A stretch of DNA of 64,000 nucleotides from Physcomitrium patens. Lineage: Eukaryota > Streptophyta > Bryopsida > Funariales > Funariaceae. The position numbers were made by a program, and so were the translations under genes. How positions within the stretch are numbered: the first letter of the stretch is position 1; each line of letters opens with the position of its first letter. The notes under the pieces were generated by a model, which saw only the letters and a list, made by a program, of their open reading frames with translations, searched no databases and was not told the origin of the DNA. The stretch covers positions 7,085,506-7,149,505 of the forward strand of contig NC_037273.1 in assembly GCF_000002425.4 (NCBI RefSeq), read 5' to 3'. Positions 1-64,000 of this stretch are shown in pieces.

Positions 1-2295
1 CCTGATGATCTCCTCCGAAATGGTTGCGGACTGTCGAGACGGTTCGGCAGTGTCCTCGATGAAGAATGGGTGCACTTCCTCAAGTTGGGATACCACGGTG
101 TGCATCTTTGGTCGCCGCTCAGGCACAGGATCTACACACTTCATTGCAATCTGCAACATGGTCACCAGTTCTCCTTCTATGTTCTGGTAGCGCATGAGCT
201 CTAGGTCGAACACTTCGGCTGTCCACTCTTCACGGACGATGGACTGCACCCAGCGTGGCAAGTCGACGGGTTCATCATTGGAAGACGCTGGCGTCGGTGC
301 CTTCCCAGTCAGAAGCTCCAGTAGTAACTGCAAAACCAAGAATTGGAATATTAGGTGTGTAATTTACAGAGGCTCAGTAGCCACAATTGAAGTTTCATGG
401 TCATGAAGAGTGATAGGACTGCAGGAATGGAACATACCACTCCAAAGCTGTACACATCCGACTTCTGTGTCACTTTGCGAGTTGCGCTGACCTCAGGTGC
501 TCGGTAACCAACCATTTTTGAACCAGAAGAGGAAGAACTCAATAATTGTGCGAGTCCGAAATCGGCGATGCAAGCTTCTAGGTCTCTGTTGAGCAGAATG
601 TTGGACGACTTGATGTTCCCATGCACAAAACTGGGTCCTCCTTGTGAATGCAGATATGCAAGTCCCTTGCCAGCTCCTATTGCGATCCTGACTCTTGTAA
701 GCCAATCCACCGGTGTGCGATTCTTGCCTCGATTGTCTGACAAACACAAAATGGTATGGAGTATTACTTAAAACCTACTCGATATGATAACATCCCAAAA
801 TAAAAACTAGTGATTAGGGTAGAAACTTACTGTGCAGAAGGGCAGCGAGGTTGCCCATCGGCATGTAATCAGAAACTAGAAGTTTCTCATCTTTGGAGAA
901 ATAATATGCTCGGAGGGGCACTAGATTCCGATGCTGCAACTTTCCTACAACCTGGATCAATGTTTCAAAGTCTTTCTTGCACGTAGTCACGTCTTTCAAC
1001 CTCTTCACCGCCATGACCGTTCCATCTTCCAAAATCGCCTTGTAAGCAGTTCCCACAGTGCCCTTGCCCAGCACCTCGGCCGATGCTCGTAACAAATCAT
1101 CTAGATCAAATGAGACCAGGGAGAAGGATATCAACCTGTTGGCCCCCTGCTCCCCTGCCCCCGAGACGGCATGTTCATCTCCATTGTCCCCGGGTCCTTT
1201 CTCACGCAGCTTGTCACGGGAGATGTCAGGGGTTATCGCGTGCGAAATCTCACGAAGTTCAGGTTCTGAAGAAGATTCCTGTCCGCTGTTTCTAAGGAAT
1301 ATACAGAAAAGTGCTACGAGCGCAAGAATCAGAAATGTTACTGATCCCAAGACGATACCAACGATTACGACAGTTGACAGCCTCTTCTTGCCATTCGACG
1401 ATGTTGCAGATTGTCCGCTTGAGAATGGACATAAGGATGGAAGAGGTGGACCGCAGAGACCGGCATTGCCAACGAAGGAATCGACAGGGAATCTGGACAG
1501 GAGTGCTGGTACAGCTCCAGATAAATTGTTGTTACCAACATCGAATATCGTCAAATTCGCCAAATTCAAGACTGGAATGCTTCCCGAGAATGAGTTGTTG
1601 CGGAGGTTCAGCAAGTAAAGCTGAGAGAGTTTCCCGATCGACTCCGGTATGGTGCCGTTCAACCTGAATACAAATAGAATTCATATGAGCTGGCTATCCG
1701 AATAACAGGAAAACTACGATTGCTGAAGAGAAATTTGACAATTTAACATTGAAATAGAACATCCAAAATCGAACCTGACTGATCATCTTAGAAGTTGCCT
1801 CCAGCAGGAATTAAAATCTCACCTATTAAACTCCAAGCTCAATTGAGTCAACTGCGGCCACAGTTCGGCGACATCTGGTAGAGGTCCATAGAAGCCGTTG
1901 CCTGCCAGATACAATGCCTTCAAGTTCTTGCATTTACCCAGCTCTGCGCCAGGAAACAGATCTGACAACTTGTTGCCACGCAAACTCACAATCTCAAGAT
2001 TGGATAGCAAGCTTAAACTCCCCGGTGGTATAATCCCTCGAAGCCCTTTACCCGGCAATCGGAATTCTGTCACCCTATTCTCGGCGCAGGTTATGCCAGC
2101 CCAATTACAAGGCGATGTAGTGTCCACCCAGTTAAACTTCGTCCCTTTTGGATCATGGTAGTCGCTGAAGATGCGAAGTGCTCTTCTATCAGCTTCTAAA
2201 TCTTGGCCTGCCACTGAAACCATGCTAAGGACGGCCACCAAGACAGTTGCCATCTTAATCATGTTCAACTCTGGTTCATGCCTCCTCTTAGTCAT
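1..2295 (-). CDS. LRR receptor-like kinase, copy A (probable pseudokinase), 3' end cut by window edge
   Basis: Plasma-membrane LRR-RLK of the plant subfamily that includes Arabidopsis RKL1-type proteins (known family). Exons, all GT-AG: 2295-1823, 1663-831, 736-438, 327 to beyond 1; intron phases 2, 1, 0. They give 644 codons, open at the edge. Order: signal peptide, LRR N-cap with the paired-Cys pattern (CNWAGITC), about six LRRs, LCGPP juxtamembrane motif, one TM helix, kinase. Glycine loop [14 protein letters not shown]-type lysine in MAVKRLKD and DFG are present, but the HRD motif reads HGN (HGNIKSSN), so the catalytic Asp is Asn. This suggests scaffold-type rather than phosphotransfer signalling (inference). 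Start: the ATG at 2295 aligns with the start of copy B; an ATG 9 nt upstream (2304) is also in frame. By comparison with copy B about 35 C-terminal residues are missing. Confidence 0.93.
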
Positions 2296-3172
2296 TTCTA
2301 ACAAATTGCAAAATTCTCACAAGGGTGCGCCAAAACAGAATATCATTCTGAATGTCTCCAACTTCAGAAGGTGGTTAGCTCCTTCCAAGTAGGGAGATTC
2401 TAGCATTGAATTCCACATCCGCCAGCTTCATACCCCTCCATCTCTATAATAGCTCTTCTCAAATCTCAGGTTTGGTGTTCCTCACTTTTGCTTGGCGGCA
2501 CAATCACCAGCAGATCAATTAGTTTGATCAGTAATTCTCACAAAATTTAGTACCCAGGACGATTCGGCCATCTTCGAGAGGGAAGGACCGTCACTTTCCA
2601 TCAACCTGGAACCCGACCTGCTTGCATGTACTCCATCGTATTGACGCTACTACAACGAGGAAACAAAAACTAGCCTTAGGTTTGAAAAGAGTGTGTACAT
2701 GCGTAGTGGGTTGAAAAGTACTTACGAGAGCTAGCTAATGGGCCCTTTCGAACGCATGCACCTGAAAGCAACAACAGACGGAAGCTGACCTAAATAAGCT
2801 AGAATTCCGCAGTACACATACCACAATGACAACCACGGGCTGCGCTACAACTCAACGACGCCTCATGAGATCCGCCAATTGTAAATAGAGGTCAAAACAG
2901 CTTGAAACTCCGCCGGCATAAGGGTCTGGCATTTCCATAGCACAGGGATCAGAATTCCAGCACCCATGCAACCGTCCCTCAGCACACATTCTCGAGTCTC
3001 CTGCTCATTGACGGACACATTGCCACCCCTCTTCCAAAATCCTGCCTCTTTCCAACCCAGGCTTCCGCAACTCCCACCCAAATTCAACAAACCGCGATGG
3101 AATGCAGCTGCCGAAGGTTGTCATCGCCCACCTGCTGTCACAACCCACAACTGCAACTCCATCAGGGAATCC
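2296..3172. other. 5' flank of LRR-RLK copy A
   Basis: Mixed-composition upstream region. On the minus strand a TATA-like CTATTATAGAG lies near 2440-2455. No confident ORF; the short frame at 2863-3090 has no recognisable features. Probably promoter and 5' UTR of copy A, possibly shared with the ORF above. Confidence 0.4.
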
Positions 3173-3517
3173 CTACAACAGCACCATGGCTCTGCTGCTG
3201 TCTCTCCGCCCCACCCCCTCCCCCCCGGCGGCTGGTCCAACCATCCCTGGATCGCTGATGGCAGGAACCCAGATTGGAAGTGGAGAGCCCACAAACGGAG
3301 GGACATCCGTGTGTGCGTCCGAAGGCATTTCCAAATCCGGACCCCTATTGCTGTAAAGTGTGGCGCCCAATGCCAGCCTTGAGAGCACACTCTCGCCTCC
3401 AGAAATAGTGTGAGCCGTGGGCGCAATGCAGTGACGGGGAGACCGAAAAGTTGGAGCGAGATGGCCCTGACCCAGGCTCCCATCCACCACAGCAGACGAC
3501 GATGAATCCCCCTGCAT
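3173..3517 (-). CDS. Possible first exon or ORF of an unknown gene, 114 codons
   Basis: Open frame from ATG 3517 in a GC-richer block upstream of RLK copy A, same strand. The product is rich in Ser, Gly and Pro (starts MQGDSSSSAVVDG; contains LPIWVPAISDPG) with no TM or family I recognise. Composition is more protein-like than the overlapping frames, and CG-rich sequence at 3520-3780 could be its promoter. It could instead belong to a long 5' leader of RLK copy A, or be chance. No downstream exon could be joined with confidence. Confidence 0.25.
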   Translation of the reverse strand: MQGDSSSSAVVDGSLGQGHLAPTFRSPRHCIAPTAHTISGGESVLSRLALGATLYSNRGPDLEMPSDAHTDVPPFVGSPLPIWVPAISDPGMVGPAAGGEGVGRRDSSRAMVLL

Positions 3518-3839
3518 CGATTGATCGATCGATCGTTCTATCGATGATGATGACTCGCATGCGAGAGTTCAACCAGGGTCGACAATTCCCTCGCGATCCC
3601 GGAGCTTTTCCCGACGCATCCACGCCCATCGTCTCCCACAAGTTTCTAAATTTCGGCGCTTCGTGATATTACGCATCCGCGTCTTCTCACGATGCAGAGT
3701 AGACATGGATCCACTTTCGTCCGTCCACTTCACCCAACTTTCGTCCTCGTCCTCGTCATTCTTCGTTCATCGACTTTAACGGCATCCTCGCTTTTCGTTG
3801 GACATTCTGCATAATTCGAGGGTAGCGCAGGAAACCCCC

Positions 3840-4562
3840 ATCATTAATTTTAGGGTGGCACCACTTGGAAGAATTGAAAATAAAAACAAGGATCAAAGAA
3901 AAAAGGGAATGAAAAACATTATCACTCTAACAAACTTGTACTTTTTATTCTATCACTTTTTTACTTTTCCCATCTATGAAAAAAAAAAACAAAATTATAA
4001 ATATAATTATCATTCATTTTTCATTACTAATAATTTTGAGTTGTGTGCAAATGGTGCTAAAATATTGACTTTACTTCAATTTCCAAAGGCAAGTAGTCAC
4101 AATTGCTATGAACTTAAATCTATTTTTTGTCATTAGTATATTAAAATTAAAAAATAAATAATTACATGACTTAAAGTTCACATTGGTTGAGATTAACTTG
4201 TTACAAAATTTAAAAAGATGTAACACTCAGATTAAGATTGCTTTTTGACTGATGCAGTAATGAATGATTAAATAAATAAAAATAAATATAAAAATCCTTT
4301 TATAATGACTTAAAATTCATCAGAATTATTTAATTTATAAGGAATAATAAATGAAAATATATATATCACTTTAAAAAAATACAATATCACTGTAAATAAT
4401 TGATTACTTATTGTATATGTTAAACTATTCTTTAAAATTATGGAAAAAAATCATACCATGTGGCTCTTCTTAATTGCTTGATTTATTTTTTATTTTTTAT
4501 GTTATGCTAAAAACAAAGACATTGATATTTGTGTCAAAAACCCCCAGCATTAAGCGTCATTT

Positions 4563-4602
<40 letters not shown>

Positions 4603-5129
4603 CAAATTTTAGAAAATTACTTATTAAATGTTTTTATCAAAAAATAAACTAAAAATACTTGTGATATTGTGACTATAAAAAATAATTATTTTTGGATACC
4701 AATATAAAACACGTATAAGACACCAAAATTTTATTTCAAATTAAAATTTAAATCAATAAATAGCTGATTGATTGTCTTAGAATAACTTCTTTCTCTCAAA
4801 AAACCATGCATGCTTTTTTCCTAAAAAGTTTAAATTTTTTTTGAGAAATCTATATCTGTATAAAAGGTAGAATTAATAGAAATTATATTTTTTATTGTAC
4901 TATATGTTTTCTACTTGAATTCCTTTTTTTTCTTTTATGTCTTATCTATTTTTTTTTCAATTTCATATTAAATTTGAATTAAAATGTTCAAATAATACAT
5001 AAAATACAAGATTTGCAATTTTTCAAGTTTTTAATTAAAATTTCTTTAAAATTTTGCAAACATGTAACATAATTATCTTTACCAAATATAATTTCATTAT
5101 TTAACATATGTATTAAAATGAAAAAATTG

Positions 5130-5167
<38 letters not shown>

Positions 5168-5522
5168 TTTGAAAAATCATTACAAATGTTTCAATGTATT
5201 TTTACAGTACATTATAATCTTAGTTTCACTGATGACATTTTATGATTTTCAAGATATTTGACACTTTTCCAGAAATACTTATAACTAACAAAGTCTACTT
5301 TTTTATTAAAACAAATTCTTTAAGGTTTTCAGTTAATGATGTCAAAAATCACATTAAAATGAGATTAAAATAAGATTAAAATACGATTATATTGATAATT
5401 ATTTTTTGAACCATTTAATAAAATTTGTTTCGTATATAGACAAATCAATTCTTTTGCTTGAATATACAAACTTATAAATGTATTGGAGTACAATGAATTC
5501 TATGTAAACAATCAAACCAGAA

Positions 5523-5564
<42 letters not shown>

Positions 5565-5990
5565 GTGTGTGTGTGTGTGTAAACATAGATAAATCTTGAA
5601 CAATTGTGAAAAAAGAAAGTTTGTAATTGAATTTATGACAGTCATGGTAATCCACACTTACAATCTTCGCAATGAGGTTTTTCTTTCTTTTTTTTTCTTT
5701 CTTACATAATCTTACTAACTCCTATTCTGAATGCAACTGAAAATCTATTCTAAAAATGCTTCCACTCTATAGAAAATTATAAAATAATATTCTCCAACAG
5801 CAGTGAAAACCACTAACAAACATACTCCAATAGACAATCACTTGGGAATTCAATCCAAAAGCGTAGACAAAAGTCTGCATGTATTACTACATGAAATCGC
5901 ATATAATACAAAATAAAACACTGGCTTCATTCTACCAGAAAACCTACAAAAACACAGATGAGGTTGAACAAGTTGGATGATCATTCCTCC
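3840..5990. other. AT-rich intergenic DNA with microsatellites
   Basis: Geneless stretch between the two RLKs. It holds (TA)n tracts at about 4566-4601, 5134-5161 and 5525-5562, the last running into a (TG)n tract to 5580. No coding frame or intact transposon domain seen. The short frame at 5472-5657 only translates the dinucleotide repeat. Confidence 0.7.
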
Positions 5991-6716
5991 ATAGGCGCCA
6001 CCCATTCAAGCTAACGATGGCTAAATATATGCAGAAGAAGTCCGTTAAAACAGAGCCAGAAAGAGTAGCAGATGCTTAATTTAGTGAAGGAAAGCCTTCA
6101 TATCGATGAACTACCACCATCACACTCGGCAGATAAAACAAAGGTTTCAATGATTTTGTTTTTAGATCCGTTGTGTGATGTGGCTGGTGAGCAAGAGAGG
6201 CTGCCTTAACAGGTTACGAGTTCACATGTGCTGAATACAAAGGTTGCATATATGGAAGAAGTGACAGTTGTACTAAAGAGGACCAGCTTGTGGCAGAAGA
6301 GCTTCAAGGCTGCTGTGGTGTCGCTATTTCTCGGCAGTTCTTTGTTTCTGCTCCACACCTTCCTTGAAAATTAATAGAAGATAAGTTTCGTGCAGTAGTA
6401 ATTTGAGAGACAGTTTTTAGTCCGACATGAGCTGAATCTGTGAGTACATCGGTCGAATTCAGTGGGATTGGTTTTTGGAAGCGACGGTAGTAATTGACAG
6501 CAATGTTCAATAATGAATCAATTACACAAACTTATTATTAAAACAATCAGTCTCGGCTTGAATGTTGTTTATCAGATCGCACCAATGATGTCAGTCGTCC
6601 ACATTATGTACATCCGATCAACATGCGAATGACTACTACTACTACAACAACAATTTGTCAATGAGTCTCGATGCCACAAGCTCGACAAAAGGAAAACACA
6701 GAGGAATCGGATTTCT
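5991..6716 (-). other. 3' flank and probable 3' UTR of LRR-RLK copy B
   Basis: Composition rises towards genic levels next to the copy B stop codon. No convincing ORF; the short frame at 6304-6510 is unsupported. Assigned as 3' UTR/flank by position only. Confidence 0.4.
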
Positions 6717-9153
6717 CTACACGTCAGGGCGCTCGGAAGGATTGTGAGAATCAGACGATGGGGCTGACGGCGTCTGGTGAAAGGACGGGGTGTTTTCCAC
6801 CGAGTCCTGGTCTTTCTCACTACCCTTCGATTTTTCCTCGGAGACGCTCTCAGACTGTCGAGATGCTTCGTCGCCAGTGTCAGAGGAAAAAGGATGCACA
6901 TCTTCGAGAAGAAGGTGCACATCGGCCATCTTCGGACGCCGGTCGGGAACGGCGTCAACACATTGCATGGCAATCTGCAGCATACCCACCATTTCTTCCT
7001 CGATGTTCTGATAGCGCATCAGCTCCAGGTCAAATACTTCAGCTGTCCATTCTTCTCGAACCACGGATTGCACCCAGCCTGGGAGGTCGATGCCTTCTTC
7101 GTTCATCGAAACTTGAGCCGGTGCTTTCCCGGTTAAAAGCTCCAGCAGTAGCTACAAAACCAACAGAATGGGAACGGTTACTGAAGGACGTGGAGAGTAT
7201 TACAAGACAGGGACACGACTTTCGTGGACTTGAAGAGAGTGATTATGGTACAAGGAGACATACCACTCCGAAGCTGTACACATCGGACTGCTGAGTCACT
7301 TTACGAGTCTCGGAGATCTCGGGTGCTCGGTAACCGATTATTCTAGAAGAGGCAGATGTAGAACTAAGCAACTGTGCCAGCCCAAAATCTGATATACAAG
7401 CTTCTAGATCTCTGTTTAGAAGAATATTCGATGACTTGATATTTCCGTGCACGAATCTGGATCCTCCTTGAGCATGCAGATATGCAAGTCCTCTTGCAGC
7501 TCCAAGTGCAATTCTTACTCTGGTCACCCAATCCAGAGGTGTGCGGCTGCTGCCTCGGTTGCCTGCGAAACATGTAGCAGATAAGCTATGTCACAAATCT
7601 TAAGAAATCCATCAATTACAAGGTGTCTTGCTTAGTGTGCCGAAATACATGTCCAAATGTCACCGTGTCAAAAGAACTCACCATGAAGGAGAGCGGAAAG
7701 ACTTCCCATAGACATGTAGTCATATACCAAGAGCTTCTCGTCTTTGGAAAAGTAATAAGCACGAAGAGGCACCAGATTCCGGTGCTGCAGCTTCCCGACT
7801 ACTTCAATTTGTGCTTCAAAATCCTTCCTGCTAATGGACACATCTTTTAATCTCTTCACAGCCAAGATGGTCCCCTCCTCGAGAACCGCTTTGTATGCCG
7901 TTCCTGCGCTTCCCTTGCCCAGCACCTCGGCCGAGGCGCGCAACAAATCCTCCAGATCAAATGAGAACCTCTTCCCTTCAAAAAAGACCAATTTGTTGCG
8001 CTCCAGATCCCCTACAACAGAGCTGGAGAATTCCGCTCCCGGTTCCTCAACACCCTTGTCGCGCGCTTTCTCACGAGCTTTCCTAGGTCCTGCAGGTTCC
8101 GAAGAACTCCGCCAATTCTTGATTCGTTTCCAAAAGCATAAAAAAAGCCCGATGATCAAGAGTATTAGCAATACAATTCCACCGACAATGATGGCTGTTA
8201 AAGCAGTAGACGATAGCAGCTTTTGCTTCACTGTCGTCCCCGCTTCTGGCTCGGTAGTAGGGATGGGACTCGGTACTATTGCCAGCGGGCACACGGTGGC
8301 GAGAGGGAAACCGCACAAGCCAGGATTGCCCAGCAAAGGATCTGAGCCAAATCTGAATATACTTGCTGGTACAGGCCCTGACAAGTTGTTATTGGATACG
8401 TCAAATAGCGTTAAGTTCACCTGATTGAAGTCAGGAATCCTTCCGGAAAAGGAGTTGTTGCGGAGATTCAGCAAGTGAAGGCGTGTGAAGAGGCCAATCG
8501 CGTCCGGAATAGTCCCATTAAACCTGAAATTACAAAAGTACAACTAGCGAATCAGTCAATACCATTAGGAGAGAAGCCCCGGATAAGAACAAACAAATCA
8601 CAACCCATCAAGCGATCCACAGTCAGAAATTCGAGGTACTACATGAAAAAAAATGAGACGCAAAAAAGAAAATTATAGCTGACCTGTTGTACTCCAAGCT
8701 CAAGTGCGTGAGCCGGGGCCAGAATCCAGTAAGATTTGGTACGGGTCCATAAAAATCGTTGCGCCCGAGGTAGAGTGCATGCACATGGTTGCAATTTCCC
8801 AGTTCGCCAGGAAATGGACCTGTCAACTGGTTGTTGCGCAGGCTCACAACTCGAAGCTCTGAGAGCAAGCTCAAACTGGAGGAAGGTATGATGCCTGTGA
8901 GCCCCTCACCAGGCAACCGAACTTGAGTGACACGGTCTCGAGAGCATATTATACCATTCCAGCTGCATGTTGAGGTCGTGTTTATCCAGTTCAGTTTAGT
9001 TCCTCTGGGGTCGAACACGTTTCTGAATGTGATAAGAGCTCTCGTGTCAGCTGCTAAGTCCTGGCCTGCTGAGCAAACGAAAAACAGGACCACCATAAAT
9101 AAGATTGCGACATTGGCCGTACTTGACTCCCGATCACGGTTTCCCTTGGCCAT
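6717..9153 (-). CDS. LRR receptor-like kinase, copy B (probable pseudokinase), complete
   Basis: Tandem paralogue of copy A. Exons 9153-8684, 8523-7682, 7562-7264 and 7151-6717 (stop TAG), all GT-AG, phases 2, 1, 0, total 681 aa. Signal peptide about 1-38, LRR N-cap Cys pair (CSWNGIIC), about six LRRs to residue 213, LCGFP motif near 225, TM about 266-288, kinase about 353-620. Glycine loop at 359-366 ([10 protein letters not shown]), lysine K380 (AVKRLKD), HGN instead of HRD at 476-478, DFG at 496-498, APE present. The missing catalytic Asp predicts a pseudokinase, as is known for this RLK subfamily. The C-tail after the kinase is Ser/Glu-rich. The start ATG 9153 matches copy A; an in-frame ATG 27 nt upstream would put a Cys/Ser-rich stretch before the signal peptide. 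Head-to-tail order and identical exon phases show local duplication. Confidence 0.96.
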
Positions 9154-9486
9154 CTCTGACGATCTGCTGCAGTCGTACAAGCTTGCTGGGCAGAGAGGGG
9201 GCTAGAATACTGTCATGACATCCTTGGTCTGGAGGAATGCATATCTTTCCAAGTGCGAGACAATTCGTCTGCCTCTACCCGAGATTCTTTCATGATCCTG
9301 AAGGTCGATGCAGGCTTCGACAGCTTCAACTACTACTGCAGTTCAACGGAAACCTGCACTAAGATCACAACTTTTACAACGTTAGACCTTACAAACCCTT
9401 CGCGCAATGCATCTGTTGGTTCACCTCTTCACTATAAATGTAAGGTGCTCATTTCCAGTAATGAGTGTAGCAGAATACCACTCGGG

Positions 9487-9518
<32 letters not shown>
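9487..9518 (+). repeat. Poly(A) tract, 32 A
   Basis: Uninterrupted run of A about 330 bp upstream of the RLK copy B start (poly(T) in the gene's sense). No flanking target-site duplication was recognised. It is either slippage expansion or the tail of an old retroposon. Confidence 0.85.
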
Positions 9519-9520
<2 letters not shown>

Positions 9521-10465
9521 TGGCCGAAGATATCTCCACGCCTACTACACTTCTCAAAACCTTTCAAGCATGGACATGGCCACTAACAGCGACGAATCTT
9601 GAATATTTAAATGTATAAGACAAAAAATTCAATTATCGCAGTAATCAATGTTGGCAATGGCTTTCCAGTAGAGACTGGGAAGGGAAACAAGAGCTCAAAC
9701 GGAAGAGCCAGAGTTCTGTCTCCTGAAGTGCCCAAGAAAGGCCAGCAACGGATTCTGCAATTAGGAGAGTTGCCTTGTTCAGCATACAGAAGCACCAAGC
9801 TCGAGTATTACTCACCACGACAATGTGGAGCTTCAATTTCTATCATCTAGCTGCTGACCATCAATTGCAACTCCACACTCTCCCCCGCTGCAAGCCACCA
9901 GGACCACTTCACTTCAGCAGCTAATGCCTTCAGCTCGGACTCCAAAGCACCGACAGCCCAAAACTCAAACTAACACACAACCAACCTCCCGCGGCACTTA
10001 TCACCCGTCTGCCTACAAAGAGGTCGATGCCCACTACAGAGATAGAAGTGCAACCAAACAGGCAGCCAGTACCAGAGCTGGGTTGGACCACAAGCTGTCC
10101 CGGCTACCTCAAGCAGGCTCCTCAAAGCTGGCCACAACGCCAACAGAAAGGGAGCTAGCGGCAAGTCCAAATCGCAAGTACAACGCCCCTGCAGCAACTT
10201 ATCTTTCCGCAGGCAGTAGCCTGCAACGCAGCAGACGACTGTGGGATTATAATACAAACTGGGTGTGCTGGATTACGCATGTGTGAATGGCCGATAGCGG
10301 CAAGGGCAATGCCTCGTTCCTCTCGCCCACCTCGTCTAGAGCGTCACCTCGGCGTCAGTGGAAGCCATGCCGTTCTTCTTCAATGTTGCTCCCACCATGC
10401 TCCACCATGCCGCTGCTGCTGCAGGTGGAGCAGCAACCCATCCATCCCAACTCAACCCACCTCAC
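9519..10465. other. GC-richer flank upstream of RLK copy B
   Basis: Moderate-GC DNA with several overlapping short frames on both strands (for example 9924-10286 plus and 9970-10257 minus). None shows a recognisable domain. Probably promoter or leader of copy B, or later exons of the candidate secreted-protein gene. Confidence 0.3.
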
Positions 10466-10580
10466 CCAAGGGATTGTTCTGACACCCCCCCGGCGTCCCA
10501 ACCAAGGCATCGCAGCCTCCTCCTCCTCCTCCATGGAACACGGCCAGCAGCAGCAGCACCGCAGCCATCCCCTTCATCAT
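10466..10580 (-). CDS. Possible first exon of a small secreted protein
   Basis: From ATG 10580 the minus strand encodes a short signal-peptide-like start: a basic residue, then a hydrophobic run (AAVLLLLAVF), then a Gly run and two Cys within 12 residues (CDALVGTPGGC). The frame reaches a good splice donor, G|GTGAGG, with GT at 10465-10464, before stopping six codons on. An upstream in-frame extension to 10742 is Lys/Arg-rich and looks like leader. I could not find the next exon or the family. Chance is possible because the region is a GGT/GCT simple-sequence block. Confidence 0.3.
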
Positions 10581-10742
10581 CAGCGAGAGTCCCCTTTGCT
10601 TGACTTCTTTGCTTGTGTGTTCCTCCTTCCCAGAATGCCTTCCTCCATGCCTGTTTCTGACATGCTGAAATGACCACCTTGAACGGGATTTCATTTCACT
10701 TTTCTTTTTATGTTTTCTGCTTCTTTTCCCTTTTGAATCCAT

Positions 10743-11563
10743 TCATGATTTCATCCTACGAGGCAAAATCGGGTGACGTTGCTATCATGTGTGCATACAA
10801 AGTGTATTACAATGTCAAAACATTGTTCTAAGGTTCATTCATATTTTTGGGTCTTAATTTATTTTTATTTAGCATTTCAAGACTGTTTCATGTTTGTGAC
10901 AGTGAATTAAGTTTTACAAAATGTAACTTTTTTGGTTTCAATAAATTCATTTACATCAAAAAGATGCTACTTAATGAGTATTTTTGAAAAATGGTAAAAA
11001 ATTCAAGAATCGTAAGAGTAGAAAATATATTTGATTACAATAATACTTAGATATAAGATAGGAATAAAATAATACTTGGATTGTTCTAAAACTTTTATTA
11101 GCAAAATTTAAAAACATATGTCTTTTCATTTTATTCATGTTATAACATCTTGGTCTATAAAGTCTTATAAGTGAGGTTCTAAAATTGTAGAATGTTAAAT
11201 AAAGTTTATAGAATCTTCTAAAAGATTATATATATATATATATATATTATGATTTTAAAAGAATATAAAGTTTCTAATAGACTAAAAATATCATAAAAAA
11301 TTCTAAAAAATTATAAACTTTTTAAAATTCTACTAAATATATTTTTAGAGATTTTTAAAGAACCATTAAAAGTATTATGAATACCCAGAATATTTGAGAA
11401 GATTAATAAATATTCTTAAGTATATTTGAGGATATAATTTGTTATTTGTTTGTCACATCAATTCCTCTTTGAAAGGAATGTCATCCTTCTCAAATTTTGC
11501 AACAAATTTAATGATCTATTTTTTTATGTATTAAAAAATCCAAATACTCATTAAAAAGTTGAT

Positions 11564-11604
<41 letters not shown>

Positions 11605-13763
11605 TTTAAACTCTATTTGATGGTAGAAAAATCTATTCATCTAATAATTATATTAAGGACACAAATCTAGACATACATTAGAAGAAACAACATACTAATG
11701 TATAAATGAAAAGAAAAGAATTAATAATCAAAGAAGACTCATAAATAAAGATATAACTAAAAAAAAATGGCTATTGTCAAATACAATGAAACAAAAGAAT
11801 CTTAAATAGAGATCAAAATATAAAAAATACATGTAAAAGTTTTGTAAAAATTATAAGGTTTATTAGTCATAAATTTAAGTTATTAGTTGTTTATATAATG
11901 GCTTTTTAAAAGCAGATATCTTTTAGAGAAAGTTTTCATAGCAAAGATATATCTAAGATATATCTATATTTATGATATATCTAAGATAATCTATAGATCT
12001 AATATGTATTTATAAAGTTTTGGTGGTTTTTTTTAAAAATTAAGTACAAAATTAATTAAAAATTCCTACTTATATTTGATTATAATTTTCGAAGTAATAC
12101 ATTTTGTCTTTTTTAGAAAAAAATCTCATCAGAAATAGTTAAAATATTTTACAAATTGATAAGTCTGAGATTTTTCAATTAAGGTTTGCTACAAAAATAT
12201 AATATATGATTTGTACAAAAGTGGTTGGTATATTATTTAAAATATTAATAATATTATATGTTCAAATAGAAAGACCACTAAATTACTTGATCATTATTCA
12301 AGCTTTATAAGCACCTTCAAATAATAAATTTTAAATAACATCAAAAATATTATCTACCACATATAGTTTTATAAAGCACTAATATTCTTTTTTAAAATTA
12401 TAATATTACATGTATTGTGTCTTATTATGTATTTAAAGAGGATCATGTTTTTTTCGAAGTTCTTTATTTAAATTTTGATATATTGAAGATTGAAATTAAA
12501 TTATTAATTTTTTAATTTTTTAAAAAATAATATTCTTTGAAACAAATTCATTGCCTGTTTATTTTCTATTTAATTATATAAATTAGTGATAATTTTTAAG
12601 TAGATACAAAAATTAATTATTAAACTTGTTTCTTTTTAACTAATAACATCTTATTGTTAATGATTGATTTTAATTTTGAATAGATGTCAATGATGTATAC
12701 TCTCTAATATTATACTATAGTCTAATACATTAATAATATTCTTAGATAAAATTAGCATATGCTCATTAATATCATATTTTAATATTTATATAATATATAT
12801 ATATATATATTTTATATTACTTTAAATTAAAGAATATTTTCTCTTTAATATTTTAATAGTTTAATATTTTAGTTTAAATTTATAATAATTTTATCTTTTC
12901 ATATATTTAAAAAATATTATAAATTTTAAAGAGAGATAGAACTTTTATTGATTTTGTAAATATTTATTTATTTTAGAAAATACAATTAATATGTAACTAT
13001 ATTGATTAAATTTTAGATAAAAAATAGTCTGAACAGCTAAAAAGCTATTAAGAAAAATTCAAAATTTTTAATTTTATTAGTATAAAATTACAAGTCATCA
13101 ATAACTTTAAATAAAAAATTGAAATTTTTGGTTGTTGATGTTTTTTTGGTTATATCTTTATTACATGGTGAATCTTTGATATTCTACTTTCTAGTTGTTT
13201 TACTATTAGGTCCTTAAATTTTAAAAATTAAAAACTATTGATTTTTTAAAATCAAAAATATTTTAAAAAACAAATAATATTTATTAAATATAATAACATA
13301 TTATGTTGCTACATAAAATAATTTTAGCATAATAAAAAATTATAAAATGATATAATAGCATAGTATAAATATTTTTAAAATAATTACATTATAAATTTTA
13401 TTTATATATTATATTAAAATATTTTTTAAAAAAACAACTTGATATGAACTATTAAAATTATAATGAGCATCTTCTAAGATTTTAGAGTAAATTAGGGTCT
13501 TTAAAAAAATATAATAATAATTAAAATTTTATGATATTTATGGATAATATTTTTAAAATATCATTTTTTCATTAATAATAATTTTTGTATAAGATGTAAT
13601 ATTTATTATTTTAATTTAAAAAAATACTATATAAAAGATAGAATTACATAAACTTAAAATAAAAGTTTCATAATAAAGTACATTGAAACTAATGACTTTA
13701 GTTATTTTAGAATAGATAATGATTGGAGAAGCTAATATGTATCAAGGACAAGAACTTGAAGAA
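10743..13763. other. AT-rich geneless DNA, decayed repeats
   Basis: Very AT-rich with (TA)n at 11567-11602 and 12789-12810. The segment about 12220-12450 resembles about 15700-15980 (shared order: TTACTTGATCATTATTCA-like block, a CTTCAAATAA block, then TTGTGTCTTATTATGTATTTAA-like text), so it is a relic of repeat families seen inside the neighbouring gypsy element. No coding domain recognised. Confidence 0.5.
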
Positions 13764-14294
13764 TGTAATTAAATATATGAGATGTGTCTCAAAGAAAGAT
13801 GATAAAAAATAAATAAATATGTATATTTAAGAAGAAATTAGAATGCCTAATGCCATAGACAAAAAGCTATAGGTTCTTGAAATTAAATTAGAAGAAAAAA
13901 AAAAGAATTGATGAAAGTGAGAAAGGCCTTTGCTTCTATATATATTATTTAACTAAAGAGTGATGTAGCAATGTTCATTTTGACACATGTCTATTTGCAA
14001 GGAAAGTTTCCAATATGTGTGTCATATGACTAACTTGTATCACAAGTAACCAAAATGTGTAATATTTGGCCAAATTGTAATATAAGTGGTTAATATGTAT
14101 AACATTTAGTCAACTTGTTGGCCAAGTTTTTAATCTATCAATCATTTATAAATATTTACAAAGTCAAAATTTTATTTATAAAGCTTCTAAGAAGCTTTTC
14201 CATAAGACATTATCTAATTTACCTACTTCTACTTATTCTACATAATTTTTCTTATCTAAATAATTACTTGTCTCATTATGTTTGTAACATTACA
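13764..14294 (-). repeat. Left (3') LTR of the gypsy element
   Basis: Begins TGTAAT and ends ATTACA on the plus strand, the TG...CA form of an LTR. It matches 23195-23687 and the solo LTR at 29872-30344. Shared markers include the CTTGC-AGG-AAGTTT block, TGTG(T/C)CA(C/T)ATG and the AAGTCAAAAT/AAGCTTCTAAGAA blocks. Confidence 0.75.
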
Positions 14295-14344
14295 TCTCAT
14301 TTAGAAACAAGTTCCATAAAAAGTAATGTTGTATTGAAATACAA

Positions 14345-15600
14345 CTATTAGATGAAAGAAAAAAAATAAGATTCTATTATAGAAGAACTTAATTGAAAAT
14401 ATTATAATAAATTAATTTATAAATATAGATAAAGCTAAAAGAGTTAGAAAAACTATTAAATGCTAATATTTCTTTTATTAAAATAGAATTCTACTTATTT
14501 TTCATGGCCATAAATAAGGCAAAAGAAAGTAAAAGAAAAAAATGAATCATATAGACAACTTGATGAAAGAATTCAGAGTAGATTATAGCAAAAATTACCT
14601 TGAAAACTTAAAAATTGGTACCCAAAGATTGCAAAACAGACTTTAGAGGGACGTTTTTAGCATTGGCTTTAAGTGATTAGATAGATATTGAGTTTTTAAG
14701 AGCTTTCCAAAGTGAAAAATGTTTTTGATGATTTTGAGTTTTGAGAAATAAAAAGAGACTTGCATAGTTGAAGAATTTTTATTTATCATAGAAAAAGTAT
14801 AAATAAAGTTTTATAGATTTTTAAATATCTTTTAAAAATATAAGATCAGTTAAACTCTGAGATTAAAAGATATGATAATTTAAATAGATTAAGGTCTTGG
14901 AATATTGGATTATAGGATTATTGAGATTTTTTGTCATTTTGAAAAATCTGGTAGTTCAATTGAAGAATTTTTTTATTAGAGCATATTAGACTTAGATTTG
15001 TATAATTTTGCTTATATGCAAAGAAATTGTATGGTTTAAGAATAAGTAATCTTTGCTAGAAGGTCAACATGTAAATTGGAGAAGAAAGATGGTTGACACT
15101 TGAGAGTATTCGGAGCTCTTTTTTCCAATGAATAAGTTTGATTTTTCTTAAACTTTGTGTGCTTATAGTTCACTTGAATATTGAAATATGAAAGTTATTT
15201 TAATAAAAATTAATATTTTAATTAATATTTATTATAATTTAAAAATTATCTTAAGGATTTAATAGAATTTATTTAGGATTTATTTAGAATTTTTTAAAAG
15301 ATTTCATTAAGATATGATTAGGATTTGATTAAGATTTATTTAAGATTATATTATGATTTTATTAGGATTTATTTAATATTTATTTAGAATTTTATTTTAT
15401 TTTTTTAGAATATCTATTTTAATATATTTTTAGAATTTTTAAAAATGTTTTAAAGATTTAATTATGATTTTTTTAAAAAAAGCCTTTAATACTTTTTTAG
15501 AATTGATGAAGGTTTGATTAGAATTTCTAAAATTTAATTGGGATTTATTTAAAATTCTATTAGAGCTATTAAAACCTTTATTCTTATAATTTCTAATTTA
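14345..15600. repeat. 1.3-kb AT-rich repeat, copy 1
   Basis: Aligned by eye with 17880-19250 and 55380-56940. Common landmarks: GGCCATAAATAAGG, TAGCAAAAATTACC, GAGTTTTTAAGAGC, TTTTGAGAAA, then a long run of degenerate units of the form ATT(A/T)(A/G)GATTT. Non-coding; part of the gypsy-family DNA or an element inserted before that family spread. Confidence 0.55.
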
Positions 15601-16224
15601 ATTTCCACAGCCAAGAGCTTGGTACATTTTCAAATAAGACAACATGTTATACAATAATAGTGATTATATGTTTAAGAAGTCTAAAATATAACAAATTCTA
15701 TTTGCTAATTATTCTAATATTTATTTTATTTGAAGGTAGTTGATAGATACTCTCAACCATCAATAGTATTTTATATTAGAATAAAAAGATCATCTTATTA
15801 TTTGATCATTATTAATGTCTTTATAACATCCTTCAAATAAAATATTTGGAATATCATAAAGAATATTTTTTTACCTTCAATAATATCACCAAACATCAAA
15901 AGTCTCTTCTAAAGTTGTAATATCAAATACACTATATCTTGCTATATATTTAAGGAAAAATGTATTGTTCTTAAAAGTCTTCATCTCTATTATGTCATCT
16001 TGGAGGGTGCAAAAATCTCAATATCTTGTCTAGTAATTGAGCAAATAATAGCTCTCGAGTTAAATATGTTGGTTGTTAATTCTTTATATTGTTATTGCCA
16101 CAAAATACAAAGAAATCACGAACAAAGATAGAAAATAGAATGAAATCTTTATTGAAATAGCTTTGTTATATACCAAAGAATTTCTTAATTCTTCATCTTA
16201 ATTTTTATAGATGATATTAGCAAA

Positions 16225-16375
16225 AAAACATCAATCTTTTTTGCTATATTTGCAAGATCCCAAAATGGCTCCTATGTATATTCACTAATATCATTTCTAT
16301 GCCAATATATAAGATATTTCAACCTATATTGATATTTTCTTGAGTCTAAGACCTTATCTATTTCAATTTTTTTTA
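16225..16375 (-). pseudogene. Gypsy chromodomain remnant
   Basis: Minus-strand translation gives the chromodomain signature: acidic start, VLDSRK, then LKYLIYWHR, a stop where the conserved Trp of TWEP belongs, then EPFWDL. This is the C-terminal module of chromovirus integrases (known family). It fixes the class and orientation of the element. Confidence 0.7.
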
Positions 16376-17879
16376 TTGTTTTTTACTTCTTTAGGAAGAA
16401 GTGACATATGTCTACTTTCTATTATATCTATTGTCTTATATGGCTTAAGAAGAAACACATTAAAAGCAAAATGGATTTTCATGGACTTCAATAAATATAA
16501 TTAATATGCAACTAGATTGATCTATTCACAAATTAGATATGATCAAAGTCTACAATAATATTTACTATTATAAAAACAAATAGTCTTGATATTGTAATAA
16601 AGTAATCATATTTTATTGCAAACATAGAATAGAAGTTGTTTCTTGCAATAGACATTTGAATTAGCCTTTTTTTTATTCTTAATTTTTACTTAATTATATC
16701 TTTATTGGCCACAAGATTATCAATTTTTTTAAAGTCAAAAATATCAAATTATGGATGATAACTATAATTAGTATAAAAATATGATTTTTGAATAGAAGAA
16801 TATATTATGATACAATAGAAATTTTTTTCTAATAGTAAAAGATTTTTCCAATCATCTTAATAATAATTGATGGTACATCTCAAATATTACTTTAATACTT
16901 AATTTATTTCTTGTATTTATTCATCAATTTGACAATTAAAGGCCAAAGATAATTTTATGATTATCTTCAATATCTTAAAAAGAGTTGTCTAAAACCTAGA
17001 TATAAATCAAGTCTCTCTATTTGATATAATATCTCTTAAAATTTTATAATAGTAATAGATATAAATAAAAAAAATAGTTGTATCTTCAATTTTGTTACTT
17101 TTTTTACATGGTACAAAATGTGCCATTTTAGTGAAACAATCTACTATTGCAAAGATAAAATTATAAGAGTTTAAGATTTAAAGATAAGTGATAAAATCCA
17201 TAGAAATAGAAGACTATGATTGTTTTGATTTAGATAATTGCTAGAAAAATCTATTTAGCAAAAGACAAAGAGTTTTTAATTTTAAACAAATATTGCATGA
17301 TTATGAAAAAAATTTAAGTGCCTTCCACATTTGATACCACCAAAAATTTCTTGAAGTTAACTTTAAGGTCTTATTGTATTCAAAATTTTGTTTAATTTAA
17401 AAAACTTAACAAACTTGATAAGTATGTAATTTTACTTCAACTTTTGGAACATCTAAGCATCATTCAAAATAAAAAAAGGTTGTTCTTCAATTCAAACTTA
17501 GAAGTATCATAAATTGAAAAGAATTATTCTTTGTATGATATATAAGAGGATTTGAGGACATACTTAATAAAAATTGATAAAATAATATTGAATCAGAAAT
17601 AAATATTGGTTTTATTATTTTTAGATGAAATTACTTTGTCTTCAAAGAATTGTTTGTTGTTGATTCAAAATTTGTGTTTTTTAACATAAAAACGTCTAAA
17701 AAAATATTTAATAAACTACATTATTTTCATAGCTAATAATTGATAATAAATACAAATTCTAACAAGAAAATGCTCTTGTAAGCTTGGTGAAAATTTAAAA
17801 TATGTATTGACATAAATACTTTAGTTTCTTGTAAATTACATAAACAATCACTAGATTCGAAATAATTTTGTGTTTCAAC

Positions 17880-19250
17880 ATGACTATTGGATAAAAAAAA
17901 GAAAAAAATATTATATTATATAAGAGCTTATTTTGAAATGTAGTAGAAAATTATCTTAGATAAATAAATGATAGTTAAGAAGAAAATAAAATTAATAAAT
18001 GTTAATATTGTCTTTTTATAAAAAAGAAAATATTTACTTTATAAGGCCATAAATAAGGTATAATAAGGTATATTGGCAAAAATAATATTTTAGGAATGTT
18101 TAAGTAGAAGTAATGAATAAAAATAAATTAAAATTACTTAAATAAATTAAAAATTAACACCTACAAGGGCCGGTTAAATTTTAAAAGTATAATTAATTAA
18201 AAAAAAATTAAGAACTGGTTTTGAAGAATATGAATGCATATTAATTTTGTGTAAGCTTTGCAAAAATTGAGTTATTTTTGGTAATCCTATTTTGCATTAA
18301 ATAAAAAAGACATCACATTTTCGTAAATAATATAAAATTTGTAGCAAATCTACAAATAAAATGCTGTGAATTTATAGATATAATTGTATCAAATACAGGT
18401 TGTGACTTTGAGATTAATTGAATAGTTAGATTAAAAGTTATTAAGGTTCAAGTGAATCAGAATCTTAGACACTAGATTTTTAAGGATAGTGAGGATTTCT
18501 TAGATTATTTTTAAAAAAATCTGGTTGGAATTGGAAAGTTTCTTTTGTGTGCTAATTGTAAAGTAAGGCTTTTACGATTTCAATTTTTTTGAAAATAAGT
18601 TGAAAATACAAAAAAGGAGATATTTAAGCTAAAAGATTTACATTAAGATTTAAGAAAAAAATAGCCAACAATTAAGAAGATTTTGATTCATTTCTCTTAA
18701 TTTTTAATTTATATTATTTTAATTTTTTAAAAATTTTAACTAATAAATTGAAATATATGAAAATTTAAAATTAAGATAAATAATGAATATAAAATTATTA
18801 ATTTTTAAAATATATAATAGCATTTATTTATAAATTTTCAGAGTTTTTTTGAAATTTCTTTTGTATTTCTTTAGGATTTTGTATTATTTCTTTAAGATTT
18901 ATTAGTAAATACTTTAGAATTATTTAATTTTTTTAGGATTATTCTTTATTTTTTATAATTTCATGTGATTTTTTAAGAATATTTTTATATTTTTATTTCT
19001 TTAAGATTATTTTGATTTTTTTAAAAATTTAATTAATATTTTTTAATAAGATTATTTTAAGTTTATTTGAAGTTGAATAAAATGTAATAATGTTTTTAAG
19101 TTATTTAAGATTTTCAAGATATTTTTAATTACCTTATTAATTATCTTATGTAATTTTTTTATTTTTTTAATCCAATTTCAAGATAAGATCAAATATTTCT
19201 CTAACTAAGTGCATAGTATATTCTCAAGCTAATTTTTACATAACACAATA
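17880..19250. repeat. 1.3-kb AT-rich repeat, copy 2
   Basis: Same landmarks in the same order as copies 1 and 3 (GGCCATAAATAAGG near 18053; TTTAGGATTT-type units at 18840-19090). It ends at CTAATTTTTACATAA, next to the RNase H/RT remnants, the same junction as in copy 3 (near 56935). Confidence 0.55.
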
Positions 19251-19639
19251 CTTCCTTCTAGATATTGGTGCTATTTCTAGAATGAATCTAAGATTCTAAG
19301 AAACTCTTTGTTGTGGATCTTATAGCTGATCTTAATTGCTAATTTTTTTAAAATAAAAGACTATAAGATAATACTTATTATTTTCTTCTATTTTAGACAA
19401 TACTACACTAAAAGAAAGTTTGATGTATTTTTTTTCCATAAAAAATGCCTCAAAAAAGTCAGTATACTATAAGATTAATGTTAAAGTAAAAATTTATTCA
19501 CAAAGCTTTAAATGCTTCTATATTCCATTCAAGTATGTCTTTATAGATCAAATGTGTAAGTAGAGCTATAATTTGAAAAAAGATTTGATAAAAATTTAAT
19601 AATAATTGGAATTTTAAAAAAAATATTGGATGTTTTTTA

Positions 19640-20045
19640 CTCTTAGAATCTTCTAATCTATTATAGTCTAAACTTTCATTGGATTGATTATAAGATCATC
19701 ATTTAAAATAATATAACCCAAGAAATTAACTTAAGTTGTGTAAAATATACACTTTTTCATCTTGACATATAATCCTATGTCTCTAAGTTTTTTTTTTAAA
19801 CACACAACAAACATAATATTTATATATATATTTTTTATTTTATAGTTGATTAAAACAAATTTAAGGTTTAAGAAAAGGATCATCTAAAAAATCTTAAAAA
19901 ACATCATTTATTACATGCTGAAAAAAATTAGCATATTTGTGAGTCCAAAAGGCATGATATTGTATTTAAAATGTCCATGCTTGTTACCAAACATAGTCTT
20001 CTATTTATCTCCTTCTTTAATATGTACCAAATTGTAAGCTCATTA
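19640..20045 (-). pseudogene. Gypsy reverse transcriptase remnant (palm to thumb)
   Basis: Minus-strand reading gives YNLVHIKEGDK, then YGHFKYN-type GHFKYNIMPFGL, a decayed YxDD region, then GLYVKMKKCIFY and NFLGYIILNDDLIINP. These are the palm MPFGLTN and thumb KCxF...FLGH motifs of gypsy RT. Several stops interrupt the frame. Confidence 0.75.
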
Positions 20046-20059
20046 TAGATCTATTTTTA

Positions 20060-21110
20060 AATATTTATTTATTTAATTTAAATGATCAAAAAGTCTATTA
20101 ATTCTAGAATTATATTTATTTTTTAAAATTTTAAAACCATTTAATCTTAATTAATAGATAAAATGATAAATTTTAAATCTTTTATAAGATATAATTTAGA
20201 GATAATTTTGTAAAAAAATAATAAAAGACTTGGTATAAAAAGGAATTTAAATAAGAAAAAAATAATAAAAATAAAAATAAAAATAACTTTGATATAAAAT
20301 AAAGTCCAAATAAGAAAGAAAAACTTAGTATAAAAAGAATTTTAAAAAAAGCTAATGTAAGTAGGATTAGAAAAAGAGAAATTATTATCAAAAGGCAAGG
20401 TGGTTAGCCGCCCATGTATAGAAAAGACAAGGTGGTTAAAACCAACTTAGGAAATTAAAAATAATTTGAATAATTAAAGTTTCTAGAAATAAAGTAATTT
20501 TATTATGTTTAATAATATTAAAGAAATTACTATAAGAAAGTTATAAATAGCTAAAATATTATTATAAGTATTATAATATAAATTCTAATAAAAGTTTATG
20601 ATTAATATTCTATCTTAACTTATATTTTTATTTTTTTAATACATAGTATAAGTCTTAAGTTATGAATAAACTTAAGTTGATTTTTATATAAAATCTTGGT
20701 CTAATTGTTGATATAAGAAGCTATAGAGTTAAGGTCATGGAGTTAAAAATTAAGTTGTATGGAAAGCTTTATTAAGTACAATCTATAGTTTTACTTCAAG
20801 AATAATATATCTATAGTTTATATATTTTGTAGTAAAGACTCACTTGGTGATAGTAGAATATTACAAGACATAGGTGAATAAGGAAATTAAGAAATTAATG
20901 TATCAAATTATTAAAGATAGATTGAATGAAAAATTGATATAATTTTTTTTTGATATTTTCAATATCAATAGAGTGATTTACAATAAAGGTAGAATAAAGA
21001 ATGATACTTCAAGAATTACTTAGAAATAGTTCTTATATATTGGCATAGAAAGAATATCTTATGATTTCCAAAGTGAAAGAATTAAGGTATGCAAAGTCTT
21101 AATATTAAAG
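20060..21110 (+). mobile_element. Inserted segment, opposite orientation, inside gypsy RT
   Basis: It separates the two RT remnants. Around 20990-21070 the plus strand repeats the text found on the minus strand at 16290-16360 (shared TCTTATATATTGGCATAGAA), which encodes the chromodomain. So a 3' piece of a related gypsy element appears to sit here head-on to the host element. Ends not defined. Confidence 0.4.
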
Positions 21111-21119
21111 ATAGAAGAT

Positions 21120-21220
21120 ATCTATTCTTATTAGTAACCTTATTGACTCCTTGATAATTCATACATATCCATAACTTTTTTATTTTTATTTTCTATTTTT
21201 TATAAATAAGACAAGAGATC
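21120..21220 (-). pseudogene. Gypsy reverse transcriptase N-terminal remnant
   Basis: Minus-strand translation contains KLWICMNYQGVNKVTNK, matching the gypsy RT motif with the (I/M)(D/N)YRxLNKVT pattern. It lies about 1.1 kb from the palm remnant that should follow directly, so DNA has been inserted between 20060 and 21110. Confidence 0.65.
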
Positions 21221-21779
21221 CCACTTAAAATTTTAAATAACTTATAAATTCTTTAAAATAAATCTAATTCAATATTCTAATAAGTTGTAAATTAATCTAA
21301 ATAGTAGCTGAATTCATTCTTGAACATGAATTGAACAATCATTAAAACAATATTATAGAATATATATATATATATATATATATTAAAATTTCTTAATAAT
21401 TCTTATAGTAGAAAATATAGATATGTTATAAATAATAAAAAATGATTTTTTTTCAATATACATAAAAATTCTTGATTTAAAAATAAAGATTTTGTTGAAT
21501 TAGATTTATAACTTTTTACTTTGTTAGCAATTAGGCTTGGTTATACAATGAATAAAATTAATATTACAAGAAATTCAATGTATCAAAGAATTAAACTTTT
21601 TTAGCCACAATAAACCTGAAATGATTGGATTAGAGGAAGATCCAATAATATTGAATATTATCAAGCTATTATAATTAATTACTGCTACATCTATAAGTAT
21701 AGATTCATTAATAATATTTCCAAAAGATAAGAGAAAACCATCTATAATTTCTACATGTACGAGCTTAGTTTCTTTCTAA

Positions 21780-21850
21780 AAGATAAATTATGTCTTTTAA
21801 TAAAGTCTTCATTTAAAAAATAAGTTAAGACTCTTAAATCTAATAAAGTA
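21780..21850 (-). pseudogene. Gypsy aspartic protease remnant
   Basis: Minus-strand reading gives LLDLRVLTYFLNEDFIKRH. It follows the D-S/T-G-x-x-x-x-F-(I/L) pattern of retroelement proteases, with the active-site DSG altered to DLR. Position upstream of RT is as expected. Confidence 0.5.
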
Positions 21851-23194
21851 GGAACTTTTTGATTTTTGGATCTAAAAAAATATCTATCATTAAACAAGAT
21901 GATGGTTTTAAAAAAAGAATAAGATCTTCATTAGATGATTCATTATGTTACAATTGCATAATGCCTATTGTAGCTTGATAAACTTATATTTTAATACATT
22001 ATCTTCTTTGGCATCTATGCTCCTTATTTTGTAGTTGTATTGCTTTTTGAACAATGATGAGTAATATTTTTGGATTTTCAAAAATATGAACATAATTCTT
22101 CTTAATAATGTTAAGTCTTTTCTTACTCAACAAGAAGCTTAAAATATATTGAATAAATTTATATTTCTTTGACTTTTGAATATATGTATTAAGAGAACCT
22201 CAATGTTGCTATTGAATCAAAAAGACATTAAAACATACTTGTGTGGCTCTTAGATCAAAATTCAAAGAACTAATAATTACACTTCATAATAAAATCAATT
22301 GATTGATTTAATATTTAAAGGTCACAAAAGTTCAACATCAATTATTTTATCTCAAATTACAATCTATAATAAAATTAGCAAATGAATGCAAGATCATCCT
22401 ACTTAATATCAAATGCAAGTTATTAGAATTGTGAATCATATATTAAATTTGAATAATTTCTTTGATGCAAAATAAAAATCTTGTTAATTGTAATACAAAT
22501 TGCATCATATTTTCTATAAATAAATCAATTTTTTTTAAAAAGCTTTTAAATTATCCAATATTAGATTATATTATTTAAAAAAGATAAAGGCTATAATAAA
22601 ATAAAATTTAAAAATATCATTTTAATTAACCTAATTTATGATATTAAAATTGGATAACTTTGAGGTTGAAGCTCAATTATTTGTTATATTTGATTAATAA
22701 ATTATTGAAAATTTAATTTTGTCTCATCAAAAAATTTAAAGAAAATAATTTTTGATTTTCTAATGCTTGAATAATATTCCACTGTAGGAGAAATAATATG
22801 ATTTGATGTACGTGTTGATGCAACTTCAATCACCTCTATATCTTCCAACCAATTTTCTTTGTTCTTATAGTAGTGAATTAAATTGATGCATTGTAAGTAC
22901 TAACTCATTTATTTGCTTCTATATTTTTTCTATTGTATCCTTTACTTTAAGAAGCTTTCTTATAATAAGACAATAAAAAGAAGAAGTCTAATATATTTTG
23001 GAACTAATTGAAGAGAGGAATTAAGAACAAAGAAAATTCTAAGAATAATATTAATTTAGAAGTAGATAATTAATAACCTCTAATATGCTAATTTCTTATT
23101 AAAAAAAAGGAATAATCTACTCTTAATTAAAAAAGACAACTATAATATTTTTAATATATTTTTATCAAATTATTAAAGATAAGACTTTTAAAAA

Positions 23195-23687
23195 TATAAT
23201 TAAATAAATAAAATTTATTTCAAAAAAAGATTACATAAAATAAATGAGAATATGAGTGGTTAAGAAAAAATTTGAATGATTATTTCTAAAGAGAAGAAAA
23301 TTATAGATTCTTGAAACTATACTAGAAGTAAAAAAGATATTGATAAGAATAAAGAAGGCCTTATTCTTGCTTTTATATATAAAATCTAATTAAGAAATTA
23401 TGTGACAATGTTCTTTAAATCACCTAATACATGCCTAACTTGCAAGATAAGTTTTCAACATGTGTGCCACATGGCCAACTTGTAAAATAAGTAGTCAATA
23501 TGTGCAATATGTGGATAACTTCTTTGTTAAGGTTTTAACCTATTAATTAGCTACAATCATTTATAAAGTCAAATCTGCATCTATAAAAGTCCACAAATTA
23601 TTATCAAATTTATTTACCTCTATTTACTTCTACCTAATTCCTCTTATCTAAGTAATTACTAGTATTAATATATTTGTGATAATATCA
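23195..23687 (-). repeat. Right (5') LTR of the gypsy element
   Basis: Upstream LTR in the sense of the element. Colinear with 13764-14294 and 29872-30344. Ends are blurred by decay; the left end starts TATAATTAAAT where the other copies have TGTAAT. Confidence 0.7.
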
Positions 23688-25101
23688 TTGATAACATAAA
23701 GCCTTTGCATCTAATTATTCTTGATCTTATTAAATATAGATAAGACTTGTATAATAAAAAATATTTTTATTTAAATAAAATAAATTTTAAGGTTTTTCAA
23801 AACTAAATAAACAAACCATCAATATGCTTTAATAAAGTCTATAAAAAATACTAATAAATAGAATTAGGATTTCTATAGCTTAAAGATGAACTTATTTTAA
23901 TTTTAAAAAGATAATCAATAATATCTTTTTTAGTAAAAAATAAAATAATATAAATATAATATCTAAAAATAAATTTAAAAAATTTATATTATTAAATAAA
24001 AATCATAAAAAATATGTTCAAATTAATTTTATAACAAAAATAAATATTAAAAGTTCTTGTAATTAATACAAAATATCTAATATCTAGTACTTATTATGTA
24101 ATATCTAATAACTATTTGACTATAATATCATATTTAAATAAATAGGAAGTTAAATTCTTTATATTTTATTATTTTTGTTATTTTTTTAAAAGATCATATT
24201 GAATTTATTTTGATTCTATATAGTATAAGCACAATTCTTCTTATTGATATCAAATTATATTCTTGTATTATAAGACAATTAAATCATATTTTATTAAAGT
24301 TTTTATCTTCCAAGTTTAATTGCATATTGTAATTAGTAAGATTATTTACTATTAGAGCATAGAAACATTAAAATATCATCATATAATATTTTTAACAAAT
24401 TTTTAATGAATAATTGTTATATTTATTAATGTGTTTTATTGCATTAATCATTATTTAAAGATAAGGCAGGTTAAATATTTTTTTTCTTCATATCTTATTA
24501 TAATTTGTTAAAAAAAATTAATAAATATATATTTTTATTTTTAAAAATTTAATGCCAATTTTCTAGCTATTAATGTTGTAATACATAAACAAATACAAAA
24601 TAATTTTTTTGTCACAAAATCCAAATTTTTTTGGTTGATGTATAAATTGAATTATATTCTTTAAATATAAAGTATACCATTTGATTTAAAAGTATATAAT
24701 TTTTATTTATTTTTTCCAGAATTAATATAAAACTAAGTAATAATAGATCTACTGGATAAGGTTCCAAAAAATTGACTTGAGATGCTTAGAATGTGAAATA
24801 TAGAAGTTTGAACTAAGTAAATGTATTATAAAATAACAAAAATTTAAACAAGAATAATATACAACTTCTAAAATACTTTTAATAAAAAATAACTTAAAAC
24901 TTTACAATGACCACAAGGTTTGTCAACCAAACATATAAGTTATAAGTTTCTTCTATAATTTTCATTTGAAAATACCATTTTTTTAGATGTTTTTGTAGCC
25001 ATATGTCATATTTAGAATAATTTATAGATCTAATCAACATAAGGAAGTATTTTAGATGTTTCTTGAAGAAGATTTTATTATTTTAATTTTTTTCTACTTA
25101 C

Positions 25102-25145
<44 letters not shown>

Positions 25146-25588
25146 TTACTTAATAAAATTATGATGTATAAATTATAATTATAATTATTTAGTATTAATA
25201 AATTTATTTTAATAAATTATATAATTTTAGATTTACTTATATTTTTAGAAGTTTATTTATATTATTATATTTTATTATTTTACCAAGTTTGATGCTAATA
25301 TCTTACAATAATTTGATTAAAACTTAAAAAAATTTTTGAATTTTTTTGTCGTCATTGAAATTATATTCAACAACCAAAAAGTATTATTATATCTTAAGAT
25401 TATTTATGTAACTGTGAGGGTTGTGATAGTTGTTGTTATTAGTCTATTAATTGTAATAAAAATATCTTAAATTTAGAATCATACAAATTTATAATAATAT
25501 TTTGATGTGATAAATTAAATTTATAAGAATTAAATTAAAACACCTTCATTTATAAGAAAAATGATACTAGTGATAGAATTATTTCATT

Positions 25589-25634
<46 letters not shown>

Positions 25635-26126
25635 TGCATCCACACATCTTATTGAATATTTTTTTTGGATTTAAAAAAAACATTAACTAATAATATATTT
25701 TAAATATTAAATTTATTTTTTAATATTATATAATATGATTTTAATTTATTTCAAATCTACATTGTTCATTTACTTACTGGTTATTATTTTTGTTTTTTGT
25801 TATTTTGTTTTTGTTATTGTATTGGTTAGTTTAAATAAAATTATCTCTTATTATATTGGATTACCTTAATTTTATTTGTAATTGCCAATAGTGTATTAAT
25901 TGAAATTATTTATTTGATAACTTGATGATCTCTATTCTACTTAAATCATTTCTCTTATTTTTTCTAAATAATCAAATTTCACATATAACCTCCATAATAA
26001 ATTTTTACGAATTATAGAAGGTTGGCTTTATAAGATACAAAATATTTATGTCATTATTGATAACAATCAAAAATTAATTCATAGATATTTTTAAAAATTT
26101 TAAACAATTACACACACACATACACA

Positions 26127-26191
<65 letters not shown>

Positions 26192-26334
26192 AATTTAACA
26201 ACATATTCAAAAGTAAGGCAATAATTAGCACATATAATATCAATAATTAAACTTTTTTTAATATGTACCAATTTTTTTTTTTCAATTGCTATTATGATTT
26301 ATATTAAATTATCTTATAATTTATGTAGTTGGAT
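23688..26334. other. AT-rich decayed repeat DNA between two retroelements
   Basis: Geneless. (TA)n at 25103-25131 and 25591-25626, and a compound (CA)n(TA)n tract at 26110-26184. Parts of 24100-24680 look like worn retroelement coding DNA on the minus strand, but no motif is good enough to name the domain. Confidence 0.45.
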
Positions 26335-26684
26335 TGTAATAAAATATGAAGAATTATATTACTAGAATAGAAGTACAAATATATGAAGAAAAGAGAATTA
26401 AAATAGCTTTCCAAAATGAGCTTCTAGTTTGAGTTCTTATACTATTAGCCCAATGTCTAACCACATGGACTTTCTATTGTGAATATACAAACAACTAGCC
26501 TAATGAATGATGTCTGATTAACATGTAGACACTCATCTTGTTAGACCGTATGACGGCTTGATAGGCTGTAGTGGCTAAATGGTATTACCACCAATAAATA
26601 GTAGCTACAACTTGTCAATTCACAAAGCAATGTTAATAACTTATTTTATATTATGTCTAATAGGAGTTACATATTATATTAACA
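26335..26684 (-). repeat. 3' LTR of copia element 1
   Basis: Runs TGTAATAAAATATGAAG ... TTAACA on the plus strand and aligns with 32104-32675. Shared blocks include AACCACATGGACTTTCTA and AGCTACAACTTGTCAATT. It contains one copy of the 118-bp unit that is tripled in the other LTR. Confidence 0.85.
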
Positions 26685-27262
26685 ATTCCACTTAATGATA
26701 TATTAGACTAATTCAATTTGATGATGTCCATTATCTCTTTGAATTTATAATATTTCATACAAGCAAGGCTATTGGTCAAAACATCCGCAACCATTTCTTA
26801 AGTTCCGCAAAATACTAAGTTGATGTTGCCACTGTCAATCTTTTTGCAAATAAAGTAATATTGAATTTCAACATGCTTATTACAAGCATACAATGTAGAA
26901 TTCCTTAAAAAAAAAATGCAACTTTGATTATCATTGAAAATAGTCTAAAGACCATCTTGTAAAAATTTAATATCTTTAAAGAATCTTTGAAGTTAAATTA
27001 CCTCATTTGTGGGATGAATTGTTGTCATATACTTTAATTTGGTGGTAGATAATTTATTTATTAATTATTTCTTACTATTCCAACTAATTATACTACCAAT
27101 CAATAAGAATGTATAATTTGTGGTCAAACATTGTATATCAATATTTCTTGCATAGTCTGTATCATAATAACCAACTACTTATAAATTCAAAGAACTTCTA
27201 CTATATTATAGCACATGATCTGATGTTTTTCAAAGATATTGCAAAATGTGTTTCATCGCTAT
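26685..27262 (-). pseudogene. Copia RNase H region and 3' end, decayed
   Basis: Follows RT without a gap and precedes the 3' LTR, where RNase H should be. Only a loose resemblance can be read on the minus strand (for example YYDTDYARN-like text near 27130-27180). Assigned mainly by position. Confidence 0.5.
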
Positions 27263-28096
27263 TCAATATTGTATGCCAAGATTTGCCATGTATTGGCTAA
27301 CAACTCCCATTGAATAGGGAATATTGGCCAGAGTGCCTATCATTGCATAAATTAAACTACAGACTATATTTTGGTATAGAATTTTCTTCATTGCTTCAAC
27401 TTCTTTAGAAATTTGAAGATTCATATCTCTTAACAATTTGTTATTAAAATCCAAAGGAATAGCCAAAGATTTACATACTTTTATGTCAAAACTTTTCAAG
27501 AGATTTTCTACATATTTTTATTGATTGAGGTAGATTTTACATATCTTTTGATTCCTTATAATTTGCACATCTAAAATATAGTGGATTTCTTTCAAATCCT
27601 TTATTTCAAATCTCTCAATTAAGTTTTTCTTTGTTTTTAGGAAAAGTTCCTTATTATTAGATATAAGCATGAAATCATCTAAATAGAATATAACAATGAT
27701 AAAAAATCTATCAATTATCCATAACACATAAATATTAAGATTAGAATGGCTTCTTTTCAAACTTTGGAAGCCGAAATAATCATCTATCTTCTTGTACCAT
27801 GCTTTAGGAGATTGTTTGACCTTACAAAGAATTTTAGAAAATTTATACACCAATTATTCTTCATCTTCTAATATATAGCCTTTTAATTGGTCCACATATA
27901 TCTCCTTTTTAAGATCTCTATTCAAGAATGTTATCTTGACATTCATTTGATGAACTTTCAAAATTTCAACTATATCTAGTATAAGAAGTATACAAATTGA
28001 AGCCATTTTTGTAATTAGAGCAAAAATATTATTATAATTAATATCTTCTTTTTGCATATAACTTTTTACAATAAGTCTTGGCTTGTAGTGCTCCAT
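27263..28096 (-). pseudogene. Copia reverse transcriptase remnant
   Basis: Three stretches, 28096-27854 and 27853-27518 in one frame with a single stop between, then 27499-27263. They contain KPRLIVKSYMQKEDINYN, VKITFLNRDLKKEIYVDQ (the copia DVKTAFLxGxLxEEIYMxQP motif), KQSPKAWY and FYLDDFMLIS (catalytic YxDD). The best-preserved coding part of the element. Confidence 0.88.
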
Positions 28097-28849
28097 TGAT
28101 CTATTTGTATTATATTTGAACTTAAAAATCTATTTACAATTGATTGATTTTTTATTTTTTAATATTAGTCTCAAAGTCTAAGTCTCGTTGTCAATGAGAC
28201 TCTAATACTTTGAATCTATTGCTTCTTTCTACTTCCAAGTATCATCCTTTCCTATAGCTTCTTTGATAGTAGCTACTTTTTTAGTACTTGTATAAAAAGT
28301 ATGTACTATATAGACTAAAGATATAAATAACTTGGAAGGAATCTAAACCAATGTTGCTTCATCATTTGCTTATACCAAAAGTTTAACTCTTGCACATATT
28401 ATCATCATTGAAAGTGGAGGTATAGGTGAAAATAAGAAGTAGAATTAAATCTATACATTGTTGTCCAAGTGCTTGAGTTTGTGTTCAAATATCTTGAATT
28501 GAAGATAAATATTCAATAATTGGTTATTGGTGACCTTTGCCAATGTCCAAATCTCCCACTATATCTTCATTATTACTTTTTATATGTGATGAAGTTTCCA
28601 TAGGCTCAATTTTAACTTTTATTTCTTAAGATTTATCAATAGAAACCTCTAAAGTTTCTATTGTTTATTTAGAATCTTCACACTCAACAAACTTAACATC
28701 ACGGCTCTTAATTATGGAGCTATTTTCAATGTCGTACAAACAATAACACTTAGTACCCTCAATATAGCTCAATTTTATTTTATTTTTATTTTATTTTAAT
28801 TCTTGGAATCAGGTTTTGTACATTTTTTATTGAAATGTATATATAGACA

Positions 28850-29850
28850 TCACATCCAAAGACATGAAGGTATAGTACTAAAGATTTTATATCTCACCAA
28901 ACTTCTTTAAGTGTTTTTCTTTCCACAATTGTAATAGGACCTCAATTAAAGACATATATTATAGTGTTGATGGCTTTTTCTTACCATGTATTTGAAAGTT
29001 GCTCATATTGTAACATACACCTAGTACTCTCAAACAATATTCTATTCTTGCATTCTACAAGTCTATTTTGTTGAGGCATATGAGGCATCAAAAATTGTCT
29101 TTCAATGCCATGTTACTTACAAAACTATTTGAGTGCCTTAGATGTGTATTCTCAACCATTGTTACTATGAAATTTTTAAATTTCTAAGCCTATTTGTTTC
29201 TCAATTAGAGCCTTAAAAATCCTAAAGTTATCCAAGATTTTAGACTTTTATTTCATAAAATATACAAAAATATTTATTGAAAAATTATTAATAAAAGTGA
29301 AAAAGTATTTTGTCCGTCCATGAGATGTTGTCCTCATAGGACTATTTACATCACAATGTATCAATTCCAAGAGTTTTGTTGCATAAGTATCACCTTTTAT
29401 TTAAAAAGTATTACGATGTTGTTTTCCATAAACACACCCCTTGCAAAACTTTAACTCTATGTTCTTGCCTATATCCAAATGAGTGACTATACCACCTACT
29501 TATAGTTTCTTCAAGTCCAAAATGCCAAAATGACCATATTTTTGATGCCAAAGATCAACCTTATTCAAAATCTATTTCGTCTCCGTAACAATAAAAGTCC
29601 TTTTATCTTCATCCAAAGATGCTAGTAGCTTGTACAAGCTATCATGCCTAATACCTTTGATGATTGCGTTGTCTCATTTCATAAGACATGTACTAGCCTT
29701 GAAATTGAATTTATAACCTTGATCTGTCATTTTGCTAATAGAAAGCAAATTCTTGGCCAATCTTTCAACATTCTAGATATCATATTTTTGGGGATATGAA
29801 TCTTGAAAAAAGAAAATCCTCATTACACTCTTGTGTCATTGAAGAGAACT
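28850..29850 (-). pseudogene. Copia integrase remnant
   Basis: Minus-strand translation shows the GAG-pre-integrase zinc site (LWHQKYGHFG ... FCKGCVYGKQ) and the core: LVHCDV, then FFTFINNFS, FHSNNGCEYTS and MPQQNRLVECKNR. These match copia LVHxDVxGP, DNGxEY and PQQNGVxERKNR. Asp of the DNG motif is Asn here and stops interrupt the frame. Confidence 0.75.
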
Positions 29851-29871
29851 AGAAAGTCACTCAAAAGGTAA

Positions 29872-30344
29872 TGTAATATTAACTAAAATAGCTATTGCCA
29901 AAAATAAGAAGACTAGAAAGTCTTGAAACAAGACTAAGAACTAGAATGGCATTGACAAGAATAAAGAAAACTTCACTTTTACCTCTATATATATACTCTT
30001 AATTAGGAACTATGTGGCAATGTCCTATATAACGTCCAAAACGTGTTGACTTTATTAGCCGCATGTCTTAACTTGCAAGGCAAGTTATCTATGTATGCGC
30101 CACATGATTAACTTCTTCTACAAGTTACTATATGGAATTAACTTCTTCCACAAGCTACCAACACGTGGTTAAGTTGTTGGCCAAGTTTCCAACCTACAAA
30201 CACATCTTAAGTCAAAATTGCATCTATGAAGCTTCTAAGAAACTTTTCTAGAAGTCTTTATGAAATTAATCTATATTTATCTATTTCTACTTAATCATAT
30301 AAGTAATTATTGAGATAAATGTATATGTCCTCGACACATATACA
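29872..30344 (-). mobile_element. Solo LTR of the gypsy family nested in copia element 1
   Basis: About 470 bp matching both gypsy LTRs at 13764-14294 and 23195-23687. Markers: TATGTGGCAATGTCC, CTTGCAAGGCAAGTT, TTGTTGGCCAAGTTT, AAGTCAAAATTGCATCTATGA. It starts TGTAAT and ends ATATACA. It splits the copia protease from the integrase and has no internal gypsy sequence, so it is a solo LTR, usually the product of LTR-LTR recombination (known mechanism). Confidence 0.8.
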
Positions 30345-30439
30345 TCCTTTTGAATATTATTTAGAAACTAGAAAGACATCTTACTATTTTTTTTGATGGC
30401 AAGTCCAATATCATTGCCCAAATAGAGTTTAAGGCCTTG

Positions 30440-30540
30440 TGGTAGATTTTTGTAACTTAAAAATCAACTTCAATTTTCCATCATATGCTCAGAAGCACCA
30501 GAATCAATGTATCATTCTTTGTCACTTATAGTGACAAAAA
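30440..30540 (-). pseudogene. Copia protease active site, DSGAS retained
   Basis: Minus-strand reading YIDSGASEHMMEN, with the D-S-G-A-S codons at 30505-30491, is the copia aspartic protease motif. A stop follows soon after. It sits between gag and integrase as expected. Confidence 0.75.
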
Positions 30541-30607
30541 ACGTAGCTACAAAATTAAATTCACCCTTCATTTGATCTTTTTCATCTATTATATTAGAGT
30601 GTTCTTT

Positions 30608-31068
30608 TTAAGAAGTCTTCTTCAACTTTTCTAACTTCTTATGCTTCTCCTTAGTGCAACATTTTTTCTCATAGTAATCTTTTTTGCTACAATATCTGTA
30701 TTTGGCATCCTTCTTGTAATTATGTGAAGATCCTACATGAGTATGAATATAAGAATGTAGTTTGGATTTTCTTTCAATAGCCAACACTGCCTTAGAGGTC
30801 AATTCCACATTCTTGTTGTAAACTCTTGTTGCAATAACTGAATTATGGTTACAGTCAATATCAACTCGACAAGAGATCATGTTTCCAATGACACCATTAA
30901 GGTATAGTATGACTCTGGAAGACTCTCTAATAATGCCATGACAAAATGTGTGTCTAAAGCTTTCTTTTCAATTGAAGAAAGTTGCTTAGCCATTTTCCAC
31001 AATTTGCTTATGTGCATAACAATGTTATCACCTTCATTCATTTGTGCAGTCCAAAACCTGCAAATCAA
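30608..31068 (-). pseudogene. Copia gag remnant
   Basis: Two overlapping frames (31068-30877 and 30880-30608). The first holds a gag-type helix-rich stretch ending MALLESLPESY, typical of copia capsid (known pattern LLxSLPxSY). The second ends in a damaged zinc knuckle: CSKKDYYEKKC with the first Cys of the CX2C changed to Tyr. The frames are shifted against each other. Confidence 0.75.
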
Positions 31069-32088
31069 GAATAATAGGCTTGAGGTATTTTTAACTTCAT
31101 ATGTTTCTTCTAGACTCTTTTATACAGTCTTTGCACTTATTGCTTTATTTGTTATCATGAACTCTGAACTAGAGAGATGATAACAAATTGCATATAATAC
31201 CTCCTTGTCTATACTTTCACATTTCTCTAACTCAATCAAATCTATGGGTGATCTAATGATTTTCTTGTATTTTCTACATACAACCTTCTATAATTTCTTG
31301 TGGATTAGAATAAATCTAATGCTCTCTTTTCAAAGATGCCACTTGTCTCTAATAAATTTCTCTATGATGTAATATTTTGTTGCTATGATACAAAAAATAT
31401 GCTAAAGATAGAAGAAATAATAGGACTAAGAGAAGAAAATTAGAAGGGATAAAAATGTAATCAAGGTGAAGCTCAATTCCTTCTTATATAGCCTTTTATT
31501 TGAGTATTGATAGAAATTCTAATTTTTTTCTAAAATACTAAAATTTTGGATGATTATATTATAGTGCCACCAATGCTCTCAAAAAATTTTAAGTTTAAAT
31601 TTCCAAAATTAACTAAGATATATCAATTCTGATAAATATATGTCTAATTTAAATCAAAAAATTTAACTTGCAAATCTTCTTGGAGTCATTGGATTTGTTG
31701 GATTCCATAGACTCCTTAAATTCCTTTGAACTTGATGTTTGGAGTCCCAATTCATATCACCAAACCTCTACATTGGCCAATCCGATTGTGTATTTCTAAT
31801 AGTTTGTTCCTGACAAGACTATCTCGACTATGCATTCTAAATAGCTAGTTTTTAGTAAGACAATTCTGACTGTACTATAGCTTTGTGTAGACTAAAGGAT
31901 TGTATGTACTGTGGGCATAATTTCTTGAAGCTCCAATACCTCCTTCTTGGTCCTCTTGATTTCTTACATTGCTTTTAACAAGAGCTATTAAATGAAAATT
32001 AAACTTCTTCAAAAGTGTTCAAAAGACTACATTCTACAAAACAATCTCATACATATTACAACTTACAAAGGACAATTTAAGAGCACCA

Positions 32089-32101
32089 AACTCCAATACC
32101 A
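32089..32101 (-). other. Copia primer-binding site (initiator tRNA-Met type)
   Basis: Minus strand reads TGGTATTGGAG two bases inside the 5' LTR. The standard plant copia site, complementary to the 3' end of initiator tRNA-Met, is TGGTATCAGAGC. Confidence 0.75.
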
Positions 32102-32103
32102 TG

Positions 32104-32675
32104 TGATAAAATATGAAGTATATTATTAGAATAGAAATACAAATATATAAAGAAAAGAGAACTAAAACCACTTACCAAAATGAGCTTCTAATTTGAATTC
32201 TATACTACTAGTCCAATATCTAACCACATGGACTTTCTAGTATGAATACACAAACAACTAGCCTAGTCAACAATGTCCAATTAACATGTAGACACTTGTC
32301 TTAATAGGCAACATGATGACTTGGTAAGCTATGACACCTAAATAGTATTACTACCAACAAATAGTGGCTACAACTTGTCAATTGACAAAGCAATGTAAAC
32401 CACCTATTCTACATTATGTTAATAAGTAACATGATGACTTGATAAGCTATGACATCTAAATAGTATTACTACCAACAAATAGTAGCTACAACTTGTCAAT
32501 TGACAAAGCAATGTAAACCACCTATTCTACATTATGTTAATAGGCAACATGATGACTTAATAAGCTATGGCATCTAAATAGTATTACTACCAACAAATAG
32601 TAGCTACAACTTGTCAATTGACAAAGCAATGTAAACCACCTATTATGTCCAATAAGAGTAACACATGTAGTGCCA
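32104..32675 (-). repeat. 5' LTR of copia element 1, with internal triplication
   Basis: Aligns with the 3' LTR but is about 220 bp longer because one segment is present nearly three times (32303-32644). Ends: TGATAAAATATGAAG at the inner side, TAGTGCCA at the outer side. Confidence 0.85.
32303..32644. repeat. 118-bp tandem repeat, 2.9 copies, inside the 5' LTR
   Basis: Copies start at 32303, 32421 and 32539 (exact period 118), each beginning AATA(G/A)G(C/T)AACATGATGACTT. About five bases differ between neighbouring copies. All the differences I see are transitions (G/A or C/T). Confidence 0.93.
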
Positions 32676-33395
32676 TGTTGGACATTTTATTCTTTCTCCA
32701 TTACTACTATTAAGTTGCTTAGAGTTGTAGCAATCCAAATAAGAATGTCTACCACGGTAAATTGAAAATAATTGTTTACACATAGTTTAGTTAGAAGGTT
32801 TAATCAAAAGTATTCTCCCTTTCAAAAAAAAAAATCACCTCTGGTACTGAACAGTATTTTTGATACGCGGAGTAGTTTTCAGTGATAAAAATTTAATACA
32901 GGCATGAAAAAATAGATATCAATATGCATACTCTTGTTTTACATTGTGCATCAACTTGTATCTAGGACATTGTCATCACGATCTCACCCCATCAGTTTCT
33001 TCACTAAATTTGCAGCAATTCTTAGATTGCATTGGGTACGCCAGTGGTCAGCTTCCATTCAGCACTAAGTAATCTATAAGAAGAATTTTATGCCCGAAGA
33101 AAAATAGAATCTGATGTAAAGAATCAACACCCAAGTCCCGCCAACTGAACACGGATGACTCGACATAACGCACGGTATCAAGTCAAAGAGACCATACACT
33201 TCACTTCAAACAATTCACAGCGGCTTCAGCACCACCATTGCAAATATAATCAGACAGACACACCATCTAGAGCTCCAAACAATAAAGCAAGGCATTCAAG
33301 TTGATAGCAGTAACGAAGTTAAGAAAGAAAAGCAATCTTCCGTCGTGTTGATCCAAAACAACAAGATTCACTAGTGCAAAATCTTCAGTCAAACT
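32676..33395. other. Intergenic and 3' UTR of the eL19 gene
   Basis: Composition rises from about 32940. The last 250 bp next to the stop codon are probably the eL19 3' UTR. No ORF of note. Confidence 0.45.
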
Positions 33396-34715
33396 CTACT
33401 TTTTTGACTTCTTCGCTGGAGCATCACTCACTGGAGTCTCGGCAGCCTGGGCAGGAGCAACAGCAGGAATACCCTGTGCCTGTCGCTCCTCCCTCCTGGC
33501 GATCTTGCGCTCACGTGTAGCCTTGTTCTTGGCGCGCCTAGCCTCGAATTGGTCAGACAGAGTCTTTTCACGTGCCTTCTCAGCCTTAGACTTGTGAATG
33601 CTCTCCATCAAGACACGCTTGTTCTTGAAGACATTACCTTTGACTTTCATGTACATATCATGGTACATGTGCTTGTCAATCTTCTTAGCATCACGGTACT
33701 TGCGCAACAGACGCCTCAACACTCGCATGCGCCGCAACCACAAGACCTGCATATCCACTTCGTTTCTCATGAATACATCCATGTGTTGTTAACCATAACC
33801 TAACCAATTCCCAGTGAATATTCGTGAAATCTTCTCTACTCATCCCAAGTCTCCACAATTGAACGAATTTTTAGAGAGTGAAGATGTGTTAAAGTACTGC
33901 AGCCCAGGGAAAACGCAGTAGCGTATGAGCACATCACGAAAAAGTGACAAACATTGCAGCTGCACGTGAAGCCCTAAGGCGTGCTACATAGGATGCATCC
34001 ACGTACATCGGCTACATGGTAGTTCACAAGCTATATGAAAATGAACAAACTCTCAATTTGCCCTTTTGAACTCTACACAACCCTAAAAAATAGTGGCAGC
34101 AAATCTTCACTGTCCGTTCTTGAACAATGTGTAGACCTTATGCAACAGATGAAAACAAGAGATCGCCCTAGCTTCAAGAATATAACGCAGAAACCTAGGC
34201 TAAATGCCAAAGTTTAAGGCAAAGAGAAGCTGACATGTAATATCTAAAGCCAGTAATATCAGTAAAAGATACCAAGACAGGGTGACCCCACAAATCCCAG
34301 GAAACCCTAAATAACAGCAATCAGAAGAAAAAACACAAGCTCAAAGTACTGAAAAAAGAGACAATCACTGCGTGACGCAATCTGTCGTCACTCTAGTAAG
34401 AAACCCTAAATCGAAAACAAGTCGGCAGCATTGCGGTACCTTAGTAGGAAGTCTGGCTTCTCGAGTACCACGGCGCTTCCCGTATCCTGAGTGACGGCCC
34501 TTCCGTTTCGCCTCCAAAGCACGGCGAGCACGGGCACGCGAGTGAATCTTCTGGGGCTTGCGGATGACGAAGCCATCCTTCACCAGCTTACGGATGTTCT
34601 GCCGGCTGTTGGCCATGGAAATCTCGTTGACCTCATTGGGGTCGAGCCACACCTTGCGCTCTCCGCACTTAAGCACGCTGGCGGCCAAGCGCTTCTGCAA
34701 CTTGAGGGACACCAT
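33396..34715 (-). CDS. RPL19: 60S ribosomal protein eL19 (L19)
   Basis: Structural protein of the large cytosolic ribosomal subunit, placed at the subunit bridge region in known ribosomes. Two exons, 34715-34440 and 33746-33396 (stop TAG), with a GT-AG phase-0 intron of 693 nt, give 208 aa, normal for plants. Hallmarks: start [54 protein letters not shown], then [20 protein letters not shown] and [17 protein letters not shown]. The C-terminus is an Ala/Pro linker ending in KKSKK. Pyrimidine-rich sequence and a C12 run lie upstream; two telo-box motifs lie in the intron. Expected to be highly expressed in all cells. Confidence 0.98.
34302..34409 (+). promoter_or_regulatory. Two telo-boxes (AAACCCTAA) in the eL19 intron
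   Basis: Perfect AAACCCTAA at 34302-34310 and 34401-34409, 30-140 bp inside the 5' end of the intron. Telo-boxes near the transcription start of ribosomal protein genes are a known plant feature bound by Myb/TRB-type factors. Orientation is antisense to the gene. Confidence 0.6.
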
Positions 34716-34960
34716 GGCGAGGAAGTGGAGGGGATGGCTATGGCGGACACGACGGGGGAGAGGCCCTGCAACTCCAAAGACAGAGCGAGAGAGAGCCCCA
34801 GTTCACCAAGGCCTCTGCTCTTGAGGGCAAGGGACTCTTCCTCTCCTTCCTCTTATCGCGGGTCCCCCCCCCCCCTGGCCCCCGGCCCGTCTTCTTCCAT
34901 CTCTTTGGTTCCTCTCTCCATTTCCTTTCCTTACTGTGGGTAGATTTTTTATTGAATGCT
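34716..34960 (-). promoter_or_regulatory. Promoter and 5' UTR of eL19
   Basis: GC-rich, CT-rich on the coding strand, with a run of twelve or so C on the plus strand near 34865-34876. It carries a pyrimidine-rich leader just before the ATG, as usual for ribosomal protein genes. No clear TATA box. Confidence 0.5.
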
Positions 34961-37235
34961 TAGACCACTTTACATACATGAGTGGATAGTTTATTTTTTG
35001 TATTGAATTAAAAGTGCCAACTCATGGACGTACTTTTATTTTATTGTTATTTTTTATCAACTACACCTGGTCAAAGTGAATGTTGAATGTTGATGAATTT
35101 GTGATATTTCATAATGTTATACACAATGAAAAGAAAAATGAATATATGGATGTATTGATATATGTGGTGTTTCACTTTCTATATATATATATATATATAT
35201 ATACACAAATTATAATTTGGGAATTTTTAAATTGACCTAGATATTTACTAAATCAATCATCATTGGTTGAGGATGCAACTATTTTTTTCATTGGTTTTTG
35301 ATTGATCCAGATCTGGCATTGGAGAATTTTTTGATGATGGTTAGGATAAGTGGGTGAGTTTAGTAAATGCTTGGATCAATTTAACAAACCTCTAAAAAAT
35401 TTGTTTTAAAATAGTAACAACCAACAATATTTCTTGACGTTCTTATTTATTGTCTACCTCTACATTCAATTTAGATAATTGTATTTAAAGAGTGGATTTT
35501 ACAAAATAGAAATAAACAAACAAATAAACAAACAAATAAAGGTCTTTTAAAGTAGCATATGTTGTTATAAATAGATGCACAAATAAAATTTGTTTGATGT
35601 CAAAATCCAAAAAGAGACCTGAGTGTTTGTATTAAAATAAAATTAAAAAATTAAAAAATTAAAAACTAACAAACAAACACTGGAAATGATGGTATCTTAA
35701 AAAATATTACGTTTAAAAAATCATGTAGACCTCATATTATATTTGTTTTTATATACTTTTTTTTTTGTCAAGTATGGGAAAAGTAACTTTCAAGCAGTGT
35801 AACATCTTGATTTAAAAATGCTTATGGTGACTTTATATCTTTTGGTAAAATATTATTGGTGTTAAGTGTAAGGTCTTCTGTCTCCTAAAACATTTATTAA
35901 TATGCGCTTCTACAAAGTTTTATCAAATTAAGATTGATTTCAATTCATTTAATATTTTTTTCTATTTGAAGAAATAAAGAAATAAAGAAATAAAGAAATA
36001 AAGAATTTAAGTTCATTACATACATATACATAACTGATAATTTAATTGATTATTTTATATTTTTTTACAATTACCATCTACTCAAATCTTAATTTTTTTT
36101 TTTATTTTTAGAATTGTTTTAATCACCGAGTTTTTTGTGACTTGTATTTGGAATATAGATGTGTATATATATATTTGATATTTTTTCATATAAGTTTTGT
36201 TGGCCTTCTCAATATTTGATTTTCTAGAGGAAAAAAAAAACAAACAAATAAACAAACAAACAAAAAAACAAAACAAACTCAACCTTTGAAATATATTTCA
36301 CATTGACATTTTTTATTTTTAATTTGATTTTATTGTCTTTAAAATAGGAGTTGTGCTCACTTCTATTTCAATTATGAATTCAAAGAGGTATTTACATCAT
36401 CTATGCAGGAAGTCTTTATGGTTTTAATCGTGTAGCTGTATTCATTTAGTTTTGGTCTAGTTCAAATGTTCCATGAAATGTGTCCCTAAATGATTCTTTA
36501 TTCTTACATTCAGGAAGAAAATTTTGCATCAAATACATCAAATACAACAAAGATGAGTCAAATTTTGACCTTTAAAGCTGAAAGAATTTAATTCGTGATT
36601 TAAAACGCTTTTAAAACCTGTAAATGCATGAACTTTGTGATCACAAAATTGGTATTTGCAAATCAAGCGTCAAATCACTTCAGACAAATATAACTCAAGT
36701 TAACAAGATATTAAGGGCAGGAATGAAGAAAGATGAAACAAAAAAACAATGAAAATGATACCAATTGATAAATTTTGATACATGATTAATAATTTGAGCA
36801 CGAGTTTCTATTTTTAATTTGTAATCAAATAGAGGGAAAAAATCAAACAGAACAAATCAGTAAAATAAGAATTTATTAATATCACTAACTATAAACTTTA
36901 CATTATTTTATTTCTGATTAGCATTAACATGTAAAATACATCAGATTATTTTAAAAATATTTTAACCATTATTATACATAAATATATGCAAAAAAATTAA
37001 AGATAAATCTTGATATGGGATTAAATTGTATTTAATAGTAAATTTCTATTTATATGTATTTTGAATGAGAGTTAGTTTTATATGTGAGATTTACCCTTTT
37101 GTTTTTGAAGAGAAATCAGATCATGTATATACTAAATTCATAATATTTTTCCTTGATGTTGTGGATCATCTTTATTGAATGTCATATCAATCTCATAACC
37201 TAAATTAGAAGAATTAGTTGTATCATGAGTTACAC
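34961..37235. other. AT-rich intergenic DNA with simple repeats
   Basis: Geneless. (TA)n at 35180-35203, (ACAAATAA)-type runs at 35512-35540 and 36236-36275, and a four-to-five copy AAATAAAG repeat at 35965-36004. About 36300-37235 probably contains the 3' UTR of the XRCC4-like gene. No transposon domain recognised. Confidence 0.6.
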
Positions 37236-40200
37236 TTATAGGACATTGCAATCTTTATCATTATTTCCAAAACATATCTTAGCTACACAAAGAATACTCT
37301 TATTAGAAAAATCATGACAAAATGATTGTGATGCTAAATTTTTCTTATTCAATTGAGCATTGATTGAAGATGGTGAATGTTTGGTGGATTTTTCATTGTT
37401 TTGTGTGTGTTCAATTGGAGTTTGTGTAGAATGTACTATTGGATATAGACTACTGTAAGGACCCATTTCAACTTCTTGCCTTTGATTCATAGAATGACTT
37501 CCAGCTTCAAAATCCACTCCATCATCATACTCATTTCCTCCTTTGAATTTGGGTCCAAAATGCAAGGCCCCAACAGATTTTGATGGAGCTTTTAAAAAAT
37601 TAGAGTAAACAGATTCTCTTGATTCTGAAGAGGATTGAGTCTTTTGTTTTAATTGGGCTAAATCAGCTCCAATTTTATCTATGGAGTACCGTCTCGGTTC
37701 ATCATCTCGTCCTCGTACATGAGTAACATGAGTTTTTTTTTCATATTGGACTTTGGGTGTATACATGCTCTCTTGCTCTTGTGCTTCGAGTTGTTTTCCA
37801 AGTTTAAATGACAACTCTCTCCTTACTTCCTCAATTGAGGCCCTTTTAGATGAATCCATCAATTGGTGATCATCAATTAATTCATTCCCAATTTGATTAC
37901 CAGCACTTGTCTTTTGATTTGATTGTTGAAGATCAACATATTGATGTGACAATTCCTTCTCATTATTTTGGATTGTTGACAACAATTGTGTTTGAGTTGG
38001 CATAGGTTTGTAATCTGTGGTTAAAGTGGATGCCTCCCATGTGTTATTGTTTTTTTCACTGTTGCTTGGTGCATCTTGAAACAAGGCCTTAATACTTTGA
38101 ACAAAAGATGGTTTAGATTCTTTTGGAGCTTTGGATCCTAATGAATGAGCATAAGACATTGATCTGATTGATTTCTCAGAGTTATTTTTTTTGGGATCTT
38201 TGTAAGACAATGCTCCATATGATTTATAGTAATTTACCCCATTTGTATCATTTGTAGACATATGCTCTTCATAACCATTTTTGTTGATGTTTGTGTCACT
38301 AGATTCAATAACAATTTCATTTTTAAATGAATCTTCAAGATTGTTTTTATTTGATGGCTTCTGGAAAAAGGATGCAATTTTACCAACAAACGACTTTGCT
38401 GACTTGTTCTTTGTTTGGCAGGTAGTTGGTGAAACATAAGACTTTGAAGGTTTCTTTTTGCTTGCTTGAATGTTTGTAGTTGAGTAATTTTTCCATAAAT
38501 CTTCTTCATCATAATGTTTAAATTCTATTTTTTGAGCATTACCCTGAAATTGTGAACTTTCATTTGACATATTTTGAGATATTGATGTGTTGTTTGCAAT
38601 AGAAGTCGATGGCATACTTTCTTGCAATTCATATGTAGATGTTGAAGGATTTGACAAATGAGGTTGTTGAGTATTTGCAACATAAGATTGCCTAAATTTT
38701 GTGTCTTGCACACATGCATCATTAGTTTGTGATGGTACATCACTACTTGAATTTTCTCCCCAAACAATATGTTCTTTTTGTTTGTTATGCGGACCATGAT
38801 TTAAAATAGATTGAATAGGGGGCTGTATGTATGCACCATTATTAGATTCGTTTTCATTATTATGGGGTGATTTATCATAAGAATCTTTGTAATCTAATTC
38901 TGATTCATAAAGGTCGTTTTTAATCTCAGAGTAAGTGTTGTTTTGAAGATTGAATTTAGCACTCTTTGCAGATTTATTGTTATTGTTTTTGTGAGATTTT
39001 TCTTTTTTGGGAGTAGGATTTGAAAGATTGGATTCTTGGAGGTGATATTGACATGGAGCTGACTTCCGAGCCCTATGGCTATGCTTGCTATTTGATGAAT
39101 TTCCATTTGATACATAACTTTTACTTCGTGATGATGGGATTTCATACTCAATTTCTTCATCCGTCCCATACCCACTTGCATCCATTTTAGACTTTACATA
39201 TGAATGTTTAGGCGTTTTGTAATAGGTTTTTTTTGGCTCGTCTTCTTGGGGTGCGGGTATAAAATTCACTTTAGAGCCTCTTTTCTTTGCTCTATCAAAG
39301 TTAAATGGAGGTGCTATCTCAAATGATACATCTTCATCTTGTGGTTCTTCTTCAATCATGATATCATTATCAAACTCATTGTTGGGTTCCACGTGTTGTT
39401 CAACAGTTGGAGGCAACAAGTATTGATCACTGTGTGGTGGTAAATCATGTTGTGTGGGTAGAAGGTTTGAATCCCAATTTGTTTTTATTGATTGTTGAAC
39501 TTCATTGTATGAAGATTTGAAAAATGATAGTTGCTCTTTAAAGTCCACATCCACTACAAATTTCTTGTGAATGGTAATCTTCATAGGTGCAATTACTACA
39601 CTTATGTTCTTTGAATTGTGGTTCCAATCCAATTCAGAATGTTTTGAACAAGTATGTACAATTTGTTGTTCATCTTCATTAGACGAATTGTGATGAAAAT
39701 TAACGGTCTCATGCTCCTTGTTTTGTGATTGCAATTGATCCTCTTCAATGTTTTCTTCTTTAAAGATTTGTGGTGATTCAATTGGATCATATTGACTATT
39801 CTCTATATCATTATCATTCAATACAACACCATCATTTGAAACAAAATTATGATCATGGAACATTTGTTGCCTCAAATTTTGCTCTTCATTCCAAGAGTTG
39901 TCCATGAGTGAATCATTATTCTGATCTTGGTATTGTGATGAAGATGGTTCATTATCCTGATCTTGGTAATGTGATAAAGATTGTTCATTATTCTGATCTT
40001 GATAATGTGATGAAGATTGTTCATTATTCTGATCTTGATAATGTGATGAAGATTCTTCATTTTCATTGAAATAGTTAGTGTTTTGGTTGGTAGAAGAATG
40101 ATTCTCTTCAAATGGTTCATTTTTTACACTATTTGATTCCACATGTTGTTCAGATTGTTGATAATTCATAACACTTTGATCTCCCACAGAATGAGTACCA

Positions 40201-40390
40201 TACTCTTTCAAATCATATCTTAATCTGCGTATTTCAGCAGCTAGTCTTTGAATGTCACGAGTCTTTTGCGCAAGCTCTTCCTTCATACATTTTATTTCAG
40301 AACATAGTTAAATAAAATTTGTGGGAGTTTTTTCTTCTTCTTTCCCTCATTAAACTTAAAACTTTAATTTATACCAAGTATTTATTGCTC

Positions 40391-40426
<36 letters not shown>

Positions 40427-41540
40427 CACATATATAGTAAGAAACAGTGGAAAATAAATCACACATATTGCTTGGTGTTTGTATCCACAAGCAACTCCAA
40501 TAAGTCATAGGCCATGCTCCCACAACTAGTGGTCTTATGAAACTCTAGTTTCACCAACAGTCTTTCCTCCATCATCTCATCCAGAAATGAACATTCCAAC
40601 TATCATAAAACAAACCAATTATTTTTATTTTTATTTTATTTTAAAAAACACTTGATTACATAACGTTCTGCATGTTTTATTAAAAAGACTGCAAACTTTC
40701 ATCACTCAAACCATATTCACATAACAAAAAATCTCACGTAAAGATGTCATAATACAACATATAAGCAACAAAAACTCAAATGACAGAACTCTAATCAAGA
40801 TTTTACAAATGCAACATGATTGATAAGCTTCGGGTGCAATGCGAGGTTCAAGTTGTGAGTATGTTTTGTGTAGTTGGTGTGGGCTTTGTAGTTGTTGTTT
40901 TTTCAGTGCAAGAAAGGAGAAACATACATGGAGGACTTGCCATTTTGACGTCAGGATCCACGGACATGAACGCATACTTGCTTTGCAAGTGATGTTGGCT
41001 GAAATGAGCATGCATTCGGTCCAACCACTCCACCACTTCGATCCCCCACCGACTGGCTTCATGCGCAACAAACTCTTGCGTAGCTGCTTGCAAAAAAGAT
41101 CAGTGATAGCATTACCATCTTCCACATTCTATCGACACCACTCTAACCACCACTCACACAAAAAACTGACCTCCCTGCCGGATCCTCATGACAATTACAA
41201 TTGGTGGGTGATGGGTAGAGATATTCTCGGTGCTTGGAAACCTAACCCTACCGATGCCGTGCATGGTTTTGAGATGAGGTGGGTGTGCGGAAGCAGTACC
41301 GTTGCAGACCCAAGTGTCGTAGCCGTCCATCACCGACATCAGGAAGTGGGTTGGATACCAAGTACCCTTCACGTAGATGATTTGGGCTCCATTTCCCACA
41401 TCTGCGAGCTGCAGCTTAGCGTAGGTTTCATTCTCTCTGCCCAGTGCCGCGAATTCGTCGTCGCTGTTCATGGTCCCTCGCAGGGCCATGTCCTCTTCAA
41501 TTTGATCCTCTGTCATTGGTAACTCCGCCTTCACATGCAC
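37236..41540 (-). CDS. XRCC4: XRCC4-like DNA repair protein with a giant disordered C-terminal tail
   Basis: XRCC4 is the DNA ligase IV partner in non-homologous end joining in the nucleus (known). Exon model: 41540-41300, 41083-40941, 40599-40465, 40280-37236 (stop TAA), in frame, 1187 aa. Residues about 34-165 match the plant XRCC4 head: IIYVKGTWYPTHF, SVMDGYDTWVCNATQEF, then W..EVVEWLDR and KYAF. Residues about 164-201 start the coiled coil; EELAQKTRDIQRL aligns without gap to the plant EExxxKTRxxxxx stretch. After that the usual KFLxVLNxKKAKLR stalk, where ligase IV binds, is not seen. Instead there are about 980 Asn/Ser/Gln/Glu-rich residues with repeats. Intron 2 uses GC-AG (ATG|GCAAGT); intron 3 has a (TA)n tract and a weak acceptor. 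Head-exon identity is firm; the join to exon 4 is inference. Alternative: a separate gene starting at ATG 40286 (MKEELAQK). Confidence 0.8.
39912..40052 (-). repeat. 36-nt coding tandem repeat in the XRCC4-like tail
   Basis: Four units of 12 residues (consensus SSSHYQDQNNEQ) at residues about 250-296, perfect 36-nt period, with a few changes in units 3 and 4. Probably a slippage product that has kept the reading frame. Confidence 0.9.
40396..40422. repeat. (TA)n tract inside XRCC4-like intron 3
   Basis: An alternating TA run in the 184-nt intron between the last head exon and the giant tail exon. It is typical of the many TA microsatellites in this window, but sits where it could affect splicing. 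Confidence 0.85.
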
Positions 41541-43672
41541 AATATGGCATGCGCAAGACCTGTGGCGATTGCCGAATCATACATTGCACTGTCCCTGTCG
41601 CATTAGGCTCGTCTCGTGCGATTGTTTTGTTTTGTTTTGTTTTGGTTTTATGGTCTTCTGTTATTCACCAATTGCGTAGGCCATTGTTCGGCCTTTTAGT
41701 ATGTCAAGGATTCGAAACTCACATCAGGGATTGTATGGATTGACTCTGCATTTTCGAATTCGGGATCTGATTCTAGCACATTTGAAACCTTTGGAGTGTA
41801 CTTCCTGAGAATGAGAGTAATATTTGGTTGAAAATTGTTGCACACAGAGAGGCTGTGATCAACAAAGTTTTACCCCATTTTCAGCCCCTACCCTTGCTCA
41901 TCTTTACTCAAAATCCCCACACCGGTTCACTTGGTGTGTCCACACTACGTGCACTTCGATTTCGGAGTTTTAAGGTGTTACACTGTTTTTTTTTAGAGAA
42001 AATGGTGTCTTCGTTATGCATTCATTTCACCGTTCAAAAACTAGGAGTGTGACTTGGCCTCCTTTTTTGGATGGCGTCGTTCACGTTCTGGTGCCGAACA
42101 CATCTCCTAGCATGACACCTCTTCAGCCAAGCATTCGAGATGCCCAATTATCTAAGTCGTTTCATTCCAGGATAGTCGCAAATCGTTCTTCAGCTAATTC
42201 CTTACGCTCGGTGTCGGTGATACAATCTATGCCAAACAACACAAGGAACACAACAGAATAATCGAAGTCAGCAAATCGGTCATGGGAAGTTTATCCAGGT
42301 GAATCGAAGAGAGTAAATAGTCTCCACAGAATTGTATTCGGTTGAAAGGAACTAGCCAAAAGGTATAATTGTGCTCATCGCAACAAATACTTTCTACGGA
42401 AATGTGGGTATGTGTGTTCATGTGTTACAGGTCCTTGTCAAAGTGCACATGAGGACTGTTCAACCTGATGATCCAATTAGATGCAGGGAAGCACTAGAGT
42501 TTTTTTCTTCTGATTAGCAAAGTGTGAATCAAACTATTTCGCCAGGCTTGAGGAGCAGCCTTTCTAATCAACCCATGTGGCTTTTATCTTAAATGTCGTG
42601 TGCGGTATGGAAAGCCAAGTTCAGTGTGCCTGCACAAAACATAGCTTCTAAACAAAAAAAAACCGCACCGGGTGCTCTGTTTGAACAGTGAAAATAGACA
42701 GGATGATCACTGCTTGTGAACGCAAGTTTTCAAATCGGGCCATTGGATCAGCTTCATTCCAGACTTTGCCAGATGCACATCACCAAAGGATAATTAAGAA
42801 ATTTACAAGAGAAAAAACTTGCACAGAATCGAGAGAAGCGTTGTCTCTCAACAAGAATAAGAATTCTCAGGTATGTGCTTTTGATGTCATTAATGTTAAT
42901 ATATGACAATGATATTAAGACAATTTAGACACACATCAAACAACGAGAAATACAATGAGGTTGACGGAGACGGGTCCAATCTTCACCTCGTAATGGTGTT
43001 ATTAGCACTATCATATCACCAGATATTTCAACTATGAGTATTGTAGGTCAGCGACGAAGAATTTTAAAAAACCAAAAATAAAATAGATGTGTTATTTTGG
43101 AAATGAGAGTTGATGGCGGTGGTAGGGTGAAGACTGCTGTGACAACTCTTCAGTCAAACTGTTCTTTGAATGTAAGCATAAGACATTTCTTGTCTTGTTC
43201 TTATCGTCTTGCCGGGTCATAGAACAATAATTCACGGTTCAAAATAATTCACGGTTCAAAAGGAGCACAATGTTACTAGAGTCTTTGAGTGTCCTAGCAT
43301 TATCAATCTTTGATTTTGAACCAACAAAAATGACCTATAATTAAGGGTATTGATGGCATTACCTGCTAAGAATCCAGGTGAAGCTGACAATGACCTGTCT
43401 TTAGAAGGTTCTCTCGAAGAAGAGCAAGGTTCAGGAAACCTAACTCAAGGGGCGAGTAGAAACTCTAGGTATTTTAGGGCATCTAAAATTCGGAGTAAAG
43501 AAGTTGTATGATATCAACAAACAAACAAACTCCTGTAAATAAACAATGCTAGCATATTTGAAAACTTTTAAGTCATACATGCCAATTCTTTTTAGAATAA
43601 ATTGTTTTTTGTTCCTCATATATTTTAAATGTATACATCTAAATGCAATGTTATGTTAAATACACGAATATT
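41541..43672. other. 5' flank of the XRCC4-like gene and intergenic DNA
   Basis: Moderate GC near the gene, falling towards 43600. Contains several short unsupported frames (41444-41743, 42016-42261 plus). No domain, no TE signature. Promoter and 5' UTR are probably within 41541-42100. Confidence 0.5.
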
Positions 43673-44146
43673 TGAAATAGATTTGCATTAATACAATGAG
43701 AATATTTATTAGATTGCAATATAGGTGTAAATTAAGTAGAAAATTTTAAGTATGTAGAAGATAATTAAAAATTTTATTCTTAGGCATGTACATCAAAAAA
43801 CATGCAACCATGTGAATTATAATAAGATTATTTTGATATCTCAAATTCACATTTTAGAACCTCATACTTAGAACTTAAGTTAGCTATGGTTACCAAACTC
43901 TGATCATTAGTAGACTTGTGTATATTATTTCAGCACTCCCTCTTACAAATAGTTTGTTATTATCAAGATGTTACAAATTAAGTTAAAATCAAGTGCAATT
44001 GTGATTGAACTTTTCCATAAGCAAATAGAATATCTCTCTAAGGTATTTTCTATTGTTGCTTAATGTCAAGCAACTTGTTTTGTTTTTGACAATAAACATC
44101 TATGCAAAACAAACACTAATTGCAAATTGCTTTACAATGAAAATTA

Positions 44147-44181
<35 letters not shown>

Positions 44182-44958
44182 CTTCTTTAAGATATGTAAT
44201 TGAAGATATTTAATATTGAAGACTAGACATTTGAGCATTGTAAAAATTAGCAAGTTGAATGTTGTTTTAGAAAGAGCTCCACAATTAATTCTTGATTGAT
44301 AATAAATTGATAACTTTGATGTGAATTTGTCTATTGAAATAGAATAAAAAATTTGAAGTCAGACATTATAATCATAAGATGTTAGTTAATCCTAAAATAA
44401 GAATGTAAGAAGCTTAATTCTAATTTTTTCACATAAAACACTAAATCTTGCCTTGGATAGTGGTTTTGTAAAAATATCACCTAATTGTGTAGTAATAGAT
44501 ATATACTTAACTTGAACAACTTCTTATCTAGTTTTTTTAAAAAAAAAGTGATGATGGAGTTCAATATGTTTTGTACAAGCATGTATTACAAATTGTAGTT
44601 AATTTGATGCATATTTGATTGTTATTATAAATTGTGGTTGGATTAGTGCAAGTAACCTACATATTTTTTAGCATTCTTTTCTACCAAATTACATTTCTTA
44701 TTGCCTCAAATAAGACTATATTCTATACTTTAGTTATTGACATTGCTACGATTGATTAAAGCTTGGATTTCTAATCAAAGCTTAGATTAGTAAGTCACTT
44801 ATTTTTTATAATATACCAAAATTTAACTTTTTTATATTAATATCACTAGTCTAATATGCATCTATATAAATTATATATTATCCTTTGTTTGATACTTGAT
44901 AAAATATTTTCAAGTTTTGAATAACTTTAAAGTATCAAAACACATGCATATTGCCTTA

Positions 44959-45180
44959 TTAGTATGCTACAAAAAGAGCTATTATAAACTTATTAAATAC
45001 ATTAATGAAATAACTGATATTAAGACAATCAATATTAAAAATAAACAACAAACTACCTACAAAAGATCCGTATGATTTTAGATCAACTACATCCTCTAAA
45101 GATATTGATAATCTTATTCCATCTAGCATAAGTGTTGGACTTAAGTTGCAATGACTCATTCCAAATCTCTCCAATACCAA
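44959..45180 (-). pseudogene. Copia RT C-terminal remnant
   Basis: MVLERFGMSHCNLSPTLM, then YGSFVGSLLFIFNIDCLN, matches the copia pattern LxRFxMxxCNPVxTP...YRxLVGSLxYLxxTRPD that follows the RT palm. Frame open for 73 codons. Confidence 0.75.
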
Positions 45181-46328
45181 GTCAACACAATTTCTTTAAT
45201 GCAACCAAATTCCATGTAGATTTTTAAATAATTTTGTACCTAAATATACTTAAACTAGATCCAACTCAGTCATTTCATATTTTGAAATAAATCAATTCAA
45301 AAAATCTCATCTTGGTTTTTTTTTGTATATAGAATTATATTATATTCCACTTCTTAGTAAAAGATGATTGTCTAGTAGTTTTTGGCAATGACTTCTTTAC
45401 ATTGGTTGATACAACTTGATTTCTTCTTTTGTATGTCATAAGTATATTAATATAGAAGGATGATCTATGATTCAATGATGATATGATACTTAAAGATGGT
45501 GAAGAAATTTCTTATCTCTGAACCTCTTGAATAGATGTGGTAAGATGAAATGTGTGAAATGCTTCTAATAGAGCTAAGTTCTCCTATTCTATATTTTTAT
45601 AATGTTGTTCATTCTTTTGGCAATATAAATCATTAAAAATACTTAAAAAAAATAAAATAAAAATAAAAAAATACTTTTGTATTTTTTTTAATGATCCCTT
45701 AAGATAATCATAACCAATTTTTGTTTCATCAAACTAAACATCTTTACTTATAATTATCTTATCTTTATTAAAATCAAAGAGCCTATTTGTTTTACTATTG
45801 TTGTCATAACTAACAAAAATATACTTGATCTTTTTTAGAATTGATCTTTTTTCATTGTTTTTTTAAATATATGGAAATAAGTAATATATCTAAATATTTT
45901 TAAATATTTAATACTTGGCATTTTTTTAAATATCTCTAATAAGATGTCTTTTTATTATTGGCTTACATAGAATTAATATTTGTAAGATAGATTGTAGTAT
46001 TGATTGCTTTTAGCTACAAAATTATAGCGAGCTTGTTATAAATAAACATACTATATGTTTTTCAATAATTGTTATATTATTTTCTCAGCAACCCTATTTT
46101 ACTAGGAAATAAAAGCTTGAGTGAGTTGTCGTGCAATATTCTTCTCTTTGCAATAATCACAAGACTGATTTGATAAAAAAAAATTCCCATGTATGTTCTC
46201 AATACTTTTATTTTTTTTCTAGACACATTCTTAAGAAGTTTGAATAATAAAAAAAAAAAAAAAAACTTATCAATTTTTTGTGATTTTTCTTTCATAAAAT
46301 AAATCTAATTTTTTTATAAAAAAATCAT

Positions 46329-46349
<21 letters not shown>

Positions 46350-46369
<20 letters not shown>

Positions 46370-46620
46370 ATCCACCTAATGAAGGTTTTAAATGCCCAAC
46401 CAAGTCAATGTGCACCAATTTCAAAGGTTTAGTAGCTCTTTCTTCACTTTTCTTAGGAAACTTAGTTTAATATTGATGTTCAATATTATATATCTAACAC
46501 TTATTATTCAAAGCATGAACTATTGGTAATTTAAAAACTTTGTGCTTTATATAAGCATATTTGAAATTATAATAACTAAGATATCCAAATCTGTGATATT
46601 AAAACTTTGATTGATCATTC
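46350..46620 (-). pseudogene. Copia integrase remnant
   Basis: Minus-strand reading has FGYLSYYNFKYAY (zinc-site FGHLNxxxLK) followed by KPLKLVHIDLVGHLKPSLGG, the copia LVHTDLCGP...SLGG motif, then a (TA)n tract that interrupts the IDDFS motif. Confidence 0.7.
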
Positions 46621-47639
46621 AATGTAATACTCACTTCTATATGCTCACTTTTAAGTCAATATAATATGCTACATGCATCATGATAATCATATACAATCAC
46701 ATTGCTATCAAGAATCATTGCTATCAAGAATTCAACACTTATCATTTGAAAACATAACTATATTTCTATCATTTGCTAATATGCTAATAAAAAGTAAGTT
46801 TTTGTTTAAAGTTTGAACTTAAAGCACATTTTTTCTTGTTATGATTTTTTCTTTTTTAGTTTTTACATTCACATCTCTTTATATATGTGCCATATAAGAT
46901 TTTCTTTCAATATCTATTATTTACTAAAAATAATATAAGAGAGTAAAATTAAACAAAAAATATATTTCTCCAATGATATGTTGTGAAGTCCTATTATTAA
47001 GATACCAATTTTTGTCCTTCAAATTGTTTGTTAGAAATCTTTGTGATATCAACTTACACCACTTTGTGGATACTATCTTCATCATTAAAATTCAAAGATA
47101 AATCTTCTTTAATTTTAATACATGTTGCATTAGCAAATTTATAGATGTTGTAGAATTTTCTTGACTCTGAAATTTTTTGCCATATGTCATGGGCTTGCTG
47201 CATACAAAAAAATACATGGTTAATGCATCAACATTTTGCATTTTCAAAATGTTTCTTTTTTGATTAGACGTAATTCTTCCTTTGCTATTAGTCTGTCTTC
47301 TTTTCACATTGAAATTTTTATAATTCTTCAATTTAGAGGCTTGCATTATCAATGCTTTACTCTTGATTTCTTCTTTTATTGCTGCTTTTAGTAGCAACCT
47401 ATGAAACTTTGTCATGAATTTGGAATACACTTTTTGGAATCTAAAAAATTCATCTCTTCTTATAACGCTCTAAGTAAGGCTATTATATTTATTAAAAATA
47501 GTATTAAATATTATTTTATTAATATTTTAGTAGATACTAGTTTGCTTAATATGGCAAGTCAATTCTTAAGCTCTCAAGGAATAGACAAAAATTCTTTAAT
47601 TGGTAGTCTATCCTTAAAATTTAAGGTTATGAATTGATA

Positions 47640-47800
47640 TAAAAAGTTTATCACTTGAGCAAGGTCTCCAAATTCTAATTCATCTTTCAATGCTCTCTAT
47701 GCATTTATTGAGTCATCATACTCTTGAATAATATGAATAAGATAATCCTTGATAAAAAAAATATAAGAATCTTGATTGTTTTATTCTTTATTTTTTTAAA
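47640..47800 (-). pseudogene. Copia gag remnant
   Basis: Minus-strand reading YDDSINA.RALKDELEFGDLAQVINFLYQF resembles the copia gag A-x-ALxxEF...xLxxxF stretch. The frame continues past 47600 with breaks. A knuckle-like CSKPMTYGKKF lies further on, in 47092-47430. Confidence 0.55.
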
Positions 47801-48260
47801 CTACATCTTTGTCAATATCAAATTATTATACATATGTGGTTAATTTGCAAGTACTACCTTTTCATTAACAAGCTTCTATAAAGTCTCACTCTTTAATAAT
47901 ATTCTTATTTTTAGCTTCTACATATTGTAATCGATCTCACCAATGATCTTATTACTCTCTCTTATTCCTAGCATAAGGTCTCTTTAAGAAGTTATTTCTA
48001 CACTTAATATTTGGTTCTTATGCACCAATCTAATTCTTATTAATTGTTCAATAATTATAACTTTGATACCATAAAATAAATTTACAATAATACAATGAGA
48101 GTATATATTAAATTACAATCTCTTATATAAAACAACTCAAGGAGGAAAAAACCAATGAAATAAACAAGAAGAGAAAAAAATCCTCTATAATTGACTATAT
48201 ATATCATTTTTTTCATCAATTTTTTTTGTCAAAATTTGAATTCACATAGCCTTAACAAAA

Positions 48261-49500
48261 TGAGGGCCATATCAATTCATAGGGTCTTAAAAGCATTTTA
48301 AAACATCTAAGAAAGAGTGAAGATATACTTTGCATAATATCATGACTAAATCTATTTTTAATAAAATCCAATTCAATGTTTGCTCAAAATACCTCAGAGA
48401 TCATTTATAAAACCTGTAAAAGTATTCAACTGCAATCAATTTGTGTGGAGAATTTATATTATTGCAACCTAATCTATAAAGAGGCAAAGAAGGATATTGG
48501 ATTGGATTTATATTGAGGAATGCACAATAGAATTACGATTGCACTAATTGATATAGTGTACATGTATTTTGCAAATCTACTTTTTATTACTCTAAGTCTT
48601 TGTGAAGGTAAAGAAATCCTTCCCATTCAATACGGTGACACAACTTACATTCTTAGTTTATAGGTTGCAAAATTGTGGATGGTTTTTATATTTGATGTGC
48701 AAGTATTTGGAGTAAGTAAGACACCTTAGATATTCAATGTGTTTCAAAATTACAAGCAATATACTATAAAAGACTTCAACATTTGGGAGAAAGAACCAAA
48801 GAGAGTTTTATTCAAAGAAGGTTGGATTGACAAGATTGAATAGCATATTGGTCTAGACAAAATACATATAAGTTTTTTAATATTTGAGCATATAGAGAGG
48901 AGCAATTTTTATTACTTCTATTTCTATACAATTTTGTACAAAAGAAATAAATTTGTTTGATTGCTAAACTAGAGATTCATCTGATATCCAAACAAGGGTA
49001 CCAAAAGCACTATGGATTACAATTGGTCTACTTTTATGAAGTCAAAACTACATTGTTGTACACAAGTGCACAAAGCATAGATCCATTATTTGGGATTTGA
49101 AACATTTCAGCAGCAGTTCCATATTCTCAAGCCTCAAGTGTCACCAGATTGTATTCTCCGTAATCAAATATTTCTGTGACAACGACACGAGTTCAAATAA
49201 TATGGGTATAAATCAAGTAGCAACTTCCAAAGTAGCCAAAAAAAACATTTGCTCATAATTTTGTACATCATAGGAACCATATAAAGACGCCATATCAGTC
49301 GACCTTTCATGCATGAATATATCCAAAGGTCCTCTGAAAAGCACCTACATCTTTTCAGAATGGCTTAAAAGCATCTTCACTCTAACTGAGCATAATCAGA
49401 ATGCTCCCGGACGCTATTTCCTTATCGTCTGCATATCATGAACCTTGAACCTTGAACAAGTTTACAGACCCTTAACCTTGAACCGCAGCTTTCATGTACA
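48261..49500. other. Intergenic DNA
   Basis: AT-rich, grading to moderate GC after 49100. No ORF, repeat or TE domain recognised. Confidence 0.5.
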
Positions 49501-50377
49501 AAGAATTCTGAGAACGGTTCATAGAAGACAGTGTTATTGCTATCAGATTCACTAATCCGAATCAAGAGAGCTCACAGGCTTTGCTGCTTTCAATTTCGTG
49601 CTGGCTTTCTTACTAATCTTAAAGTTCTTCGTCCCACTGATCATATTAATGCCTTGAACCTCTCTGACTTTCGTCATTATCCTTTCCAAAATCATGTCTT
49701 TATCTCTCATTAATAATCCCTCCACATATTTCTTTCACAGTTTCTCGTAATCCAGCACAATGAGCAATGTATTTGAGAGACGCTTTCAAAGTTCATTTGC
49801 AACTCCTCTGATCAAGCGATATGCAGCAACTTCCGGCTAAAATTTCAAGGTGCACAACTAAACTAAATTCAGCAACGAATGCCTTGCCTAGCTCTGGTGG
49901 CGGCCCCAGGAAATCGCCAACTTCTTGCTCACTCTCCCTTAAAGTCCAATACTATGCTTCGCTACGGTGCGTTCAGCGGCGTTGGTTGATAGACCTCCAG
50001 GTTTGTTCATCCTACTCATGTTTGATAATATTGTATAAAGTAAAAATCATCAGAACGTACCATATTATACACCATGTGATTCACCAAGAAAAACACGTCT
50101 CGAAACTCTCATTACTCTGCCCTCTGCGGTTAGAGGGTGAAGTGAGAAAACGTCCTAGTCCAACAAGGATTCCACAGTGGTCTATCAGAATGACATTTCG
50201 CAAACACTCTCTCTTTCTCTTTCTCTTTCAACTACCAAACTACAAATTGTTTGCGTCTATTGTTTCGGAAGTAATGACAATATCACTCACTTCCAAGTGT
50301 AACCATATCAGTGCATTGCGTGGGATTGCAAAACCAGATTTGCTAGCCAGTCTGGATCTCAGCGACGAAGCACCAGC
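49501..50377. other. GC-richer island, unassigned
   Basis: Several frames on both strands (49821-50537 plus is the longest, 238 codons) but with poor protein-like composition and no motif. Could hold later exons of the minus-strand candidate at 50629. Confidence 0.3.
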
Positions 50378-50629
50378 TTATCTATGGGGCAGTTGTGTTC
50401 TGATCTGCTGCAGACAGTTCTCCAAACGGTTCACTCTAGAAACTGCGATTGACCACATGTTAGCAACCTGTGTCGGTACCAGATCTGGCAGGAAAGGTGA
50501 GGAAACTGCAGCTGATTTGGATGCAACGCAGCAGTGAGAGCATGAAAGCGCCGAACCCACACACTCACACAGAAAGGGACCTTCGCCAGAGGTGAGAGGA
50601 GGCCTTGCATTCCCTTTGGCACCAGACAT
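50378..50629 (-). CDS. Weak gene candidate, unknown small protein (first exons)
   Basis: From ATG 50629 the minus strand encodes MSGAKGNARPPLTSGEGPFL and then meets a strong donor (CTGT|GTGAGTG, phase 1, near 50567). Joining to the acceptor CCTGCCAG near 50485 keeps a frame containing NMWSIAVSRVNRLENCLQQI. Without splicing the frame is open for 83 codons. GC-richer island in AT-rich DNA. No family recognised and no later exon assembled, so this may be leader or chance. Confidence 0.25.
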   Translation of the reverse strand: MSGAKGNARPPLTSGEGPFLCECVGSALSCSHCCVASKSAAVSSPFLPDLVPTQVANMWSIAVSRVNRLENCLQQIRTQLPHR

Positions 50630-50639
50630 GTTTGTTTGT

Positions 50640-53220
50640 TGCTACTATTTGTTTTTTTTTATTAATAAGAATTGCTCCATCCATTCATTCAACTGATCAA
50701 TATAATTAATGGTTATGTAAGAACATAAAATCTTTAAAAAAATAAAAAATAAAAAATAAAAATTAGTGTAATAGGTTTAGACTTTAAAATCAAAGTATTA
50801 AGCAGATTTCTCCTATTATACTTGTTAGTTCAACAAGATAATTCTTTTCCTCCTGATAATTTTTACAAACTTATTAATAGAAGACCAATTTTTTGATATA
50901 TTTGGAAACACTCTTATTCAATAAAATATAAATAAAATAAAATAAACTAATTCAAAAATAATAATTCTAAATTAATGCCATTGTAATATGACTATTCAAT
51001 TCATTTCAAATGAATATATTGAGTTTTGTTGTTTTTATAAAATTCGTATTAAACTATGATGCCATGTGGTGGATGGCAAGTAGTAGTGATAATATCAAAA
51101 ACTATGGTGGGATTAGCAACACATGTATATATATATATATATATATATAGATACATATATATAATAAATCATGTCATGTGTTTTATAAACCAAATAAGTA
51201 TCAATTTTATTATAATAAATTTTATTCCAACTAAAAACAATACCAACTGATGAAATAATAAATAAGTAAATAAAAATGATCCCATTCCACAAATTTGTGT
51301 GAAAAATATGTTGATTTAGATATGATCACATGTACACATTCACACCCTCATACACATTCACAAATTGATTCACATATTGATTTGCATATATCAATATGTG
51401 AAATGTGTACAACAGTGTGTAGAATACACTAGTAGGAAACATCCATCCATCCATCTCATTATCATTCATCCATCTTCCCTTGCCAATCTAAAACACTAGC
51501 CCCATGTAGGCTGCATGGTCTGTCCCTTCTGCTCAGACATGTTTCCCACCCTTCCCCCATACAAAAGTGCACAATGGGTCCCCCTTACCTTATCATGTGC
51601 TTTCCCCCCTTTGACTGACTTCCTGGGTGGGCATCCACTTCTGATGGAATTAATAATATTCGGGTGAAATATGTTTATGTGAAAAATGTTTATGTGAATA
51701 ATGTTTATGTTTAGTTTTCTCGGAGCCCACATTAGGGCACAGAAACCTATGATTGTGGCATGTTTTTATTGCCCCAATTTAGTTATTGCTTGTTGCTGTT
51801 TGTCATTTTTTGGGGGTTGCAATGTTTACTTTACAAATCAAGTATGACTGCAGTATTCCATTTTTGTTTACTTGTAGAACATGGTGAGTTATCTGTGTGA
51901 TTAAATTCTGATTTTGTGTGATTAAATTCTGATTTTATATTGAAAAGTTGGCATATATCATCATAGTGTGTTGTTGTGTGTCCCTCACAAGATAGATACA
52001 GAGAAGACAAAATGATGAAGTACACCTGGCATGGGCAAACCACATGGATACATAAGACAATTCTAGAACATTCAAGGTTTTGAATTTTCTGACACCATAA
52101 GATATATTTAAAAAACTAACTAAATAAATATACAAACAAACAAAACAAAAAAAACCAACAACTTTTTTTTAATAAAGGTGAAGGTGTATGGGGTGGAGGT
52201 GGTGGGAAGCCTACAGTGCCCAGGGGAATACTCCAATTGGAAGTTCCCTATGCAATGGGAATTGATATGGGCCCAGGTGAAATCATGATCCCTTGTTACA
52301 TTCTCCTGCCATCCTTGAAGAATGTGTTCAATTTTCTAGAGTATGTTCCTCTAGTTCACTGGTACATATTCCATGCCTGTGTATATCAATATATTATATA
52401 CATGTATTCTACTGTATAAATACAGTATTACATTCTATAGGGAGTTGTAGTAGTTGAGTGGCTATAACAGCCTATGGGGGAGTATTCATTCAGGATGTCT
52501 AGGTTGGCCCTTGAGGCTGTAGGGTGTAGTTGCTTCAAGTTCAACGTTCCCCCAGGCACTACCTTTTTCTTTTTCCCATTTACTTTCTCATTTCCTTTCT
52601 GCTCCTCTAGTGCCAATTTTTTCTTCTTTGTCTCCTTCTATTGCTCTCTCTCTTGTTAAGTATTTTTTTGTTTCCTGTCATTCAATGCCCATGAGACAAT
52701 GCCCAACTGCATGGACAAGGATTCTGCCTTTTCTAATGTTGCAAGTGTACTGGATGCACCTTTTAATAATTTAATTTTAATTTTAATATTTTTTCCAGGA
52801 GGGTCATCATACATCATGTAGGAAACAATACTTTGTCACTATTGAAGGATGGGAGAGTCAGGTGATTGAGTTTGGAAGTAGCTGTGCAAGGTGGGGCCTC
52901 ATACATTGCTAGAAAAAACTGCACACAAACCAGTCATCCAGACTACTGCTGCTGCCATCACATTTGTGCAGTTGATCTCATCATAAATGACAGTGCATCA
53001 ATTTGATTGAACAAAAACATTTCCAAACAAACAACCCTTCCAAGGAGCTTTCCAAGCTTGTTTCCTAGTGACACACATTGTGAGATTCTAGTTGATGAGA
53101 GCATTGCAAAATATGAAATACATTTTCTATTTGTTTTGTGAATATTTATTACTTTGTCAATGGAAGACCATGTGCAAAAAATATGCCAGAAAATTGCTAA
53201 TCTAATCATGAAAAGCACCG
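50640..53220. other. Intergenic DNA of mixed composition
   Basis: Moderately AT-rich with less decayed blocks at 51490-51800 and 52190-52930. Short direct repeats: ATGTTTATGTGAA-type units at 51668-51712 and a duplicated GTGTGATTAAATTCTGATTTT at 51893-51935. (TA)n at 51124-51150. No supported gene. Confidence 0.5.
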
Positions 53221-53544
53221 GTAGTCATTTTAAAAGTTTTTATACAATCTTTTTTTTTTCTTTTTTTTTTCTTTTTATAAAAAAGGTCCACTTAAAATAG
53301 AAGATTATATATACATATATTAAAGTAAGAATTTAAAAAATAAAGACTTCAGTATAATCTTCAATATTACAACCAATATTGGCAATTTGGGCATAATTGA
53401 ACTCAAATCTTGTTTGATGCTTAATTATTATTTAAAACAAATGATCTTAATTTAAATTTAAATCTCTCCTTTAATTTTGAAATATAAGAATATAATTTTT
53501 TATTTAAAATAAAACATCATCTAAAACTTGCAATGGATATAACT

Positions 53545-53584
<40 letters not shown>

Positions 53585-54613
53585 AGAATTAAAAATTATC
53601 TTCAATTTTATTATATCAAGAATTAAACATTATCTTTAATTTTATTCAACCAAGAGAGTTTAATTTTAAAATTAAGATTTAAAGATTTAGCTTGTAATTG
53701 GTGTGATCTTTTATGTTCTCTTACTTGTTTAATATATAGGCAAGCACTTAGCATGCTATTAATAGATTTTATGATATTTTAACTCGATATTTTAAATTTT
53801 TATTCTATTCAATCATCTAGCATATTAGCTCTTATCAATTTGACTATTTGAAAAAGATTTTAGTCTATTTTATTAACCATAAATACTATAAAAGAAAGAA
53901 TCAAAGATTTTTCTATACAATTTACATTAATATTTTATTTTAAAATTAATGTCTCTCTTTATTTTTTATTTTATTTTAGTTTATTTTATTATTAAAAATA
54001 AAATATAATTAATTTTTAATAAATTTCATATATATTTTTAATTTTATTATATTCATCAAGTGTTAGAAAGTTGTAGGAGAATTTGTGAGTTAACAAGACA
54101 TGATATTATATTCAAAATAACCATACCTACTTTTAAATGCAATCTTCTATTTATCTAATTTTTTAATACATATAAGATTGTAGATTTTTTTTGTATTTTT
54201 GATAGATATCTTTATAAAAAAATTAGATTTAATCATTTGATTAAAGAGTCTCAATATTAAAGAAAAAGATTAAAAATTCCTATTGGTTAATTTATTAATT
54301 CCACAATAAAATAAATATATTTACAAGGACCTATTTTTTTCCTTTGCAAAGAATTTGATGCATTTGCAAAAACATTAGATGTTATATCAAAATCTTTGTA
54401 GGATTTTTATCGATATATTTTTTCAAAGAAATAATTTTTTTTAGATAATTTCTTAATTGGTCCAAATCATAGTTGAATTCTTCTTAAAAATAAATTTCAT
54501 AATCATAAGGTTAGTGTTTCTACAAGATGTCAATATCTTTTTCGTCAAATACATCTTAATATTTTTCTAATTGATTTTAATTAGTTTTAAATGAGGATTT
54601 AATATTGTATAAA

Positions 54614-54652
<39 letters not shown>

Positions 54653-55379
54653 CTTTTGTAATTTTTGTAAATCTTGTAGCTCTAATAAATAAGATATGGT
54701 TTAGTGTATCTAGATTAAACTTTGAATTGAAATTTTGTAATTATTAATAAACATCAAAAATTTATAATTTAAACTAAGAATAGCTAAGTATCATTAGATT
54801 TAAAGTATATCAAATGATTTTAAAGACAATGTTATATACTTGATCTCTTAATGCTTCTTTCAATGGCTTAATCTCTTCTATGAAATATCTAAATACAAGA
54901 AATTTTCTATTGATAACATCTACCAAAATTAATTGGACCTTCTTTAAGAGTATCAACTTTTGTTGCAATACAAATTTATTATCTATATACTAAGGTTCTA
55001 ATATCTAAAAGCACTTGAGCCATAAATTAAAAACTTTAAATATTAATACTATGTGGCTCTAAAAGAGATATATAGAAAATGGAATAAATCTTATTGAATT
55101 TTTTTAGATGTAATCAGTATGAAATTGGATTTATATTTTTACTAATAAAAAATAGTCTAACTCTAAAATAATCCAGCTTATCACAAAGGCAATTAATTTT
55201 GATATTATGACAAAATAACCACACTTCATTAACTTAGAATTGAAGTTGCTCCTTCTAATGGACACTAATATTGATCTTTGACATCCTTGAGCTTTTTATT
55301 AATTGTACATTTATTTTTGTATGTAATTTTAATATAAAAATTATTAAATCATTTGTCTTTATAATTCAATGTTGTTGTG

Positions 55380-55546
55380 TTCTAATAAAACTATAAATTA
55401 ATAGAAAAAAAATTGAATTATAGTTTAAAAAAATATGGATAAAAGATAGAGAGGTAGTAAATATATTTAATATTAATGCTATCTTTTTGTAAAACAAAAC
55501 ACTTTTATTTGTTTTATAGTGCCATAAATAAGATAAAATAAAGTAG

Positions 55547-55582
<36 letters not shown>

Positions 55583-56628
55583 TCTTTAAAAAATATTTAA
55601 GAATAGATATTAGCAAAAATTGCCTAAAAAAGTTTTAAAATGATACTTAGAGATAACAAGTTGTGAATTAGAATCAAAATCAGATATAATGTTTAAAACC
55701 ACGCATCTAAGGAAATTATAATGTTCCTTTATTGATTGGAGAATAAAACCAGAGAAAAAAAACTTACTAAGGTTTGATTGAGAGTTGATTTTGAGTGATA
55801 TGAATTAATATTAAATTTTTAAGAGCTTTTTAAAGTAAGAGGTGTTTTAAGTGGTTTGAGTTTTTTAAGAAACAAAAGAAAGTTTATATATTTGAGAAAT
55901 GTGTGAGCATTCTAACATATTGAAAGGTGAAAACTTATAAGCTTGAGAATCTACTTATATTTAATTTATCTTGTAATTTTGAACTCAATTTAATTATTAG
56001 ATCAAAAGTTATTAGAAGTCAATTAGATTAGGATCTCAAAATTTGGATTTTTAGCATCAATAAAAGATTCTTTGATCCTAAATAAGCTACTTATTAGATT
56101 ATAGTAAATTTTTTTAAGTAGATTATAAACTTAGTTTTTAATAATTTTTCTAATTTTAAAAGTAAATAAATAATTTAATAAAGATTCAATGGTGCTTATA
56201 GATCAACATTAAGATTGAAGAAAGATGAAAAAAAAAACCTAAAAAATTAAAGAGCTTTTATTTCAATTGATAAGTTAAATTCTTTAAAATTTTATACTTG
56301 TTTTTATTATTAGATTGCAATGTATGAAAACATTTAAGCAAGATCAATAGCTTAATTAATAGATATTAAAGTCTTAAGTTAATTTTAGAATTACTTATGA
56401 TTTCATTAAGATTTGTATAGTATCTTTAGATTTTTATTAGATTCTTTAATTAGGATTTTTATAAGATTCTTTTAGAATTTGATTAAAATTTATTAGAATA
56501 TATTTAGGATTTTATTAGGATTTTATTAGGATTTGATTAGAATATTTTAAATATTTATTTAAAGATTTAAAGATTTAAAGATTTAAAGATTTTTTAATAA
56601 ATTTCATTGGATTTCTTTATAATTTATT

Positions 56629-56668
<40 letters not shown>

Positions 56669-56940
56669 GATTATTACTAAGGTTTTTGTATAATTTCTTT
56701 AAGCTTTTTTTTTAAGGATTTCTTTAGAATTTCTTTTAATTTTCTTAATGATTTCTTTGATATTTTTATCATGAATTATCTAATTAATATTTAGGATTTG
56801 ATTAAGGTTTAAATTTATTTAGATTTAATTAATATTTTTGTAGGATATTATTATAATTTTTAGGCTCTTTTTTATTGCAAATATAATTTACCTTCTATAG
56901 TGAGATGCTCACTATATTCCTAGGTTAATTTTTACATAAT
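55380..56940. repeat. 1.3-kb AT-rich repeat, copy 3
   Basis: Colinear with 14345-15600 and 17880-19250: TGCCATAAATAAG near 55525, TAGCAAAAATTGCC, TTTTTAAGAGC, then TTAGGATTT-type units at 56390-56560, four perfect AAAGATTT units near 56560-56590 and a 33-T run at 56634-56666. Ends CTAGGTTAATTTTTACATAA. Confidence 0.6.
56634..56666 (+). repeat. Poly(T) tract, 33 T
   Basis: Uninterrupted T run within copy 3 of the 1.3-kb repeat; not present at this length in copies 1 and 2. Confidence 0.85.
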
Positions 56941-57059
56941 ATTACAATGTATAAGTAAAGCCACAACTTGAGAAAAGTTTTAGATAAAAATCTAATAATA
57001 ATTAGAAAATTCCAAAAAACATTAAACTTCATTATTATTCTTAATTTTTTTTAATTTAT

Positions 57060-57460
57060 AATAGTCTAGATTTTCTTTGATCTATCAAAAGACCATTATT
57101 TGAAGTGACATGTTCTAAAAAATTAACTTGAGTTTTGCAAAATACACATTTTTTTATTTTAGTATATAATCTTGTATATTTAAACTTTTATAATATACAA
57201 AAAACAAGTTTTTTTTATCTCTTGTATTTTTAAAATATATTAAAATATTGAATAGACAAAATAAACAATAAAGATTTCTAAAAATTCTCTAAAAAAATCA
57301 TTTATTAAATACAAAAAAATAGCTTGAGTATTTATGATGCCTAATTTAAAATCCAAATATCAAGGTAGGAAATATTAATTTATAATAATTATCTTATTAA
57401 GCCTTTCATAATCCATATACATTTGTAATGATCTATCTTTTTCTTTTACAAACAAGATTT
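57060..57460 (-). pseudogene. Gypsy reverse transcriptase remnant with internal deletion
   Basis: MYMDYERLNKIIIN (finger motif) is followed almost at once by the GLxNTQAIFLYLINDFF part of MPFGLTNAPATFQxLMND. So the segment between, including the GHFEY region, has been deleted. A decayed YxDD and thumb follow. Confidence 0.7.
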
Positions 57461-58560
57461 AAACTCTTGTTGTAGGTTATGAATGGAAAATGATATTTTA
57501 AGCCAAATTCTCATCAATATACTTCTTAAATGAAGCCAATTTATTTTGAAATAACCTATAGATTGGTCAAAAAGGTGGTTGGATTTGTTTTTGAAGATTA
57601 ACTGAGTAATCATAAAGACAATGCTCTAGTAAAATATTTATTTTTTTTAAAAAAAATATATATCTTAATATTCTTTATATTCTATTAGAAAGTTATTTGA
57701 TATTTCTACTATAAAAATAGGTCTTACATAATTCATTTATGAAAATATTTTTTTTGTGGCTTTAGAACAACCAAAATTTTATTTAAGACATCAAATCAAT
57801 TTGAGAGTTTTACTCTTTTAAATATAGTAAATCCAAAATCTTGAAGACATTATTGATTTTTTATAAATAAAAAAAATTCAAGTTTTATATCTTTAAAATT
57901 ACTAATGATACATAAGCTAAATTTTTATACAAACATAGGTGTTATTTTATACAAAGATAAAATAAAAATCCTATATATATATATATATATATATAGAAAG
58001 AGAGAGAGAGAGAGAGAGAGAGAAAAAAAAAATCTCAATAATAAAAATATAACTTATTTCATCAAAAATAATTCAATTATGTGATATTTTTTATTTTTTA
58101 TTTTTAACTAATTTAATTTTTAAAATTATAAATATACTAAACTATAATCAAATGATTTTTCAAATAATATTTTAAATTTTTATTATTGTATTTAACAACA
58201 AAGTCACTTGCTTCACTTTGTAAAGAAATACTAAGAAGATTGACTTGTAAACTATTTTCATTATATTATAAGCCATATAATAATTTATTAATAGGTTCTA
58301 TATCATTCTATTAGATCTTAATTGCTAGTTGTTAAAAATTCTAAGCATATGCAGACATATATTAGTTTCTTAAGAACAAAAAATATATTTAATAATATTC
58401 TATTAAATCTAATGGCGGTTATAACTTTGAGGGTAGAATATAATAAGGAGTTAGACTTGGTAAGTAAGTTTTCATGACCTAGATATAATATCATTAAATT
58501 TATTTGAAAGAAAAAAACTTAGATTTTGTATAGATGAAATTTATTTCTATTATGATTTGT

Positions 58561-59237
58561 AATAAGAATTGTAACTTAAAAAAATTTGATAATTAATTTC
58601 TTTCTTGCCATCCATAGATTATTATAATTAGTTATTTTAGATGTAAATTTCGGTGCTAAAAAAATTGATACATTACAAATACTTTTTTATTTTATTTTGC
58701 ATTGTATTTGTGCAATGAGGCCATTTTGTCTCAATTATTTTGATATAACTTTGATAAAATAACTTTTCTCAAAACACAATTTAAGTTAATGTAATGATTG
58801 ATTTTTTTAATTTTCAATGTAAATTTATAAAATTGAAATGCCCTTAGTAATTTCTTTAATTTCTTTGATATTTAAATCATAACTACATATTTACTTATCA
58901 ATATTATTAAATTTATCGATATTATTAAATACATTATTATGTATTCTTTTACATTTTGTCTTAATTATTTTGATATGACTTAATGAATTTATTTAAATAT
59001 TTTATGAGAACCTGTTCATGATTTACTTATCAAAGACTTACTGTTGATACAATATTAAATATAATTATCAATCACAATGAAATATCTTAATGTTGCAAAA
59101 CAATCAAGCTAAGTTCTAATTTTTAATAGATTTATTCTTTTTTAATTATGTAAATGAAAATAAATAAATAAATAAATAAATAAGAGGATTTCCATAGCAC
59201 ATCATTTAGTTTTCTTCCTATTTTCATTTAGTTCTTC

Positions 59238-59272
<35 letters not shown>

Positions 59273-62200
59273 TACATGCAAAAAAGGGAAAAATATTTCA
59301 AATTATTTATTTATTTATTTTTCCTATCATTTTAATGACAATTTTTGTACATGTTTCATAAAACCTAATATTCCACAAATAAAACGCACCCCACAGCAAG
59401 AACCAATTTGATAGTAAAAAAATCTTTGTATCTACACACAAAAGTTCATACAATTGAAAGGTTTTGATTTACCACCTAAAAACAAATCAATTGACCCATG
59501 CCTGTGGAGGTTTCCCTTGGCAGTTTTCATCTTTCTTTATGAAAATATGAAATAAGAAGAAAGAAAGGAAAAGAATATATTGATTTATTTATTTACAAAG
59601 TGTAGACCTATGGAATCTGGTGGTTCACAACAATTGCAGCAGCAGTGGAACCTTCCAGACTCATACACAGATTCAAACAAACAAGCACTTTCTGAGAAGC
59701 ATTGTGGTCAAAGTCTGGGAGAAGGACTAGTGGTACCCATCTTCTTCACAACCCACAATTCCAACAGTAGAATTTGCAGGCATTAAGGTTGGCATCTGTT
59801 ATTTATCCATGTATTGAAAACTGTCAACCATGGGAGGGGGGGTAGGGGGCCACCGAAAGGCAAACGGGCAATCACAATGGTACCCAAAAGGTTCCATGAA
59901 TGAGCAAAGTGTGTCAAATCCGATTTCCAGCTTCTGAGCAGGACCACTGAATGATAGATCCATCCAAAGAGGCATGCTGCCATTGGGCTACATGGGTTAC
60001 CACTATTTGTTGTTGTTGTAGAAAATGAAATTATAAGTGTAGTGATTGTTGGTTCAATGTGTGCCAAAAATCAACTTTCCAAAACTTGTTATTGATGGTT
60101 GCATTGTTATGAGTCATGATGATGGTGTCGAGTTTTGTTGGCTTGGGTTTTAATGTAAAATGATGATCTTTGTGGGTGTTGTAACTTTTTAGGAAAAGAT
60201 CACAATCAATTTGTTCACATTATGGACAATTGTGTAATTTGCAAAGTTTCCAATATTTTTAAAATTTTATAACTCACATCTGTAAAATGAAATTTCAATT
60301 TTAATTTTTTAAATTTTTATCCTCATATTATGCCTTTTTATTTTTTTATATTTTAAAGAACATATAAAGCTCATGTTATAAATATATGAGGTTTTTTACA
60401 AAATAAGTAAGTAAATAAATAAATAAATAAATTTAAATCTTTTAAAAAATAATATCATAGATGAAAATTGTGTATATATATATATATATATATATATACT
60501 TTATATGGTTGTAAAATGTCAAGATTAAAGATGACATAAATGATTTGACATAGTCTTATGAAAAATGTCAGAAACATAATTAAAAATAATATTCAAACAT
60601 GTTTTGAGTTTTATGATATTTATCTAGCAGTCTGTATGAAATAAACAATTATTTAGAGGATTCTGCATAACATTGTTAATGTATGCATTTATTAATTTTG
60701 GAATTAAAATTTTGTGTAGAATTAAGCAAAAAAATAAAAAATAAAAAAATTTCATAATACTTTGCATATTTTTTTTTAGATAAAACCCAAATGCACTAAA
60801 TCTTAGACCATAATTCTATCAAACCTCACTTGATGTGTCAAATGTTTAACACACATACATTGAAACTTTTGAGCAAACAAACTACAGACTTAACCCAAAT
60901 ACATGTTTCAATTTCATTTCTTTTCTTTATTTTCCTATTTTCTTTTTCTCAAATTTTTTTATAAAGAAGGAAAGTTTACACTAATAAGTTGGATGGTGAG
61001 CAAAGTTTTGTGGAATTTAATACAAAAAGCATCCACATGAAATCATCAACTTTTTCTCATAGTTTTTTGTGGGAACAGAGAGAGAGAGAGAGAGAGAGAG
61101 AGATTGATCTCTTGTTGTCAAATACGAGAGCATTGAAATTAATTAGAACAAAGGGAGAACAAGAAGAACAACAACAAACAATGGGAGGAAGAGAGAATTT
61201 TGAGCCATGTGGGTGTCCCTTGGAGGAGTCCCACGTGGCACAGTGGTTCTCAGTTTTAATCCCATGTTTATTGCAAGTAATTTTCTATTCCTTTGCTTTG
61301 CAATGGCACAGGTTTCATGGAGGCAGCCAGTTGATTGGATTGGATTTTGTCTAGTCCCTCTACATGACCACAGTTTCAACTCTTCCAAAGATGCAATAGT
61401 AGAGGTGGAATACTGTGATTGGCATTGATGAAGACAGGATGTGGGTTTGCATGATTTTGTGAGTTTATTTGTGTTGTTGATTTTCTCATTCCTCTCTCTC
61501 CCATTCTGACCTGGTCAAACTATTTGTAAAGGGGTTCTCCTTGTCACCGAGACTGAGTGTGAAACCTAAAGGCCTTATAAATCTATTTTTCCATGTTTTT
61601 TGTCTGCCAGCAGCAATCAGTCAATCTGTGTGAGTCTGTGTGTCTGAGTGTGTGGGTGAGCATGCCAATTTATTTTGTTTTTATCATTTGTTAGATTGAT
61701 TTGTTTATTTCTTGTTTATTTGTGTGCTTAGTATGTAATCACTGAGATTGATTGTAACATCTGAAGGATGTGTGAAGTGGAGATAGGCTAACACAGTATA
61801 TGTTACTGGTGGGGCTATGAGAGTCAACCACACATACAGTGTGTGTGTGTGTATGTATTGGGTAACACATAACTTCCAACTGTTTGAATTTATTCTTTTT
61901 GTTGTGGTTGCTACAAAGGCCCATCTTATCCCCCACTGGCATACATATCTGTTCCCCACCAACAACTAGAAAGTCAAAATTTGATTATCAAGGATAGAGG
62001 AAGGGAAAAAAAAAGAAAAAAATTGATGAGTCTTAATAACATGAATAATTTTCAATACTTGTTTAAATTGAATCAGTGGCTGTTCAATCTTGAATAGTTT
62101 TGGGAAACATTTTGAAATACGAGTCCCCTCTGGACGAAGATGGTTGAAAAGAAGTAAAAAAATGCCTTCGTGACTCAGTAATCTTATTCAATTACATTGG

Positions 62201-62640
62201 CCTTGTGATGGAAGCCACATCAGCTTCAAAAAGAAAGAAAGAAAGAAGGAAATATCCATCATCCACACAATATCAGTAAAAAATCTGATTCATTCTGTCC
62301 ACAGCAACACTTGTTTCTTTCTTACACCACATCATCACCTGAACCCACAATGTCAAATCCCCAATAATAAAAACAACTACCCTAAAGGAGGAATTTTTAT
62401 TCCAATATGTGTGTTAAAAGAACCAAACGTATAACAGAGATGGCAGCACCGAATCAGCTCCACCAGCATGAAAAGAAAAAAGAGGAACAAGAAAAGCCCT
62501 GAAACAGGAAAGGAATTTTCCCAGCGGTCAAAAATCACGGAGTAAAGGCACAAAACGCGCAGCAACAGATTTCCAGATTGACCAAAAGCAGAAAGCCCAC
62601 TTGGAAGTCCAGCAGGAGGAGCAGATGTTAGGTCTACGTG
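58561..62640. other. Intergenic DNA; AT-rich then mixed composition
   Basis: 58561-59480 is AT-rich with AAAT runs and (TA)n(CA)n at 59237-59274. 59480-62640 is less decayed, with (TA)n at 60473-60500, (GA)n at 61079-61102 and GT runs near 61840. Short frames at 59580-59786, 59783-60067 and 60989-61354 have no recognisable features. A TATA-like TTATAAATC lies near 61575. No gene supported. Confidence 0.5.
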
Positions 62641-63742
62641 TGAAAGAGGCTATTTTTGAGCCCAGCCATCGACGGCGGATGTGACGGCCCATCGACGCGA
62701 CCGACCATGTCAAGGACGGAGCGAGGCAAATATCGTCGGTCACCGTCGAGGCAACTCCGTCCAGGGCTCGGGGAGCTCCGCATCCCCCGTGGGCTTGTCG
62801 CCCGCTTCCAGGTCGCGGATCTCGGCACCGGGGTCCACCGACTGCCTCCAAGTCCCAGGCCCTTATAATCTTCCCAAGACCTAGGCAGGGAATAGTAAAT
62901 CCATTTCTGGCGCAGAGTCTACACGCTCCAGCCTCGCTTGCAACCAACAGTCTTTTGTTGCGCTCTCTCTCTCGTTGTCTTTGCTCACGGAGCCTCGGTA
63001 TCGAGCAAGGAGGAATTGAGCATCGTTGAATTTTGGCCAACCGCGAGTTGATTCTCGTTTGACCTGCGATGTTTCCTTTGCTGTAGTCGCGTTCGACGCG
63101 ATTGAGGTTCCATTTTTTATTTTTTATTTTTTATTTTTTTGTGGATTCGAGCTGAATGTTTGAGAGGCGGAAATCGCCTTCGTTGGGCTGCATTTTGGGA
63201 GTGATGAACCTGACGGACTTGTCGCTACGGTGCTTGTGTTCGCTGTGAGTAGAGGTCGTGGACTGTGTCACTGGGTTTTTAGTCTTGGTTTGTTAGAGTT
63301 GTGGCAACCCTTGGGTTTAGTCGTGAGTTTGGGGAGAGCGCTTGGTGGCCAACTGGTAGTACATATTTGGAATCTGGCAAAGTTTTTAGAAATATTATGG
63401 TCTCGTTGTGGAGCGCTTGAGTAGCCTCTTGGATGATTCTTCTGAAACATGTCACCTACTCAAACACCCATTGTGTGTATTAGAAGGCGAATTCAAGGTT
63501 GCTACCTGCTGGTCATCGTCGTTTCCGGACGGTGAAATTTTGTGCTTAAGGCGGGAACGGAGCGATTTAGTAAATGCAGACAGCAAGGTTATTGAGGACA
63601 GCAACACAAATTCTGAAAGTCGGTTGAGTAGACGGAAAGACTGGAATATCATTACATCAAGGATTATCTGGTCCAGGTAATTGGGTTTCCTACTAGATTG
63701 AGTGAGTCTCCCGTTATCGGAGGCGCATCCTGGTTTTTGTAG
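62641..63742 (+). promoter_or_regulatory. CG-rich promoter and 5' leader of the right-edge gene
   Basis: 62641-63100 is the most CG-dinucleotide-rich stretch of the window, as expected for an active, unmethylated promoter. A CT-rich leader (CTCTCTCTCTCG) lies at 62960-62975. Possible leader introns before the coding start: donor GTGAGT at 63245 or GTAATT at 63677, both with acceptor TTTTTGTAG ending at 63742. The upstream ATG at 63156 opens a 29-codon frame that does not join the main frame. Confidence 0.5.
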
Positions 63743-63747
63743 GACCA

Positions 63748-64000
63748 ATGGAGGGCACATTTCGTTCACGTCAGGAAGACTCCTCTGCAGACCTAAGCGA
63801 AATCCACAATTCGCGAAGAATATTGCGCTCCTCGACTGACTCAGAAGCTGCCCCATCTAGTCAATCGTCACACATTGAACTGGGAGTTGATTCAACCTCC
63901 TCTGGGCGTTTCCCGGAGTACAGTCCGGGATTAAATGCGTGGTCGTTCTGTCTACCCCCACCAGAGTTGAGAGGTCTAGCAGCGTCAGCTACGTCCAACA
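63748..64000 (+). CDS. Unknown protein, N-terminal coding exon, cut by right edge
   Basis: ATG 63748 follows a splice acceptor (TTTTTGTAG at 63734-63742) and opens 84 codons to the window end. The product starts MEGTFRSRQEDSSADLSEI. It is Ser/Arg/Asp-rich and likely disordered for about 60 residues, then has FPEYSPGLNAWSFCLPPPEL, which looks like the start of a conserved segment. I do not recognise the family. The other two plus-strand frames have stops here, which supports this one. Confidence 0.5.
   Translation, partial: MEGTFRSRQEDSSADLSEIHNSRRILRSSTDSEAAPSSQSSHIELGVDSTSSGRFPEYSPGLNAWSFCLPPPELRGLAASATSN

What the first reader, a model, noticed from the sequence alone, without database searches (positions are those of the whole stretch)
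37236..41540. XRCC4 homologue whose coiled coil runs into a ~980-residue disordered tail
Seen: the three head exons splice in frame to a 3045-nt exon, and the join aligns without gap to plant XRCC4 (TNTKQY + EELAQKTR against the plant ANxxLSEExxxKTR). Known: XRCC4 is usually 250-330 aa and binds ligase IV through the distal stalk. Inference: this protein keeps the head and a short stalk but replaces the ligase-binding stalk with a very long Asn/Ser/Gln-rich tail. It could be an XRCC4 paralogue with a scaffold or condensate role, or a lineage-specific change of end joining. I know of no described plant XRCC4 with such a tail.
Basis: partly seen in the sequence, partly recalled or inferred. Interest (0 to 1): 0.88.

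Follow-up and report, generated by a model that had tools for sequence, protein, structure and literature searches.

The report
Moss XRCC4 cousin with giant tail
A moss carries, next to its normal XRCC4 DNA-repair gene, a pair of related genes that keep XRCC4's head but seem to swap the part known to hold the DNA ligase for a floppy tail of nearly a thousand residues, a variant of a familiar repair protein whose job is untested.

Summary
The window is from the moss Physcomitrium patens. New here: the same genome holds a second gene of the same build on contig C19 (exons 226/143/135/2,889 nt against 217/143/135/3,045), and an ordinary 308-aa XRCC4 on C1 whose first three introns have the same phases, with exons 2 and 3 again 143 and 135 nt. 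So this is an intron-bearing XRCC4 paralogue, not an altered only copy. Its stalk is predicted to end near human residue 170, before the ligase IV site (173-195); Pfam XRCC4_CC matches the C1 protein but not this one. Both tails are long, open and disordered by composition, yet share little sequence beyond their first ~40 residues. Three further loci combine an XRCC4 head with DUF3444; that architecture also occurs in Ceratodon. Likely a ligase-free XRCC4-type scaffold; function untested. New variant of a known kind.

The parts
41300..41516 (-). coding exon 1 (217 nt): first half of XRCC4-like head; ends in phase 1
40941..41083 (-). coding exon 2 (143 nt, same size as exon 2 of the C1 XRCC4 and the C19 gene); followed by a GC-AG intron, the GC donor also present in the C19 gene
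40465..40599 (-). coding exon 3 (135 nt, same size as exon 3 of the C1 XRCC4 and the C19 gene)
37236..40280 (-). coding exon 4 (3,045 nt): end of the stalk plus the long tail and stop codon
40188..40280 (-). end of the predicted stalk helix (residues 166-196; whole helix 146-196)
   Evidence: AlphaFold2 model
37239..40178 (-). long tail predicted disordered from composition (residues 200-1179)
   Evidence: one search covers only its first dozen residues
39913..40061 (-). 36-bp tandem repeat (4.1 copies) inside the open frame of the tail
37269..37295 (-). C-terminal nonapeptide ILCVAKICF (residues 1161-1169), alike in the C19 gene (VLCVARIRF)
   Evidence: stretch chosen after seeing the alignment
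37200..37479 (-). optional GC-AG intron that would give isoform X2 (ends ...NQRL)
   Evidence: position inferred from P0002

Best explanation
It is a real protein-coding gene of Physcomitrium patens for a long-tailed XRCC4 paralogue, one of a pair (window and C19), that kept the intron-bearing head of XRCC4, lost the distal ligase IV-binding stalk and gained an exon 4 of about 1,000 codons coding for a disordered tail. Shown: exon structure, predicted XRCC4 fold, sister gene, ordinary XRCC4 in the same genome. Inferred: the head and short stalk form an XRCC4-like dimer that displays two ~980-residue tails; it cannot carry ligase IV in the usual way, so it most likely works as a ligase-free XRCC4-family scaffold or adaptor, making head-to-head contacts with XLF/XRCC4-type partners and using short motifs in the fast-evolving tail to gather other proteins.
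Confidence: 0.6

Rival explanations
1. Relaxed or decaying duplicates: an XRCC4 copy that lost its distal stalk early, whose exon 4 ran into low-complexity A/T-rich DNA; the tail is expressed but does nothing much.
For: Tails share little sequence; exon 3 dN close to dS by YN00 and C-terminal codons dN about equal to dS; no tail homologue outside P. patens found.
Against: Old pair (exon 1 core dS about 1.2, head dS not computable by NG86), yet both keep about 1,000 codons open, the same splice phases and a GC donor, and similar tail length and composition; exon 1 core dN/dS is 0.18/1.21 (NG86, 44 codons).
Confidence: 0.22
2. Two neighbouring genes: head exons end in their own short 3' exon and the 1,016-codon frame is a separate gene.
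For: An ATG lies at the start of the frame; GC content changes between head and tail exon.
Against: P0002 joins them; the join is an intron of ordinary XRCC4 at the same position and phase and recurs in the C19 gene, where exon 4 again begins with EELA.
Confidence: 0.03
3. Lineage-specific change of end joining: the long-tailed form is the moss's working XRCC4.
For: Ordinary XRCC4 is hard to find by sequence in this genome (searches missed it).
Against: Ordinary XRCC4 with XRCC4_CC and a 308-aa frame is on C1; papers list a strongly damage-induced XRCC4, Pp3c1_38430 (PMC4990234, passages; PMC8803787, passages).
Confidence: 0.05

Closest known systems
XRCC4 (ordinary; PpXRCC4 on C1, Arabidopsis XRCC4, human XRCC4)
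   Same: Head domain fold and Pfam PF06632; with the C1 gene also three intron positions and phases; start of the stalk
   Different: No XRCC4_CC match, stalk predicted to end near human residue 170, then ~980 residues disordered by composition; 1,179 aa against 308 aa for the C1 protein
Moss XRCC4-DUF3444 proteins (C3, C13, C10 here; P0003-P0010 incl. Ceratodon purpureus P0008)
   Same: XRCC4 head; short stalk helix in the one modelled (C13, 124-173); no XRCC4_CC listed at E up to 0.1 for the three loci
   Different: They end in DUF3444 and the Pfam head lies in one open frame; the window gene has three introns and no DUF3444
XLF and PAXX
   Same: Same fold superfamily: head, coiled coil, low-complexity C-terminus (PMC7267773, passages)

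Membership tests
XRCC4 (canonical) | XRCC4 N-terminal head domain (PF06632) | tested here: met
   42.2 bits, cut-off 26.2; P0002 37.4 bits
XRCC4 (canonical) | XRCC4 fold of head plus helical stalk | tested here: met
XRCC4 (canonical) | coiled coil reaching through the ligase IV site (human 173-195; PF21924) | tested here: not met
   PF21924 found in C1 protein, not in P0002 at E up to 1; predicted helix ends at residue 196, about human 170; site from a PMC9071424 figure legend
XRCC4 (canonical) | binds DNA ligase IV | not testable with these tools
   needs a binding assay
XRCC4 (canonical) | parallel dimer through the stalk | not testable with these tools
   only a monomer model was made
XRCC4 gene lineage | shared intron positions and phases with ordinary XRCC4 of the same genome | tested here: met
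   phases 1,0,0 and exons 2/3 of 143/135 nt in C1, C21 and C19 genes
XRCC4-DUF3444 fusion | C-terminal DUF3444 (PF11926) | tested here: not met
   no Pfam family in the 1,016-aa frame at E up to 1; present at 3 of 3 loci found (at C10 in a neighbouring frame, joining inferred)
XLF | XLF head profile (PF09302) | tested here: not met
   not listed at E up to 1 for the window head
PAXX | closer match to PAXX than to XRCC4 | tested here: inconclusive

The most novel reading that the evidence does not exclude
The long-tailed pair are ligase-free XRCC4 decoys or condensate scaffolds: their heads compete with or cap XRCC4/XLF filaments while the tails gather other factors, holding ends away from ligase IV and so tilting this moss, known for facile gene targeting, towards homologous recombination.
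Probability: 0.08. Interest if true: 0.85.

Novelty: new variant of a known kind. Interest (0 to 1): 0.55.

Why it matters
XRCC4 is a core end-joining scaffold. Here one moss genome holds an ordinary XRCC4 plus at least five loci with XRCC4 heads of two other builds; none of the five gave a match to the XRCC4 coiled-coil profile, and the two that were modelled (window, C13) have short stalks. Disordered tails of human XRCC4 and XLF were recently tied to condensates (PMC10369993, abstract). A natural XRCC4 head carrying ~980 residues of disorder without the ligase site would let that idea be tested in a plant whose facile gene targeting is described as unique among plants (PMC4990234, start of abstract).

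Tried and rejected
Separate tail gene: rejected on P0002, shared intron phase and the C19 gene. Chance open frame: rejected. Transposon-derived tail: no other copy at E 1e-3 among the 3 candidates scored in the genome and no Pfam domain in either tail. Tail relatives elsewhere: none but P. patens itself among 4,287 candidates; this search needs shared 5-residue words, so diverged tails would be missed, as the C19 tail shows. The window head as protein query found only a window-encoded frame among 336 candidates. Shared gene order between the window and 200 kb around the C19 gene: apart from the gene itself I saw only matches that looked like repeats (many hit several places; not each one was classified), so whole-genome versus single duplication is undecided. 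Trees: without C19 the long branches met and the place was unsure; with C19 the pair is one group (98/95; 99/97). With the C1 gene added, the pair falls on the side of the DUF3444 fusions, against C1 plus Arabidopsis XRCC4 (94/89, unrooted, long branches). Read with the introns, this suggests that an early XRCC4 duplicate gave both other types, but it is not firm. Ligase IV's XRCC4-binding profile (PF11411) gave no match, but the control genomes rang nowhere, so nothing follows. Rfam and tRNA scans of the window: none. Papers: searches listed no report of long-tailed or DUF3444-fused XRCC4; titles and starts of abstracts seen, four lists were cut (20: 15 of 41; 93: 12 of 14; 100: 10 of 52; 118: 5 of 16); passages of seven papers and the outline with abstract of one were read.

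Full report
Organism and gene. The 1,016-codon frame found one relative at E up to 0.001 in about 5.8 billion proteins (1 hit of 4,287 candidates): P0002, named "uncharacterized protein [Physcomitrium patens]", isoform X2, 1,100 aa, with Pfam XRCC4. It maps onto the window in four pieces, 41516-41295, 41084-40884, 40599-40465 and 40280-37479, of which the first two run on past the splice sites, and my splice model equals it through residue 1099. The species is inferred from this and from the identical match of the C13 paralogue to a P. patens record. The coding exons are 41516-41300, 41083-40941, 40599-40465 and 40280-37236; intron 2 is GC-AG. X2 ends ...NQRL, which fits a second GC-AG intron at 37479-37200. 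RNA support behind the record could not be seen.

Not chance. In 300 Markov-1 sequences the longest open frame was 221 codons (141 in another 300); the exon has 1,014 sense codons, 36 and 135 stops in its other two forward frames, and base use that differs by codon position.

Ordinary XRCC4 is still there. Its stalk half gave one weak place, C1:26666645-26666779 (E 2.27). Reading the DNA there gave a six-exon model, 172/143/135/123/153/201 nt, 308 aa (exon 4 needs a GC donor), with PF06632 at 36.9 bits and XRCC4_CC at 29.1 bits, over cut-off. P0002 shows no XRCC4_CC at E up to 1, nor does the C19 head. The place on C1 fits Pp3c1_38430, the XRCC4 induced 149-fold in the bleomycin study (PMC4990234, passages) and upregulated in diploids (PMC8803787, passages); that identity is inferred from the chromosome number alone. 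PMC8803787 names a second XRCC4-like gene, Pp3c14_21160, which I could not place.

Intron evidence. The first three introns of the C1 model have phases 1, 0, 0; exons 2 and 3 are 143 and 135 nt. The window gene and the C19 gene have the same phases and the same 143 and 135 nt. The exon 3/exon 4 join is thus an old XRCC4 intron, and exon 4 starts at the matching stalk residue.

A sister gene. The window head found C19:9062182-9063335 at 67, 39 and 28% identity for exons 1-3, the third at E 0.26. The locus encodes a 1,130-aa protein with the same plan and a 962-codon exon 4; its head scores 44 bits for PF06632 and its tail shows no Pfam family. Blastp aligns the pair over 10-244 (37.9%, E 4.2e-46), with one weak further piece at 1020-1093 (31%, E 0.004) and four at E 0.09-6.6. 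Exon 1 core: dN 0.18, dS 1.21; exon 2, exon 3 and the whole head gave no dS by NG86 (saturated), exon 3 by YN00 gives 0.97 and 1.00, and the last 23 codons give 0.62 and 0.59. Past residue 244 the tails as a whole are as alike as shuffles (65 of 200 local, 63 of 200 global). The last 40 residues share ILCVAKICF/VLCVARIRF (8 of 2,000 shuffles reach the score; stretch chosen after seeing it). So the build is old and kept; the tail sequence hardly is.

The other paralogues. C3, C13 and C10 each have an XRCC4 head and DUF3444, the Pfam head in one open frame; at C10 the two lie in neighbouring frames of one strand and the joining is inferred. A search with the C13 head gave 8 hits of 1,567 candidates, 8 of 8 with both domains: one is the P. 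patens gene itself, P0005 by eye looks like the C3 gene, P0008 is Ceratodon purpureus, the other five are unnamed. The stalk helix of the C13 head is about as short (124-173), and Pfam listed no XRCC4_CC for the three loci at E up to 0.1. A tree joins the window and C19 heads (99/97) and sets them with the DUF3444 type against C1 and Arabidopsis XRCC4 (94/89, unrooted, long branches).

How it may work. Shown: head, short predicted stalk, no ligase-coil match, long low-hydropathy tail rich in Asn, Ser, Gln (N+Q 18.5%, S+T 18.3%). On the charge-hydropathy plot both tails are clearly on the disordered side; the two heads are only just on the folded side. Inferred: a dimer that can make head contacts but not hold ligase IV, with the tail as a flexible binding surface. 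The tail has a 36-bp repeat and two SFVxxIxxxFQ-like stretches at residues 796 and 891, with one similar stretch in the C19 tail (the pattern was written after seeing them), which could be binding motifs; this is a guess. The precedent is the disordered C-terminal regions of human XRCC4 and XLF (PMC10369993, abstract). The main rival is slow decay of a duplicate.

Verdict. Observation confirmed; paralogue reading supported; function open. A database entry exists, but the searches (four of them with cut lists) listed no description of this build.

Noticed in passing
L005, L006, L007 (G000 C3:3330000-3339500, C13:5004500-5014000, C10:6590500-6600000): Three loci with an XRCC4 head plus DUF3444; the same architecture is in Ceratodon purpureus (P0008). 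No paper holding both terms was found.
   Followed up: partly
L040:507-2447 (G000 C1:26666007-26667947): Ordinary six-exon XRCC4 model of 308 aa with XRCC4_CC; probably Pp3c1_38430.
   Followed up: yes
window 351-9180: Frames on the minus strand that read like two neighbouring leucine-rich-repeat receptor kinases (recalled likeness, no search run; frames).
   Followed up: no
window 13660-23680: Stretch with many matches of roughly 65-80% in 200 kb of C19, looks like old repeats.
   Followed up: no
window 40940-40600 and 37479-37200; L019 intron 2; L040 intron 4: Several GC-AG introns in XRCC4-type genes of this moss, one of them shared by the pair (those at 37479 and in L040 are inferred).
   Followed up: partly
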